In this document: positions 1 through 57,753 of the stretch, piece by piece | Layout: every line of letters begins with the position of its first letter | How positions within the stretch are numbered: position 1 is the first letter of the stretch | Assembly: GCA_003141495.1 (NCBI GenBank) | Contig: PLMC01000031.1 | Span: 88,417 to 146,169 of the forward strand | Source: Bacteroidales bacterium | GTDB taxonomy: Bacteria > Bacteroidota > Bacteroidia > Bacteroidales > VadinHA17 | Length of the DNA: 57,753 bases | Direction of reading: 5' to 3' | The notes under the pieces: generated by a model | Database searches by the model: none | The model's input: only the letters and a program-made list of their open reading frames with translations | What the model was told of the DNA's origin: nothing | Position numbers and translations under genes: made by a program

Positions 1-108
1 GAGATCTGGGCCGCTGACATTTACGACAAAATTGATATGCCTGCTGAAGATCTTGCCAACCTCGCAGAGAAATATTTGGGTGGTAGTAATAATGAACTTG
101 AAGTATAA
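1..108 (+). CDS. mraZ: MraZ, C-terminal fragment (cut by window edge)
   Basis: This open frame enters from the left edge and ends at a TAA at 106-108. It encodes the last 35 residues of a protein, beginning EIWAADIYDKI. An 'IEIW....Y' segment near the C-terminus is typical of the second MraZ/SpoVT-AbrB-like domain. MraZ is a DNA-binding regulator that is normally the first gene of the dcw cluster, and rsmH follows directly here with a 1-nt overlap of stop and start. The call rests on the short match and on position; the N-terminal part lies outside the window. Confidence 0.8.
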   Translation, partial: EIWAADIYDKIDMPAEDLANLAEKYLGGSNNELEV

Positions 109-1004
109 TGGTTTACCATATTCCCGCACTGCTCAAAGCGAGTATTGATGGGCTGAACATACAGCCCGATGGGATTTATGTCGACGTAACATTCGGAGGA
201 GGAGGGCATTCAATGGAAATTCTTAAACGTCTTAAAACAGGGAAGCTTATAGTTTTTGATCAGGATGAGGATGCAGGGATAAATATTCCGGCCGATGAAA
301 GGTTCCTTTTTTTAAACCAGAATTTCAGATTCCTGAAAAACAACCTGCTGTTTAATAACATCAAATCAATAGATGGACTGATTGCTGACCTGGGAGTCTC
401 ATTTCACCAGTTTGATGAACCTGAAAGAGGATTTACTTTCAGACAGGATGCTCCGCTTGATATGAGGATGAATAAAAATGGGACCGTCACAGCTGCCTAT
501 ATTCTTAAAACAATGGATGAGCAATCGTTAGCCGATATTTTTTACAGGTACGGTGAACTCTCAAATTCACGAAGGATAGCCAGAGAAATTTTTGTTTCCA
601 GATCTTCTAAACCAATAGAAACTGTCAACGATATTGTTAATACGATTGGGAAACTGGCGCCCTTCCGTCAGGAACATAAATTCTATGCAAAGTTGTTTCA
701 GGCATTGCGGATTGCAGTCAATCACGAAATAGATTATCTGCAGGAAATGCTTGAACAGTCTCTCTCAGTATTGAATTCAGGTGGAAGACTTGTTATCATC
801 AGTTATCATTCGCTGGAGGACCGGTTGGTTAAAAATTTTATGAAAACAGGCAATTTTGAGGGAGAAGAAAAAAAAGATTTTTATGGAAATGTGGAAACTC
901 CTTTCAGGATAATAAACAAAAAAGGAACAACACCCGATGATGAAGAGATTGCAATAAATAACAGATCGCGGAGTGCAAGACTCCGGATAGCTGAAAAGAT
1001 CTGA
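108..1004 (+). CDS. rsmH: 16S rRNA (cytosine-1402-N4)-methyltransferase RsmH (MraW)
   Basis: This is a 298-residue SAM-dependent methyltransferase that modifies C1402 in the decoding centre of 16S rRNA. The SAM-binding glycine loop GGGGHS is at residues 30-35, followed by the acidic strand end FDQD at 50-53. The family blocks DLGVSFHQFD, RGFTFR, DAPLDMRM and the C-terminal ISYHSLEDRLVK are all present. Its length is normal for the family. The ATG at 108 overlaps the mraZ stop by one base, so translational coupling is likely. It is the second gene of the dcw cluster, as in most bacteria. Confidence 0.97.
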   Translation: MVYHIPALLKASIDGLNIQPDGIYVDVTFGGGGHSMEILKRLKTGKLIVFDQDEDAGINIPADERFLFLNQNFRFLKNNLLFNNIKSIDGLIADLGVSFHQFDEPERGFTFRQDAPLDMRMNKNGTVTAAYILKTMDEQSLADIFYRYGELSNSRRIAREIFVSRSSKPIETVNDIVNTIGKLAPFRQEHKFYAKLFQALRIAVNHEIDYLQEMLEQSLSVLNSGGRLVIISYHSLEDRLVKNFMKTGNFEGEEKKDFYGNVETPFRIINKKGTTPDDEEIAINNRSRSARLRIAEKI

Positions 1005-1007
1005 CAA

Positions 1008-1379
1008 ATGGAAGAGAATAAAGAGGTTAATAAAGAAAACACCAGCAAGCAGATTAAGCCAGGAAGTTTCATTAAAGAATTCCTGAGCGGGAGTATGGTC
1101 TCTGAAAAGATTATACTTAAAAATCTCGGGTATATTTCATTGATTACCTTTCTCGCTGCTGTTTACATTGGAAACAGGTTTCATGCTGAAAAAATAACCA
1201 GAGAAGAAACAAAGCTTCAAAGAGAGGTCAAAGACCTGAGAGCAGAGGCATTATCAACATCAGCAGCTCTGATGTATATCAGTAAGCAGTCAGAAGTATT
1301 CAGTATGGTCAGGGAAAAAGGGTTGAACCTCGAAGAGCTGAAAACACCCCCTTTTAAACTATTGGTTAATAATAAGTAG
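1008..1379 (+). CDS. ftsL: FtsL-like bitopic division protein
   Basis: This 123-residue protein has a charged cytoplasmic N-terminus, one hydrophobic segment at about residues 40-57, and a heptad-like charged stretch at about 59-85 that looks like a coiled coil. That plan, and the place between rsmH and ftsI, is the signature of FtsL, which forms a periplasmic complex with FtsQ/DivIB and FtsB and helps activate FtsW-FtsI. Sequence similarity to characterised FtsL proteins is too low to judge by eye, so the call rests on topology and synteny. It starts 3 nt after the rsmH stop and ends 5 nt before ftsI. Confidence 0.8.
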   Translation: MEENKEVNKENTSKQIKPGSFIKEFLSGSMVSEKIILKNLGYISLITFLAAVYIGNRFHAEKITREETKLQREVKDLRAEALSTSAALMYISKQSEVFSMVREKGLNLEELKTPPFKLLVNNK

Positions 1380-1384
1380 AGAAA

Positions 1385-3493
1385 ATGGCAGCAAGGGATG
1401 AAATTGTATGGCGTGGTGCTTTGGTCTATTTGATAATTGGACTTCTTGCTGTCGCCATATTTGTACGCATTCTTATTCTGCAATATGTTCAGCGGGGCAA
1501 ATGGGCAGATATGAGCGAAAAATATGTCTTTAAGACTGCTGAGATGCCTGCAAACCGGGGTGATATACTAACCAGCGATGATCGCCTTCTCGCAAGTTCA
1601 GTCCCATATTATACCATCTATATGGACACCCGCAGTAGTGGAATGTCATCAGCTACATGGTCGGACGGAATAAACGGATTATCAGCAGGTCTGGCTCAAC
1701 TCCTGGGCGAAAGGTCAGCTTCAGGCTGGAAATCAATAATAACAGAGGCCAGGAAAAAGGGAGATCGTTATTTCCTCATACAACGAAAAGTTGACTATGA
1801 AAAACTTAAAAAGCTAAAGCAATTGCCAATATTCAGTGAGGGCCAGTATAGAGGAGGAATGGTGGCTCAGGCTGAAAACAAAAGAATAATGCCGGGTGGT
1901 GAGCTTGCTGCCCGCACCATCGGTTATCTTAATCTGGGCAGTGAAGGCAATGAAGTTGGTATCGAGGGTGCATTCGATAAAGATCTGGCAGGCAAAAACG
2001 GTGTAGCAGTGAAACAACGGCTAACCGGAGGTGACTGGATTACAGTTGAGGGTCCAAACAGCGTCGAATCGAGAGATGGAAATGACGTTGTCACAACGCT
2101 TGATCTAGATCTTCAGGATGTTGCATCGACAGCACTTTTGAACCAGCTCAGGAAGAATCATGCTGACCATGGCTGTGCTGTCCTGATGGAGGTTTCAACC
2201 GGGAATATCAGAGCCATTGCTAACCTTGGTCTGGAGGATGATGGAGATTATCACGAATCGTATAATTATGCAATTGGCGAAAGCACAGAACCCGGTTCGA
2301 CTTTTAAACTGCCATCTCTGATGGCTGCTATTGAAGATGGTGTAATCGACACAGGTGATATAGTAGATACAGGTAACGGAATTGTCAAATACTACGATCA
2401 TATTATCCGCGACACAAAAGAACACGGTGTAATTACAGTAAAACAGGTATTTGAAGAATCTTCTAACGTAGGAACTTCCAAGCTTATTTATGAGCATTAC
2501 AAGAATAACCCAAAAGACTTTGTGAACCGGTTGTATGCCATGAGATTAAATAAACCCCTGGGTATTCAGCTGAAAGGAGAGGGAGAACCTCTGATCAGGT
2601 ATCCGGGAGATAAACTATGGTCGGGACTTACATTGCCGATGATGTCACATGGATATGAAGTGCAGCTTACTCCCTTGCAGATCCTGACATTCTATAATGC
2701 AGTGGCAAACGATGGAAAGATGATGAGACCATTGTTTGTATCTGCTATCATGAGAAACGGAAGTGTAATAAAAAGTTACGACCCTGAGGTAATTATCAAT
2801 TCTATAGCATCGCGTTCAACAATCAGAAAGGCAAAAAAAATGATGGAGGGTGTTGTTGAGAATGGTACGGCTACAAACCTAAAAAACCCGAACTATAAGA
2901 TTGCAGGCAAAACCGGGACGGCCCAGATTGCTAAAGAAAAATACGGATACCGTTCAGGTGACAGGGTCTCTTACTCAGCCTCGTTTGTCGGATATTTTCC
3001 GGCAGAGAACCCTCTTTACTCCTGTATTGTTGTAGTTAATTCACCATCAAACGGTGTTTATTTCGGAAATGTGGTTGCAGGTACTGTATTCAAAGAAATT
3101 TCAGATAAGGTCTACGCAACAAGATTTTTCCGGATTTACAAACCTGAAACTAAAGATAATATAAAACCATCTGCTCCTGATGCCGGTAACGGATACAGGG
3201 CCGATATAAATGAAGTGCTTAAAAACCTTGATATAAAGTACCGGCGAACTGCTGATGATGACTGGGTTGTTACCCGGGAAAGTGGTGATACTGTAAGTCT
3301 GTCCGGTTTGAAGATGCAGCCCGGTCTTGTACCTGACGTGAGAGGAATGAGTCTGCGTGATGCAGTCTATCTCCTTGAGAACAATGGGTTAAGAGTTAAA
3401 ATAAGTGGTAAAGGTAAAGTGCTGAGACAATCTCCTGAACATGGCGCAAGATACAATGAAGAAACAATCGTTTCTCTCGAAATGAATATGTGA
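1385..3493 (+). CDS. ftsI: Septal peptidoglycan transpeptidase FtsI (PBP3-type, with PASTA domain)
   Basis: This 702-residue class B penicillin-binding protein cross-links septal peptidoglycan. It has an N-terminal membrane anchor at about residues 12-32, a dimerisation/pedestal domain to about 230, and a transpeptidase domain with the three active-site motifs: S305-T-F-K308, S359-S-N361 and K509-T-G511. A single PASTA domain occupies about residues 645-702, starting VPDVRGMSL. A C-terminal PASTA is usual in Bacteroidota and Gram-positive FtsI and absent in E. coli FtsI. It lies next to ftsL and shares the dcw transcript with ftsW, its SEDS glycosyltransferase partner. Confidence 0.96.
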   Translation: MAARDEIVWRGALVYLIIGLLAVAIFVRILILQYVQRGKWADMSEKYVFKTAEMPANRGDILTSDDRLLASSVPYYTIYMDTRSSGMSSATWSDGINGLSAGLAQLLGERSASGWKSIITEARKKGDRYFLIQRKVDYEKLKKLKQLPIFSEGQYRGGMVAQAENKRIMPGGELAARTIGYLNLGSEGNEVGIEGAFDKDLAGKNGVAVKQRLTGGDWITVEGPNSVESRDGNDVVTTLDLDLQDVASTALLNQLRKNHADHGCAVLMEVSTGNIRAIANLGLEDDGDYHESYNYAIGESTEPGSTFKLPSLMAAIEDGVIDTGDIVDTGNGIVKYYDHIIRDTKEHGVITVKQVFEESSNVGTSKLIYEHYKNNPKDFVNRLYAMRLNKPLGIQLKGEGEPLIRYPGDKLWSGLTLPMMSHGYEVQLTPLQILTFYNAVANDGKMMRPLFVSAIMRNGSVIKSYDPEVIINSIASRSTIRKAKKMMEGVVENGTATNLKNPNYKIAGKTGTAQIAKEKYGYRSGDRVSYSASFVGYFPAENPLYSCIVVVNSPSNGVYFGNVVAGTVFKEISDKVYATRFFRIYKPETKDNIKPSAPDAGNGYRADINEVLKNLDIKYRRTADDDWVVTRESGDTVSLSGLKMQPGLVPDVRGMSLRDAVYLLENNGLRVKISGKGKVLRQSPEHGARYNEETIVSLEMNM

Positions 3494-3494
3494 A

Positions 3495-4952
3495 ATGATG
3501 AAGATAGTAGAAATATTAAAAGGAATAGAAATTGTTTCAGTAAGCGGAACCAAAAACAAAGTTATATCCGGTATTGAATTTGATTCAAGGAAGGTGCAGA
3601 AGAATTCCCTGTTTGTAGCTGTTAAGGGATATAAAACCGACGGGCACAATTTTATCAACCTTGCAATAGCCTCCGGTGCATCTGCAGTTATATGTGAAAC
3701 ACTTCCTGAAAATCCGGAAAAAACCGTCTGCTGGATAAAAACAGACGATTCGGCAAAAGCACTCGGATTGGCGGCATCTAATTTCTACGGAAACCCTTCA
3801 TCTTCACTCAGGCTGGTTGGTGTTACAGGAACAAACGGGAAAACAACAATTGCTACTCTGCTGTACAGGATGTTTATCCGTCTGGGTTATAAATGTGGAC
3901 TGTTTTCAACTGTCTGTAATTACATTAATGAAAAGGAACTTGATGCGACACATACAACACCCGATCCTGTTCAACTTAACAGATTGTTGTCAGAGATGGT
4001 CTATGAGGGATGCGATTATGCGTTCATGGAGGTCAGTTCTCATTCTGCTGATCAGAAGCGTATAGCAGGACTAAATTTTGAAGGAGCTATTTTCACGAAC
4101 CTCACTCACGATCACCTCGATTATCATAAGACATTTGATAATTACCTGGCTGCAAAAAAGAGCTTCTTTGACCTATTGCCTGCAAATGCATTTGCACTTG
4201 TAAATGCAGATGACCGTAATGGAAGGGTAATGCTTCAAAATTGCAAGGCACGTCATTATACTTTTTCTGTAAGGGGAATGGCCGATTACCGATGTAATAT
4301 TATTGAGCAGAGTTTCGGGGGAATGGGATTAAAAATTCAGGGAGAAGAGGTATGGACAAGATTTATCGGCGATTTTAACGCATCAAACCTTCTTGCGGTT
4401 TATTCTGCCTCGGAACTTCTTGGAGCTGCAAAGAAAGAAATATTGACCGTTCTCAGCGATCTGCACCCTGTTCCTGGAAGGCTTGAAGTAATAAAATCTC
4501 CCGGAGGTATTTCAGGCATAGTAGATTATGCCCATACGCCTGACGCTCTTTTAAATGTGATAGATACAATTAATAAAATCAGGGAAGGAGGTGTCCAACT
4601 TATAACTGTCGTCGGCGCCGGTGGTGACCGTGACCGGACAAAACGACCGAAGATGGCTGCTATATCGGCTGAAGGAAGTACTAAAGTCATACTAACCTCC
4701 GATAATCCAAGAAGTGAGGATCCGGAAAAAATCATTGATGAGATGGAAGCCGGAATAACCCCAGACCTAAAAAGGAAAATTCTAAGAATAACCAACCGGC
4801 ATGAAGCTATTAAAACAGCGGTTATGCTTGCAAACCAGGGTGATGTGATACTCATTGCCGGCAAAGGCCATGAGACTTACCAGGAAATTATGGGAGTGAA
4901 AAATCACTTTGACGACAGGGAAGAACTAAAAAACGCATTATTACTCAGATAA
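3495..4952 (+). CDS. murE: UDP-MurNAc-L-Ala-D-Glu:meso-diaminopimelate ligase MurE
   Basis: This 485-residue cytoplasmic Mur ligase adds the third stem amino acid to the peptidoglycan precursor. The ATP loop TGTNGKTT is at residues 111-118. The HTTPDP block and the MEVSSHS motif (carbamylated-Lys region) follow. Substrate choice is readable: DNPR at residues 403-406 is the signature of MurE enzymes that take meso-diaminopimelate rather than lysine, so this cell should have A1-gamma (DAP) peptidoglycan. Two consecutive ATGs (3495, 3498) begin right after the ftsI stop. Mur ligase family members murD and murC follow in the same cluster. Confidence 0.97.
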   Translation: MMKIVEILKGIEIVSVSGTKNKVISGIEFDSRKVQKNSLFVAVKGYKTDGHNFINLAIASGASAVICETLPENPEKTVCWIKTDDSAKALGLAASNFYGNPSSSLRLVGVTGTNGKTTIATLLYRMFIRLGYKCGLFSTVCNYINEKELDATHTTPDPVQLNRLLSEMVYEGCDYAFMEVSSHSADQKRIAGLNFEGAIFTNLTHDHLDYHKTFDNYLAAKKSFFDLLPANAFALVNADDRNGRVMLQNCKARHYTFSVRGMADYRCNIIEQSFGGMGLKIQGEEVWTRFIGDFNASNLLAVYSASELLGAAKKEILTVLSDLHPVPGRLEVIKSPGGISGIVDYAHTPDALLNVIDTINKIREGGVQLITVVGAGGDRDRTKRPKMAAISAEGSTKVILTSDNPRSEDPEKIIDEMEAGITPDLKRKILRITNRHEAIKTAVMLANQGDVILIAGKGHETYQEIMGVKNHFDDREELKNALLLR

Positions 4953-4964
4953 AACAGAAGGGAA

Positions 4965-6221
4965 ATGCTTTACTTATTATTTAACTATCTTGAATCACTT
5001 GATTTCCCGGGGGCAAGGTTATTTACATTCATCTCTTTCCGTTCGGCAGCCGCTGTAATCACTTCCCTGGTCATTTCCCTTCTGATAGGCAAGAGGATAA
5101 TATTATATCTTCAAAGAAAACAGGTTGGTGAAGTGGTGAGAGATTTGGGTCTGGAGGGGCAATACAAGAAGCAGGGAACACCTTCAATGGGAGGAGTTAT
5201 AATTCTGGCATCAATTATTATTCCTACTCTTTTATTTGCAAAGCTTGGGAATGTTTATATCATTCTGATGCTGATGACAACAATTTGGCTGGGGCTGATC
5301 GGTTTTCTTGATGATTATATAAAGATTTTTAAAAAGCACAAAGAAGGACTTGCAGGTAAATTCAAGATTTCAGGTCAGATTGTACTTGGGATTATAGTAG
5401 GGTTAATACTGTTTTTTAGTAATGAGGTCAGAACTGCGGAGAAAGTAAATGTTGCCAATCTCACACTAAACGAAAGGAAGGAATTGATCTCTCCTTCTTT
5501 ACAAATCCCTGATCATGGCGTGATTACTATGGAAAGGAAATCAACAAAAACCACGATCCCATTTATAAAAAATCATGAATTCGATTATGCATGGCTTGTG
5601 TCATTTATAAGTGAAGAGAACAGGCGTCCATTTACCTGGATCGTATTTGTGATCATAGTAATATTCATAGTTACTTCTGTTTCAAATGGTGCAAACCTGA
5701 CTGACGGACTTGACGGACTTGCAACAGGAACTTCGGCTATAATAGGAACGGCTCTAGCTATACTTGCATATGTTTCCAGTAATATCATTTATGCGAATTA
5801 TCTTCAGATAATGTATATACCCGGCTCTGAAGAACTTGTTGTTTTTGCCAGTGCATTTATCGGAGCTACAATCGGGTTTCTTTGGTATAATTCGTTCCCT
5901 GCCCAGGTTTTTATGGGTGATACGGGCAGCCTTGCTCTGGGAGGTATTATAGCTGTATTTGCCATAATAATTAGAAAAGAACTTTTGATCCCGGTACTGT
6001 GCGGGATATTCCTGGTCGAAAATTTGTCGGTTGTTCTACAGGTGGCCTGGTTTAAAAGAACAAAAAGAAAATATGGAGCAGGGAAAAGAATATTCCTGAT
6101 GGCTCCTCTGCATCACCATTATCAAAAAAAAGGTTTTCCCGAACCGAAGATTGTCATCCGGTTCTGGATAGTGGCAATATTATTGGCAGTTATTAGTATT
6201 GTAACGCTTAAGATCAGATAA
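4965..6221 (+). CDS. mraY: Phospho-MurNAc-pentapeptide transferase MraY
   Basis: This 418-residue polytopic membrane enzyme transfers phospho-MurNAc-pentapeptide from UDP to undecaprenyl phosphate, making lipid I. The catalytic Asp pair is D116-D117 (FLDDYIK). [10 protein letters not shown] begins at residue 244, the metal-binding FMGDTGSL contains D319, and the HHH signature is at 383-385 (APLHHHY). It is about 55 residues longer than E. coli MraY. The extra length is an inserted segment between TM helices at about residues 155-215, a form common in Bacteroidota. A weak GGGAA ribosome-binding stretch precedes the ATG. Confidence 0.97.
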
Positions 6222-6225
6222 TAAA

Positions 6226-7563
6226 ATGACTAAGAAGATTGTAATACTGGGGGCAGGTGAAAGTGGTACAGGATCGGCAGTGCTTGCACAAAAACATGGA
6301 TTCGATGTTTTCGTCTCTGACATGGGTCAGATAAAAGAAAACTATAAGGAAATTCTTGAAAAAAACAGTATCAGGTGGGAAGAAGGGAATCATAACGAAT
6401 CAATCATACTTTCTGCAGATGAAATTATTAAAAGTCCGGGAATACCTGAAGGTGCTCCAATAATTAAGAAGATCCTGGAGAAGGGCATCCATATTATATC
6501 AGAGATAGAATTCGCCGGCAGATACTCTAAGGGCATAAAGATCTGTGTTACCGGCAGCAATGGTAAAACAACTGTAACTAACCTTATCTATCATATTCTG
6601 AAAAAAGCCGGAAAGAATGCTGCGATGACAGGCAATGTCGGTAATAGCTTTGCCATGGCTGTTGCAGAAGGTTCTTATGATTATTATGTTATTGAACTGA
6701 GCAGCTTTCAGCTCGATGGTATGTATGAATTCAAGGCTGATATTGCAATACTTTTAAATATTACACCTGATCATCTCGACAGATACGATTACAAACTACA
6801 GAACTACATAGATTCCAAATTCAGAGTAATACAGAACCAGAAAAAAGATGATTTTCTGATCTTCTGGGAAGGAGATCCTATTATTAAAACTGAATTGTCC
6901 AGAAAAAAGCATGAAATGATAATGTTGCCTTTTTCCGATGAAATAAAGGAAGGCATGACCGCTTATATTGAAAACGATGAATTGATAATTGATTATCAAA
7001 ATAAAACCAAACTTATGACTATTCATGAATTTGCGCTTAAAGGCCGTCACAACACCTACAACTCAATGGCGGCAGCCATTGCAGGTAAGATTCTTAATAT
7101 CCGAAAGGATGTTATAAGGGAAAGTCTGGCTGATTTTCAGGGAGTTGAACACCGCCTCGAGCCTGTTATTACAGTCTGTGGTGTCAATTTCATTAATGAT
7201 TCGAAAGCTACAAATGTCAATTCCACATGGTATGCTATTGAGTGTATGGAAGACAATATTATATGGATTGTCGGGGGAGTTGATAAAGGGAATGATTATT
7301 CAGAACTGTTCCCGGTGGTTAAAAAGAAAGTCAAAGCAATTGTTTGCCTTGGGAAAGATAACAAGAAAATAATCGAGGCATTTAAAGATAAGGTTGCAAC
7401 TATTGTGGAAACAACATCCATGGAAGAAGCAGTAAGGTCTTCCTATTACCTTGCCACGAAAGGCGAAACGGTACTTTTATCACCTGCCTGCGCAAGCTTT
7501 GATCTTTTCAAGAATTATGAAGACAGGGGTCGTCAGTTTAAACAGGCTGTCAGAAACTTATAA
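6226..7563 (+). CDS. murD: UDP-MurNAc-L-alanine:D-glutamate ligase MurD
   Basis: This 445-residue cytoplasmic Mur ligase adds D-glutamate to UDP-MurNAc-L-Ala. It has a Rossmann-like N-terminal domain (VILGAGESGTGSA), the ATP-binding loop GSNGKTT at residues 110-116, ELSSFQLDG in the central domain, and the NDSKATN motif that marks the start of the C-terminal domain. Length is typical. It starts 4 nt after mraY and belongs to the same transcription unit. No truncation or missing motif is seen. Confidence 0.97.
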   Translation: MTKKIVILGAGESGTGSAVLAQKHGFDVFVSDMGQIKENYKEILEKNSIRWEEGNHNESIILSADEIIKSPGIPEGAPIIKKILEKGIHIISEIEFAGRYSKGIKICVTGSNGKTTVTNLIYHILKKAGKNAAMTGNVGNSFAMAVAEGSYDYYVIELSSFQLDGMYEFKADIAILLNITPDHLDRYDYKLQNYIDSKFRVIQNQKKDDFLIFWEGDPIIKTELSRKKHEMIMLPFSDEIKEGMTAYIENDELIIDYQNKTKLMTIHEFALKGRHNTYNSMAAAIAGKILNIRKDVIRESLADFQGVEHRLEPVITVCGVNFINDSKATNVNSTWYAIECMEDNIIWIVGGVDKGNDYSELFPVVKKKVKAIVCLGKDNKKIIEAFKDKVATIVETTSMEEAVRSSYYLATKGETVLLSPACASFDLFKNYEDRGRQFKQAVRNL

Positions 7564-7578
7564 TAAACCAATTATTAA

Positions 7579-8790
7579 ATGCAACAGGGCTGGCTTACAA
7601 AGACATTTAAAGGAGACAAGGCGATATGGGGTCTTGTGGCTCTTTTTATGGTCTATTCTCTTTTAGCAGTTTATAGCTCATCAGTAGGTATAGCCTTTAT
7701 GAAATACGGGGGTAATACAACATATTTTCTTAAGAGTCAATTTCTTATGCTTGTATTAAGCCTCGTTATTATTGTGGTCGTTCATTATCTTCCCTACAGA
7801 ATTTACTTTTCCCTGGCTGGATTGATTCTTCTGGGAGCAGTCGGATTGCTGGTACTGACTTTTGCTTTTGGGTCAAGGGTTAATGAGGCAATGCGCTCGA
7901 TTACTATTCCCGGAACCGGATTCAGACTTCAGACATCAGATATTGCCAAAGTGGCTCTTGTTTTGTATCTGGCAAGATCTCTTGCCAAATACCAGAAAGA
8001 ACTGAATAATTTCATGCTGGTCTCAAAGTATTTTATTTTCCCTGTAGGAATTGTCTGCGGCCTCATAATGCCTGAAAACCTTTCTACCGCACTGATGATA
8101 TTTGGAATGAGCATGATAATAATGTTCATCGGCAGGGTCCCTCTAAAATTCATCCTGGCATATATAGGAATTGGGGTGGTGGCAATTCTCCTCTTTGCCA
8201 TGGTGCTTACAGTGGTTAAAAAGGACAACAGGGTTCAGGTATGGAAAAACAGGATTGAACAATTTTTCTCAGGAAAGGGAAATGAAGACAAAGACTATCA
8301 GTCAAACCAGGCAAAGATAGCAATCTCTACAGGCGGGTTATTCGGAAAAGCACCGGGGAAAAGTACCCAGAGAAACATACTTCCGCAATCTAACTCTGAC
8401 TTCATTTTTGCAATAATAATAGAAGAATATGGACTATTGTTCGGAGCAATCCCCCTGATACTGGCATATACAATACTTCTGTTCAGAGGGATCACAATAG
8501 CGAAAAAATGTGAAACTGCGTTCCCGGCTTTTCTGGTCCTGGGGCTCATTGTGATGATTGTTATCCAGGCAATAGTTAATATGATGGTAGCGGTTGGGCT
8601 GATTCCGGTTACAGGGCAAACACTTCCTATGGTGAGCTGGGGAAGAACATCTGTTCTCGTAATGAGCTTTTCAATAGGGGCGATATTGAGTGTAAGCAGA
8701 GTCGTAAATGCAAGAATAAAAAAAGAAGAACTTCCTGAAGAAGAAATTTCTGATGAAGGAGATAAAATATATGAACCAGCAAAAGCATAA
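7579..8790 (+). CDS. ftsW: SEDS glycosyltransferase FtsW
   Basis: This 403-residue polytopic inner-membrane protein of the SEDS family polymerises lipid II into glycan strands at the septum together with FtsI. About ten hydrophobic segments are visible. Family blocks include the loop rich in charged residues near 215-250, the GLFGKAPGKSTQRNILPQSN-type segment ending in the SDFIFA motif with the following acidic EEYG, and PMVSWGRTS near the C-terminus. Position between murD and murG in the dcw cluster supports FtsW rather than the elongation paralogue RodA. The C-terminal tail overlaps the start of murG. Confidence 0.95.
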   Translation: MQQGWLTKTFKGDKAIWGLVALFMVYSLLAVYSSSVGIAFMKYGGNTTYFLKSQFLMLVLSLVIIVVVHYLPYRIYFSLAGLILLGAVGLLVLTFAFGSRVNEAMRSITIPGTGFRLQTSDIAKVALVLYLARSLAKYQKELNNFMLVSKYFIFPVGIVCGLIMPENLSTALMIFGMSMIIMFIGRVPLKFILAYIGIGVVAILLFAMVLTVVKKDNRVQVWKNRIEQFFSGKGNEDKDYQSNQAKIAISTGGLFGKAPGKSTQRNILPQSNSDFIFAIIIEEYGLLFGAIPLILAYTILLFRGITIAKKCETAFPAFLVLGLIVMIVIQAIVNMMVAVGLIPVTGQTLPMVSWGRTSVLVMSFSIGAILSVSRVVNARIKKEELPEEEISDEGDKIYEPAKA

Positions 8791-9883
8791 AAGGATCATA
8801 ATCAGTGGTGGTGGTACAGGCGGCCATATCTTCCCGGCTATATCGATTGCCAATGCTCTCAGGAAAATTGATGCTGAGACAGAGATCCTGTTTGTTGGTG
8901 CAGAAGGAAGAATGGAAATGGAAAAAATTCCTGCTGCGGGTTACAGGATAATAGGATTACCGGTTGCAGGTTTATACAGAAGTCTCACTTTTAAGAATTT
9001 TTCAGTACTGATAAAACTTTTAAAAAGTCTGAGGAAAGCAAAAAAAGTTATAAGGGAATTCGGGCCCGATGTTGTTGTTGGCGTCGGCGGTTATGCCAGC
9101 GGCCCAGTTCTCAGGCAGGCAGGCAGGATGAGAATTCCTACTCTGATACAAGAACAGAACAGTTATGCCGGTGTGACAAATAAGCTTCTTGCAAAAAGAG
9201 CTTCAGCAATTTGTGTTGCATATGAGGGGATGGAAAAATATTTTCCTTCCGGGAAAATTATAAAAACAGGTAACCCTGTCCGTCAGAATTTCGACAACCT
9301 TAAAAGTTTACAGGACGAGGCATTAACCTATTTTAACCTTAAAAAAGAATTCCCGGTGATACTTGTTCTGGGTGGTTCACTCGGAGCCGGGAGCATTAAT
9401 ACTAGTCTTTCTGAAAACATAAATGTGTTACGGGACTCTGATTGTCAATGGCTCTGGCAGACAGGGAAATATTATTTTGAAAATGTCAAGGCACTCGTTT
9501 CCTTATCATTCAATGAAAAAATATCTGTACATGGATTTATTAACCGGATGGATTATGCCTATGCTGCCGCAGATATAATTATTTCAAGATCAGGAGCGGG
9601 AACCATCTCAGAATTATGCCTCGTTGGCAAACCTGTAATTCTGATCCCTTCTCCGAATGTTGCAGAAGATCACCAGACAAGGAATGCCGAAGCTTTGTCG
9701 ACCAGGAATGCAGCTTTGTTAATAAAAGATAATAAGGCCTCCGAAACTCTTGTAGATGAGGCTATTAAATTGATATCTGATAAAAGCAGAAAAGACATGC
9801 TTTCGGAAAACATCCTGAAAATGGCTGACAGGGATGCTGATATAAGAATTGCCCGAGAAATACTTAAGCTTGCCACGAAATGA
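8771..9883 (+). CDS. murG: Lipid II synthase MurG (GlcNAc transferase)
   Basis: This peripheral membrane glycosyltransferase (GT28) adds GlcNAc to lipid I to form lipid II. The lipid-diphosphate-binding loop GGGTGGH is at residues 13-19, VVGVGGYASGPV follows at about 100, and the UDP-GlcNAc site blocks SRSGAGTISEL and PNVAEDHQTRNA are in the C-terminal half. I place the start at ATG 8771 (370 residues), because AAGGAG at 8756-8761 gives an ideally spaced ribosome-binding site. A longer frame begins at 8753 but would put its start inside that site. The gene overlaps ftsW by 20 nt. Confidence 0.96.
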   Translation: MNQQKHKRIIISGGGTGGHIFPAISIANALRKIDAETEILFVGAEGRMEMEKIPAAGYRIIGLPVAGLYRSLTFKNFSVLIKLLKSLRKAKKVIREFGPDVVVGVGGYASGPVLRQAGRMRIPTLIQEQNSYAGVTNKLLAKRASAICVAYEGMEKYFPSGKIIKTGNPVRQNFDNLKSLQDEALTYFNLKKEFPVILVLGGSLGAGSINTSLSENINVLRDSDCQWLWQTGKYYFENVKALVSLSFNEKISVHGFINRMDYAYAAADIIISRSGAGTISELCLVGKPVILIPSPNVAEDHQTRNAEALSTRNAALLIKDNKASETLVDEAIKLISDKSRKDMLSENILKMADRDADIRIAREILKLATK

Positions 9884-11274
9884 TGGAGTTTAAAAATATT
9901 GAAGGAATGTATTTTGTCGGGATCGGTGGTATCGGCATGAGTTCACTTGCACTTTATTTTGCCAAATGCGGATACACAATTGCAGGGTATGACAGATCGG
10001 AAAGCAGAATAACCAATTCATTAATTGAAAATGGTTGTGTAGTAAATTTTACTGATGATTTAAATGTTCTTCCTGATCTTTTCAGAAATGTTCAAAAGAA
10101 GAGCAAGGTCATAATAGTTTATACGCCTGCAATTCCTGCCGAAAACAAAATTCTCTCTTTTTTCCGCAGTAACGGATACCTTATTCATAAACGGTCTGAG
10201 ATCCTTGGTGAAATATCACTAAATACCGATACTCTTGCCGTTGCGGGTACCCATGGCAAGACCACTATATCGACGATGATAGCTCATTTACTGAAGCAGT
10301 CTCATATTGATTGTTCGGCATTTCTAGGTGGAATATCAAAAAACTACGACTCAAATCTTCTGTTGGGCGATAGCAGATATACGGTTATGGAAGCTGATGA
10401 ATTTGACCGTTCCTTCCTCCATCTCAAACCTCTTATAGCAGTAGTGACTGCACTTGATGCTGACCATCTTGATGTTTATGGAGATCAGTCCACCATGATA
10501 AAGGCATACAATGAATTCTGTGCAAAAATCAGACCGGGAGGCAACCTTATTGTAAATACAAGGATACGCAAAAAAATAATTGTTCCTGAAGCAGTTACCT
10601 GCTTCACCTACGGATTTGACGAGAATGCTGATTTTCAGTCGTGGGGTATAAAGCATGAGAAAGACTATTATAGTTTCAATATTAAAACACCTTCAGTAAG
10701 AATTGATGATCTGCACTTTGCATTCCCCGGTATTATCAATATAGAAAATTTCACGGCAGCTATTGCCGTTGCATTGATGTGCGGCGTGACGGAACAGGAA
10801 ATCAGGAAAGCTATTCTGCTTTTCCAGGGAGTAAGGCGGAGGTTCGATATAAGGATAAATTACCCTGGTCTGGCCTTTGTTGATGATTATGCTCATCATC
10901 CCGAGGAGATCAGGGCATGTATAACTTGTGTAAAGGAATTTTTTGCCGGTCGGAAAATAACAGGGATCTTTCAACCTCACCTTTTTTCACGTACCCGCGA
11001 CCATGCTGACGGCTTTGCCAAAATACTCGATGAACTGGATGAAGTAATCCTGTTACCAATTTATCCTGCCCGTGAAAAACCTATGGAAGGAGTTACATCC
11101 GAATTGATTTTCAATAAAATGAAGTCAGGTAAAAAGCGAATGATGTCAAAAGATGATATTCCCGCTAAACTGGATACACGAAAACTTGATGTTCTCCTTA
11201 CAATCGGAGCCGGCGATATTGATACACTTGTTAAACCTATAGAGGAAAAGCTTAAGAAGGAGAGAGAGAAATGA
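9880..11274 (+). CDS. murC: UDP-N-acetylmuramate:L-alanine ligase MurC
   Basis: This 464-residue cytoplasmic Mur ligase starts the stem peptide by adding L-alanine to UDP-MurNAc. The N-terminal Rossmann block GIGGIGMSSLA, the ATP loop AGTHGKTT at residues 122-129, EADEFDRSF, and the VDDYAHHPEE motif at the C-terminal domain border are all present. Two ATGs overlap the murG stop (ATGATG at 9880); the first gives a 4-nt overlap and the second a 1-nt overlap. Length is normal for the family. Confidence 0.97.
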   Translation: MMEFKNIEGMYFVGIGGIGMSSLALYFAKCGYTIAGYDRSESRITNSLIENGCVVNFTDDLNVLPDLFRNVQKKSKVIIVYTPAIPAENKILSFFRSNGYLIHKRSEILGEISLNTDTLAVAGTHGKTTISTMIAHLLKQSHIDCSAFLGGISKNYDSNLLLGDSRYTVMEADEFDRSFLHLKPLIAVVTALDADHLDVYGDQSTMIKAYNEFCAKIRPGGNLIVNTRIRKKIIVPEAVTCFTYGFDENADFQSWGIKHEKDYYSFNIKTPSVRIDDLHFAFPGIINIENFTAAIAVALMCGVTEQEIRKAILLFQGVRRRFDIRINYPGLAFVDDYAHHPEEIRACITCVKEFFAGRKITGIFQPHLFSRTRDHADGFAKILDELDEVILLPIYPAREKPMEGVTSELIFNKMKSGKKRMMSKDDIPAKLDTRKLDVLLTIGAGDIDTLVKPIEEKLKKEREK

Positions 11275-12059
11275 AGAAGCTCCTGAAGATACTATTGATC
11301 ATCCCTGTATTATATATTATTATAATACCAGTTTATATGGCAAGGTCCACAAACTCAAGACCTTGCGGAGGAGTTGTTATTGATATAAGCGATTCGACTG
11401 ATTATCATTTTGTTACAAAAAGGCAGCTTTTAGACCTGGCATATGGTAACTCAGGCAGAATAGTAGGGAAACCTGTTAAGGAAGTTTCGGTATCGGCAAT
11501 TGAAAGAAGGATCAATGTGTTGAGAGAACTAAAGAAAGCTGAAGTGTATATGACAGTTGATGGGATAATCCATGTTTTTGTAGAACAGCGTAATCCGATC
11601 ATGAGAGTGATGCCTGGCGATGGCGGAGACTATTTTGTTGATGAAGAAGGGGTTGTTATGAGGAGAAGGAACCTTTATAACCCGCGACTACATATTATCG
11701 AGGGAAACGTAAACATCAGCGCTGCCATGCTTAATGGAGTTAGTATTCTTGACACGAGTATAAAAAGATCAATTCTTAAAGATATTTATCCACTTGTGAA
11801 TTATATAAATGATGACAAATTCTGGTCGGCGCAGATCGATCAGATCTATGTGGACGGAAACGATGAAATTGACCTGATCCCAAGAGCCGGAAACCAACAG
11901 ATTCACCTTGGAACCACTGAAGACTACCAAGGTAAACTCAGAAATCTTGAAGCATTTTACGATGAGGTGCTGCCTGAAGTAGGTTGGAATAAATATTCAT
12001 TGATAAACCTTGAATTCAAAGATCAGATAGTTTGTAAAAAAAAAGATAATCAGAAATAA
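11271..12059 (+). CDS. ftsQ: Cell division protein FtsQ/DivIB
   Basis: This 262-residue bitopic protein has a hydrophobic anchor at about residues 5-22 and a periplasmic part. The periplasmic part starts with a POTRA-like region (about 50-115; the VKEVSVSAIERRI and HVFVEQRNPIMRV segments) and continues into the FtsQ beta domain. FtsQ links the early and late divisome through FtsL and FtsB. It overlaps murC by 4 nt (ATGA). Residue-level similarity to proteobacterial FtsQ is weak, as usual in this phylum; topology and the murC-ftsQ-ftsA order carry the assignment. Confidence 0.9.
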   Translation: MKKLLKILLIIPVLYIIIIPVYMARSTNSRPCGGVVIDISDSTDYHFVTKRQLLDLAYGNSGRIVGKPVKEVSVSAIERRINVLRELKKAEVYMTVDGIIHVFVEQRNPIMRVMPGDGGDYFVDEEGVVMRRRNLYNPRLHIIEGNVNISAAMLNGVSILDTSIKRSILKDIYPLVNYINDDKFWSAQIDQIYVDGNDEIDLIPRAGNQQIHLGTTEDYQGKLRNLEAFYDEVLPEVGWNKYSLINLEFKDQIVCKKKDNQK

Positions 12060-12071
12060 CCCTATTTAGTT

Positions 12072-13442
12072 ATGAACAAAAAGGAACAGTATGTAGCAGC
12101 CATCGACATAGGAACCACAAAAATTGTGGCAATTGTCGGTAAGAAAAACGAGAATGGAAAAATTGAGATTCTCGGACTTAGTAAAGCTCTTTCAAAAGGT
12201 GTGAAGAGAGGCGTTGTCCTTAATATTGAAGAGACAGTAAATGCCATTCATACCACCGTTGAAGATGTGCAGAAAAGATCAGGTATTCTATTCTCCGAGG
12301 TCTTTGTCGGCATAGCCGGCCAACATATAAAAAGTATGAAAAACCGAGGCTACATAATGCGCGAAGCATATGATGATGAAATAAAAAAAGAGGAGGTCTT
12401 CAAACTGATTGAAGATATGCATAAGATACATATCGACATCGGAGAAGAGATAATTCACGTAATACCTCAGAATTTCATTGTGGATAACGAGACCGGAGTT
12501 AAAAGTCCAATAGGTATGTGCGGGAGAAGGCTGGAAGCTAACTTCCATATTGTAATCGGACAGGTTGCCGCAGCAAAAAACATAGAAAAATGTATAAGGA
12601 AAGCAAATCTGACTGTGAAAGATATGATCCTCGAACCACTGGCTTCTTCCGATGCAGTGCTCACCGATGACGAAAAAGAGGCTGGAGTTGTCCTGGTGGA
12701 TATAGGAGGAGGGACAACCGATGTGGCTGTCTATTATGATAATATTATTCGTCACACTGCAGTGATACCGTTTGGAGGGAATGTGGTGACAAAAGATATT
12801 AAGGAAGGGTGTGCAATATTGCAGCGGCATGCAGAACAGCTTAAAATTCAGTATGGTTCAGCTCTTGGGGATATTGCCCCTGAAGATAAGGTTGTTTCAA
12901 TACCGGGTATAAGCGGACGTGAGCCTAAAGAGATATCTTTCAAAAGCCTGGCCTACATAATCCAGTCAAGGATGGAAGAAATTATCGACGCTGTGAATTT
13001 TGAGATACAGAATTCCGGTTATGCAGACAAACTTGCTGCCGGGGTTGTAATCACAGGCGGAGGTGCGATGCTGAAACACCTTCCTCAGTTGATGAAGTTC
13101 AAGACTGCCATGGATGTAAGAATTGGTTTTCCGAACGAGCATCTTGCCGGAACGGCAAAAAATGAGATTAACCAACCTATGTATGCTACCAGTGTCGGAT
13201 TGATTATGCGTGGCTTTGAATATCTTGAAACCTACAAAAAGACATTCAATGCAGGCAGTTCGGAAGAATATATAAAACCCAAATCGGTAGTAGTTGAAAA
13301 GCATGAGACTGAAGATCAAGAGGAAGAAACATTTGTTTCCCCTGTTCAGGAAGAAGAAAAAATATCACTCACTGATAAGATAAAAACTATGCTTTCAAGG
13401 ATGTTCGAGATTGAAGATCAACCTATAACAAATAATAAATAG
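12072..13442 (+). CDS. ftsA: Cell division actin-like protein FtsA
   Basis: This 456-residue actin-fold ATPase tethers FtsZ to the membrane. The phosphate-1 motif DIGTTKIVAIVG is near the N-terminus, the phosphate-2 block VDIGGGTTDVAVY lies at about 213, and the adenosine-loop VITGGGAMLKHL at about 325. The SHS2 (1C) domain falls between them. The C-terminus is a long acidic linker followed by an amphipathic stretch, DKIKTMLSRMF, which fits the membrane-targeting helix. ftsZ follows after 46 nt. Confidence 0.96.
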   Translation: MNKKEQYVAAIDIGTTKIVAIVGKKNENGKIEILGLSKALSKGVKRGVVLNIEETVNAIHTTVEDVQKRSGILFSEVFVGIAGQHIKSMKNRGYIMREAYDDEIKKEEVFKLIEDMHKIHIDIGEEIIHVIPQNFIVDNETGVKSPIGMCGRRLEANFHIVIGQVAAAKNIEKCIRKANLTVKDMILEPLASSDAVLTDDEKEAGVVLVDIGGGTTDVAVYYDNIIRHTAVIPFGGNVVTKDIKEGCAILQRHAEQLKIQYGSALGDIAPEDKVVSIPGISGREPKEISFKSLAYIIQSRMEEIIDAVNFEIQNSGYADKLAAGVVITGGGAMLKHLPQLMKFKTAMDVRIGFPNEHLAGTAKNEINQPMYATSVGLIMRGFEYLETYKKTFNAGSSEEYIKPKSVVVEKHETEDQEEETFVSPVQEEEKISLTDKIKTMLSRMFEIEDQPITNNK

Positions 13443-13488
13443 AGCACATAGAACTTAAGCTATTCATAATAAATTAAATAACTACGCT

Positions 13489-14973
13489 ATGTCAGACGAT
13501 ATAATGAACTTTGACCTTCCTGTTGAGAGATCGTCGATTATTAAAGTTCTCGGAATAGGCGGTGGAGGCAACAATGCTGTCAATCACATGTTTGAAAAGG
13601 GTATAAAGGATGTGAATTTTGTGATTTGCAATACCGACCATCAGGCTCTGTTAAAAAGCCAGATTCCTATAAAAGTCCAGATCGGAGAATCACTTACCGA
13701 AGGCAGGGGCGCAGGAAGCAAGCCGGAAATTGGCAGACAAGCAGCTATTGAAAACATAAACGATGTAATGGATGCATTATCAGGAAACACGAAAATGGTT
13801 TTTATTACAACAGGAATGGGAGGAGGCACAGGCACCGGAGCTACTCCGGTAATAGCCAAGGCTTGCAAGGAAGCCGGTCTGCTCACCATCGCTGTTGTTA
13901 CAATTCCATTCAAATCTGAAGGGAAAGTGCGTATCCGGCATGCTATTGATGGTGTGACGGAACTTAAAGATTATGTCGATTCTTTATTAGTAATAAATAA
14001 TGAAAAGCTGCGGGAGATATATGGCAATCAACCTGTTTCCACGGCATTTGCAAAGGCTGATGATATTCTGACCACAGCAGTAAAAGGGATTGCGGAGATC
14101 ATTACTGTTACAGGTTATATTAATGTTGATTTTGCTGATGTTGAAACTGTAATGAAAAACTCAGGAGTTTCTATTATGGGTATGGGTAAGGCAGCCGGAG
14201 AAAACAGGGCAATAAAAGCTATCGAGAATGCACTTGCATCACCATTGCTGAATTCAAATGATATCACAGGGGCAAAAAGTATTCTGATAAATATTTCCTC
14301 AGGAAGTGGAGAGCATGAGATCACAATGGATGAACTTGGTGAAATAACTGATTTTATGTACGATGCTGCTTCCGATGATGCTTTGATCATCAGAGGATTA
14401 TCGAAAGATGAAAACCTGAATGACGAAATAAGTGTGACAGTTATTGCAACAGGGTTTGAATCGAACAGTATTTTCCAGCCTTATAAACCTAAAAAGCCAA
14501 GCAGAGTCGAATTACTGACAAACAAAACTGCGATTCCCGCCGGAATAATACCTGAAAAAGGAGATGATGTATTTTCTGTACATGAAAAGGGCAAAAAATC
14601 TATCATTACCGATTTTGAAGAAGAGTCTCAGGGCGTAATTGATTTCAGTCTTGAACATGCTCACGAAATGGATGAGATCAGAAACAGGAGGACAAGAGAG
14701 ACTGATGAAATCATTGAAAAGCCTGAGGCCACTTTGAGAAAAGTGAAACATATGCAAAACATCCTGAAAAGAGAAGGTCTCTCAAATAAAACAATGAAAG
14801 AGAATATTGATACTTTTGAAGACGTGCCTGCATATGTCAGAAGGAACCTGTCTGTGGGGGCGCCGGAAAGTGGAACTGAAAGCAAATTATCAAAGTTCAC
14901 CCTGACATCAGATGATAATGACGAACCCATTTTAAGGGAGAATAATGCTTATCTGAATGATAATGTGGATTAA
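13489..14973 (+). CDS. ftsZ: Cell division GTPase FtsZ
   Basis: This 494-residue tubulin-like GTPase forms the Z-ring. The tubulin signature GGGTGTG is at residues 111-117, preceded by the nucleotide-binding GIGGGGNNAVN near 22 and followed by the T7-loop region. The globular domain ends at about 325. A linker of about 120 residues leads to a conserved C-terminal peptide, DVPAYVRR at 445-452, which matches the consensus that binds FtsA. About 42 acidic and polar residues follow that peptide, so it is not at the extreme end. This is the last gene of the dcw cluster in the window. Confidence 0.97.
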   Translation: MSDDIMNFDLPVERSSIIKVLGIGGGGNNAVNHMFEKGIKDVNFVICNTDHQALLKSQIPIKVQIGESLTEGRGAGSKPEIGRQAAIENINDVMDALSGNTKMVFITTGMGGGTGTGATPVIAKACKEAGLLTIAVVTIPFKSEGKVRIRHAIDGVTELKDYVDSLLVINNEKLREIYGNQPVSTAFAKADDILTTAVKGIAEIITVTGYINVDFADVETVMKNSGVSIMGMGKAAGENRAIKAIENALASPLLNSNDITGAKSILINISSGSGEHEITMDELGEITDFMYDAASDDALIIRGLSKDENLNDEISVTVIATGFESNSIFQPYKPKKPSRVELLTNKTAIPAGIIPEKGDDVFSVHEKGKKSIITDFEEESQGVIDFSLEHAHEMDEIRNRRTRETDEIIEKPEATLRKVKHMQNILKREGLSNKTMKENIDTFEDVPAYVRRNLSVGAPESGTESKLSKFTLTSDDNDEPILRENNAYLNDNVD

Positions 14974-15020
14974 AAAGCAGCTCAAAAAAGGTCGTTTTAC
15001 TGTCTCAGGAAGTTAAAGAA

Positions 15021-15205
15021 GGAGATTCCTCGCTTCGCTCGGAATGACATGGTAATTAGATGGTTAGTAGAGGGAAGAAATGGCGATTCGCAACACCAAT
15101 TAGCATTTTAGAGGTATTTATCTGCGAACCGCCACTTCTTCCCTCTTACCCAATCCAAAAAAGAGTAGTCATTCCGAATGAAGCGCACCGTAATGAGGAA
15201 TCTCC
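15021..15205. repeat. REP-like imperfect inverted repeat with an inner inverted repeat
   Basis: The left arm begins GGAGATTCCTCG and ends GGAATGAC (15021-15048). The right arm begins GTCATTCCGAATG and ends GAGGAATCTCC (15168-15205) and is its imperfect reverse complement. Inside sits a second pair of 21-bp arms (15072-15092, beginning GGGAAGAA, and 15123-15143, ending CTTCTTCCC). The AATGAC/GTCATT ends resemble those of the element at 47018-47148, so the two may belong to one dispersed family. Such a structure could also act as a bidirectional terminator after ftsZ. Confidence 0.7.
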
Positions 15206-15227
15206 CCGGATTTATGACTTTGCCAAT

Positions 15228-15249
15228 CCTTTGTGTCCTTTGCGGTTAA
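15228..15249. repeat. Dispersed CGCAAAGG-type short repeat
   Basis: Read on the minus strand this starts TTAACCGCAAAGGACACAAA. A related tandem copy lies at 33697-33738. Short CGCAAAGG(A/G)CGCAAAG-like units recur in intergenic DNA of many Bacteroidota; function unknown. Confidence 0.5.
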
Positions 15250-15266
15250 TTTTTATTCATAATGTC

Positions 15267-15274
15267 TATATTTG
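15267..15274 (+). promoter_or_regulatory. Bacteroidota -7 promoter box for the porin gene
   Basis: TATATTTG matches TAnnTTTG, the -7 element used by the Bacteroidota primary sigma factor. It ends 6 nt before the ATG at 15281, so the message would have almost no leader. A TTTG at 15239-15242 could serve as the -33 element, but its spacing (24 nt) is a little longer than usual. Confidence 0.5.
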
Positions 15275-15280
15275 CATCAG

Positions 15281-17275
15281 ATGATCAGATACATTTCTAT
15301 AGTACTGCTTCTTGTCTTTTCTTCTGGTTTATATGCCCAGAAACAAAACTTAATTCCATCCAAGTCAAAACAGGATTCTATAATAAATTCAAGAAATTCA
15401 AGAACACTTAAAACAGATACTTTAAAAAAGCCAAGAATATTAAGGGAATGGACCCTTTCACCCGATTATTCTGAAGAGGTAAATATCCCCATAGATACTG
15501 TATTCTCATTATCCAACAGGGTTAAAATGGCAGACAAATACTCTCCTGTTAATGCAACTCTTGGTAATTATGGTCTTCCATTCTATCAGCTCAGTTTTTT
15601 TGACAGGGTTACTGACCCTGAAAAATTCCTTTATGCTTATTATTACCCTTTAATGCATCTCTCTTCCAATGCGGTTTTCATGAATACACAGGTTCCATTT
15701 ACAGAACTTGACTGGAGTTTTGCAGGTCCGGTTGCAAATTCAGAACAAACCTTCAGAGTCAGACACTCACAGAACATTAACAGATTTATAAATTTCGGAC
15801 TCATCTACGATATAGTCTTTAGTCTTGGGCAATACAATTACCAGCGGTCGGCTGATAAAACATTTACTTTTTATTCCTCATATACAGGAGAAAAATATAA
15901 AGTTTACTTTTCAGCAGGTATAAATAATCTGTTATCGTATGAAAACGGAGGTATAATAATGATTTCAGATCTTAATCAACCAAACACTTTCGACGTGCCT
16001 ACACAACTGGGTGCCCTGGATAAAGCGAACAGTGATCTTAAAAACCGCAATATTCTGCTGGTGCAGAGGTATACAATCGGCGGTAATCCTGCAGTTAAAA
16101 GGGACAGTACATCACATAAACGATCAGGATTTTTTGGATTAAGCGGTACTTTTTCCCATATTTTTATATTTGAAAATAATGCACGTACATACAAAGACGC
16201 TGATCCGACTTCCGGTTTTTATAACAATATATTCATAACTAAAACTGTTACTTCTGATTCCGTTTACTCAAGGACCATTAAAAACACAGTGAGGTTTGAT
16301 TTTTCAACTGATGAAACAAGGAAGTTCGCCCTTGGCGGTGGAGCCGGGATACGAAATGAAATCTCCAGATATTATTTTATTGTTCCAACTCCCTTTCCTT
16401 TATTTGCCGCCCCGTCTATATTGCACGAAAACAGCAATGTTTTAATCGGGAGATTGTTTAACAATATTGGAAATAAATTTGGTTGGCAGGCAACGGGAGA
16501 ATTGTATGCAACAGGTTATAGGGCCGGTGATTTCAATCTGAATGGTGATATTTCAAAATCATTTGACTGGAAAAAGGGAAGAGCTTCATGGTTGATTACG
16601 GGTTCAATGAAGAACACTCAACCTTCAATATGGTTCGACCGCTGGGGAGGTAACAATTTTGGATGGGATAAAAATCTAAAAAAGGAGTTCAGGATCGATC
16701 TGGGTACAATATTCAAATATCCTGCAAGGAAGACTGAATTAAAACTTAATTATGCTATAATTAAGAATTATGTTGATTTTGATACAACAGCCCATCCTTC
16801 ACAGTATTCCGGAGGGCTTTCTGTCGCTTCTGTTGCAGTAAAAAATGAGCTGAGAGCCTGGAAATTTCATCTTGCATCTGATGTAATTATTCAGAAAACC
16901 AGCAATTCAGAGATACTTGACCTGCCTTTGGTTACAGTTCGTTCTGCAGGATATTTTGAACAGCTCATAAGATTTTTAAAAACCGGAGGGAAGTTGAATT
17001 TTCAGCTGGGTGTTGATGTAACTTATAATACAGTATATCATCCATATGCCTATATGCCTGCAACAGGAAGGTTTTATCGCCAGGACAATGTGACTGCCGG
17101 TGATTATCCTTATATTAATGTCTTTTTAAATCTTAAAATCAAACGAACGAGAATCTTTGTGATGTTCGATCATGTTAACGCCAAACTAATGGGTTACGAC
17201 TATCTAATGGTTCCATCTTATCCAATGAATATCAGAATGTTACGATACGGTCTGGCATGGACATTTTATGATTAA
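15281..17275 (+). CDS. Putative outer-membrane porin (Porin_10-like)
   Basis: This protein of 664 residues has an N-terminal signal peptide (MIRYISIVLLLVFSSGLYAQ). The rest looks like a beta-barrel, with many alternating hydrophobic and aromatic strands (for example LTGSMKNTQPSIWFD-like and FNLNGDISKSF segments) and an end in GLAWTFYD. The overall plan fits the 'putative porin' family of Bacteroidota. Substrate unknown. I start it at ATG 15281; a TTG at 15272 would lie inside the -7 promoter box TATATTTG and is therefore unlikely. A dedicated promoter separates it from ftsZ. Confidence 0.75.
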   Translation: MIRYISIVLLLVFSSGLYAQKQNLIPSKSKQDSIINSRNSRTLKTDTLKKPRILREWTLSPDYSEEVNIPIDTVFSLSNRVKMADKYSPVNATLGNYGLPFYQLSFFDRVTDPEKFLYAYYYPLMHLSSNAVFMNTQVPFTELDWSFAGPVANSEQTFRVRHSQNINRFINFGLIYDIVFSLGQYNYQRSADKTFTFYSSYTGEKYKVYFSAGINNLLSYENGGIIMISDLNQPNTFDVPTQLGALDKANSDLKNRNILLVQRYTIGGNPAVKRDSTSHKRSGFFGLSGTFSHIFIFENNARTYKDADPTSGFYNNIFITKTVTSDSVYSRTIKNTVRFDFSTDETRKFALGGGAGIRNEISRYYFIVPTPFPLFAAPSILHENSNVLIGRLFNNIGNKFGWQATGELYATGYRAGDFNLNGDISKSFDWKKGRASWLITGSMKNTQPSIWFDRWGGNNFGWDKNLKKEFRIDLGTIFKYPARKTELKLNYAIIKNYVDFDTTAHPSQYSGGLSVASVAVKNELRAWKFHLASDVIIQKTSNSEILDLPLVTVRSAGYFEQLIRFLKTGGKLNFQLGVDVTYNTVYHPYAYMPATGRFYRQDNVTAGDYPYINVFLNLKIKRTRIFVMFDHVNAKLMGYDYLMVPSYPMNIRMLRYGLAWTFYD

Positions 17276-17286
17276 TAAAAAAGTTG

Positions 17287-17294
17287 TATCTTTG
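17287..17294 (+). promoter_or_regulatory. Bacteroidota -7 promoter box for the lytic transglycosylase gene
   Basis: TATCTTTG matches TAnnTTTG and lies 41 nt upstream of the TTG start at 17336, immediately after the porin stop. No good -33 TTG is seen at the usual spacing. Confidence 0.5.
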
Positions 17295-17335
17295 CAAACA
17301 ATTTTGAAAATGAATGTTTACATAATACAACAACT

Positions 17336-18154
17336 TTGATAAGAAAATCAATACTCTTATTCGCGCTAGTCATAGCAGTTATTACGTCCTGTTCGGATCA
17401 TCACTCTTCTAAAAATCTAAATAAAAGCATTGTTTCCTGTGATCCTGATTCAATAAGGAAAAATGAAAGATCATTTTCTGTTAATGACTTTAATTCAACG
17501 GCCTATTTTATTTTCAGGGGTGAGCCTATGGGGTTTACTTTTGATCTTTTGAAGTCATTCCCGGATGAGGAAAGTCATGAACTTACTTTCGGAAATTTGG
17601 GAAAAATTTCCCGGTACGACGATATGATAAGGAGATTCAGTGCCATCATTAATTGGGATTGGAGGTTACTTGCCTCACTTATATATCAGGAATCGAATTT
17701 TGACCCGACTGTTGAATCCTATCGTGGTGCATTCGGGTTGATGCAGATCATGCCTGATACAGGAAAGAATTTTGGTATTGATATTACCTCCTCGCCTGAA
17801 AATAATCTAAAAGCAGGTATACGTTATATTATTTGGCTTCACTCAATATTCGATTCCAGGATATCAGATGAAAAGGAGAGAATAAGTTTTATACTGGCTG
17901 CATATAATGCTGGTCCGGGTCACGTTCTTGATGCCATGAAACTTGCTGAGAAAAACTGTATGAATCCTTATAAATGGGATGGAAGTGTTGCCACCTGGCT
18001 TCTGAAGAAATCAGAACGTCAATTCTATAATGATGATGTTGTAAAAAACGGGTATTTCAGGGGAACTGAGTCTGTGCATTTCGTAAGTCAGGTACTTGAG
18101 AGATTTGAACATTACAAGAGTATCATTCCCGAAGAAAAAAACCGCCCCTTCTGA
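17336..18154 (+). CDS. Lytic transglycosylase, SLT family, probable lipoprotein
   Basis: This 272-residue protein has a lipoprotein signal (hydrophobic stretch ending VITSC, Cys at about 19) and an SLT/GEWL-like domain. The catalytic glutamate is E119 in YQESNFDP; GAFGLMQIMPDTG and AAYNAGPGHV are the other family blocks. It should cleave MurNAc-GlcNAc bonds from the outer membrane or periplasmic face, as in MltF/Slt-type enzymes. No in-frame ATG exists upstream before the promoter box, so the start is the TTG at 17336. The 3' end overlaps the convergent NUDIX gene by 32 nt. Confidence 0.87.
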   Translation: MIRKSILLFALVIAVITSCSDHHSSKNLNKSIVSCDPDSIRKNERSFSVNDFNSTAYFIFRGEPMGFTFDLLKSFPDEESHELTFGNLGKISRYDDMIRRFSAIINWDWRLLASLIYQESNFDPTVESYRGAFGLMQIMPDTGKNFGIDITSSPENNLKAGIRYIIWLHSIFDSRISDEKERISFILAAYNAGPGHVLDAMKLAEKNCMNPYKWDGSVATWLLKKSERQFYNDDVVKNGYFRGTESVHFVSQVLERFEHYKSIIPEEKNRPF

Positions 18155-18764
18155 TTATGATAAGTAATTCATATAGAATCATGGCGGTTGCTCCCCATAT
18201 CGTGTTGGTTTCATAATCAAAATATTTAACCTCGATCATTTCACTTCTTATTTCAACAGGTTTTGTTTTGACGATTGAAGGATCAAGGAGTTTCTTAAAA
18301 TTAGCTTCAATAAGAAACAATACCTCTTCAGGTTTATGCCTGAAAGGCGGCTTCTCATTGGCCCAGCCTACAACCGGTGTAACTATCATATTACTCACCG
18401 GAATAAATAATGGGGTAAGCGTACCGATAATATTTACCGCTGTCGGATCTACACCCGTCTCTTCATAGGTTTCGCGAAGAGCTGTTTGAATCACATTCTC
18501 ATCTTCAGGTTCTTTCTTTCCCCCCGGAAAGCTGATTTGACCACCATGAACGCCATTATAATCAGGACGTTGAATGAACACGGTATAAATTGATTCATTA
18601 TATGGATAAAGAAATATAAGTACGGCAGCTATCTGTGCATCTTTCCCGGGTGACCTTGGAAAATTTTTCAGCAAGCGATCCGAAGAAGCCATCTGCCATT
18701 GAATGTCAGTCCCAGGCAGACCTTTTAGGATTTCATGTTTTAATTTTGAAGCGAAATTGTTCAT
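18123..18764 (-). CDS. NUDIX hydrolase, CoA pyrophosphatase-like
   Basis: This 213-residue NUDIX protein carries the box with R97-E98 and E101-E102 (RETYEETGV), preceded by HGGQISFPGGKKE at residues 73-85. The FPGG and upstream VFIQRP pattern is the UPF0035 signature of CoA pyrophosphatases (NUDT7/8, NudL type), which split CoA into phosphopantetheine and 3',5'-ADP. The fit to that subgroup is good but not proven. It lies convergent to the lytic transglycosylase, overlapping its last 32 nt. A C-run/G-run repeat abuts its 5' side. Confidence 0.85.
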   Translation of the reverse strand: MNNFASKLKHEILKGLPGTDIQWQMASSDRLLKNFPRSPGKDAQIAAVLIFLYPYNESIYTVFIQRPDYNGVHGGQISFPGGKKEPEDENVIQTALRETYEETGVDPTAVNIIGTLTPLFIPVSNMIVTPVVGWANEKPPFRHKPEEVLFLIEANFKKLLDPSIVKTKPVEIRSEMIEVKYFDYETNTIWGATAMILYELLIIIRRGGFFLRE

Positions 18765-18772
18765 AATAATCT

Positions 18773-19373
18773 ACCCCCCAACCCCCCAAATGGGGGGCTT
18801 TATTGTGGTTCATTCAATAGTGTTTCACTAATCTTTTTTATTTGTTCCACAGTAGAATCAATATTCTCAATAATTTGTTCATTGGTAAAACGAATGACAG
18901 TAATACCAAAATCATTAAGTACATCACTTCTTCCCAAATCATGGACTTGATATTCAGGAAGTTCATGTATACTTCCATCAACTTCAATAATCAATTTAAT
19001 TTTAGGACAGTAAAAGTCAGCTATAAATCTATTTATTGGATGTTGCCTTCTGAATTGAAGTCCTATTATTTGGTTATTATTAAGTCGGGACCATAACAGT
19101 TTCTCCGATTCAGTCTGAATTTTCCTTAATTTTTTGGCTATATTAAAAATTTCTGGTTTAGCTCCAAAATACATTGGATATTCAACACTGACACCTTTCA
19201 CTGATTTATCTGCTTTTAATTATTACATTAAAAATAGGTATAATATTCTGAACAGTGTAAAGTAAGAGATGTCAAATTCCCAAAATTCAGCCCCCAACCT
19301 GCAATTGGGGGTCTTAAGGAAAATAAAATACTTGAACGAATTTTAAGTCCCCCATTTGGGGGATTTAGGGGGT
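18773..19373. mobile_element. Putative inverted-repeat element carrying a DUF559 nuclease
   Basis: The left end (18773-18799) is a C-run/G-run palindromic segment, ACCCCCCAACCCCCC followed by AAATGGGGGGCT. The right end (19345-19373) is AAGTCCCCCATTTGGGGG followed by ATTTAGGGGGT, and read backwards it matches the left end. A third, degenerate left-type copy lies inside at 19290-19315. Between them is one gene, for a DUF559 protein. The same pair of ends occurs five more times in this window without a gene, so this looks like a gene-bearing member of a repeat family. Mobility is inferred, not seen; no clear target-site duplication is visible. Confidence 0.5.
18800..19174 (-). CDS. DUF559 (Vsr-like endonuclease fold) protein
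   Basis: This small protein has 124 residues from ATG 19174; a GTG at 19201 would give 133. It opens with an LRKIQTESEKLLWSRL helix. It then shows FRRQHP at residues 41-46, FIADFYC with D53, and IIEVDGSIH with E64 and D66. That order of R, D, E-x-D is the DUF559 core, related to Vsr and restriction-enzyme nuclease folds; biological role unknown in general. The TAA stop is immediately followed by the inverted-repeat end, with no spacer. Promoter not recognised. Confidence 0.85.
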   Translation of the reverse strand: MYFGAKPEIFNIAKKLRKIQTESEKLLWSRLNNNQIIGLQFRRQHPINRFIADFYCPKIKLIIEVDGSIHELPEYQVHDLGRSDVLNDFGITVIRFTNEQIIENIDSTVEQIKKISETLLNEPQ

Positions 19374-19376
19374 GGA

Positions 19377-20861
19377 TTATTCTTTATAGAACAGCATTTC
19401 TTTCGGGATTGGTATTGGCTGAAGTTTTTTCTTTCCTGTTACTGATCCCAATGTAATCGATTGTTCCCCTGTTCTCTCAAAATAGTCAATCCTTATAGGG
19501 TAATATCCGGGGTTAAGAGGCACAAGTTTTACAACTGGATTATCAGCCGAATGCAAACCGTCATTATCAAAAAGAAGCGTGTTGTTTAAATATGTTTTGC
19601 TGCCATCATCAGATACTATCCAGAGATAATAAAGATCTTTCTTAGTAATATGAAGATATCCTTCAAATTGTACACCAAAACTATCCTGTTTCAAGGCAAA
19701 ACTCAGATCAAGTTTATCGGTGGTACCTGTCTTTTTCGGTGTAAGTTTTGAAAAATCCGGAACTGAATCCCAAACTCCTTCATAATAGGAATATTTAAGC
19801 CCCGACTTAAGGTTGTCTGCAGATCGCTGTCCACTCATATATTCTCCTTCTGAGAAGATGCAGGTTACAGCTGGAATATTTTTATAATTTGATGCTACAC
19901 TTTTCACTTTTAAAGTACAAGGTTTCTTTATTTCAATTTTCTGTTTACAAAGAGGAGAATTAATTGTTGGTTCAGTACCATCGGTCGTATAACGGAGATT
20001 AGGATTCAGATTTTGTACGAATGCATAAGAAGTAGTCCCTTTTGGTAAAATGCCTGCCATTGGAAAGACTGTGAAATTACCTCCGGTATCGAAAATATAA
20101 CGCAGTCCGTCGTATGTGCTTTTAAATGGCACGGAGCCATGATCTTCATTCGGATAAGCCACTACTTTCCATTTCAATCCTGCTGGTGCAGAGCTTTTAA
20201 GGAGTTTTTCCATCGATGTGATACCCATACCTTTCATTCCCCCTCCATCACGTCCTGAAATGAAAATTGGCTTATTCCAGTTTTTATTTTTCTGAAATTC
20301 AATCTGTGCACTTTTCACCTGCATCTCCTTCTTATACCAGAAACTTGGATCTATTGCTATATAGGCATCAAAAAGATCAGGATCATTTAAGAGTGCGTGC
20401 ATAACAAATACCCCACCGTAAGAATGACCTATCAATACATTAAAAGGTTCAGTCTTAAAGTTTTTATTAATGTAAGGGATAAGCTCTTTTCTAAAAAACT
20501 GTACAAAATTATCTGCACCACCACCTGTGGTTGCGGCCTGACTTGAATCGGGAAGAAAATCATGATTTCTGTCGATATTGAACACTCCGACTACGATTGC
20601 TTTCGGCATTTTGTTATTCACAGACAGAAACCTTGCTGTGGGCACAATATGTTGATCGCGTCCGTCAGCGTCGAGAACATAAAGAACAGGAAACTTTGCG
20701 TCTTTTGCTTCATATCCTTCTGGCAAAAAGATACTTATCTTACGGTTTTGTTTCAACACATCAGATTGAAGAGAATCTTTTTTTACTGTATATCCATCCT
20801 GAGATGAGACTTTTAGCGTAATGCATAAAAGCAGGGTTAAGAGAATAATTTTGGTTTTCAT
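19377..20861 (-). CDS. Secreted esterase (esterase D/enterochelin-esterase fold) with CHB_HEX and PA14-like domains
   Basis: This 494-residue protein has a signal peptide (about 1-20). Residues 25-260 form an alpha/beta-hydrolase of the putative esterase family, with nucleophile S147 in GHSYGG and an acidic HDFLPD region. A chitobiase-type C-terminal module follows (YTTDGTEPTINSP, about 295-340). Last comes a PA14-like segment (about 370-480) with WIVSDDGSKTYLNN. Fusions of this kind are typical of secreted polysaccharide- or ester-cleaving enzymes in Bacteroidota, so a role on acetylated or feruloylated glycans is plausible, but the substrate cannot be read. The stop codon sits 3 nt from the inverted-repeat element. 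Confidence 0.82.
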   Translation of the reverse strand: MKTKIILLTLLLCITLKVSSQDGYTVKKDSLQSDVLKQNRKISIFLPEGYEAKDAKFPVLYVLDADGRDQHIVPTARFLSVNNKMPKAIVVGVFNIDRNHDFLPDSSQAATTGGGADNFVQFFRKELIPYINKNFKTEPFNVLIGHSYGGVFVMHALLNDPDLFDAYIAIDPSFWYKKEMQVKSAQIEFQKNKNWNKPIFISGRDGGGMKGMGITSMEKLLKSSAPAGLKWKVVAYPNEDHGSVPFKSTYDGLRYIFDTGGNFTVFPMAGILPKGTTSYAFVQNLNPNLRYTTDGTEPTINSPLCKQKIEIKKPCTLKVKSVASNYKNIPAVTCIFSEGEYMSGQRSADNLKSGLKYSYYEGVWDSVPDFSKLTPKKTGTTDKLDLSFALKQDSFGVQFEGYLHITKKDLYYLWIVSDDGSKTYLNNTLLFDNDGLHSADNPVVKLVPLNPGYYPIRIDYFERTGEQSITLGSVTGKKKLQPIPIPKEMLFYKE

Positions 20862-21057
20862 AATGCAGGAAAGAAGATTTAAGTATAATTATATCTGTAA
20901 GGGATTGATTAAAAAGGGTTAGGTTTATATCATTTAAGATAAAGACGGTCATTTTGATTTCTTGTTGCATTAATACTCCTGAATCCCATATTTTTTAGAC
21001 TTCTCAACGCACCTGATAGGGGCTTAAGGTGTTAAAAGTTCCCCTCCGCTCTCCTCA

Positions 21058-23457
21058 CTACTCGTATCGGAGGGCTTCGACCGGATTTCTTGTAGCCGCT
21101 CGCAAGCTTTGCCAGCTAACAGTTAGCATTGCAATACAAAGTGCAGAAAAACCAGCCAATGCAAATATCCACCAGCTAAGGTCAGTTTTATAAGCAAAGT
21201 TCTGAAGCCATTTATCCACCACAAGACATGCAACAGGCACTGCAATCAAAAAAGCTATTGCCATCCATTTGACAAATTCTTTGGCAAGCATAAGCATTAT
21301 TTCTGTTACCCTTGCACCGTTTATTTTTCGTAACCCTATCTCTTTTCGTTTCTGGTTAAGATAAAATACTATCAATCCGTATAAACCCAGACATGCAATT
21401 ATTATTGAAAGTATGGTAAGTGAAGTATGAAACTTGCCAAACCGGGTCTCTGAATGATACTGTTTAAAGAAGAAATTTTGAGCATAGAAAAAGTCCATCG
21501 GGTCTGAAGGGAAGTGACTCAACCAGATTGTCTTCATCTTGTTGAGGGCCCTGCTTGTCTCATTGGTTGTTAATCTTACCGAATAGTATCCGAATTCAAA
21601 TGGATGGCCATTGTTATAGATCATCGGGTAGATAGGTTTTTGCAGTCCTTCATTGTGAAAATCGGCCAGCACTCCGATAACCTCAATCGGAATGGTATCG
21701 TTGTTGGCACGATAAATGAACTTGCCGATTGCTTCCTCAGGACTTCCAAACTGGAGTTCTTTTATGCTACTCTCATTCAGTAATACTCTGCGGCGGTTAT
21801 CAGATGGTAATGATGAAAAGTTACGGCCTGCAATGAGTTTTAATCCAAAAGTTTCTATCAGACCGTCATCTCCCGTATTCTCGAAGAACGTGGAGTTAGG
21901 ACGAACACCTGCATCAGGCCTGACGTATTCTATATTTCCATACCGGGGAGACTCCCCGGGTGTGAAACTATTTGCAGTTACTGATTTGAATTCGGGTTCG
22001 TTGAGAAGCTCCCGTCTGAAGGAGAGAAATTTTGTTCTTCTTGTTGTGTCGGAGTTGAGTGATGCAGGAGCGTTTAATGTAATTACATTATTTAAATCAA
22101 GGCCCAAGGCAGCCTTCTTCATGAATAATATCTGCTTGTAAACCATCAGGGTGATACTTAAGAAGATAATTGAGAGAGCCATCTGCAAAATAACCATCCC
22201 CTTCTGGAAACTTCTGTTCTGTTTGACTACCTTTTTACCGCTGAAGGGATTAAGTCCAATAAGGGTCAGTGTATTATAAATGCTGGAGAAAAGTATACCA
22301 ATAAATGCAATTCCGATTAAAGACCAGACAACATACTTTGTAGGAAATACTGCCTGGGATAAAGGGATTTCAAAGAATCGTGCAAAAGAATTCAGCAAAA
22401 GTCGGTATAATATAAGCGATAGAATAATAGCTGCCAGATTCAGTATAACAGTCTCGAAAAATGACTGTAACCAGATATGAAATTTTGAAGCTCCTATCAG
22501 TTTTCTCATCCCGATCTCATCAGCCCTTTTTGAGGCCAGGGCAGTTGAGAGGCTCACATAATTTATCCAGGCAATCAGTATGGTCAGTAAAGCTATAACG
22601 AAAAGAAAAAAGAGAGATTTCTGGTTTGTCTGGGAACCCATTTCACCCTCAAGTCCACGGATATAGTGTAGATCTGATACTGGCTGAAGAAATATTGTTG
22701 CTTTACGTTCACTAACCCTGCGTCTTGTATTTGTATTAACAAGTTTTGAGAGGGTTTCTTCAATACTTTTAATTTTAACACCGGGTTTGAGCTTAATATA
22801 ATTCCAGAATCCGCCGGAATTCCAGTCTGGGCTTCTGCTGATCCATCCATACTTTTCCCAGGTCTTCACTGAAATGAAATAATCGGCTGTAAAGTGGGTA
22901 TTCGATGGAAGATCTTCATAAACACCCGTAATTTCGACAGGCATTCCTTCGTTGACCTTAATTATTTTGCCGATCGGGTCCTGCTTACCGAACACAGGGG
23001 CTACCTTTGATTCAGCAATGATACCGGTCAGGGGACGGGTAAAATCTATTGTCCCTTTTGTGAGGTGGAAAGGAAAAAGTTTTTCAAATCCTTCATCTAT
23101 CCAAAGTACACTCTGCTGAGCAAGTTGAGCCTCCTCGAACCGGATAAGGCAACTCTCGAAATAGGCGTCTCCGTTTGCTTCAATTCCGGGGACATCTTTT
23201 TTGCAGGCGAAGTATAAAGCACGAGAGGTTTTTGCACCATGGTAAAAAAGTTCCTCACCTGTTTTGATATCTGAGTTTATACGGTAAATTGATTTCGATT
23301 CAGGGAAGAATGAATCAAATGAGACCTCGTAGAAAAGGTAATGCATAATAAACAAAAATGCAGTTAGTCCCATTGTCAGACCACAGACATTGATAATACT
23401 TACACCTCGGTTTTTCAGCAGGGTTCTTATAGCTGAAACAAAATGAATTCTGAACAT
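21058..23457 (-). CDS. MacB/FtsX-type ABC permease, array member 1
   Basis: This 799-residue protein is built as two MacB_PCD + FtsX halves: TM1 at about 18-38, a periplasmic domain, three TMs at about 281-400, TM5 at about 420, a second periplasmic domain, and three TMs at the end. The two cytoplasmic coupling segments are KRADEIGMRKLIGAS (about 312) and KRKEIGLRKINGA (about 707). Known relatives move lipoproteins, peptides or drugs, or work by mechanotransmission with an ATPase partner; none is encoded nearby. It ends TRNPVEALRYE like its seven neighbours. It is last in transcription order, 18 nt behind member 2. Confidence 0.9.
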   Translation of the reverse strand: MFRIHFVSAIRTLLKNRGVSIINVCGLTMGLTAFLFIMHYLFYEVSFDSFFPESKSIYRINSDIKTGEELFYHGAKTSRALYFACKKDVPGIEANGDAYFESCLIRFEEAQLAQQSVLWIDEGFEKLFPFHLTKGTIDFTRPLTGIIAESKVAPVFGKQDPIGKIIKVNEGMPVEITGVYEDLPSNTHFTADYFISVKTWEKYGWISRSPDWNSGGFWNYIKLKPGVKIKSIEETLSKLVNTNTRRRVSERKATIFLQPVSDLHYIRGLEGEMGSQTNQKSLFFLFVIALLTILIAWINYVSLSTALASKRADEIGMRKLIGASKFHIWLQSFFETVILNLAAIILSLILYRLLLNSFARFFEIPLSQAVFPTKYVVWSLIGIAFIGILFSSIYNTLTLIGLNPFSGKKVVKQNRSFQKGMVILQMALSIIFLSITLMVYKQILFMKKAALGLDLNNVITLNAPASLNSDTTRRTKFLSFRRELLNEPEFKSVTANSFTPGESPRYGNIEYVRPDAGVRPNSTFFENTGDDGLIETFGLKLIAGRNFSSLPSDNRRRVLLNESSIKELQFGSPEEAIGKFIYRANNDTIPIEVIGVLADFHNEGLQKPIYPMIYNNGHPFEFGYYSVRLTTNETSRALNKMKTIWLSHFPSDPMDFFYAQNFFFKQYHSETRFGKFHTSLTILSIIIACLGLYGLIVFYLNQKRKEIGLRKINGARVTEIMLMLAKEFVKWMAIAFLIAVPVACLVVDKWLQNFAYKTDLSWWIFALAGFSALCIAMLTVSWQSLRAATRNPVEALRYE

Positions 23458-23475
23458 AAGGAAGATATGATATTA

Positions 23476-25899
23476 TTATTCGTACCGGAGAGCCTCTACA
23501 GGATTTCTGGTTGCAGCCCTCCAGCTTCGTAAATTTACTGTTAATAATGCTATTCCAAAAACGATAGTTCCTGCAAGTGCAAAAATCCACCAGCTTAATT
23601 CAGTCTTGTAAGCAAAATTTTCGAGCCATTCATGCATGGCTAACCATGCAATGGGAGTTGCAATGATGAATGCAAGAACGATCCAACGAACAAAGCTTTT
23701 ATTCAGAATTGTTAGTATTTCGGTTATTGTAGCACCATTAATCTTTCGAATACCAATTTCCTTCACACGATGCTGCATGCTAAAAGCCGCCATAGCAAAG
23801 ATCCCAAGGGAGGAAAGAATTATAGAGATGAGTGCGAATAGCGATAGTGCATGGGTTTGTGCATACTCTCCTGCATATACTTTTCGATAACTGTCGGTTA
23901 TGTATTCGTATTGAAAAGGGAATTCAGGATTTATTTTTTGCCAGGTTGAAGCAATAGTGTTTATTGCTTCACCTCTCTGGACAGGATTGATACTTATTAT
24001 GAAGCAATAGTTGAACATCTTCCGGGGAACGATAGCCAGCGGTTTTTCCGGGCTATGCAGGTCAGTATAATGGAAATCAGGGACCACTCCTGCAATTTCA
24101 CCTTCCGGGAAAAGGTCAGGTAAAAAGAAATTAAGCCTGAAACGCTTTCCGATAGCATCCTCCGGTTTATTTATTCCAAGTAGTCTGAGCGCACTTTGAT
24201 TAAGAATATATTTTTCGCGGTAATTCCCAACTTTCCTTTCCAGATCTGCCAACTTTTGTTTGTCGGCATTTGAGCTTTGCCGGAGATTGCTCAAATCTAC
24301 TGCGTCAGATTCCCACTGCTGCGACGGAGTAGACCCCAGCTCAGTAGTTCCGGCAAGCGGATGAATTCCCAGTGAACTAAAAAAATTGGAATCGGTCGTG
24401 AAGATATTTATTGATTGTCCTGGCTTTTTCGCGACACCTTCCATTTCGAAGGCTACCGCGTCTAAAATGTTACCGCCAGGTTCTTCCATTGCTGCTGTTA
24501 CATTGGTTATCGAAGAATTCTTAAGCAATTCAGTTTTAAACAGATCATATCGTTGTACCGATTGCCATGGATTATCGGTAATTACTAACATGTTTGCATT
24601 TTGAGAGGCAGGATGTTTGCTATTTATAAAATCAATTTGCCGGGTCAGGACCAGTGTACTTGCTATTGCCACTATAGCCAGTGTAAATTGCACAACGATA
24701 GGGAAAGAATACATACTCTCTTGTTTATTTGTCATTTTAATGTCAGCTACGATTTTTGAAGAGTAGAGGGGAAACACTGCCAGCAGAGCAATGGGAACAA
24801 TAAAACCTAAGCAAATTATGGCAATTCCAAAGATCCTGCCCGACTGCAGGACAGAAATTTTCAGAGATTCTCCCAGCCAGTCAGCAATAAACAATCCTAA
24901 TAAAATTGAAAAAACAGAAAGGAGTAATGATTCTTGAATAATTTCCCATCCCACAGTCCACTTCGACGCTCCGTTTATTAATTTTATTTTCACTGATTTC
25001 ATTCTGGCTATTAATTGTACGCGGCTCAGATTAAGGTAATTAATAAAGGCTATGAATAAAATCAGAACAGTACAACTCACAAGAAGGATAATTGAACGGA
25101 TGTCACCGTTCTTCTCCATTTCAACTGTTTTCTGGCTGAACAGATGAATATCGGTAAGCTTCTGAAGGTACAAGATAGGTACGGAATCATTTGATTTATT
25201 TTCAGTTTCCCAATTATGTTGAATTGTACTTCTGAGAGCATCAACGTCTGCGCCTTTCTTTATTAATAAGTATGTATAGGCCCATGTCGTACGGTCATTA
25301 TCACTTGTAAAAGAAGTTAATAGTTCAGCATGGAAGTGAGAGTTTACAGGGAAATCTTCCATTACACCATCAATGGTATAAACCTTTGGATTAGGATCCT
25401 GCTGATGGAGAATGGTTATCTCTCTTCCAGCAACATCGATACTTCCAAAATATGTCAAAGCCAGGCTACGACAGATAAATGCTCTTCCCGGTTGCGAAAA
25501 GGCATTTTCGCGACTCCCCGACAATATTTTAAAATCAAAAATCTTAAAAAATGAACTATCAGTCGAATAAGCGTTTCTTGAGTAGAACTTTTGTTCCCCG
25601 ATTTTGACAATTGCATTTCTAAAAGGCACAATTCGCACCATGTTTTCAATAGTCGGATAATTAGATAACAATTTTTGACTATCTCCGTATACCCTTGCAG
25701 GGTGAATGGATATTGCACCGCGATTTGTATCGGTTGTCATACGATAAATCCTGCCGGCTTTTGAATGGAATTTATCGTAACTCAGTTGTTGGCTGGTATA
25801 GACAAAAATGATCAGCAAGCATGAAAATGCTGCGCTCAGTCCTAAAACATTGATCAGGAACCATTGCCAATTCTGTTTTAACCTCCTGATAATCTTCAT
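23476..25899 (-). CDS. MacB/FtsX-type ABC permease, array member 2
   Basis: This 807-residue permease has the same two-half plan as its neighbours. The first coupling segment is poor (MKSVKIKLINGAS, about 303), lacking the EIG core; the second is intact (VKEIGIRKINGA, about 714). Odd feature: the second periplasmic domain holds a charged, helix-forming insertion at about residues 540-572 (SSNADKQKLADLERKVGNYR) not seen in the other members. It probably forms one transcript with member 1. A gap of 179 nt with a polypyrimidine tract and an inverted-repeat element separates it from member 3. Confidence 0.9.
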   Translation of the reverse strand: MKIIRRLKQNWQWFLINVLGLSAAFSCLLIIFVYTSQQLSYDKFHSKAGRIYRMTTDTNRGAISIHPARVYGDSQKLLSNYPTIENMVRIVPFRNAIVKIGEQKFYSRNAYSTDSSFFKIFDFKILSGSRENAFSQPGRAFICRSLALTYFGSIDVAGREITILHQQDPNPKVYTIDGVMEDFPVNSHFHAELLTSFTSDNDRTTWAYTYLLIKKGADVDALRSTIQHNWETENKSNDSVPILYLQKLTDIHLFSQKTVEMEKNGDIRSIILLVSCTVLILFIAFINYLNLSRVQLIARMKSVKIKLINGASKWTVGWEIIQESLLLSVFSILLGLFIADWLGESLKISVLQSGRIFGIAIICLGFIVPIALLAVFPLYSSKIVADIKMTNKQESMYSFPIVVQFTLAIVAIASTLVLTRQIDFINSKHPASQNANMLVITDNPWQSVQRYDLFKTELLKNSSITNVTAAMEEPGGNILDAVAFEMEGVAKKPGQSINIFTTDSNFFSSLGIHPLAGTTELGSTPSQQWESDAVDLSNLRQSSNADKQKLADLERKVGNYREKYILNQSALRLLGINKPEDAIGKRFRLNFFLPDLFPEGEIAGVVPDFHYTDLHSPEKPLAIVPRKMFNYCFIISINPVQRGEAINTIASTWQKINPEFPFQYEYITDSYRKVYAGEYAQTHALSLFALISIILSSLGIFAMAAFSMQHRVKEIGIRKINGATITEILTILNKSFVRWIVLAFIIATPIAWLAMHEWLENFAYKTELSWWIFALAGTIVFGIALLTVNLRSWRAATRNPVEALRYE

Positions 25900-26008
25900 G
25901 TATATGATATTATATAATAACTATTAACTCAAATACACATTCTTCTTTTCTTCCTATCACCCTTACACCCCTTCTTTCCTCATTCCTCAAACTTCACCCT
26001 AACTTTCT

Positions 26009-26075
26009 ACCCCCCAACCCCCCAAATGGGGGGCTTTCCTTGTTTTTAAGTCCCCCATATGGGGATTTAGGGGGT
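26009..26075. repeat. C-run/G-run inverted-repeat element (no gene), copy between permeases 2 and 3
   Basis: Left end 26009-26035 (ACCCCCCAACCCCCC then AAATGGGGGGCT) and right end 26048-26075 (AAGTCCCCCATATGGGG then ATTTAGGGGGT) are separated by 12 nt. The right end stops 3 nt from the stop codon of permease 3. Confidence 0.75.
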
Positions 26076-26078
26076 TAA

Positions 26079-28544
26079 TTACTCATATCTTAGAGCTTCG
26101 ACCGGATTCCTTGTTGCCACTTTCCAGCTTTGCCAACTCACAGTTAAAAGTGCAATTCCAAGTGCAAGCAAGCCGGCCAGGACAAAAATCCACCAGCTAA
26201 GGGCGGTTTTGTAGGCAAAACCTTCAAGCCATCTGTTCATGGCATAGTAAGCAACGGGCGAGGCAATCACAAAGGCAATGGCCACCCATTTTACAAAGGC
26301 CTTGTTGAGCATTGTCAATATTTCAGAAACTTTGGCTCCATTCACTTTCCGGATGCCGATTTCCTTTGTTCTTCGTTTGGTGGTAAAAATAGCCAGACTT
26401 AATAAACCCATACAGGAAATTATCAAAGCAAGCAATGCCGATGTTGTGAGGATATATTTAAAATTCAGATCATTTTGGTATTGCAACTCAAATTCCTTAT
26501 CTGAGAAAAAGTAAATGAACTCATCCCTTGGATAGAGCCTTTTCCAGATTTTTTCGATTTCTCTCACTGTACCAAGGATATTGGGTGTATTTAATTTAAA
26601 AGAATAATAACCCACCGACATTTCCCATTGCAAATTCTGAAAATATATTGACGGTTTAACCGGTTGATGAAGCGAAACGTGATGATAATTTTCAATAACA
26701 CCTTTCACCTTAAACGTATTCTGGCCAATCCTGAAAACTGACCCGATAGCATCTTCAGGTTTTTTATAGCCCATTGCTTCCGAGGCACACTGATTAACTA
26801 TCACCTCATCTGAAGTCCAGTTGGTTTCTTCGTTTATATTATTACCTGCAAGGATTGAAATATTGTACGTTTTTAAAAAAGAATCATCGATACTGATTTC
26901 ATTAAACGGTGAACTAAAAGGTTCGGCTGAATTTCCGGCGAATACATTGTCCTGAATCCGGCGAATTTCTTTTCCGGGGACTGATGAACTAACACTAAAT
27001 GAAGTTACCCCCGGCAGTGTAAGCGCTTCATTTTTAAAAGTTAAAAGTTTCGATGGAATTTCCGGACTATTGGTCATGCTCATTGGTGTATAACTAAACA
27101 GGGTTTGTTGGCCTGAAAAGCCAAGTTTTTCCTTCGTTACAAACTTCATTTGTTTGAAAATTCCAATCGTACAGATAATCAGGATAATGCTGATGGCAAA
27201 TTGCAGAACCACCAGAGCTTTTCGACCCGACCAGTGCTGGTTCAGAGCTACTGATTGGCCTTTCAGTGATAAAAAGATGGGCGTGCTGAAAACCAGTAAG
27301 TAAGGTAAAAGAGTCGAAATAAGTATACCTAGAAAAGAAATGATAACCATGACCAATAAAATGAAGCTGGATATTTTTTGTAAAGACAACAATAAGTTGA
27401 TAAATATTGAGGCAATTTGCACTGAAATGTAAAATGCAAGACCGTACAAAAACAAATTTTTTAAAAACAGTGTAGCAAAAACAGCTATTTTGCTCGAACC
27501 GTTCAATATCCTGATAGAATAACTTTTACGTTCTTCGATTGCCGAAATGGTGCTTAAATTCAAATAATTAACAATACAAACTACCAATATGACCATGGCG
27601 ATTATTATCAGAAAGTTCACCTGCGTAGTACTTCCGTTCGCATTGAGTTCGTCATTGAGGTTGGAATGCAGATGGATTGATTCAATGGGCTGAAAAATTA
27701 AGTTTATGGTACTTTTTTCCAGGTTTGGTGGTAACCCTACTTTCTTTATCGCCGGGAGAGTTGCTGATTTGACAGTTGTTATGTCGACATGTGGTTCAAG
27801 TCTGATATAACAGTGAGGCCTGAATTGAGTTGGGGAACTCCACCTGGAACGGGAATAAGGCGATGCTTTTTGATATGTGAAGCCTGGATTTTCAATGAGT
27901 GTCTGAGTAGTGTTATCGAAATTTCTCATATAATAGTATAGCGACTGGTAACTTCCCAAAACATCAACCTTTAGATGACTATTGACAGGGATATCTTTAA
28001 AAACAGATTTAACCAGAAACTTCCATCCTTCGTTTAAAGTAATCTCCTTATTCAGCGGATCTTCATTTCCGAAAAGTTTCTTTGCAAAAGATTCTGATAT
28101 TGCAATTCCGTGTATATCACCAAACAACTGGTTGGATTCCCTGTAAAGAATCTTACGCTCGAAGACACTGAAAAATGTTGTATCACTCCAAAACCAGTCC
28201 ACATTTTGAATAACTTTATCATGGTCGTATACCGTTATTACGTCACGCCCCAGGTTGCACTGTGACACAATACCAGGGATTTCGGCTTTAAGTAGTTCAG
28301 ATGATCCTTCAAAGTTTCTGGCCGACCGATACACCCTCCCGTCTTCATAAGATAAATCGAGTCCAAGTCGGTAAATCGATTGGGAATCCTTCCAGAAAGT
28401 GTCGTAGGAATACTCATACTTAATTTTTACTAAAAGGAAAATAACAATGGTAAAACCTATCACCAAACCCCAAAGCTGAATGACAGTAAGTAGTTTATTA
28501 TTTCTCAGGCTTTTGATCAGGATTTTTAAGGTGAAATTGTTCAT
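26079..28544 (-). CDS. MacB/FtsX-type ABC permease, array member 3
   Basis: At 821 residues this is the longest member. The plan is two MacB_PCD + FtsX halves with about eight TMs. The first coupling segment is degenerate (ERKSYSIRILNGSS, about 343); the second is RRTKEIGIRKVNGA (about 733). The C-terminus, ALSWWIFVLAGLLALG to NPVEALRYE, is the shared tail. Its stop codon is followed after 3 nt by the inverted-repeat element at 26009-26075. It lies 32 nt behind member 4, so both are likely cotranscribed. Confidence 0.9.
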   Translation of the reverse strand: MNNFTLKILIKSLRNNKLLTVIQLWGLVIGFTIVIFLLVKIKYEYSYDTFWKDSQSIYRLGLDLSYEDGRVYRSARNFEGSSELLKAEIPGIVSQCNLGRDVITVYDHDKVIQNVDWFWSDTTFFSVFERKILYRESNQLFGDIHGIAISESFAKKLFGNEDPLNKEITLNEGWKFLVKSVFKDIPVNSHLKVDVLGSYQSLYYYMRNFDNTTQTLIENPGFTYQKASPYSRSRWSSPTQFRPHCYIRLEPHVDITTVKSATLPAIKKVGLPPNLEKSTINLIFQPIESIHLHSNLNDELNANGSTTQVNFLIIIAMVILVVCIVNYLNLSTISAIEERKSYSIRILNGSSKIAVFATLFLKNLFLYGLAFYISVQIASIFINLLLSLQKISSFILLVMVIISFLGILISTLLPYLLVFSTPIFLSLKGQSVALNQHWSGRKALVVLQFAISIILIICTIGIFKQMKFVTKEKLGFSGQQTLFSYTPMSMTNSPEIPSKLLTFKNEALTLPGVTSFSVSSSVPGKEIRRIQDNVFAGNSAEPFSSPFNEISIDDSFLKTYNISILAGNNINEETNWTSDEVIVNQCASEAMGYKKPEDAIGSVFRIGQNTFKVKGVIENYHHVSLHQPVKPSIYFQNLQWEMSVGYYSFKLNTPNILGTVREIEKIWKRLYPRDEFIYFFSDKEFELQYQNDLNFKYILTTSALLALIISCMGLLSLAIFTTKRRTKEIGIRKVNGAKVSEILTMLNKAFVKWVAIAFVIASPVAYYAMNRWLEGFAYKTALSWWIFVLAGLLALGIALLTVSWQSWKVATRNPVEALRYE

Positions 28545-28576
28545 GTATAGTAGTTAAATTGTTTTTTTTGTGGTGC

Positions 28577-30973
28577 CTACTCGAATCGCAATGCCTCCAC
28601 TGGATTTCTGGTTGCCGTTTTCCAACTCAACCAGCTTACTGTTATCAGCGCAATTCCGAATGTGATTAAGCCTGCCAAAACAAAAAGCCATAGCGTGATA
28701 TCAATTCTGTAAGCAAATCCTTGAAGCCATTTGTACATAGTAATCCAAATTGCAGGGATTGCAATTATATACGATATTGTTATGAGTATAATGAATTCCC
28801 TGTTCAGAAGGTAGAGAATTTCGGAGACTTTTGCCCCGTTCAACTTACGGATACCGATCTCTTTGGTTCTCGATACAGTTGCCATCATTACAAGACCAAA
28901 AAGTGACAGACTGGTAATGATCACAGCCATTAGACTGAAAAGGATAAAACATCTGAAAAGTTGAATATGCCCTTTGTATTGTGAATTAAAATAATTGTCG
29001 AGAAAAAAGTACTCAAAATATGAATCCATAAAATGGTTCCTGAATTCATCGGTAACTTTGTCAACTATGTTTTTGATGTCGGGATTACTGAATCTTATAA
29101 AAATATAATATCCCACCTGGTCGCAGTTAAACAGTGTTGGTTTGACTTCCTGATCAAGTGAGTTCTGAAAGTATCCGTCAATAACCCCAACAACTTCACC
29201 AATATCTTCTTTAGCGTCGCTATCAAAGAGAGTTTTGCCTATACAATTCTCAAATTTATCGTCGCCTAAAGCCAGTGCCGCTTCCTTATTAAGTATCAGG
29301 TGTCTTGACCCGCCTAGCCAGTTATTTTCATCATCGAAGAATTGTCTTCCGGCAAGTAGTTTTACATTGAAGAATCTGAAGAAATTCGGAGCAACATCTG
29401 CCTGAAAGAACTGAAATCCCAGTTTTTCTTTACCTTTTATTGAAATTCCCCCTTTTACCCATGAGTTTTTTTCACCGGGAATGATAGTTGAGTATGTAAT
29501 TTCACTTATTCCGGGATGTTTAAGAAGTGCTTCCTGGAATGACTTCTGAGCCGTATTGAATTCTTTTGTTGTAGGGCGCTTGACAACAAGTGTTTTATTA
29601 ATATTCATGGTAAAGGCCTCTCTCTGCATATAACTGATCTGTCTGAGGGCACCTATAGTACATCCAATTAGTACAATAGCAATAATGAACTGACCTGCCA
29701 GAAGAAGTCTTCGGGATTTTTTACGGGTGTTAAAGCGAATATCCTTTCTGATAAAAGTAACTGGTGTTACATTGTATATTTTTAAACCAAGCAACAGTCC
29801 GGCCATAAGGCTCAAAGCAAGAAGAAATGATGATGGCAAAAGCCAGGTTCTGAGATTGAACAGGGAAGTTGTCGTGAAATTCAGACTCAAAAGATCTTTC
29901 AGGAACGGGAAAAAAAGAAAAAGCAGTGCAAAAGCCAGTAACAGGCTTATCATGCCTGTAATAAGGGCTTCTGTAATGAATTCGTAAATAATGTCTCTCC
30001 TGCTGGCTCCATTTATTATCCTGATCCCGATTACATTAATTCTTTTTCCCGTAACAGATGAGTAAAGATTGAAATAGTTAAAACCGGCACTTAACAGAAT
30101 CAGAAGGGCTATTATCAACAATACAGAAAGGTATTTAGCATTACCGTTTGTTTCAAATTCAAAACGGTAGGCTGAGTGCAGGTGGATATCAGTTACCGGT
30201 TGAAGACGGAATTCAATCGGAAAGTCAAGTTTTATATCTCTTGAAGAAAAATTCTCTTTTCCCAGTTGTGTTATTTCTCTTTCTATTTTTGACTTGTCAC
30301 TTCCTTCTTTTAGTAGAAAATATGTATTTGTATTGTTGCAACTATAACAGTATGAATTGTTTGTGAAAGTAGCCAGGGAAATAATGATATTGAATTTGAG
30401 ATGAGAATTTTCTGGTACATCTTCAACGACACCCTGTACAGTCAAAGGTCTGTTGCCCGGATTGACTGCAGAGATTAATTTACCGACTGGATTTTCACTT
30501 CCGAAATATTTCCTTGCAGTGGATTCCGTAATTACAACTGTATTAGGTTGTCGAAGAAAAGCGGATTTGTCTCCCGAAAGAATTTTGTGTGAAAAGATGT
30601 CGAAGAAAGAACTGTCTGCGAAAAGTGTCATTTCTTCTTTATAAGTCTGTTCCAGGGACCTGAAAAACAATGTTTCCTTTTTAACACGACAGAATTTTTT
30701 GATATCTGGAATTTTTTCAGCCGCTATCTGTCCGATGTAGTAGTTATTGCCGACACTTACATCGAGTCCGGTCTGATAGTGTCTGAAGAAAACGAGGCGC
30801 TGAATATTGCTCGCATTTTTAAAAAATCTGTCATAGCTTTTTTCGAATCCAATAAACTGGAATATCAGCAATACAGCAGTCATCCCTATTGCCATTCCCA
30901 GGATGTTTATGCTGCTTACTCCTTTGTTTTTCAGGATATTCCTAAATGCCAGCCGTATGTTTTTATGATTCAT
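28577..30973 (-). CDS. MacB/FtsX-type ABC permease, array member 4
   Basis: This protein of 798 residues starts at ATG 30973; an in-frame TTG at 30979 is less likely. Coupling segments are KRINVIGIRIINGAS (about 316) and SRTKEIGIRKLNGA (about 708). This member has the most divergent tail (ITLWLFVLAGLITFG, ending NPVEALRFE), so it has escaped the homogenisation seen in members 5 to 8. A tandem-repeat tract lies between its 5' end and member 5. Confidence 0.9.
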   Translation of the reverse strand: MNHKNIRLAFRNILKNKGVSSINILGMAIGMTAVLLIFQFIGFEKSYDRFFKNASNIQRLVFFRHYQTGLDVSVGNNYYIGQIAAEKIPDIKKFCRVKKETLFFRSLEQTYKEEMTLFADSSFFDIFSHKILSGDKSAFLRQPNTVVITESTARKYFGSENPVGKLISAVNPGNRPLTVQGVVEDVPENSHLKFNIIISLATFTNNSYCYSCNNTNTYFLLKEGSDKSKIEREITQLGKENFSSRDIKLDFPIEFRLQPVTDIHLHSAYRFEFETNGNAKYLSVLLIIALLILLSAGFNYFNLYSSVTGKRINVIGIRIINGASRRDIIYEFITEALITGMISLLLAFALLFLFFPFLKDLLSLNFTTTSLFNLRTWLLPSSFLLALSLMAGLLLGLKIYNVTPVTFIRKDIRFNTRKKSRRLLLAGQFIIAIVLIGCTIGALRQISYMQREAFTMNINKTLVVKRPTTKEFNTAQKSFQEALLKHPGISEITYSTIIPGEKNSWVKGGISIKGKEKLGFQFFQADVAPNFFRFFNVKLLAGRQFFDDENNWLGGSRHLILNKEAALALGDDKFENCIGKTLFDSDAKEDIGEVVGVIDGYFQNSLDQEVKPTLFNCDQVGYYIFIRFSNPDIKNIVDKVTDEFRNHFMDSYFEYFFLDNYFNSQYKGHIQLFRCFILFSLMAVIITSLSLFGLVMMATVSRTKEIGIRKLNGAKVSEILYLLNREFIILITISYIIAIPAIWITMYKWLQGFAYRIDITLWLFVLAGLITFGIALITVSWLSWKTATRNPVEALRFE

Positions 30974-31045
30974 GTCCAAATAAACTTATTTTTTATATTG
31001 TCATTCATCTTTTTAATCTCCTCTTCTCCCATTCTCCCATTTACT

Positions 31046-31128
31046 CTTTCTCCCCCTCACCCTTTCTCCCCCTCACCCTTTCTCTCCCTCACGCCTCACG
31101 CCTCACGCCTCACATCTCACACCTCACT
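31046..31128. repeat. Polypyrimidine tandem repeat: 16-bp x3 then 7-bp x5
   Basis: CTTTCTCCCCCTCACC occurs at 31046-31061 and 31062-31077, with a third diverged copy at 31078-31093. Five 7-bp units of the form (C/T)CTCAC(G/A/T) follow at 31094-31128 and run into the stop codon of permease 5. In the transcript of the array this is an A/G-rich stretch. Slippage could change the intergenic length. Confidence 0.75.
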
Positions 31129-33583
31129 ACTCGTATCGGAGAGCTTCGACCGGGTTCCTCGTCGCTGCCCGCCAGCTTTGCCAGCTTACTGTTAAGAGAG
31201 CAATTCCAAGGGCTATTATTCCTGACACTACAAATATCCACCAGCTTAGCTCTGTTTTGTATGCAAAATTCTGTAACCATTTGTACATTGCATAAAAGGC
31301 AATAGGACATGCGATTACAAAGGCTATAGCTACCCAATAGATAAAGTTCTTGTTTAAAAGGACCATCACCTCAGAAATTGTAGCTCCATTCACTTTTCGC
31401 AGACCTATTTCTTTGGTCCTGTTCTCGTTCATACTCAACGACAAACCTAAAATTCCCAGAATGCATAAAAAAACTGTTATTGAAGCAAATAGAAAAAAGA
31501 GATTGAGGGCTTTATAGTCTGATTTATAATAACCGGCTATTCTGTCGCTGAGAAATGTATAATGAAATACCTGGCCGGGAAAGACATTTTTCCATATTTC
31601 ATTTATTTTGTCAATCTCCCCGGGGAAGACTTTTGTATTATTTTTACCAGAACTCACTGAAGTTAAAAGCTTAATATTCACAATTCCGAAGCCTCCGGGA
31701 TTATTAAAAAATACACATGGTCTGATTTTATCCCTTAATGAACCGGAGTGAAAGTCGCCGACCACACCTTTTATATTTAAACTCATTCCACCAGGTCCCT
31801 TAATTATGGCTCCAATAGCTTCATCAGCATTTTTGAAGCCGATTTCCAGCAGAAATTCACTGTTTAAAATAATTGCAGCTGATGTATCCTTCGAAGAAAA
31901 ATTCTGTCCGGCTATAAGAGTGAATGAATATAAATTGAGATAAGAGCTGTCGACAAATTTGATCTCAGCATCAATTCTTTTTTCCTGATTATTAATATAC
32001 GAACTAAAGGAAGTCCATTGATGGGATTCCGCAGGCACAACAGAACTAAAACTCACACCTTTTATTCCCGGATCAGATATTAGTTCTGCGGATAAAGATG
32101 CCAGCTTTGATTTCGGATTCTCAGGCAATCCTGCATATATAATATTATCAGTTGTATATCCAAGTTCCTTATGATTGATAAAGTAAATTTGTTTGACAAT
32201 AAACAGTGTTGCAATAATCACCGATTGTGCTACGACAAACTGAAGAATTACACTTGTTTTTCCGAATATGTTACCTCTCCCTGAATAACCTCTATCACTT
32301 CCTTTCAGAAGATTGGACAACGATTTTAAATTCAGGTTTAATATTGAAAAAATTATTGAAAGAATGCTTCCGGCAAACAGAAGTCCAATAACAAGCATAA
32401 AGAAGGATAGATTTATCTCATGAAAATATCCCTGAGGAATGTCGATGAAAGAGTAGAAATTTTTAATAACAGGTAAAGTCAATTGCAGGCTGATTATCAT
32501 AGCGACAAAATTTACCAGTAGCGATTCTGTAAGAAACTGAAAAAACACAGAAACAGGTTTACTGCCCAGGATTAACCTTAATGCAATCTGTTTTCTCTGT
32601 TTAATGGTCTCGGCCAGAAAAAAGTTACTGTAGTTAAATGATGCTATAAGAAAAATAAATATGCCAATAAGTGTCAGCGCGAGAAGCAGCCCAGCACTTA
32701 CGGTACGATTATTATAATTTCCATATTGACTCTCTTTATGCACCCGTGAAAGTGGCTGCAATTTAAATTGCCTTCCTTCGAGTCTTTCAGATCCTGCATT
32801 TAACCCGTATATTTCCTTGAATTTTTCCTCTACCGAAACCAAATCGCTTCTTTCATTCAGGACCACATAACATTGAAAGTTATCTGATAAACTGCCCCAG
32901 TCTGTGGTGAACCCCGGATTAAGCTTTTCTGAAAAAGTTTTTAACGATAACAAAACTTTAAATGGGAGATCCGTATTTTCAGGAAGATCCTGAATGACCC
33001 CTTCTATGGTGAATTTTGTTCCGATAGTGATCAATTCACGACCAACAGGATCTTCACCAGGAAAGAGTTTTTGAGCTGTTTTTTCTGTAATAACTGCAGT
33101 AAATGGTTTATCCAGAACCTGTCCACCTTCACCTCTTACCCATTTTAGCCCGGTTTTTCCGAAGTCAAAAACATTAAAAAAGGAAGGTTCAGTCATAACA
33201 ACTCCATCATCAATTGTGAATGACTTTTCCACTGTGCTGTCCTTTGTCGGGATGTTGATTTTCTGACCATACAGGTAAAACATGGCAACTACATCTCGAA
33301 GCTCGGGAACTGATTTTTTAAATGCTTCGGGAAGGGGAAAATGAACACCGGTTCGATATTCCAGTCCCCCGATTGTATATTCCAAACCTGATGTAACCCT
33401 TACAACCCTGTAAGTGTTTTTGCTTTGCGTATGATAGTTGTCAAAACTTAATTCATAATTTACTTTAGTATATAAAACCAGGCAACTTATTAATCCTATC
33501 ACCAGGCTTGCAAAAATCAAAAGATTTGATTTATAGTTTCGTGTAATCCTTCTGATTGCTATTTTAAAATATTGTCCGTTCAT
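31127..33583 (-). CDS. MacB/FtsX-type ABC permease, array member 5
   Basis: This 818-residue permease has the two-half plan with about eight TMs. The first coupling segment is degenerate (KQRKQIALRLILGSK, about 333), the second NRTKEIGLRKVNGA (about 728). The periplasmic domains share little with neighbours beyond scattered motifs such as FNYSNF and GVVGDFHSGSL. The tail (TELSWWIFVVSGIIALG to RNPVEALRYE) is nearly the common one. It is isolated by 379 nt upstream and 153 nt downstream, so it may have its own promoter, though none is recognised. Confidence 0.9.
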   Translation of the reverse strand: MNGQYFKIAIRRITRNYKSNLLIFASLVIGLISCLVLYTKVNYELSFDNYHTQSKNTYRVVRVTSGLEYTIGGLEYRTGVHFPLPEAFKKSVPELRDVVAMFYLYGQKINIPTKDSTVEKSFTIDDGVVMTEPSFFNVFDFGKTGLKWVRGEGGQVLDKPFTAVITEKTAQKLFPGEDPVGRELITIGTKFTIEGVIQDLPENTDLPFKVLLSLKTFSEKLNPGFTTDWGSLSDNFQCYVVLNERSDLVSVEEKFKEIYGLNAGSERLEGRQFKLQPLSRVHKESQYGNYNNRTVSAGLLLALTLIGIFIFLIASFNYSNFFLAETIKQRKQIALRLILGSKPVSVFFQFLTESLLVNFVAMIISLQLTLPVIKNFYSFIDIPQGYFHEINLSFFMLVIGLLFAGSILSIIFSILNLNLKSLSNLLKGSDRGYSGRGNIFGKTSVILQFVVAQSVIIATLFIVKQIYFINHKELGYTTDNIIYAGLPENPKSKLASLSAELISDPGIKGVSFSSVVPAESHQWTSFSSYINNQEKRIDAEIKFVDSSYLNLYSFTLIAGQNFSSKDTSAAIILNSEFLLEIGFKNADEAIGAIIKGPGGMSLNIKGVVGDFHSGSLRDKIRPCVFFNNPGGFGIVNIKLLTSVSSGKNNTKVFPGEIDKINEIWKNVFPGQVFHYTFLSDRIAGYYKSDYKALNLFFLFASITVFLCILGILGLSLSMNENRTKEIGLRKVNGATISEVMVLLNKNFIYWVAIAFVIACPIAFYAMYKWLQNFAYKTELSWWIFVVSGIIALGIALLTVSWQSWRAATRNPVEALRYE

Positions 33584-33696
33584 CTAAATCAAGTTATTTA
33601 TTCTCAATAAGTAATTTTTTCTTATCTCTCAATCTCGTTTCAATTTTCTCTATTAGTTTATGATGCATTGATAACTATACTTTTTTTGAAATCCTT

Positions 33697-33738
33697 TAAC
33701 CGCAAAGAGCACAAAGTTTGCGCAAAGGGCACAAAGTT
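33697..33738. repeat. Dispersed CGCAAAG repeat, tandem pair
   Basis: CGCAAAGAGCACAAAGTT (33701-33718) and CGCAAAGGGCACAAAGTT (33721-33738) are direct repeats with a 20-bp period and one difference. The preceding TTAAC and first unit match the repeat at 15228-15249 in inverse orientation. Confidence 0.65.
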
Positions 33739-33813
33739 GAATTCCATACTTTTATCTTTCCCCTTTTGTCTTTTATCTTTCATGTTTTCCTCACACCACA
33801 CCTCCAACTTTTT

Positions 33814-33896
33814 ACCCCCCAACCTGCCAAATGGGGGGCTAAACATGTTCTAAAGTCCCCCAAATGGGGGTCCCGATAGCTATCGGGATAGGGGGT
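33814..33896. repeat. C-run/G-run inverted-repeat element with an embedded palindrome
   Basis: The left end begins ACCCCCCAACCTGCC at 33814 and the right end closes with AGGGGGT at 33896. The right end is interrupted by the perfect 18-bp palindrome TCCCGATAGCTATCGGGA at 33871-33888, which is absent from the copies at 26009, 19345 and 51341. Confidence 0.7.
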
Positions 33897-33899
33897 AGA

Positions 33900-33923
33900 T
33901 TATTCATATCTCAATGCCTCCAT
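33900..33923 (-). pseudogene. Fossil permease C-terminus (MEALRYE-stop)
   Basis: Read on the minus strand the codons are M-E-A-L-R-Y-E-stop, matching the VEALRYE-stop that ends the array permeases. Upstream codons do not match. It sits just before an inverted-repeat element, the position a functional permease 3' end occupies at 26079. It is only eight codons long, so chance is possible, but the duplicate at 36505-36528 keeps the same reading. Confidence 0.45.
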
Positions 33924-33962
33924 CCCGATACGCTTCGCTATCGAGGATCTCCGCTCTCCTCA

Positions 33963-36287
33963 CTACTCGTACCTGAGAGCTTCGACCGGGTTCCTCGTAG
34001 CTGCCCTCCAGCTCTGCCAGCTGACAGTAAGTAATGCTGTTCCCAAAGCGATTATTCCTGCTAAAGCAAATATCCACCAGCTCAATTCTGTTTTATAAGC
34101 GAAATTATTCAGCCATTTATCCATTGCATACCATGCAACCGGGAAAGCTAATACAATTGCGAGGGCAACCCATTTTATAAAATCTTTATTGAGCATGACT
34201 ATAACTTCAGTTACCTTTGCACCGTTGATTTTGCGAATACCTATCTCTTTTGTCCGTCGTTCAGTGCTGTGAATAGAGAGACCGAAAAGGCCGATACTGG
34301 CTATAAAAACGGCAAGCAGTGCAAATGAGAACAGAAGGTTTTCGAATTTTTTCTCCGGTTTATATTGCAGATTATAAGTTTTATCGAGGAAATTATATTC
34401 AAAAGAGAAGGCTGGACAAATTTCCTCCCAAACGCTCTTTATTCTTTCCAAAGCTCCGTATATGTTGTTTTCAGAAATTTTCACATTGATATAATTCAGA
34501 TAATCCGGAGTATAAAACAGAAGCAATGGTGATTGCTGATAGTTAAGTCCTCTGTAATGGAAATCATAAATAATACCGATGATCTCTCCTTTCATTCCGT
34601 TTCCCGGAAGGATGACTTGTCCTACTGGATTCTTTAAATCGTAAAGTTTTATGGCAGTTTCATTAATAAGGTAAGTCGCTTTTAAATCAGCCGGATTATT
34701 CATTGAAAAGTTTCGTCCTTCTTTCATTTTGATCTCTAACGTCTTTAAATAATCCTGATAGACATAGTTATTAAAATATTTATTCTCCTTACCTTCTATT
34801 TTGACGCAACACCATGATCCCCAGTAATTACCAGGGATCCTGCTTGAACATGAAACATTGTTTATCTCAGGATATTTCAGCAGCTTTTCTTTGAATAGAT
34901 CAAGATGACCCGTTAATTGAGAGTTTATTTTAAGAATGACGATGTTAGTTTTATTGAACCCCAGATCCTTCTTATTCATGTACCGGAATTGCTTATTGGC
35001 TATAAGTGTACTGCAGATCAAAGTTATTGAAACGAAATTCTGGAAAACTATTAATCCGTTCCTGATACCATTATGTCTTAAATAACCGGGGAACCACTTT
35101 TTATCTGTATTAATAGTATAAGAACTGATATAGAAACTTGGATAAATTCCGGTAATTAATATGAATATCAAGGAGCCTCCGGCAAAAAGTATAAGGTTTT
35201 TAGAGGTACATAAATCTACGACACTAACTGGAAATCCGGTTAAGTTATTTAATATTGGATTCAGGAACCACAAAAGAAAAACAGAAACTACTAAGGAAAT
35301 CAGAATAAGCAGGATCGTTTCGAACATGAATTGTATAATCAGATTAAACAGGGAAACTCCCAGTATTTTTTTTATACTTACCTCCTTTGATCTTGCTAGA
35401 GCATTTGCAATAGTCAGATTGATGAAATTAATAGCAGCCAGCAGAAGAATGAAAATTGAAACGGCAATCAGTATTTTATTATATAATAGATTTCCATGTT
35501 TTGTTACTACCTCATTTTCCACCTCCGAAGAGTAATAAATTTGTGAAAATGGTCTTAACCTGAAGGGATCATTGTAACCTACCTTTTTGAGCATATCCAG
35601 AATTGTTTTCTCAGATCCGGCAATGGGTATGTCGTCAGGAAGCAAAAGATAGGTAGGGTAGCTCCATCCGTCATACTGCTTGAGAACTCCTTTATAACGA
35701 ATCTGTTCAAGGCTGATTATTGATGCAAGTATATCTGTTTTAAAGTGCAGGAAAGGCTGATCTTTTATTACTCCGGTAACTGTAAAGTCATATTGATTTT
35801 CAAACCTGATAATCTTACCAATTATATCAGTGCTTCCAAACAGTCTTTTTGCCTGAGACTCTGAAAGAACCAAGGAGAAAGGTTGATTAAGAGCGCCTTT
35901 GGATTCGCCGGCAATAAACTCAAGTTGAAATACTTTAAAAAATGTGCTGTCTGCAAAAGTCAGATCATTGATGTTAAAGGGATTGTTATTTATCAGAATG
36001 CCAACATCTCCCCAGAAATTAAGTCTTGTTCCGATAACCTGATTGGTCAGGTTTTTATTTATTGCATCACCAAGAAATGAAGGCATACTTGCCCAATTCG
36101 TTTCCAATCGGCAGATCCTATCACTATTCCGAATTCCTTTGTCAAATTTATTTTCATAAATTACATATGCCCAGATAATTATTACAGCAACTATACTAAT
36201 CACTAAACCAAGAATCTTTATAATGTTTGTTGTAAAATTCTTTATAAAATTTCTGAAAGTGATTCTAAGCAATCCTTCTAAAAACAT
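33963..36287 (-). CDS. MacB/FtsX-type ABC permease, array member 6 (flanked by direct repeats)
   Basis: This 774-residue permease has coupling segments ARSKEVSIKKILGVS (about 303) and RRTKEIGIRKINGA (about 686). The tail TELSWWIFALAGIIALG to RNPVEALRYE is encoded by DNA almost identical to that of member 7. The gene lies between two 301-bp direct repeats (33787-34087 and 36392-36692), so recombination between them would remove its body and fuse its 3' end to member 7. A (CTT)5 tract (AAG repeats in the transcript) lies about 18-32 nt upstream of the ATG. Confidence 0.9.
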   Translation of the reverse strand: MFLEGLLRITFRNFIKNFTTNIIKILGLVISIVAVIIIWAYVIYENKFDKGIRNSDRICRLETNWASMPSFLGDAINKNLTNQVIGTRLNFWGDVGILINNNPFNINDLTFADSTFFKVFQLEFIAGESKGALNQPFSLVLSESQAKRLFGSTDIIGKIIRFENQYDFTVTGVIKDQPFLHFKTDILASIISLEQIRYKGVLKQYDGWSYPTYLLLPDDIPIAGSEKTILDMLKKVGYNDPFRLRPFSQIYYSSEVENEVVTKHGNLLYNKILIAVSIFILLLAAINFINLTIANALARSKEVSIKKILGVSLFNLIIQFMFETILLILISLVVSVFLLWFLNPILNNLTGFPVSVVDLCTSKNLILFAGGSLIFILITGIYPSFYISSYTINTDKKWFPGYLRHNGIRNGLIVFQNFVSITLICSTLIANKQFRYMNKKDLGFNKTNIVILKINSQLTGHLDLFKEKLLKYPEINNVSCSSRIPGNYWGSWCCVKIEGKENKYFNNYVYQDYLKTLEIKMKEGRNFSMNNPADLKATYLINETAIKLYDLKNPVGQVILPGNGMKGEIIGIIYDFHYRGLNYQQSPLLLFYTPDYLNYINVKISENNIYGALERIKSVWEEICPAFSFEYNFLDKTYNLQYKPEKKFENLLFSFALLAVFIASIGLFGLSIHSTERRTKEIGIRKINGAKVTEVIVMLNKDFIKWVALAIVLAFPVAWYAMDKWLNNFAYKTELSWWIFALAGIIALGTALLTVSWQSWRAATRNPVEALRYE

Positions 36288-36304
36288 AATCTAAAATATT
36301 TGGT

Positions 36305-36319
36305 CTTCTTCTTCTTCTT
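36305..36319. repeat. (CTT)5 microsatellite upstream of permease 6
   Basis: Five CTT triplets on the plus strand, that is (AAG)5 on the coding strand, start 18 nt upstream of the permease 6 ATG. The position overlaps the expected ribosome-binding or promoter spacer region. Confidence 0.7.
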
Positions 36320-36418
36320 TTAAACTCCTCTTTTCCCATATTCTCCTTTCCCCCATTCTCCCTTTCTCCATTTCACCCTTTCACTCCCTCATTCCTCACA
36401 CCACACCTCCAACTTTTT

Positions 36419-36501
36419 ACCCCCCAACCTGCCAAATGGGGGGCTAAACTTGTTCTAAAGTCCCCCAAATGGGGGTCCCGATAGCTATCGGGATAGGGGG
36501 T
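36419..36501. repeat. C-run/G-run inverted-repeat element with an embedded palindrome, second copy
   Basis: This is the same structure as 33814-33896, with one base changed inside, including TCCCGATAGCTATCGGGA. It was copied as part of the 301-bp duplication. Confidence 0.7.
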
Positions 36502-36504
36502 GGA

Positions 36505-36528
36505 TTATTCATATCTCACCGCCTCCAT
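36505..36528 (-). pseudogene. Fossil permease C-terminus (MEAVRYE-stop)
   Basis: Minus-strand codons M-E-A-V-R-Y-E-stop parallel the tail of the array permeases and the fossil at 33900-33923. It is part of the 301-bp duplicated block. Confidence 0.45.
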
Positions 36529-36567
36529 CTCGATATGCTTCGCTATCGAGGATCTCCGCTCTCCTCA

Positions 36568-38970
36568 CTACTCGTATCGGAGAGCTTCGACCGGGTTCCT
36601 CGTAGCTGCCCTCCAGCTCTGCCAGCTGACAGTAAGTAATGCTGTTCCCAAAGCGATTATTCCTGCTAAAGCAAATATCCACCAGCTCAATTTTTCTTTA
36701 TATGCGAAGTTTTCAAGCCATTTGTGCATTACATACCAGGCAATAGGACAGGCAATAATAAAGGAGATTGTTACCCATCTTATAAATGTTGTATTCAGCA
36801 TTACCATCACTTCTGATATACGCGCTCCGTTTATTTTTCGAATGCCAATTTCTTTAACTCGCCTGTTTATGACCAGCAATGTCAAACCTAATAATCCCAA
36901 TGATGAAATTATTATGGAAACAAGTGATGCATATCCGATAATCTTGCTCCATTTTTCTTCAGCTTTATATCTCTGATTCAGTTGTTCGTCCCATAACTTG
37001 AAATCCAGTTCTTTGCCTGGCGCTATGTCTTTCCATGTCTCCAGGATAAATTGCATAACTTTATCCAATTGATCGGCACGGTACTTAATAAAAAGGAAAT
37101 TGCCTCTGTCTCCTGTATAAGTTCTTAAGATCAACATTAATGGTTCAATTTCTTCTTTCAATGAGTCAAAATGGAAATCTTTTACCACACCGGATATTCT
37201 GAGATTCTTTCCGTCCATCTGTATTATCTGGCCCACAATATTATCATCAAAACCCAGACGTAACAACAACTTTTCATTAACAATGACTGATTGATTTTCC
37301 TGAATCTCATCAGTGAAGTTTTCTCCCTGGATGACCTTTAAATTCAAAGTAGGGACATAGTTTTTATCAACATTTAAGATTCTGGTCAGGATATATTCTC
37401 CCTTGTTATTTTTGATACGATTATTTCCTCTTCCATCTATAAAGTCCCTGTCTGTAAGTGTCACGTCTGTAATCCCGGGGTAATTTTTCAACCGGTCACG
37501 CAACGCAAGCTTATCGCTGTTATCGATTTGATAAACACGTAGATATAAAATATTTTGTGACGAAAATCCCAGATCTTTGTGTTTCATGTAATTAGTCTGG
37601 CGGACAACTGCTATGGTTAAGATAATCAGAACAATGGAAAGTCCATATTGAAGCATAACAAAGATGCCTGTAATATTAACTTTTTCTCCTTTATCATGCT
37701 TTTCAATTGTCTGGTTCGGCTGAATTCCTGTCAGCTTGACAATGGGGAAAAAACTTGTCGACATAACTATAAATAATACGCAGGCAATGACAAAGACAAA
37801 AACATGAGGAAGAATAATTAATCCGGTATAAATTCCATTTTGTGCAATCTCATTAAAGACTGGAAAAAACAAGAAGCATAGTTCAACACCCAGGAGAACC
37901 GATACCGAAGTAATAATCAGACTTTTTGTAAAGAATAAGTTGAATATATTTCTTTTTCCAGCTCCCATAGCCTTTCTGATGCCAACTTCTCGTTCTTTAC
38001 TAAATGACTGACCCAAAGAAAGCAGGACAAAATTGATGCAAGCAATTATAAGTATAAGAGCTCCTATGATTGAAAGAATATATAAGCTGGTTCTATTGTT
38101 CTTTAGTTCGTAATCAGTATTTACTTTACTGAGATATGTTTCAGTAATCGGTAAAGAAAACGCAGTAAAGGCCTCATCGCTGTTTATCAGAACATTACGA
38201 TTTTTTTGCTCATCCAGCAGATTCGTGTAATGTTCTTTCAGTAATTTATTAATTTGTTCTTCAGCTAAATGGGTATTCTCATTCCCGGTCACTTTATAAA
38301 AAATAGTTGAATTTCCAAACATGTTGCTTGAGGAGTTAAATGCTCCTTCATATTTATAGGGAATTAAGGCATCAAATTGGAGACTGGAGTTTTTTGGAAC
38401 ATCTTCCATTATTCCTGAAATAGTAAAGGGTTGATCACCGGTTTTTATAAAGAAAACAGGCTTTCCGATCAGTTCTTCTTTTGTGCAGGAGTCTATGGCT
38501 GCGAATTTATCAGCCAAACTCAAAGTGATTACTATTTCATCAGGATTCTCAAATACTTTGTCTTTATTACCAATAATCATTTTGAAACTGAATATCTTAA
38601 AAAAGTCCTGTTCGGTGATAAATGTTTTTTCCTCGAAATTTTGATTTTCAAATTTCATGCTTGGATTATGAGCGTTGCGAAATGCAGTGCTCCGTTTAAC
38701 CTGGGGTATTTTATTCTTCAATATTTCAGATAGTTTCGGATCGAGGTAAATTGACGAAACTTTTGTCCCATCAGCATGTCCAATAAAATAATTAACTCTG
38801 AAAATGCTTTCCTTGTTTTCATGAAAACTATTATAGCCAATCTCTTGAGATACATATAAATATATTAACAAGAGACAGGCAGAAGCAACAGACAAGCCAA
38901 TAACAGTTATGAATGAATTTAATTTATTTTTCATTATGTTCCGAACTGCTATCAGGATGTTATATTTCAT
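36568..38970 (-). CDS. MacB/FtsX-type ABC permease, array member 7
   Basis: This protein of 800 residues starts at ATG 38970; an in-frame TTG at 38976 is the alternative. Coupling segments are SKEREVGIRKAMGAG (about 330), close to the classic MacB/LolC form, and RRVKEIGIRKINGA (about 710). The tail EKLSWWIFALAGIIALG to RNPVEALRYE shares its DNA with member 6. It follows member 8 by 23 nt, so both are probably on one transcript starting upstream of member 8. Confidence 0.9.
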   Translation of the reverse strand: MKYNILIAVRNIMKNKLNSFITVIGLSVASACLLLIYLYVSQEIGYNSFHENKESIFRVNYFIGHADGTKVSSIYLDPKLSEILKNKIPQVKRSTAFRNAHNPSMKFENQNFEEKTFITEQDFFKIFSFKMIIGNKDKVFENPDEIVITLSLADKFAAIDSCTKEELIGKPVFFIKTGDQPFTISGIMEDVPKNSSLQFDALIPYKYEGAFNSSSNMFGNSTIFYKVTGNENTHLAEEQINKLLKEHYTNLLDEQKNRNVLINSDEAFTAFSLPITETYLSKVNTDYELKNNRTSLYILSIIGALILIIACINFVLLSLGQSFSKEREVGIRKAMGAGKRNIFNLFFTKSLIITSVSVLLGVELCFLFFPVFNEIAQNGIYTGLIILPHVFVFVIACVLFIVMSTSFFPIVKLTGIQPNQTIEKHDKGEKVNITGIFVMLQYGLSIVLIILTIAVVRQTNYMKHKDLGFSSQNILYLRVYQIDNSDKLALRDRLKNYPGITDVTLTDRDFIDGRGNNRIKNNKGEYILTRILNVDKNYVPTLNLKVIQGENFTDEIQENQSVIVNEKLLLRLGFDDNIVGQIIQMDGKNLRISGVVKDFHFDSLKEEIEPLMLILRTYTGDRGNFLFIKYRADQLDKVMQFILETWKDIAPGKELDFKLWDEQLNQRYKAEEKWSKIIGYASLVSIIISSLGLLGLTLLVINRRVKEIGIRKINGARISEVMVMLNTTFIRWVTISFIIACPIAWYVMHKWLENFAYKEKLSWWIFALAGIIALGTALLTVSWQSWRAATRNPVEALRYE

Positions 38971-38993
38971 GTGCAATTATATGTTTTATTATA

Positions 38994-41306
38994 CTACTCA
39001 TATCGTAACGCTTCGACCGGGTTCCTCGTAGCCGCCCTCCAGCTTTGCCAGCTGACAGTAAGTAATGCTATTCCCAAAGCGATTATTCCTGCCAAAGCAA
39101 ATATCCACCAGCTCAGTACAGTTTTATAAGCGAAATTCTCAAGCCATTTGTGCATAATAAAGTAAGTAACCGGGCAAGCTATTACAAATCCTATTAAGAC
39201 CCATTTGAAGAATTTTGTGTTTAGCAGAATTATTATATTAAGAATGGTAGCTCCATTTACTTTCCTCAGGCCGATCTCTTTTGTTCTTTTTTTGATTGTA
39301 TATTCTGCCAGCCCCAATATACCAAGACAGGATATTAATATTGCCAGAATTGCAGAAAGGCGTATTGACGAAACCAGCCTCTCTTCTCCTTTATACATGG
39401 AGTTAATCCATTCATCATAAAACTGGTATTTTAATTCATGTCCCGGACATACTTCCTTCCATGTTGCTTTTAAAGTGTTAATTACTCTCTGAAGGTTCCC
39501 GGGATTTACCCTTAAAGTCAGATGTGAGATCCCCATCTCAGAAGAGATTGGAATCACAAGCGGTCCGATCTTGTTGTACATATTGGCAAAATGGAAATCT
39601 TTTACGATTCCTATAATTTCTGACCCATGGTATTTTTCCCCGAGAAAGGTTTTCCAGCCAGTTAATTTAAAAGCTGTTTCATTTATGTAACACACTTTAT
39701 TAAAATCGGAAGGCCGAAGCTCTCTTCCCATTATAACCGGTATCCTGAAGACTTTGAGAAAGGAGGTATCAACGTTCAGCTCATTTACAATAATGTCTTT
39801 GCTTTCTAATTCATTCCACGAGGATGTTAAATATATGCTCCCGGGAGTTCCGTGTGAGAAGCAGACATCTGAAATCGATGGATCAGTTAAAAGCCTGTCG
39901 CGGATAGCCTTAGCTTTATTAAAAAGCTGCCAGTGTACATCAACTCTTAAAAGCCTGTTTGTATCAAATCCAAAATCCTTTGACCTGACAAAATCAATCT
40001 GTTTTGATAGGATTATCAAGGTAATAATGAGCGATACGGATACTGTGTATTGAATTATGTTGAGGACAGCTCTTAATCCAAAGGAGCTGTTTTTTCCTGA
40101 GTTATTCTTATTTAAAATGTCGATAGGTTTACGCCTGGAAATTGATAGAGCTGGATATATGCCTGATATAAAAGATATTACAAAGATACCTAATACTAAC
40201 CAGCCTGACCGAAATGATTGGAACAAAGTCGACAATTCAATCTTACTGTCCAGAAATTCTTCGAAAAATGGAACCCAAAGAGCAGAAAGCTGAATTGCAA
40301 GAAGAAAAGAAACAATACAGACAAGAAATGCTTCAACCATAAACTGCGTAAAAATCTGTATTCTGCTTGCTCCAATTGTCTTTTTTATGCCTATCTCCTT
40401 CAGCCTGTCGGAATGTGTTGCCGTTGTGAGATTTATATAGTTAAAGACGGCCAGCAGGATAATAATGAGACTTATTACCGAAAGTACTTTGATTAATTTT
40501 AAGTTCGCATGCAGAGTTTGACTTCTTTCAATCCCCTGCATAAAGTAGGATTCCTTAAAAGGGACCAGATTAATTCTGTTGATCTTGTACCCAACCTTAT
40601 ACTCAATAGAACTGAAATTTTTAGTTAAACGCTCTTCAAGACCTGAATTGTTTTCTCTGTTTTTTAGTAGCAGGAATAATCTGAAATAATTAACATTATT
40701 ACCCTGTCCATCGCTGCTTCCTTCATATATAATCTTTAATTTAGAATTAGTGAGAAAATCGCCTCTGATACTTGACTTTGAAGAAAAATCTTTTATCACA
40801 GCGGTAACTACCAAAGGTTCCCTGTATTCAGCTACAAGTGTTTTTCCCAGAGGATTTTCACTGCCAAATATTTTCTTTGCAAAACTCTCAGTTAAAACAA
40901 CATCATTCAAATTCGCCAGCGCAGTATTGAATTCTCCCAAAATAAACTGAGATGAAAAAATGTTGAAAAAGGAATTATCTGTTACTATCATCTGACCACT
41001 GAATGGCACATCCTCATATGTGACATTGGTGGTGTAGCTATTGTAACGACATGCATCATCTATATCAGGGTAGTTTGCGATAAAGGATTCACGAAAATCC
41101 TCCCTTACCGATGCATTATTTCCATTGGCAAAAACACGGTATATATTGCTTATCCTGGGATATTCACTGTCGATACTAAACTCCTTTATCAGGTACGCAA
41201 TTAGTACCAGCGCCATTGATATGCTTATTGAGAATCCGGCAATTGTAATTAATGAGGTAGCTTTATTTTTAAAGACGTTCCTGATTATATGCTTTACATT
41301 TATCAT
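38994..41306 (-). CDS. MacB/FtsX-type ABC permease, array member 8 (promoter-proximal)
   Basis: At 770 residues this is the shortest and the first gene transcribed. TM1 is at about 20-40. Coupling segments are DRLKEIGIKKTIGAS (about 305) and KRTKEIGLRKVNGA (about 680), both close to consensus. The last 110 bp differ from members 6 and 7 by only a handful of bases. It is divergent from the sigma-54 response regulator gene; a TATGTTTG box 66 nt upstream could start transcription. Confidence 0.9.
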   Translation of the reverse strand: MINVKHIIRNVFKNKATSLITIAGFSISISMALVLIAYLIKEFSIDSEYPRISNIYRVFANGNNASVREDFRESFIANYPDIDDACRYNSYTTNVTYEDVPFSGQMIVTDNSFFNIFSSQFILGEFNTALANLNDVVLTESFAKKIFGSENPLGKTLVAEYREPLVVTAVIKDFSSKSSIRGDFLTNSKLKIIYEGSSDGQGNNVNYFRLFLLLKNRENNSGLEERLTKNFSSIEYKVGYKINRINLVPFKESYFMQGIERSQTLHANLKLIKVLSVISLIIILLAVFNYINLTTATHSDRLKEIGIKKTIGASRIQIFTQFMVEAFLVCIVSFLLAIQLSALWVPFFEEFLDSKIELSTLFQSFRSGWLVLGIFVISFISGIYPALSISRRKPIDILNKNNSGKNSSFGLRAVLNIIQYTVSVSLIITLIILSKQIDFVRSKDFGFDTNRLLRVDVHWQLFNKAKAIRDRLLTDPSISDVCFSHGTPGSIYLTSSWNELESKDIIVNELNVDTSFLKVFRIPVIMGRELRPSDFNKVCYINETAFKLTGWKTFLGEKYHGSEIIGIVKDFHFANMYNKIGPLVIPISSEMGISHLTLRVNPGNLQRVINTLKATWKEVCPGHELKYQFYDEWINSMYKGEERLVSSIRLSAILAILISCLGILGLAEYTIKKRTKEIGLRKVNGATILNIIILLNTKFFKWVLIGFVIACPVTYFIMHKWLENFAYKTVLSWWIFALAGIIALGIALLTVSWQSWRAATRNPVEALRYE

Positions 41307-41371
41307 TTTTCAGGTTACTTATATGGATAGCAATTGTTCTATAGCCATTTGTTATTACTAATATGATGCCA

Positions 41372-41379
41372 CAAACATA
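41372..41379 (-). promoter_or_regulatory. Possible -7 promoter box for the permease array
   Basis: Minus-strand TATGTTTG matches TAnnTTTG and lies 65 nt from the ATG of permease 8. No -33 TTG at 19-21 nt is visible, so support is modest. Confidence 0.35.
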
Positions 41380-41534
41380 TCTTCCTGATATATAGGCGTA
41401 TAAATATTTGTATTTCAAAAATAGGTAAATTTATTTTACGGTAATGTGTAAAAACATTTTACAGTTTGTTGAAATTGGGTTTGGAATAAGATAATTTTAC
41501 TTACAACTTCCGATTCCGCTATTATTTGGGATTT

Positions 41535-41613
41535 ACCCCCAAACCCCCCAAGGGGGCTTTAAATTTTTCAGAAGTCTAAAGTCCCTCCCACTTGGAGGAG
41601 GAATTTAGGGAGG
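41535..41613. repeat. C-run/G-run inverted-repeat element, diverged copy
   Basis: Left end 41535-41558 (ACCCCCAAACCCCCC then AAGGGGGCT) and right end 41578-41613 (AAAGTCCCTCCC to TTTAGGGAGGT) are further from consensus than other copies. It lies 56 nt upstream of the response-regulator ATG. Confidence 0.6.
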
Positions 41614-41669
41614 TGTAAATCAGGGAAGGGGGCAAAAAATATAGGGAAAGAAGTTTGATATACAACGAT

Positions 41670-43037
41670 ATGCAAAACCAAAAAGTCAACATTCTTGCTA
41701 TTGATGACAACAAGAGCATCCTGAGCGCTCTTGAAATATTGCTCTTGCCTGAATTTCATGAGGTTACTCTACTTTCAAATCCAAACCAGATACTATCTGA
41801 ATTATCTAAAAAAGATTACAACCTGGTAATACTTGACATGAATTTCAAGGCCGGGGTCAATACCGGAAATGAAGGAATTTACTGGCTGGAAAGAATAAAA
41901 GAGAGCAAGCCAGAAATATCAGTTGTCATGATAACGGCTTACGGAGATATTAATACTGCTGTCAAAGCTCTCAAGTCAGGTGCATCGGACTTCGTTCTGA
42001 AACCATGGGATAATGAGAAATTGCTGGCAACTCTTAAGCTTGCAATTCAGCTTAATTTGTCTAAAAAGGAGGTGAGGCAGCTCAAAGAAAGAGAAACTGA
42101 GCTTAAGATGGAGATAAACCGTGACCAGCGGTTTATTATTGGTTCATCTCCACAGCTTATGAGTGTTCTGAATATGGTGAGGAAAGTTGCAAAGACCGAT
42201 GCAAACGTGCTTATTACGGGAGAAAACGGGACAGGTAAGGAATTGATTGCCCAGGAGATTCATCGGCTTTCAGCCAGAGCCAAAGAGGTTCTTGTGAGTA
42301 TTGATATGGGCGCACTAAGTGAGACTCTGTTTGAAAGTGAATTGTTCGGACATATGAAAGGAGCTTTTACCGATGCCCAAGAAAACAGGCAGGGTAAATT
42401 TGAAATTGCGGATAAGGGTACTCTTTTTCTCGATGAGATTGGGAATTTATCATTTCAACTACAGGCCAAGCTGCTTGCAGCCATTGAAAACCGCCAGATT
42501 ACACGCATAGGATCAAATCAGCTCATTCCCACCGATATACGACTTATATGTGCGACCAACAGGAATCTTGAAAACATGGTTCACGAAGGTCTCTTCAGGG
42601 AGGATCTTCTGTACAGGATTAACACTATTCAAATTGAATTGCCCCCTCTGAGAGACAGGGGGAATGATATTTTTATTCTTGCTGAATTCTTTCTTAAAAA
42701 ATATGCTTACAAATACAATAAGCCCAGTCTTAAAATCAACCAGCAGGCACATGAAAAGCTGCTTAAATATTCATGGCCGGGTAATATCCGTGAGCTTCAG
42801 CATACAATTGAGAAAGCGGTAATATTAAGTGAAACTTCTGTTATAAAATCTGATGATCTTTATTTAAAGCATCCCGGATCAATTAGCAGCAACAGCTCTT
42901 TTACTACACTTGAAGAAATGGAAAAACAGATGATTCAGCGAGCCCTTGAGAAAAATAATGGTAACTTCACTGCAGCAGCTGACCAGCTTGGTATAACCAG
43001 GCAAACTCTCTATAACAGGTTTAAAAAATCGATGTGA
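41670..43037 (+). CDS. Sigma-54-dependent response regulator (NtrC family)
   Basis: This protein has 455 residues from ATG 41670; a TTG at 41655 is the alternative. A receiver domain (D12, D13, phosphoacceptor D56, T89, K111) is followed by an AAA+ domain with Walker A GENGTGKE (184-191), the sigma-54 contact loop GAFTDA (231-236; GAFTGA is more usual) and Walker B LFLDEIG. A Fis-type helix-turn-helix closes it (FTAAADQLGITRQTLYNRF). It activates sigma-54 promoters when phosphorylated, presumably by the kinase encoded next. Placement opposite the permease array suggests the array as target. Confidence 0.93.
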   Translation: MQNQKVNILAIDDNKSILSALEILLLPEFHEVTLLSNPNQILSELSKKDYNLVILDMNFKAGVNTGNEGIYWLERIKESKPEISVVMITAYGDINTAVKALKSGASDFVLKPWDNEKLLATLKLAIQLNLSKKEVRQLKERETELKMEINRDQRFIIGSSPQLMSVLNMVRKVAKTDANVLITGENGTGKELIAQEIHRLSARAKEVLVSIDMGALSETLFESELFGHMKGAFTDAQENRQGKFEIADKGTLFLDEIGNLSFQLQAKLLAAIENRQITRIGSNQLIPTDIRLICATNRNLENMVHEGLFREDLLYRINTIQIELPPLRDRGNDIFILAEFFLKKYAYKYNKPSLKINQQAHEKLLKYSWPGNIRELQHTIEKAVILSETSVIKSDDLYLKHPGSISSNSSFTTLEEMEKQMIQRALEKNNGNFTAAADQLGITRQTLYNRFKKSM

Positions 43038-44389
43038 TGTTCAGTAAAAGCCTCTATTTAAATATCATTATCAGAGTTATACTTATTGTGCTGTTTTCTG
43101 TTGTTCTGAGTTACTTTGTTGTAGTTGATTGGTCAATACGTTTTTCTATTATCTGCATTCTTATAATAGTTTTTCTCACCGTAAATCTCATTTTATATCT
43201 CAATAGAACAAACAGAAAAATCAGGTTTTTCTTCGATTCCGTGAGGAATGATGATTCAAACCTCTCTTTTTCAGCTGAGACTAAAAATTCCTCTTTGAGA
43301 GAATTGTATCACAGCATGAACAGAGTAAACCATCAGATTCAACAGCTAAAAATTGAAAACAGACAACAGGAACAGTACTTCAGAACTTTACTGGAACATC
43401 TTGCTGCTGGTATAATTACATATAATGACAAAGGCTTTATTTTACACGCCAATTCATCGGCAAAAAAACTTCTCTCAATTGATGTTCTTACTCATTTACA
43501 ACAGATTGAGCGTAAAGACCATAAGCTCTTTGAGACGATAAACAGTATTAAACCATTTGAAAGGAAACTTATTGCAGTTACTGCAGAAGCTGGAGATATA
43601 CAACTTTCGCTGAAAGCAACATCCTTCAAAACAAATGAAAATGAGCTGGTAATACTCTCAATCCAGGATATCAAGAATGAACTCGATGAAAAAGAGATTG
43701 AATCATGGATGAAACTAATCAGAGTATTAATGCACGAAATCATGAATTCTATTACCCCGATAACGTCCCTTTCGGAAAGTCTGTCGAATATATATAGTAC
43801 AGGAGGCAAACCCATTTTACCCGAACAGGTTAATGTTAAGACTATAGCTACCACATTACAGGGACTGAATGTTATTAAAGAACAGGGGAAGGGACTTATG
43901 TCATTTGTGGAATCATACAGGAAGCTTACCCGTGTACCCGAACCCGAAAAAAAATTCTTTAAAGTGGCTGATCTGATAGGCCGGGTACATATACTTTATA
44001 ACTCCCTTGATAACAGCGACAAAACAAAATTTTCTGTTTCACTGAAAAAGACTGATCTTGAGATTTTCGCGGATCAAAACCTCATTTCACAGGTTTTAAT
44101 TAACCTTTTAAAAAATGCGCTGGAAGCCAACGAAAATAATAGTAACGGACAGATAAGAATTGTTGTAAATGAAGGATTAAACAGCCACCATGAAATATGT
44201 GTTATTGACAATGGTCCCGGAATTCCTGAGGGAAATATTGACGAGATATTTGTCCCGTTTTTTACTACCCGACAAAACGGTTCCGGAATCGGACTGAGCA
44301 TCTCAAAACAGATCATGAGAGTTCATGGAGGAAACCTGAAAGTCCGGTCAGTGCCGGGTAAAGAGACTGTGTTCTGCCTGAGTTTCTAA
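43037..44389 (+). CDS. Sensor histidine kinase (NtrY/NtrB-like)
   Basis: This 450-residue kinase has two TM helices within the first 60 residues and almost no periplasmic loop. A PAS domain follows (about 115-210), then a dimerisation domain with phospho-accepting H233 in MHEIMNSITP. The HATPase domain has NLLKNALEAN, VIDNGPGIP and GSGIGLSISKQIM. The lack of a sensory loop suggests that it senses a membrane or cytoplasmic signal. The start ATG overlaps the regulator stop by one base (a GTG at 43034 is also possible), so the pair is cotranslated. Its 3' end overlaps the convergent LolC/E-like gene by 4 nt. Confidence 0.93.
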   Translation: MFSKSLYLNIIIRVILIVLFSVVLSYFVVVDWSIRFSIICILIIVFLTVNLILYLNRTNRKIRFFFDSVRNDDSNLSFSAETKNSSLRELYHSMNRVNHQIQQLKIENRQQEQYFRTLLEHLAAGIITYNDKGFILHANSSAKKLLSIDVLTHLQQIERKDHKLFETINSIKPFERKLIAVTAEAGDIQLSLKATSFKTNENELVILSIQDIKNELDEKEIESWMKLIRVLMHEIMNSITPITSLSESLSNIYSTGGKPILPEQVNVKTIATTLQGLNVIKEQGKGLMSFVESYRKLTRVPEPEKKFFKVADLIGRVHILYNSLDNSDKTKFSVSLKKTDLEIFADQNLISQVLINLLKNALEANENNSNGQIRIVVNEGLNSHHEICVIDNGPGIPEGNIDEIFVPFFTTRQNGSGIGLSISKQIMRVHGGNLKVRSVPGKETVFCLSF

Positions 44390-45630
44390 TCGTATTTTAT
44401 CGCCTTAACCGGAGAGATCCTGGTTATTAACTGCGAGGGAACAAGTAACATTATAATTATTGCGGCCATTGTGCCCGCATTCAACAACAGTATGTGGGTT
44501 AATTCAAGATTTACCGGCACAGTTTTAATATAATATGATGTAGGGTCGAGAGTAATCAAGCCGGTTTTAAGCTGAATAAAAGCAAGTCCTATTCCAATCA
44601 GATTTCCCCAGAATAATCCCTTTCCGATCAGATAAGCTGCCTGATAAAGAAACACCCTTCGTATTGTAATGTCTTCAGCGCCAAGCGATTTTAATACTCC
44701 AATCATGTTGGTCTTTTCAAGAATCAGGATCAGCAATCCGGATATCATATTAAATCCTGCAACAATAAGCATCAGCAATATTATGATTATAACATTAATA
44801 TCCTGAAAATTCAACCAATCAAAGATCTGAGGATATTTTATCCTGATGTTTGTTACCTTAAACTTTGTATCTTCTTCCGTTATTTTATAGCCTATCGCGT
44901 CTCTGACCTCGGAAGTAATTTCATCAAGTTTATCGAAATCTTTAATAAACACTTCAAATCCACTTACCTGGTCTTCCTTCCATCCATTAAGTCTTTTTAT
45001 ATGTCCGATATCGCAGTAAACATACATCTTATCAAATTCTTCGAGGCTGGTCTCATATATACCGCTGATAGTAAATTTTCTCATTCTCGGCGGATCCTGA
45101 ATAAATAGCATTGCGAATGAATCACCTGTTTTCAGCCTGAGCATATCGGAGATCTTTTTTGAAATAATCACCTTATCAGTTCGTCCTGTATCCGTGACAG
45201 TGAAAACGGAGCCATCCACCATATTGCTCCTGAAGTAACTCCAGTCAAAATCGCTACCTATTCCTTTGAGCACCACTCCCTGGATATCCTCATCAGTTCT
45301 TATGATTCCTGCTTTCGTGGCAAAGACCTGAACATGTTCAATCCCACTTATCTGCTTAATCCTGGGAATAAATTTCTGGGTGTCACTGATTGGCGTGGTC
45401 TCGAATGAAATATTTGAATCGAAATTCATGATCTGAATATGCGATCCAAATCCTACCACTTTTTCCCTGATCTGTTTTTTGAAGCCTGTAAGTATGGCAA
45501 CTGCCAGAATCATAACTGCGAGGCCCATGGCTATTCCGACTATAGCAATAACATTTATAGGACGAGAAAAGGATGTTCCTTCACGTCTTCCTTTTATGAG
45601 CCTGTGTGCTATGAAATATGGTAAATTCAT
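44386..45630 (-). CDS. LolC/LolE-like lipoprotein-releasing permease
   Basis: This 414-residue inner-membrane protein has one N-terminal TM (about 25-48), a MacB_PCD-like periplasmic domain, and three C-terminal TMs. The start, FIAHRLIKGRREG..RPINVIAIVGIAMG, and the segment LILEKTNMIGVLKSLGA are typical of LolC/LolE, which pass outer-membrane lipoproteins to LolA with the ATPase LolD. It has 4 TMs and a single FtsX unit, unlike the doubled array permeases, and lacks their NPVEALRYE tail (it ends ISPVKAIKYD). Confidence 0.88.
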   Translation of the reverse strand: MNLPYFIAHRLIKGRREGTSFSRPINVIAIVGIAMGLAVMILAVAILTGFKKQIREKVVGFGSHIQIMNFDSNISFETTPISDTQKFIPRIKQISGIEHVQVFATKAGIIRTDEDIQGVVLKGIGSDFDWSYFRSNMVDGSVFTVTDTGRTDKVIISKKISDMLRLKTGDSFAMLFIQDPPRMRKFTISGIYETSLEEFDKMYVYCDIGHIKRLNGWKEDQVSGFEVFIKDFDKLDEITSEVRDAIGYKITEEDTKFKVTNIRIKYPQIFDWLNFQDINVIIIILLMLIVAGFNMISGLLILILEKTNMIGVLKSLGAEDITIRRVFLYQAAYLIGKGLFWGNLIGIGLAFIQLKTGLITLDPTSYYIKTVPVNLELTHILLLNAGTMAAIIIMLLVPSQLITRISPVKAIKYD

Positions 45631-45646
45631 AATTCTGAAAAGTTCC

Positions 45647-45654
45647 CAAATTTA
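45647..45654 (-). promoter_or_regulatory. Possible -7 promoter box for the LolC/E-like gene
   Basis: Minus-strand TAAATTTG matches TAnnTTTG and ends 16 nt before the ATG at 45630. There is no clear -33 element at the normal spacing. Confidence 0.35.
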
Positions 45655-45683
45655 AGAAATTAAAGATTAACTCCTCTGTGCAA

Positions 45684-45724
45684 CTCTGTGTCAGTTCTTT
45701 TTTGTTACACAGTAGGACACAGAG
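45684..45724. repeat. Short inverted repeat CTCTGTGTC / GACACAGAG
   Basis: Perfect 9-bp arms at 45684-45692 and 45716-45724 lie between the LolC/E-like gene and the DUF1343 gene. A further CTCTGTG at 45674-45680 repeats part of the arm. This resembles short dispersed intergenic repeats and could serve as a hairpin. Confidence 0.55.
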
Positions 45725-45776
45725 AACCACTGAGATTTAAAAAACAGTAGTTTTACATAAACAAAATAAGTGGTAC

Positions 45777-46949
45777 ATGATTAAATTCCTTTTTATCTTG
45801 GTTTTGACAATGCTGATTATCTCTTTTCCAGTTGGCAAAGAAGCAAAGAAGCTTCCTATCCCCGGTGCAAATCAGATTGAAAAATACAAATCAGTTATAG
45901 AAGGGAAATCTGTTGCTGTTGTCGCTAACCAGACTTCGATGATAGAGTCAACTCATTTGGTTGATACTCTCTTATCACTTGGAATAAATATAAAGGCAAT
46001 ATTCGCCCCTGAACATGGATTCAGAAATTTAGCCGAAGCAGGGGAGACCATCGAAAACGGGAAGGATATTGAAACAGGCATCCCGGTTATAAGTCTTTAT
46101 GGTTCACATTTGAAACCAACGGCCCTGGACCTGGAAGGAATTAATGTGGTTATTTTTGACATTCAGGATGTCGGTACCCGATTCTATACCTATATATCAA
46201 CACTTCATTATCTTCTGGAATCATGTGCAGAAAATCATGTTAAATGTCTCATTCTTGACAGACCCGATCCTAATGGTTTTTATTTTGACGGGAACATCCT
46301 TGATACAGCCTACAGTTCTTTTGTAGGTATGGATCCGGTTCCGGTAGTTCATGGTATGACCGTTGGAGAGTATGCAAAAATGTTAAATGGAGAGGGATGG
46401 CTGAAGAATGGGGTAAGATGTGATCTCATGGTTATTAAGTGTAAAAACTACACTCATAAATCACTCTATGAACTTCCAATAAAACCATCGCCTAATCTGC
46501 CAAACCAGATCTCTATATATCTGTATCCATCACTCTGTTTTTTTGAGGGAACCGCTATTTCATTGGGAAGAGGAACATTATTCCCATTTCAGGTTTTCGG
46601 AAGTCCTGATCTTCCTGACAGGGGTTTCAGTTTTATACCCCACAGTGTTCCCGGAGCTAATAATCCACCACTACTTGGGATTAGATGCTTTGGAACGGAT
46701 CTGCGGGATGCTCTTAAAAATAAGCTTGTTCCAAAGCCTGAACTTAATCTCGATTGGCTCATCAGCGCTTATCAGAATTTTCCAAAAAAGGATAAGTTCT
46801 TTAATTCATATTTTGATGTTCTTGCCGGAGGTCCCGTTTTAAGGGAACAGATACAGAAGGGGATGACTGCTGCCCAGATTAGGGAAACATGGAAGGAAGG
46901 GTTATCTAGATTCTCAAAAATCAGGGAGAAGTATTTGCTGTATGAATAA
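45777..46949 (+). CDS. DUF1343 protein, exo-beta-N-acetylmuramidase NamZ family
   Basis: This 390-residue protein has a signal peptide at about 1-22. The body carries family blocks VANQTSMIE, APEHGFR, SLYGSHLKP, FDIQDVGTRFYTY, DRPDPNG and VHGMTVGEYA. The DUF1343 family includes NamZ (GH171), which trims MurNAc from the non-reducing ends of peptidoglycan fragments. A role in cell-wall turnover fits the lytic transglycosylase elsewhere in the window. It stands alone, with repeats on both sides, so it is probably monocistronic. Confidence 0.88.
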   Translation: MIKFLFILVLTMLIISFPVGKEAKKLPIPGANQIEKYKSVIEGKSVAVVANQTSMIESTHLVDTLLSLGINIKAIFAPEHGFRNLAEAGETIENGKDIETGIPVISLYGSHLKPTALDLEGINVVIFDIQDVGTRFYTYISTLHYLLESCAENHVKCLILDRPDPNGFYFDGNILDTAYSSFVGMDPVPVVHGMTVGEYAKMLNGEGWLKNGVRCDLMVIKCKNYTHKSLYELPIKPSPNLPNQISIYLYPSLCFFEGTAISLGRGTLFPFQVFGSPDLPDRGFSFIPHSVPGANNPPLLGIRCFGTDLRDALKNKLVPKPELNLDWLISAYQNFPKKDKFFNSYFDVLAGGPVLREQIQKGMTAAQIRETWKEGLSRFSKIREKYLLYE

Positions 46950-46981
46950 AAGGCTTCAGTCTCGTTTATAATCAGTGGGAA

Positions 46982-47158
46982 TGTGATTTATTAAATTTAT
47001 TGTCTGGAAGCCCTATGAGATTGCTTCGTCCCCCCGCAAGGCGGGACTCCTCGCAATGACACTGCAAGTAAGTTTATTTGTGGATGGGAGCTTACCAAAT
47101 TAAGTAAAAATCAGGGTCATTGCGAGGAGTGAAACTCCGAAGCAATCTTTAAATCACA
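46982..47158. repeat. REP-like inverted repeat downstream of the DUF1343 gene
   Basis: Core arms are 47018-47060 (AGATTGCTTCG to CTCCTCGCAATGAC) and 47116-47148 (GTCATTGCGAGGAG to CGAAGCAATCT). The left arm contains an extra small hairpin CCCGC..GCGGG. An outer 9-bp pair, TGTGATTTA (46982-46990) and TAAATCACA (47150-47158), encloses them. It lies between convergent genes and could act as a bidirectional terminator. Confidence 0.75.
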
Positions 47159-47178
47159 TACGAAATTAAACTTACATA

Positions 47179-48375
47179 TTACACCTTTCCCGGATAAACC
47201 TTCAGCGCCTCTGCCAATGTTTCCATTGCATTTTTAAGGTCGTCGATTTTTAATACATAAGCTATACGTACCTCATTTTCACCTGAACCGGGCGTGGAAT
47301 AAAAACCGGAAGCAGGAGCTACCATAACAGTCTGATTATTATATTCAAACTCTTCCAGGAGCCATTGAGCAAACTTGTCGGCATCATCAACCGGTAGTTT
47401 AACCACTGTATAAAAAGCGCCTTTTGGTTTAGGACAATAGACCCCTGGCATTTTATTAAGAGCTTCAACCATATAGTTTCTCCGCGCAGTATATTCCCTG
47501 TTAACTTCTTTAAAATAGTCATCCGGTGTATCAATTGAAGCTTCACCAACAATCTGTCCGAGACCAGGAGGAGAGAGGCGGGCCTGTGCGAATTTAAGGG
47601 CAGTTGAAAGAATAGCTTTGTTCCTCGTGATAAAAGCGCCTATCCTAACACCGCACTCACTGTATCGTTTTGAAACCGAATCGAGCATAATGACATTATC
47701 ATCAATGCCTTCAAGATTCATTGCCGAGAAGTGCTCAGCACCATCATAGCAAAACTCACGGTATGCCTCATCGGAGAAAAGGAACAGATCATGTTTCCTG
47801 ACAATCTCTTTAAGATGAAGAAGTTCTTCCTTTGAATAGAGATATCCCGTGGGATTATTTGGATTACAGATAATAATTCCTTTTGTTTTTGAAGTGATCT
47901 TTTTTTCAATATCATGGATAGGAGGAAGTGCAAAATCTTCTTTTATATAGGATGTCACAGGAACAATCTTAATACCGGCAGTGGTTGCAAAACCATTATA
48001 ATTGGCATAGAATGGTTCCGGTGTTATGACCTCTTCACCGGGGTTAACGCATGACATAAGAGCAAAAAGTATAGCTTCGGAACCGCCGGTTGTAATAAGA
48101 ATCTCGGTATGATTGATATTTATCCCGATCTTCCGGTAATAAGTTGCCAGCTTAAAGCGATAAGATTCATTACCTGCCGAATGGCTGTACTCAATCACTT
48201 TCAGATTAATATTACGGAGTGCATTAAGAGCTACTTCAGGAGTATGAATATCGGGTTGTCCGATATTAAGATGGTACACTTTTCTCCCTTTACGTTTAGC
48301 TTCTTCAGAATAGGGAACAAGTCTTCTTATTGGTGAGGCAGGCATCAATTTGCCTTTATCTGATATCGATGGCAT
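47179..48375 (-). CDS. PLP-dependent class I/II aminotransferase
   Basis: This 398-residue fold-type I aminotransferase resembles aspartate/aromatic aminotransferases. Schiff-base lysine K236 lies in DSVSKRYSECGVRIG; NIGQPDIHTPE, NPNNPTGYLYS and SDEAYREF are further signatures. The exact amino-donor range cannot be read. The longer frame starts at a TTG (48405) that is part of the -7 box TACTTTTG, so I use ATG 48375, which lies 27 nt after the box. Divergent from valS. Confidence 0.9.
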   Translation of the reverse strand: MPSISDKGKLMPASPIRRLVPYSEEAKRKGRKVYHLNIGQPDIHTPEVALNALRNINLKVIEYSHSAGNESYRFKLATYYRKIGININHTEILITTGGSEAILFALMSCVNPGEEVITPEPFYANYNGFATTAGIKIVPVTSYIKEDFALPPIHDIEKKITSKTKGIIICNPNNPTGYLYSKEELLHLKEIVRKHDLFLFSDEAYREFCYDGAEHFSAMNLEGIDDNVIMLDSVSKRYSECGVRIGAFITRNKAILSTALKFAQARLSPPGLGQIVGEASIDTPDDYFKEVNREYTARRNYMVEALNKMPGVYCPKPKGAFYTVVKLPVDDADKFAQWLLEEFEYNNQTVMVAPASGFYSTPGSGENEVRIAYVLKIDDLKNAMETLAEALKVYPGKV

Positions 48376-48402
48376 ATTAAAATGTTTATTTCTTAAGTAA
48401 GA

Positions 48403-48410
48403 CAAAAGTA
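48403..48410 (-). promoter_or_regulatory. Bacteroidota -7 promoter box for the aminotransferase gene
   Basis: Minus-strand TACTTTTG matches TAnnTTTG. It overlaps the alternative TTG start of the aminotransferase and so decides the start in favour of ATG 48375. Confidence 0.5.
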
Positions 48411-48461
48411 AGAAAAATCACTCATTATATGATTGCAATTTAAGTTTTGGAACAGATGTAG

Positions 48462-48525
48462 TTTCCCGCAGATTACGTAGATTTTCGCTGATCTTTCTGC
48501 GCCTATCTGCGAGATCAGCGGGAAA
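48462..48525. repeat. REP-like inverted repeat upstream of valS
   Basis: The ends TTTCCCGC (48462-48469) and GCGGGAAA (48518-48525) are inverted, and an inner perfect pair CGCTGATCT (48486-48494) / AGATCAGCG (48512-48520) overlaps the right arm, so two alternative hairpins are possible. The element ends 5 nt before the valS -7 box and takes up its -33 region. Confidence 0.7.
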
Positions 48526-48530
48526 TATTA

Positions 48531-48538
48531 TATTTTTG
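48531..48538 (+). promoter_or_regulatory. Bacteroidota -7 promoter box for valS
   Basis: TATTTTTG matches TAnnTTTG, 37 nt before the valS ATG. The upstream -33 region is the repeat element, with no TTG at standard spacing. Confidence 0.45.
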
Positions 48539-48575
48539 CAATTCTATTTTACAAATTTAACACGAAACAACAGTA

Positions 48576-51209
48576 ATGGATATTCCTTCAAAATTCGAAC
48601 CAGGAAAAGCTGAAAAGAGGTGGTATAAATACTGGATGGAAAATGGATTTTTCAAAAGCACCCCCGACGAGAGAGAGCCTTATACAATTGTAATTCCTCC
48701 GCCTAATGTTACAGGAGTATTGCATATGGGCCATATGCTTAACAATACAATACAGGATGTCCTTGTTCGCAGGGCAAGAATGCAGGGGAAAAATGCCTGC
48801 TGGGTACCGGGAACCGATCATGCATCAATTGCAACGGAGGCAAAAGTAGTTGCAAAACTTAAGGCGGAAGGAATTGAAAAACGCGATCTCAAACGGGAGG
48901 AATTTCTGGAACATGCCTGGGAATGGACCAATAAACACGGAGGTATTATACTCGAGCAGTTAAAACGACTTGGTGCTTCATGTGACTGGGACCGAACACT
49001 ATTCACAATGGATGAGAAAAGGTATGACTCAGTTATAAAGGTATTTGTTGATTTATATAATAAAGGTCTCATTTACAGAGGCATCAGAATGGTAAACTGG
49101 GATCCTCAGGCTATGACTGCTGTTTCAGATGAAGAGGTTATTTATACCGATGAAAAATCAAAACTTTATTATGTCCGTTACAAAATTGTCGGAGAGGATG
49201 GATACGTAATGGTGGCAACTACACGTCCCGAAACAATACTCGGAGATACTGCTGTTTGTGCAAATCCCGATGATGAAAGGTACAGGCATCTGAAAGGCAA
49301 GAAAGTCATAGTTCCTATGGCCAACCGTGAAGTGCCATTTATCTTCGACAGTTATGTTGATCCGGAATTCGGAACGGGATGCCTGAAGATTACTCCGGCT
49401 CACGATATTAATGACTACGAGATCGGCCTGAGACATAAATTACCGTCAATTGACGTGTTCAATGATGACGGTACAATGAGCGAAAAAGCAGGATTATTTA
49501 TAGGTGTTGACAGATTTAAGGCAAAAGGGCTTGCCGAAAAGGAGCTTCAGAGAACAGGAAGCCTGGTTAAGGTTGAAAACTACGATAACAAGATCGGACG
49601 TTCGGAAAGAACAAATTCAGTTATTGAACCAAGGCTTTCAATTCAATGGTTCATGAAGATGAAAGAGTTGTCACGACCTGCATTAGATGCGGTCTTGAAC
49701 GGTGATGTTCACATACATCCGGCAAAATTTAAAAACCTTTACCGCCACTGGATGGAAAATGTCCGCGACTGGTGCATAAGCCGTCAGCTCTGGTGGGGTC
49801 ACAGGATACCGGCCTGGTACTACAATAATAATGAATTTGTTGTTGCAGAGAATATTACTGACGCTCTCGAACTTGCCAGAACGAAAAGTGGAAATGCAAC
49901 TTTGAGTAAGGATGACCTCCGCGAGGATGATGATGTTCTTGACACATGGTTCTCATCATGGCTCTGGCCGATCACTTCATTTGACGGGATAAATAAACCG
50001 GAAAATGAAGACATCAAATATTATTATCCTACAAACGATCTTATTACAGCGCCCGAGATTCTCTTTTTCTGGGTGGCCCGTATGATCATTGCCGGTTATG
50101 AGTACAGGGGTCAGAAGCCTTTTGAGAATGTTTATCTTACAGGACTTGTTCGTGACCAGCAGAGAAGAAAAATGTCGAAATCGCTTGGTAACTCGCCTGA
50201 TCCGATTGAACTCATTGAAAAATATGGCGCAGACGGAGTCCGGGTAGGTATGCTATTATGTTCACCCGCCGGTAATGACCTGCTTTTTGAAGACAGCTTG
50301 CCCGAACAGGGACGAAATTTTGCAAATAAGATATGGAATGCTTTCAGACTCGTAAAGAGCTGGAATATTGACGAGAAAATTGATCAGCCTGATTCATCAG
50401 GAATTGTCGTGAAATGGATGGATGAGATGCTGAAAAAATCAATAAATGAAATTGATGTGAACTTCAGAAAATTCAGAATATCAGAAGCTTTGATGATAAC
50501 ATATAAGTTGTTCTGGGATGAATTCTCCGGCTGGTTTCTCGAAATTATCAAACCCGAATATCTAAAGCCTGTTGACAGGAAAACCTATGATTCCACGGTA
50601 GCTATTTTTGAAAAGCTTGTGAAGGTAATACATCCGTTTATGCCATTCATAACAGAGGAGATCTGGCAACTGCTCCATGAAAGAAATGAAGGTGAAAGCA
50701 TTATGGTTACCATGATGCCCGAATCTAAAAGATACAATAAAGAGATGATCGTCAGTTTTGAATCCGTAAAGGAAACAATCAGCGCTATCAGAACAGTAAG
50801 GAAAAATAAGGAAATTCCAACCAGGGATAAGATTAAACTTCTCATCCTTGCCGATATAAATCATTATGATACCGAATTTCTTCCAGTTATAAGTAAACTC
50901 TGTAATCTTTCAGAAATACTGTTTGTTACAGATAAACAGGAAGGTACAGCCTCATTTATGACAGGGACCACAGAGTTTTTTATACCACTTGCAGGCAAGA
51001 TTGATATAGAAGATGAAATTGCAAAAATCCAGGAGGATCTGAATTATAACAGGGGATTCCTTGTCAATGTCATGAAAAAGCTTGACAATGAGCGATTTGT
51101 TAAAAACGCTCCTGCTAATGTTCTTGAGTTGGAGAGGAAGAAAAAGAATGATGCGGAGTCGAAGATAAAGTCGTTGGAGGAGAGGATCAAAGCGCTGAAA
51201 TCATTGTAA
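48576..51209 (+). CDS. valS: Valyl-tRNA synthetase
   Basis: This 877-residue class Ia synthetase charges tRNA-Val. The HIGH-type motif is H50-M-G-H53 ([14 protein letters not shown]) and the KMSKS motif is at 532-536 ([10 protein letters not shown]). The CP1 editing domain lies between, with [13 protein letters not shown] and [12 protein letters not shown]. The anticodon-binding domain is at about 610-750 ([13 protein letters not shown]), and a C-terminal coiled-coil arm at about 810-877 is typical of ValRS. The length is normal for Bacteroidota. A C-run/G-run element follows 24 nt after the stop. Confidence 0.98.
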
Positions 51210-51233
51210 TATTCGCACTATTCCTTGTGTTCA

Positions 51234-51369
51234 ACCCCCCAACCCCCCATTTGGGGGGCTAAATAAAATAGAATAACGACTTAAGAATTGCATAACACTT
51301 CTCGATTCTGATTTCAAATGTTCGTTATTCTGATTTCATAAAGTCCCCTATTTTGGGGATTTAGGGGGT
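51234..51369. repeat. C-run/G-run inverted-repeat element, 136-bp copy
   Basis: Left end 51234-51260 (ACCCCCCAACCCCCC then ATTTGGGGGGCT), right end 51341-51369 (AAGTCCCCTATTTTGGGG then ATTTAGGGGGT). The interior has its own 10-bp inverted pair AGAATAACGA (51270-51279) / TCGTTATTCT (51322-51331). It fills the space between convergent valS and the lipoprotein gene. Confidence 0.75.
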
Positions 51370-51375
51370 ACAAGA

Positions 51376-52677
51376 TTACGGTATCAGCTTCCTTACAAAA
51401 TAATTCTGATCAACAGGAACCAGCTCCCATTCGCTATTCAGTATAAGATGCCATCCATCACCTGAAATATGGTTTTTATCTGCTTTGAATGCTTTCGCGG
51501 TAATACGAATAAACTTCAGGTTATTTGAGACGAGGCAACCACCTTTATCGACTGTGAGTTTGCCCCAGTTATCTGATACCCTCATGGAATTATAAAGAGT
51601 CCCGAGTGTATCAAGTGAATGAATATCTTCCGGTTCAAAATCAAAATACGGACTTTCAAGTTCAAGGAATACAACCGGTTTCTCAGTGAATATGCTTATC
51701 TGGCTGTGAATGCTTTCTTTGATATCTTTATCCCGTTTTTCTTCCTCCTTATTAACAGACTCAATATCATAATTAACTGCCAGACTGCCTGCAACATCCC
51801 TGCATATTACCGGCAAATCTATATTATAAAGTTCTTTGACTGTATTTCCGAGATCAAAACTATCTGATTTTATTTTTTTTAAATCGTATCCTTTATCATA
51901 AAGAAGTGATGCATATAACGCACCATGAATGAAACCATATGACCGGGCATAGGATTGCATCGAATAAATGCGGTCGAGATTTTCGAAAAGTCTCGATTTG
52001 AATTCCTCCGGAGAATTAGCGCAAAGCAGAGTATAGGTAAATGTTGTAAGCCCTTCATATGTTTCAAACCTGTTTTCGTCTGCAGCATATTTGTGATAAA
52101 GTTCCCTGTTGGATCCTCTGAATATAAGTGCATCCCTTATTGCCAGCTGACGATCTTCGCCATTGGTATTGATTGCCTTCCGTAATGCTTTCCACTCAAG
52201 CTTGATCCAGAGCCTTGCTTCCTTTTCATCCATATTGGTTGAATTAAAGGTTGAGGCAATAACACCTTCATTTTCCTGAAACAGATGAAATAGACTGTGA
52301 ATTGCCCTGGTTTTTATCCTGTATTCATCCTCTTCGGCCGGCAGGGGCACCATGGCAAACTGAGTTCCTCCGAATTTCACCGGAGCATTACTCAGTACAA
52401 GCTCTTTTGGATATATACCGGTATATACTCCATCTTTAGATTTCAGAAGACCTTCATTATCAGGTTGGTTAGCTACAATTCTGCGTGTGACTCTTTCTAC
52501 AAACATTATCGGACCATAAAGGTTTTTCCCCCATAGTTTACCATTGTCCCGTTTACATATCTCCTCAATATCTTTGAAGCATCGGGATGCTTTATCAGTT
52601 GTAAAGTAAGACTCACTGGTTTTCCCTTTACAGCCTATAAGAATAAGCAAGACAGGGAAAATGATCCATTTTTTCAT
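51376..52677 (-). CDS. Lipoprotein of unknown function
   Basis: This 433-residue protein has a lipoprotein signal: hydrophobic residues 5-15, lipobox LIGC with Cys16. The mature part is soluble-looking, with a histidine-rich helix HSLFHLFQENEG at about residue 128 and an ISIFTEKPVVFLELESPYFD stretch near 340. No family is recognised. HxxxHxxxE is not the HExxH metalloprotease motif, so I make no enzymatic claim. It is convergent with valS and divergent from the sigma-54 activator. Confidence 0.75.
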   Translation of the reverse strand: MKKWIIFPVLLILIGCKGKTSESYFTTDKASRCFKDIEEICKRDNGKLWGKNLYGPIMFVERVTRRIVANQPDNEGLLKSKDGVYTGIYPKELVLSNAPVKFGGTQFAMVPLPAEEDEYRIKTRAIHSLFHLFQENEGVIASTFNSTNMDEKEARLWIKLEWKALRKAINTNGEDRQLAIRDALIFRGSNRELYHKYAADENRFETYEGLTTFTYTLLCANSPEEFKSRLFENLDRIYSMQSYARSYGFIHGALYASLLYDKGYDLKKIKSDSFDLGNTVKELYNIDLPVICRDVAGSLAVNYDIESVNKEEEKRDKDIKESIHSQISIFTEKPVVFLELESPYFDFEPEDIHSLDTLGTLYNSMRVSDNWGKLTVDKGGCLVSNNLKFIRITAKAFKADKNHISGDGWHLILNSEWELVPVDQNYFVRKLIP

Positions 52678-52762
52678 TATAGCTGGTTTGGGCTCCGAAA
52701 GTAATAAAAAAATTTAGAGAAAGTCAAAAACGCTATTAATTATGGGGAATGAGATTTATTAA

Positions 52763-52770
52763 TAACTTTG
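52763..52770 (+). promoter_or_regulatory. Weak -7 box candidate upstream of the GAF-sigma-54 activator
   Basis: TAACTTTG matches TAnnTTTG but lies 174 nt upstream of the start codon and lacks a -33 TTG. The intervening DNA is very AT-rich with no other feature seen. Confidence 0.25.
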
Positions 52771-52944
52771 TAATGGCTATACAGAATGATTTTATAGCTA
52801 TTTTGCAATTATTGTGCGTATTTATTATAATTAATATAGTTTAAGTTAATGTTTATTATAATAAGGTCGAAAAAGGCATCATTCTATTAGATTTATATTT
52901 TAACTCTTGCATCAAATTCTAATTAAAAGCATAAGATAGATCAC

Positions 52945-54480
52945 ATGGATAATTTATCTCTTCTTTTTCAGATAAGCGAGGTTGTTGCAAAAAGTTCTGA
53001 CCTTGAGGAAGCCATCCTCCAGGTGATGGAGGAGATGGCTAAACAATTTGGCATACTCCAGGCTTTCCTTACAGTTCTGAATCGTAATTCTTCTAAAATC
53101 TATATTGAGGTAGCTTATGGTTTGACTAAAGAACAACAAGACAGGGGTGAATATAAAATTGGAGAAGGTATTATAGGGGAAGTAGTTAAAACCGGTGAGC
53201 CAGTTATTATTCCTCATATTTCAGATGAACCTCGTTATCTGAACAAAACAAAATCGACAACCAAATTTGAAGATGAGGATTCCTTCATTTGCGTTCCGAT
53301 AAAAGCAAAAAATCAGATAATCGGTACCCTCAGCGTAAAACTTAAATATTATTCCAACCGTTCTTTTAAGAATGAGTTGCAGTTTCTGACCATTATGGCT
53401 TCAATGTTTGCCAGACTGGTAAGGTCGCGACAGGATAAGATTGAAGAGCTTGAAAAACTTCATTACAGGAAACTCAGGGAACAAGGACTTTATAGTTATA
53501 ATGACCGGGTCACATCTCTTGTAGGAGAGTCGGGTAAGATGCAGGAAGTTTATGACCTGATTTCCAAAGTGGCAAATACAAACGCAACGATCCTGATCAG
53601 AGGAGAAAGTGGTGTTGGCAAAGAGCTGGTGGCAAAAGCCATACACGATCAAAGTTCACGCAGCAAAATGCTGATGATCAGTATTAATTGCGCAGCTATT
53701 CCTGAGATGCTCATCGAAAGCGAATTGTTCGGATATGAAAAAGGGGCATTCACAGGAGCCGATAAATTGCATAAGGGTCGCTTTGAACTGGCTGAAAAAA
53801 GTACAATTTTCCTCGATGAAATCGGCGATCTGTCTTCAAACCTGCAGGTGAAGTTGTTAAGAGTATGTCAGGAAAAGGAGTTTCAGCGATTGGGAGGAAG
53901 TGAAACCATTCAGGCTGATGTGCGTATTATAGCCGCCACTAACCGCGATCTGGAAGAACTCATGCTAAAAAACGAATTCCGCGAAGATTTATATTACCGG
54001 CTGAACGTCTTTCCGATTTTTATTCCACCCTTACGGGACAGGCGCGCGGATATACCTTTGCTGGTAAATCACTTTATAGAAAAATATAACAAAATCCACG
54101 ATCTGGAGATCAAGCGGATAAGCTCGACAGCCATTGACTTGCTGATGACATATCACTGGCCCGGCAACATCAGGGAATTGGAGAACTGTATAGAACGGGC
54201 AAGTATTCTCAGCATCGACAAGGTGATACGTTCACATAATCTGCCTCCAACTCTACAGAGTGCTGCCTCTACCCATTCACGTGTTGACGGGGGGCTGGAA
54301 GCCATCCTTGAAAATGTGGAAAAGCAAATGCTGATTGATGCATTGAACCTCTCGAAGGGAAATATTTCAAAAGCCGCCGACCAGCTTAAGCTTACAGAAC
54401 GTATGATGGGTCTGAGAATCAAAAAGTATGAGATAGATCCGGTGATCTTCAAAAAGTACAAACATAAGGCAGGGTCTTAA
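52945..54480 (+). CDS. Sigma-54-dependent activator with GAF domain (NifA/NtrC-like)
   Basis: This 511-residue protein has a GAF sensor domain at about 10-165 and an AAA+ domain with Walker A GESGVGKE (220-227), an intact GAFTGA loop (267-272) and Walker B IFLDEIGDL. A Fis-type HTH closes it (ISKAADQLKLTERMMGLRIK). GAF-AAA-Fis is the NifA plan, but no nitrogenase gene is present in the window. The neighbours are P-II and an ammonium channel preceded by a sigma-54 promoter, so it is most likely the nitrogen-status activator of that operon. No receiver domain, so it is not a two-component partner. Confidence 0.92.
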   Translation: MDNLSLLFQISEVVAKSSDLEEAILQVMEEMAKQFGILQAFLTVLNRNSSKIYIEVAYGLTKEQQDRGEYKIGEGIIGEVVKTGEPVIIPHISDEPRYLNKTKSTTKFEDEDSFICVPIKAKNQIIGTLSVKLKYYSNRSFKNELQFLTIMASMFARLVRSRQDKIEELEKLHYRKLREQGLYSYNDRVTSLVGESGKMQEVYDLISKVANTNATILIRGESGVGKELVAKAIHDQSSRSKMLMISINCAAIPEMLIESELFGYEKGAFTGADKLHKGRFELAEKSTIFLDEIGDLSSNLQVKLLRVCQEKEFQRLGGSETIQADVRIIAATNRDLEELMLKNEFREDLYYRLNVFPIFIPPLRDRRADIPLLVNHFIEKYNKIHDLEIKRISSTAIDLLMTYHWPGNIRELENCIERASILSIDKVIRSHNLPPTLQSAASTHSRVDGGLEAILENVEKQMLIDALNLSKGNISKAADQLKLTERMMGLRIKKYEIDPVIFKKYKHKAGS

Positions 54481-54536
54481 TTCATAATAAGCTATAAATA
54501 AGATATATACTCACTCTATTTTACTCATTTGCTCGG

Positions 54537-54562
54537 AATCCTACAGTTTTGTAGGATTTTTT
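54537..54562 (+). terminator. Rho-independent terminator-like hairpin (also a possible activator site)
   Basis: AATCCTACA-GTTT-TGTAGGATT forms a perfect 9-bp stem with a 4-nt loop, followed by further Ts. It lies 57 nt after the activator stop. The core dyad CCTAC-N6-GTAGG is repeated 30 bp on, so it may instead, or also, be a protein-binding site. Confidence 0.6.
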
Positions 54563-54569
54563 GTTGATT

Positions 54570-54585
54570 CCTACCGGATTGTAGC
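54570..54585 (+). promoter_or_regulatory. Candidate upstream activator dyad
   Basis: CCTAC-N6-GTAGC repeats the core of the hairpin at 54540-54555 at a 30-bp distance (about three helical turns). Its centre is about 120 bp upstream of the -24 GG, the normal range for enhancer sites of sigma-54 activators. Confidence 0.4.
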
Positions 54586-54696
54586 CTTTTTTATTCAATA
54601 TAAAAAGTAAGATATTTATTTAGGTCCTCCGTATTGCCTGTGTTTTAATGGTTTATAGGCTCCCATTTTATCCTTCCGGATTATTTTCCCAAAAAA

Positions 54697-54711
54697 TGGC
54701 ATGTATTTGGC
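54697..54711 (+). promoter_or_regulatory. Sigma-54 (-24/-12) promoter for the P-II/ammonium-channel operon
   Basis: TGGCATGTATTTGGC has the invariant GG (54698-54699) and GC (54710-54711) separated by exactly 10 nt, and the TGGCA part matches consensus. It lies 95 nt upstream of the P-II ATG and 216 nt after the end of a sigma-54 activator gene. Confidence 0.75.
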
Positions 54712-54806
54712 CTAATAGAGGCACAGATACGAAACTATACAATTATGTGTCTTTTTATCATCATGGAAATATCGAAAAAGTAAGTTATAACTAAAAATCA
54801 GAATGT

Positions 54807-55178
54807 ATGAAGAAAATTGAAGCAATTATCAGGACATCAAAATTTGAAGATGTCAAAACCCAGCTAAAAGAAATTGGCATAGATTTCTTTTCCTATTGGG
54901 ATGCATCGGGAGTGGGAAATGAGCTTCTGCGCGGACATCACACCTACCGTGGAACTGTATACGATACACAGTACATCTCCAGAATTTTTATATCAATTGT
55001 ACTTCATGACATTAATGTTCAGAAAACTATTGATTGTATTGAGAAAGCAGCCTTCACCGGAGAAATTGGCGACGGGATGATCTTCAGTTATAACATTGAA
55101 GAATCAGTAAGGATCAGTAATGGCGTACGAGGAGATGCATCAACAGCAGGTCCAGGCGATGAAAAATTAACCAAATAA
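54807..55178 (+). CDS. glnK: P-II family nitrogen regulatory protein, divergent
   Basis: This 123-residue protein has the P-II frame: MKKIEAIIR start, TGEIGDGMIF and a C-terminal RISNG segment. The T-loop tyrosine corresponds to Y52 (YRGTVY). Key ligand residues differ from E. coli GlnB: Q39 is lost in a rearranged loop GNELLRGHH, K58 is R59, K90 is M91, and R103 is S104, while R101 is kept (R102). P-II proteins normally bind ATP/ADP and 2-oxoglutarate and plug AmtB; this one may sense differently. It lies 22 nt before the ammonium channel gene, in one operon. Confidence 0.9.
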   Translation: MKKIEAIIRTSKFEDVKTQLKEIGIDFFSYWDASGVGNELLRGHHTYRGTVYDTQYISRIFISIVLHDINVQKTIDCIEKAAFTGEIGDGMIFSYNIEESVRISNGVRGDASTAGPGDEKLTK

Positions 55179-55200
55179 TAATTATTTAAATCTTATAAAA

Positions 55201-56745
55201 ATGACTAAAAAAATTATATCAATCATCGTTGCACTGATTATGACTATAGGAACTGTATGTTATGCAGATGGACCAAGAAAGACTGATCCCAGTGGTACAA
55301 ACACAGGTAATGCTACTGAAATTTCAGCAGCAACTCCCGGATCACCAACAATATTGGAAGTGGCCAATCAGGTCGGGCACAATAAAGTTGCTCTTAACAT
55401 CATGTGGACCTTAATTACCGGCTTCCTGGTAATGTTCATGCAGGCTGGTTTTGCAATGGTAGAAACCGGATTGACACGTGCAAAGAACGTTGCACATACC
55501 ATGGCAATGAACTTAATGATATACCCATTAGGCATGCTCGGTTTCTGGGTATGTGGTTTTGCCATCATGTTCGGAGGTGTAGGTGCAATAACTACAATGG
55601 GCGGCTTTGACGGGTTAAACCATGAATTGACTATTAAATTGTTCGGACATTCGTTCGGTCTTCTTGGTTCAAAAGGATTTTTTCTTAATGGGACTTATGA
55701 TGTTGCGGTATTTGCATTGTTCCTTTTCCAGATGGTATTTATGGATACTACAGCTACTATCCCGACGGGAGCCATGGCTGAGAGATGGAAATTCTCTGCA
55801 TTTGTTCTGTATGGGCTTGCTGTGGGAACAATTATTTACCCTGTTTATGGAAACTGGGTATGGGGCGGCGGCTGGTTAACACAACTTGGTTCAAATTTCC
55901 ACTTGGGACATGGCCATGTTGATTTTGCAGGTTCATCTGTTGTTCACCTGACCGGAGGGGTTATAGCCGGAGTTGGGGCATGGATACTCGGACCTCGTCT
56001 TGGGAAATATAATAAAAACGGATCTCCAAATGCTATTCCGGCACACAGTATACCGATGGCAGTAATCGGAACATTTATCCTTGCTTTCGGTTGGTTTGGC
56101 TTCAACCCGGGTTCGACTCTAGCAGGAGGGGATCTTAGAATCGCAGTTGTTGCAGTCAATACTATGATTGCTTCTGCAACCGGCGCTTTAGCTGCCATGC
56201 TTTACATGTGGTGGTTTAAAACCAAAAAACCCGACGTCAGCATGATTTGTAACGGTTTGTTAGCCGGGTTAGTTGCCATTACAGCACCCTGTGCATTTGT
56301 GAATGTCGGTTCTGCAGCATTAATCGGCCTGATTGCGGGAGTACTTGTGGTTGAATCATCATTCTTTTTTGAAAGAAAAGCAAAGATCGACGATCCTGTT
56401 GGTGCAATTTCAGTGCATGGTGTAAATGGAGCATGGGGCGTTATAGCACTTGGATTATTCGCTGATGGCACTTATGGAGATGGATGGAATGGTGTAGCAG
56501 GTACGGTAAAAGGATTATTTTATGGTGACGGAGGACAATTGATAGCTGAGATTATTGGTGTATTAGCAAACCTGATTTACGTAGGATTGATTTCATTCGT
56601 GGTGTTTAAAGTGATAGATCTTATCATAGGGAACAGGGTATCTGCAAGAACCGAACTTGAAGGTCTCGATTTACCTGAAATGGGAATCGACGGCTATTCA
56701 GGAACGAAAATGGATAAGAACGCTGAAACTCCATTGTCAAGATAA
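55201..56745 (+). CDS. amtB: Ammonium transporter AmtB
   Basis: This 514-residue Amt/Rh channel has an N-terminal signal peptide (about 1-22, ending CYADG) and an extra 35-residue periplasmic segment before TM1. The twin pore histidines are H249 (VVHLTGG) and H406 (SVHGVNGAWG); the ammonium-recruitment FAGSSVVH block and the NVAHTMAMN block are intact. It imports ammonium; P-II control is expected from the gene order. The C-terminal tail (about 40 residues, ARTELEGLDLPEMG) carries the conserved EhG-like segment that contacts P-II in other species. An inverted repeat follows the gene. Confidence 0.97.
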   Translation: MTKKIISIIVALIMTIGTVCYADGPRKTDPSGTNTGNATEISAATPGSPTILEVANQVGHNKVALNIMWTLITGFLVMFMQAGFAMVETGLTRAKNVAHTMAMNLMIYPLGMLGFWVCGFAIMFGGVGAITTMGGFDGLNHELTIKLFGHSFGLLGSKGFFLNGTYDVAVFALFLFQMVFMDTTATIPTGAMAERWKFSAFVLYGLAVGTIIYPVYGNWVWGGGWLTQLGSNFHLGHGHVDFAGSSVVHLTGGVIAGVGAWILGPRLGKYNKNGSPNAIPAHSIPMAVIGTFILAFGWFGFNPGSTLAGGDLRIAVVAVNTMIASATGALAAMLYMWWFKTKKPDVSMICNGLLAGLVAITAPCAFVNVGSAALIGLIAGVLVVESSFFFERKAKIDDPVGAISVHGVNGAWGVIALGLFADGTYGDGWNGVAGTVKGLFYGDGGQLIAEIIGVLANLIYVGLISFVVFKVIDLIIGNRVSARTELEGLDLPEMGIDGYSGTKMDKNAETPLSR

Positions 56746-56756
56746 AGTCTGTTAGC

Positions 56757-56810
56757 TGGCAGTCGGGAGCGTCATTTCATTTCCCACTATAATCCGCTCC
56801 CTGACTGTCA
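56757..56810. repeat. Inverted repeat between amtB and the OMP gene
   Basis: TGGCAGTCGGGAGCG (56757-56771) and CGCTCCCTGACTGTCA (56795-56810) are inverted with two mismatches. No T-run follows. It may be a processing or attenuation hairpin setting amtB and OMP levels, or a dispersed repeat. Confidence 0.65.
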
Positions 56811-56859
56811 TCTTGCAACCTGCAAAAGCAGTAAAATTATTTAACTAAATAAAATTATC

Positions 56860-57615
56860 ATGAAAAAACTCTTAATAATATTCCTGGTTTTATGTTCTTT
56901 AAGCAACGAATTGACATTTTCAACCCCGTCAACTCAGATATGGATTCCTTCCACGGATTTTCAAAAATGGAAAACAATGCATCTCGGTCTGGATAATTAT
57001 ATCAGGACCTCTAATATTAACGGTGTTCGTGGAGCCGGTATCTTCGATGCAGGTTTTACAACAGGTCTATTGCCTTTCGAGAAATTTCAGGGAGAGATCG
57101 GGGTGGATTATTTGTATATGGGAGACAGCAATTACGATAATCATCCAATTTATTTCAATGCAAAAATTGGATTACCTGAAGATGCATTTTTTAAAGGTTT
57201 TCCTGCCATTGCTTTGGGGGCATATAACTTTGGTTTAAAAACGAATCTTACAAATTATAATATTATTTACGGCGAAATTGCAAAAACAATTCCCATACTT
57301 GGCAGACTCAGCGTTGGGTATTATACCGGTAATGATAAGGTTCTTGTTGATGAAAATCTGAAGAAAGCAAATAATGGAGTTCTGTTATCATGGGATAGAA
57401 CAATGACTGAAATATCTGATAAGCTTTGGCTGGCTGTCGATTATCAGGGAGGTAAGAATTATCTGGGAGCATTAAGTTTTGGAGCTTCCTGGGCTTTCTC
57501 TAAAAATGTTTCCGTGATTTTTGCGTATGACATATATAATAACAAAAATGCTTATTATAATACCAGTAACCAGAATGCCAACACTTTTACTGCACAGGTT
57601 GATATAAATTTTTAA
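56860..57615 (+). CDS. Small outer-membrane beta-barrel protein of the ammonium operon
   Basis: This 251-residue protein has a signal peptide (about 1-21). Alternating strands with aromatic girdles and glycines (GEIGVDYLYMGD, LSVGYYTGND, LGALSFGASWAF, VSVIFAYDIY) end in VDINF with a terminal Phe, as needed for BAM insertion. No named family is recognised with certainty. Its place directly behind amtB, on the same strand with a 114-nt spacer, suggests a role in outer-membrane passage or sensing under nitrogen limitation; this is inference. Confidence 0.7.
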   Translation: MKKLLIIFLVLCSLSNELTFSTPSTQIWIPSTDFQKWKTMHLGLDNYIRTSNINGVRGAGIFDAGFTTGLLPFEKFQGEIGVDYLYMGDSNYDNHPIYFNAKIGLPEDAFFKGFPAIALGAYNFGLKTNLTNYNIIYGEIAKTIPILGRLSVGYYTGNDKVLVDENLKKANNGVLLSWDRTMTEISDKLWLAVDYQGGKNYLGALSFGASWAFSKNVSVIFAYDIYNNKNAYYNTSNQNANTFTAQVDINF

Positions 57616-57753
57616 ACAGTTTATGTATGTTTTATACCCCCTTGCCTTCACCTCACTTATTGGAATGTGTTACCCGACTTCTTCCCGGGTACTAATAAGC
57701 AGGTAGCAGGTGTAGGTTGAAAAGATAAGATAATTTTCTTTTTCATAAGGTTG

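Follow-up and report, generated by a model that had tools for sequence, protein, structure and literature searches.

Within the window, by which we mean the whole stretch of 57,753 nucleotides that was analysed, a single gene of the DUF559 family lies between two short inverted repeats, and repeat pairs of the same kind occur elsewhere in the window without any gene. Is this arrangement a mobile element whose nuclease moves it, or have the gene and the repeats come together in some other way? We put the probability at roughly two in three that the locus is an autonomous element of ~600 nt, which consists of one DUF559 nuclease gene and inverted ends of triplex architecture, and that the gene-free pairs are its non-autonomous derivatives.

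The unit, ~600 nt in length, is located on contig 15 of a draft genome of 3.5 Mb. It is intergenic and its neighbours are a NUDIX-like gene and an esterase-like gene (both named by sight of their translations). Its features are as follows:

18774-18799, no strand: left end, on the 3' side of the gene; C6-AA-C6-AAAT-G6-CT, on the complement a C6 hairpin with G6 and then a third G tract
18800-19201, minus strand: DUF559 (PF04480) single-domain PD-(D/E)XK nuclease gene, 133 aa, GTG start, assigned by profile match and predicted fold (AF2/Foldseek)
19289-19312, no strand: extra palindromic end-like copy (family D6), internal, between the gene start and the right end
19347-19373, no strand: right end, on the 5' side of the gene; TCCCCC-ATTT-GGGGGA-TTTAGGGGG

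Both of the inverted C-run/G-run ends that the preliminary description had placed around the gene were located, and the stop codon of the gene does touch one of them, as the minus-strand reading frame abuts the left end. The arms at 18774-18812 and 19333-19371 are inverted copies of each other and are 77% complementary. The two ends are nevertheless unlike, C6-AA-C6-AAAT-G6 on one side and, on the complement, C5-TAAAT-C5-AAAT-G5 on the other, and a hairpin with a mirror-image purine third strand is present at both. The reading frames and a profile search revealed no transposase of a known class in the unit, where DUF559 is the only gene. The earlier statement that no such transposase is present is therefore correct for the unit but not for the genome, which has three Y1 transposase genes elsewhere. 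All four DUF559 matches of this genome lie between paired ends of this kind, and one of them, L004, is broken and shares its ends with L001. Three end types occur among the four, which was a first hint of several parallel element families instead of a single one.

The gene-free pairs in the window are these:

26009-26075, no strand: gene-free paired-end copy
33814-33896, no strand: gene-free paired-end copy with a small palindrome inserted
36419-36501, no strand: gene-free paired ends, a tandem duplicate of 33814-33896 with 97% identity across 300 nt
41535-41613, no strand: gene-free paired ends belonging to a diverged subtype; the related genome G026 lacks this copy
51234-51369, no strand: gene-free paired-end copy; absent in the related genome G043

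All five copies reported earlier were recovered, with some qualifications. The 33814 and 36419 copies lie within a 97%-identical duplication of 300 nt and hence represent one insertion that was duplicated with its surroundings, whereas the 41535 copy is a diverged subtype. A strict scan of the whole window for a hairpin with a mirror third strand returned four sites. All of them coincide with elements first described, namely 26009, 51234 and the two ends of the DUF559 unit; five shuffles gave no site. Genome-wide, a search for the ends with at most two mismatches gave 37 raw, partly overlapping matches and 0 matches for the reversed control. The small palindrome, TCCCGATAGCTATCGGGAT, is found at 33866-33890 and at 36471-36495, within the right end of the two duplicated copies. 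Between 21057 and 39284 the window contains eight related permease-like genes in a row, which have a common 292-nt 3' segment, and several triplex elements are situated directly at the stop codons of these genes.

The protein matches the Pfam family PF04480 (DUF559) with 116.2 bits against a cut-off of 20.6 (E 7.9e-34). Its AF2 model has a mean pLDDT of 81.5, and the closest structure found by Foldseek is 3hrl, a DUF559 protein of N. gonorrhoeae (TM 0.92 by target). The model also resembles the homing endonuclease I-Bth0305I (TM 0.77 by target length). The initial assignment of a Vsr fold holds insofar as the model has a nuclease fold that is distantly Vsr-like, but Vsr itself matches only weakly (TM 0.38, E 0.28). 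Residues D62, E73, D75 and H79 are invariant across 23 sequences. Judged by its modelled fold, the protein is most likely a PD-(D/E)XK nuclease, for which DNA cleavage is predicted. The gene is under purifying selection, with a median dN/dS of 0.11 (102 usable pairs of 204). A role in defence was considered and dropped, since PADLOC gave weak matches only.

Is the enclosure of the gene a peculiarity of this genome? DUF559 genes of relatives in the same genus, family and order were taken from the matches listed (at least ~150), with most of those near contig ends omitted; after removal of two duplicate loci the set comprised 116 genes, of which 104 had full, N-free flanks of 500 nt. One locus, L142, has an N run that makes its end score spurious, and it was excluded from the enclosure count but remains in three of the 106 boundary pairs described below. 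Most of the relatives' genes were found inside such ends, as the preliminary description had implied: an inverted-end score of at least 14 was obtained for 83 of 104 DUF559 genes. Among neighbour ORFs this score was reached by 2 of 204, and among random windows of the same loci by 28 of 1320. The sampling is limited, as one genus makes up 62 of the 116 genomes, and the counts do not represent independent events. At a score of at least 18 the corresponding numbers were 62/104, 2/204 and 3/1320. The other 21 of the 104 genes stay below a score of 14, and in several cases (L035, L037, L050, L095 and L134) no convincing pair is present. The arrangement extends to named loci of other genomes, spanning Bacteroidota, Chloroflexota, Cyanobacteria, Myxococcota, Planctomycetota and others: among the best 80 of 553, 47 of the 73 loci with full flanks score at least 14, compared with 29 of 1130 windows. 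In five loci (L042, L063, L127, L120 and L054) the DUF559 domain is part of an open frame of ~500-1100 codons, possibly a fusion or a read-through into neighbours.

The ends of different types share one architecture. Of the two arms that pair, one is rich in C and the other in G, and a third tract is the mirror image of the G-rich one, with T or A opposite A. A shallow test for a C4..G4 hairpin on both sides was abandoned, as it caught only 66 of 104 genes and T/A occurs in the stems of several end types; a triplex scan took its place. With an arm of at least 6, the triplex-like motif was detected on 197 of 214 flanks (107 genes) and in 183 of 1584 control windows, and with an arm of at least 7 on 160 of 214 flanks and in 32 of 1584 windows. 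For the named loci, once the six of the 80 that repeat genomes already used had been removed, the motif was present on 81 of 138 flanks compared with 31 of 1125 windows. As far as their sequence can tell, the DUF559 ends have the intrastrand-triplex architecture of the BoxC/PIT/TM repeats. The notion that the ends are plain terminators was set aside, for both ends match by type and bound the unit.

A careful comparison of related elements shows where the unit stops. We compared 136 pairs of related DUF559 genes at different loci, of which 30 were same-site and 106 different-site; the same-site class is one by design, as it comprises the pairs (30/136) whose flanks are homologous or whose homology exceeds the ends by over 150 nt. 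In 98 of the 106 different-site pairs, homology has ceased within 20 nt of the ends throughout. Two elements of one genome, L051 and L075, are 87% identical over 594 columns, with all four boundaries exactly alike and unrelated DNA outside. Homology that stops at the ends at different sites is what is expected of a mobile unit, and the terminal inverted repeats are its boundaries.

Nor are the ends fixed at orthologous places, where related species have no element, a gene-free one or another subtype. At the site of the DUF559 unit, G018 and G043 have no element, G032 has a gene-free copy, G006 has gene-free ends of another type, G042 contains another DUF559 subtype and G005 an orthologous gene-bearing unit. 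The 51234 site is empty in G043 and the 41535 site in G026, but as the related species are ~75-90% identical at these sites, the exact junctions are uncertain. Hence, the comparison of orthologous loci that was proposed earlier did bring out empty sites, but neither target duplications nor a clean insertion. No target duplication is visible at L051, L075, L001, L048 or L065, and there is no near-identical filled/empty pair among the sites. Together, the enclosure, the presence and absence between species and the homology ending at the ends support the proposed autonomous element with MITE-like derivatives, and from these comparisons it is well supported that the gene and its ends travel together.

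Could the nuclease have spread in a different manner, similar to a homing enzyme? It would then cut repeat sites that are empty or gene-free, gene conversion would copy the gene between pre-existing repeats, and new sites would arise by replication slippage or template switching, for instance. We consider this main rival possible but rather unlikely. It is favored by the predicted fold close to I-Bth0305I, by the fact that no target duplication was seen and by one place that is gene-free in G032, gene-bearing in G000 and G005, and occupied by the other subtype in G042. However, related gene-bearing elements occupy unrelated sites and lose their homology at the ends, and the relatives have sites without any repeat, so units also reach new places. 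The likeness to Vsr-like homing endonucleases of the I-Bth0305I type concerns the predicted catalytic fold, whereas DUF559 genes lie outside introns and inteins, at many intergenic sites, and are enclosed by repeat ends of their own. Residence at a conserved target in a gene, intron or intein was not found for the window unit, which is intergenic and has related units at unrelated sites. Homing-like copying and insertion could also operate together.

The type of the ends follows the subfamily of the protein. For 85 genes, protein identity and end similarity are correlated with a Mantel r of 0.634, a value reached in 0 of 10000 permutations, and protein clusters with the motifs FHRQV, FDRQR, FRRQHS and FRRQHPY have visibly different ends. 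Such co-divergence means that ends and protein travel together, but recognition does not follow from it alone, and the same would be expected if the gene were mere cargo.

We also asked where the gene-free copies are found. Types c and d were assigned manually on the basis of identity and motif, with G047:C105 (54%, 90 aa) and G036:C7 (partial, 51%) omitted. Exact type d ends occur in 11 of 11 genomes that have the type-d gene (11 of 12 with G047) and in 14 of 105 without one, and type c ends in 5 of 6 and 6 of 110 genomes, respectively. Type b ends are present in 11 of 12 genomes with a type-b gene, counted only at at least 60% over ~100 aa, and in 13 of 104 without one; when partial or broken genes are added (G002, G005, G017, G020, G042, G044), these numbers become 15/18 and 9/98. 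Reversed-pattern controls gave no match in the 116 genomes, and Fisher p values within the genus only were 9e-6 (d), 4e-4 (c) and 9e-5 (b). Matching repeats without a detected gene occur in 14 (d), 6 (c) and 13 (b) genomes, which may reflect incomplete draft genomes, loss or other sources, and broken type-b genes are found in some genomes of this group. G002 and G020 have many type-b end pairs ~210-430 nt apart, some of them around broken DUF559 genes, and these are likely mid-size deletion derivatives.

These data bear on a second alternative, namely that some other factor moves the repeats and that DUF559 is cargo which helps to keep the element, e.g. by cutting genomes that lose it. The co-divergence, which shows joint travel only, agrees with such a role, and so do the genomes that have matching repeats and no detected gene. 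We nevertheless regard it as improbable. The absence of the gene may result from incomplete draft genomes or from loss, remnants being present in G002 and G020, and gene-free copies of a type are enriched in genomes that have the gene of that type. In addition, an unsystematic look at the units read revealed no other common gene between their ends.

A third alternative is that DUF559 serves in Vsr-like mismatch repair or in restriction and that its position between repeats is incidental. According to a study of Caulobacter, the DUF559 protein VsrA is responsible for the in vivo SOS response of a methylase mutant, and the authors interpret this phenotype as mismatch repair of the very-short-patch kind (PMC12907096). 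The distantly Vsr-like predicted fold would suit this function. However, enclosure of 83 of 104 genes compared with 2 of 204 neighbours argues against a chance position, one genome can have several subtypes, each with different ends, and the match to Vsr itself is weak, which makes this explanation very improbable. A repair role could coexist with a role in a mobile element, and the latter offers an alternative reading of the VsrA phenotype. The SOS response in fact counts in favor of the mobile element too, as indirect in vivo evidence for DNA cleavage by VsrA.

We return to the autonomous element and to how it may move. We infer that the DUF559 nuclease itself is the mobiliser. PD-(D/E)XK nucleases cut DNA and do not join it, and a second step, carried out by the host, must therefore be assumed for a lone nuclease of this kind. 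When DNA is single-stranded, e.g. at a replication fork, each end would fold. The cognate nuclease would recognise its own end subtype and cut there, and the freed or copied unit would then be placed elsewhere via host break repair, leaving no target duplication.

Among known systems, the closest in working is REPIN/RAYT (TnpA_REP, IS200/IS605-like HUH), which likewise combines a few-copy nuclease gene, inverted palindromic repeats around it and many gene-free pairs. However, the enzyme here is a PD-(D/E)XK protein of the DUF559 family and not a HUH Y1 transposase, and the ends are C/G-tract triplexes. There is no HUH Y1 gene between the ends, DUF559 being the only gene in the unit, and no conserved GTAG/CGTC tag at the foot of the palindrome, the outer right junctions being GTGG, GTTA, GTAG, GTGT and GTAC. 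MITEs of DDE insertion sequences are similar in being short non-autonomous copies with the ends of an autonomous unit, but here neither a DDE transposase nor a target duplication was seen. That Y1/RAYT (HUH) transposases move the repeats, with DUF559 unrelated to them, is scarcely credible and was rejected on the flank counts and on the genomes without Y1: Y1_Tnp genes are present in 92 of 116 genomes, but around the 15 Y1 genes with full flanks (among 30 fetched loci) the triplex-like motif was found on just 2 of 30 flanks and never on both sides, several Y1 genes have other palindromes of their own, and G020, G026 and G035 have repeats and DUF559 genes without a Y1 match. The flanking palindromes of the Y1 genes at L322, L328, L330 and L315 are of the GCCGTAGGCTTCAGCC and GGGCTTTAGCCC type and unlike the DUF559 ends. 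In our reading, the locus represents a new kind of autonomous element, similar to REPIN/RAYT in working and unrelated to it, with a mobility that sequence comparison supports well.

The likeness of the ends to BoxC/PIT/TM_ECO repeats extends the question to other bacteria. In Holder et al. 2015 (PMC4666352), these repeats are described as a hairpin with a mirror third strand, forming inverted pairs of two slightly different versions at intergenic, unstable sites, and triplex formation by oligonucleotides of the E. coli motif is shown experimentally. Repeats of this class are reported from over 260 genomes and have been associated with genome instability. According to the same article, the two members of an E. 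coli pair always differ in their loop variant, a parallel to the two unlike ends of the window unit. Unlike the element described here, the repeats had no associated gene found before, the article reporting that remnants of a transposase or an integrase had never been found near the copies of E. coli (PMC4666352), and the arm sequences of the Bacteroidota ends differ from the E. coli consensus. This consensus, CCCTCNCCC-GGGNGAGGG-GGGNGAGGG, is not matched by the window ends, which are C6/G6 variants.

The E. coli gene ycjD belongs to DUF559, and a 901-nt query spanning it is at least 80% covered in 3361 of 5426 genomes. Three BoxC-like repeats lie on its 3' side and none upstream, i.e. ycjD is not enclosed. 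At five proteobacterial loci (two of them from E. coli), repeats adjoin all five genes and are present on both sides in one only: in N. gonorrhoeae they occur on both sides in direct orientation, and in the alphaproteobacterial Azospirillum and Sinorhizobium on one side only. These exceptions to enclosure may be decayed units. BoxC sites of E. coli vary among strains, and the three that were aligned (gntP-fimH, gldA-yijF and yraQ-dolP) are replacements, with ~92 nt in place of 12 nt at gntP-fimH; neither a clean insertion nor a target duplication was found at these aligned sites. The ycjD locus proved a poor choice as an empty site, as strains without ycjD have the eef operon there (PMC12817139). 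BoxC copies at other places average 3.4 with ycjD and 1.7 without it (24 and 14 rows of 40 listed, H73 and H88 having been dropped), but phylogroup confounds this comparison, which covers close variants only, and it was not used as support.

The DUF559 nuclease family may hence be what spreads these short repeats through many bacterial genomes. In its strongest form, this proposal makes DUF559/YcjD the cognate mobiliser of BoxC/PIT triplex repeats across bacteria, with each subfamily reading and spreading its own end in gene-bearing and gene-free form and with ycjD as a domesticated or decaying survivor; we would give it even odds. The literature covered, which left most subscription papers and all preprints outside its scope, revealed no connection between DUF559/YcjD and these repeats. 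For BoxC/PIT/triplex repeats, whose origin was unexplained, a co-travelling nuclease family offers a directly testable source; it offers a function for a large Pfam family of unknown function and would be a parallel to REPIN/RAYT with an unrelated enzyme. If true, this would be a class of mobile elements in which a lone PD-(D/E)XK nuclease recognises a DNA triplex and drives the movement.

The window also contains repeats of other kinds. An inverted GTCATTGCGAGGAG repeat of ~85 nt at 47046-47130 belongs to a separate family that is found at many places in the related genomes searched. Two further dispersed repeat families, CTCTGTG..CACAGAG and CCCGCAGATTACGTAGATT..GCGGGAAA, are represented at 45671-45735 and 48462-48525, and have many matches in related genomes.

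Follow-up and report, generated by a model that had tools for sequence, protein, structure and literature searches.

Near-identical 301-bp repeats suggest recombination at the shared 3′ ends of old permease genes in a Bacteroidales array

Two neighbouring permease genes in a Bacteroidales genome, old and strongly diverged in their bodies, end in nearly the same 301 bases. These 301-bp repeats very probably arose when the 3′ ends of the two genes recently underwent ectopic homologous recombination: copying and swapping of gene ends among the highly diverse members of the array would have given permeases 6 and 7 their common ending. The repeat is best read as a recombination footprint at a shared gene tail and not as proof that permease 6 hops in and out. 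In the mechanism that we propose, a 41-codon C-terminal tail, strongly conserved in protein and common to all array permeases, would give genes with bodies of just ~46% DNA identity a stretch of ~120 bp in which they are homologous. An exchange within this island, as gene conversion or unequal crossover, would replace tails, would sometimes bring the post-stop hairpin and the spacer element along, and could join any body to any tail. Over evolution, the order of the bodies would be reshuffled and their tails would cease to follow them, at least one body having likely been exchanged horizontally.

The stretch analysed (the window; 57,753 nt, C15:88417-146169) belongs to a draft genome, apparently assembled from a metagenome, of 3.5 Mb in 135 contigs that is 90% complete. 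It carries eight head-to-tail permease genes of the FtsX/MacB type (~800 amino acids) on the minus strand at 21058-41306: permeases 1-5 at 21058-33583, permease 6 at 33963-36287 (774 amino acids), permease 7 at 36568-38976 (802 amino acids) and permease 8 at 38994-41306 (770 amino acids). Permeases 6 and 7 each contain two FtsX domains and MacB_PCD, and permeases 6, 7 and 8 score above the Pfam gathering threshold for both PF02687 and PF12704, as members of the FtsX-like/MacB-type superfamily. Permease arrays of this kind are found in many Bacteroidota genomes, and NCBIfam calls the nearest family duplicated permeases. That family, TIGR03434 (ADOP), was the best match of all eight proteins, which resemble ADOP permeases as ~800-amino-acid duplicated FtsX/MacB permeases of large families but score 160–240 bits, below the curated cut-off of 622.3. 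The array proteins thus appear to be relatives of the ADOP family, not members.

Copy A of the repeat (33787-34087) consists of the 3′ end of permease 6 plus spacer, and copy B (36392-36692) of the 3′ end of permease 7 plus spacer. Base-by-base comparison confirmed a gapless alignment at an offset of 2605 and fixed the number of mismatches, put at about 8 in the earlier note, at exactly 8 of 301. They lie at window positions 33845, 33897, 33914, 33915, 33925, 33931, 33972 and 33974, leaving perfect runs of 58, 51, 16, 0, 9, 5, 40, 1 and 113 nt. In a repeat search of 33000-38000, the pair (33787-34086 and 36392-36691; spacing 2605, 97% identity) was the sole direct repeat of at least 40 nt. Outside it, identity at the 2605 offset is at chance level on the distal side; on the coding side it is ~70% and then reaches background. 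Genome-wide, copy A has copy B as its best match with an E-value of 1.3e-144, so that their likeness is far beyond chance. As had also been proposed, each copy takes in the last 125 nt of its gene, namely 33963-34087 in permease 6 and 36568-36692 in permease 7. The coding part of copy A matched permease 8 (92% over 123 nt), permease 5 (82%) and permeases 1, 2 and 3 (72–77%) as well, and permease 4 was not among the matches listed in this genome-wide search. Assembly error is an unlikely source of the repeat, since the 8 mismatches tell the copies apart and the same pattern occurs in the genome of an isolate, Puteibacter caeruleilacunae.

Permeases 6 and 7 are 29–30% identical in amino acids and 46% in nucleotides over their bodies, where the same codon is used at 0.34–0.39 of the shared residues. 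Their tails are 98% identical in DNA, and of the 36 residues that agree across the last 41 codons, 35 are encoded by the same codon; the tails of permeases 6 and 8, and of 7 and 8, are 90–91% identical. Orthologs of permease 6 at 62–77% identity occur in five other genomes of the genus (77, 72, 66, 63 and 71%), and a search of 60 relatives returned no full-length match above 36% for permease 7. Since its body is ~30% identical to that of permease 7 and it has these orthologs elsewhere, permease 6 arose neither by a recent change in copy number nor as a recent copy of permease 7. Its tail is 0.68–0.79 identical in DNA to the tails of its own orthologs vs 0.98 to that of permease 7; thus, the paralogous segments are more alike than the orthologous ones while their flanks differ, which is the pattern of concerted evolution. 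In a control comparison with the G073 ortholog, body and tail of permease 6 were each 76% identical in nucleotides, and at the synonymous level the tail was the lowest of 18 windows.

Repeated bacterial genes such as rRNA operons and tuf genes are familiar cases of concerted evolution by gene conversion. There too, paralogous segments in one genome resemble each other more than orthologs do across species, but in the array just the last ~120 bp of strongly diverged genes are involved and the bodies are fully divergent. In the silent-cassette systems of pilin and VlsE, variable parts are swapped between constant ends. The likeness lies in conversion between related genes of one genome; in the permease array, by contrast, it would be the constant end that is swapped while the variable body stays whole, and the permease copies look intact, none being known as a silent donor.

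Across the relatives, mean tail similarity was 0.706 within genomes and 0.685 between genomes, and none of 1000 label shuffles reached the within-genome value. The excess is slight, so recent homogenisation would affect a minority of tails at any time. The apparent habit of sharing and swapping tails is seen across related Bacteroidales. Outside the genus, paralogs had a mean DNA identity of 0.63 in tails vs 0.48 in bodies, and the extremes were tails of 0.98 in Puteibacter and 0.92 in a Carboxylicivirga metagenome-assembled genome, with bodies at 0.45–0.46. The two 98% tails in Puteibacter are followed by unrelated post-stop DNA, which suggests conversion, and another pair in that genome is alike both past the stop codon and at the beginning of the following gene. 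Given these two patterns, both kinds of event, conversion and crossover, may occur.

The earlier note took permease 6 for a cassette that crossover between the repeats would delete or duplicate, always restoring an intact hybrid frame. The geometry bears this out, in that the interval is 2605 bp and the frame stays intact. However, wherever in the last 3–123 coding nt the crossover falls, the hybrid protein is that of permease 7, and the reciprocal product, tested for one crossover, was permease 6; hence this pair reshuffles no protein. It is possible but on balance doubtful that permease 6 is a cassette which one crossover between the repeat copies inserted or could excise, through unequal crossover or integration of a circle with one tail; this reading overlaps with our preferred explanation, being its crossover variant. 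Direct repeats do flank permease 6 exactly and leave the frames intact, and array membership varies widely between genomes. Moreover, in G035 the tail module lies directly upstream of the same permease 5 with another body in front: the junction of og14 with permease 5 has a different body from that of permease 6 with permease 5 but the same tail and module (tail identity 0.87, post-stop identity 0.83), which suggests a crossover. Against the cassette, permease 6 already stands before permease 5 in G075, with a different tail, so that the two may be long-standing neighbours and the repeat may postdate the insertion. In data with one genome per species, no deletion, duplication or circular product and no strain lacking permease 6 came to light. 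Among the 60 relatives there is also no permease 7 ortholog to compare with, and the 98% tails of Puteibacter, next to unrelated post-stop DNA, favour tail-only conversion in that genome.

Gene order is consistent with exchange at the tail. Where the downstream permease was known, the downstream ortholog was kept in 6 of 105 ortholog pairs; the adjacency of permeases 5 and 4 recurs in G005. Thus, the further claim that the array expands, shrinks and reshuffles holds insofar as its content and order differ between species, but we read the repeat as a copied or swapped tail and not as a device built for excision. When the downstream gene is shared, the tails of different bodies are slightly more alike (0.708 vs 0.686 otherwise, p = 0.02), which fits some crossovers in the tail. 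A comparison of same and different downstream neighbours, meant to tell conversion from crossover, gave p = 0.73 and, with six same-neighbour pairs, did not separate the two. RecA-type recombination would be the agent, and the tail would be the exchange point in most rearrangements.

Integrons hold arrays of diverse gene cassettes with a common 3′ sequence and a reshuffled order, and rely on an integrase and attC sites. The permease array is alike in joining diverse genes with a common 3′ sequence in reshuffled order but differs in that the shared part is coding. Scans of window ORFs with Pfam or NCBIfam, taking in the entire array and a large part of its flanks, found no integrase or recombinase domain, and homologous recombination would be the simpler mechanism. 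We think it improbable that the 41-codon tail is a dedicated recombination connector, kept alike by selection or by a local nuclease linked to the hairpins and DUF559. If it were, the array could acquire, lose and reorder bodies and trade them between species, and every body would still end in a functional C-terminus; the outcome would resemble that of an integron but need no integrase.

Each repeat copy consists of three parts in the order of the coding strand: the last 125 nt of the gene, a post-stop module and a hairpin element with C-rich and G-rich arms. The shared coding tail (minus strand, as delimited by sequence comparison in both genes; 33963-34087 and 36568-36692) comprises about 41 codons and in permease 6 runs from LSWW to ATRNPVEALRYE and the stop codon. 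The post-stop module reads TAGTGAGGAGAGCGGAG, then a small hairpin, then an in-frame second C-terminal motif (EALRYE or EAVRYE plus stop) resembling an older gene end that has been displaced. In permease 6 the module (33900-33962, minus strand) contains TGAGGAGAGCGGAG, the hairpin CGATAGCGAAGCGTATCG at 33926-33943 and the relic MEALRYE with its stop ending at 33900; in permease 7 (36505-36567, minus strand) the hairpin is at 36531-36548 and the relic reads MEAVRYE plus stop. The third part, a dispersed element with CCCCC..GGGGG arms, lies at 33801-33899, where it encloses a nested palindrome (TCCCGATAGCTATCGGGA, 33871-33888), and a repeat search placed its second copy at 36406-36504. Within this genome 39 matches to it, most of them partial, have E ≤ 0.1, including a few places counted on both strands. 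The post-stop hairpin occurs twice in this genome, both times at the tails of permeases 6 and 7, and it is thus no genome-wide mobile element there. In G003 a different hairpin occurs three times, always at permease tails, and in G064, G016 and G028 a similar hairpin is present away from permeases too. A search of 33400-36800 against Rfam gave 0 matches.

Relic second C-termini lie within 260 nt past the stop codon in 20 of 110 permeases, as against 0 in composition-shuffled controls, and in many genomes they come after small hairpins. These relics count in favour of recombination at the tail, and they are also among the observations that speak for a different driver of tail changes, a mobile hairpin/DUF559 element that would land at permease stops and carry or duplicate the gene end. 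The window itself has an ORF of DUF559, an endonuclease-like family, at 18800-19201 on the minus strand; it lies between C-rich and G-rich hairpin arms past the downstream end of the array, between a Nudix gene and an esterase gene, and this unit is possibly related to the spacer element of the repeats. Many genomes of the genus have similar DUF559 ORFs with arms of this type, and several of these ORFs lie directly past permease stop codons. In G013:C125 (L049) and G003:C133 14690-15460 (L051), the ORF and its arms lie between an intact permease end and a repeated end of 45–57 nt, so that this unit could be a mobile element carrying or duplicating the 3′ end of the gene. Beside non-permease genes, however, DUF559 elements come without a duplicated gene end, which rules out target-site duplication as a general rule. 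The Puteibacter tails are homogenised with no obvious hairpin past the stop, and no boundary could be drawn for the element. We therefore consider such an element an unlikely driver of the tail changes. A search of the open-access literature turned up nothing relevant on DUF559 mobile elements or permease tail conversion. At G075:C152 (L070/L084), permease tail and hairpin element form a tandem repetition of ~128 bp, with an orphan tail left past the gene.

Recombination at the tail, our preferred explanation, also bears on how tails and bodies compare between species, where most of the relatives are represented by draft assemblies. Between paralogs the tail is the most conserved part in protein, yet in close ortholog pairs it is often the least alike DNA window: it was the lowest or second-lowest 41-codon window by nucleotide identity in 11 of the 16 such pairs examined. 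Synonymous identity was lower in the tail than in the body in 36 of 43 ortholog pairs with at least 75% amino acid identity (Wilcoxon 6.5e-7, for non-independent pairs that have sequences in common). The contrast is clearest in G006/G027, with a median of 99% nucleotide identity over the body windows and 72% in the tail, the G027 tail being located at a contig end. Bodies and tails were 0.92 vs 0.76 identical in G035/G066, and 0.89 vs 0.75 between permease 2 and G066. The junction at the start of the tail could in part be the mere end of homology, and an apparent junction in G035:C68, a 94-bp deletion at the tail, was discarded as a scaffold gap of N. Along G006/G027 (G006:C248 41794-44154 vs G027:C63 18-2381), identity is ~87% in the upstream genes and 99% from near the gene start through the body, and drops at the tail. 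This profile suggests that the body was likely exchanged horizontally between species.

The same comparisons make it very unlikely that strong selection on the tail alone, through protein and codon or RNA constraint, produced the pattern without recombination. The C-terminal ATRNPVEALRYE is almost invariant in protein and hairpins are present in the 3′ ends, as selection would have it, but selection predicts orthologous tails at least as alike as the bodies, and close pairs often show the tail as the least alike part. Many paralog tail pairs share codons little more than their bodies do, and the noncoding spacer was copied as well. If one gene had recently been duplicated in tandem and its body had then diverged fast, the tandem arrangement and the near-identical ends would be accounted for, but this reading can be virtually dismissed, as the bodies are saturated at synonymous sites (~0.39 same codon), the independent permease 6 orthologs in five genomes already refute it, and a 97% identical noncoding spacer cannot match the age of a saturated body.

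If tails are exchange points, whole-gene trees would mix two histories, array content could change quickly, and one short segment could seem the most conserved in protein and the least conserved in DNA. Tail exchange would offer a simple, testable account of how the members of one gene family grow apart but keep uniform ends.

The upstream end of the array (41655-45630) encodes a sigma-54 response regulator, a histidine kinase and a 414-amino-acid FtsX protein, and near the arrays of G006, G032 and G035 lies a protein with an ending like that of the 414-amino-acid FtsX gene. Given this ending and the regulators at the array end, the array may be a regulated export locus. Directly past the stop codon of permease 5 (31046-31126) there are degenerate short repeats of the TGAGGYGTGAG type, and similar runs follow permease stops in G005, G017, G032 and G035.
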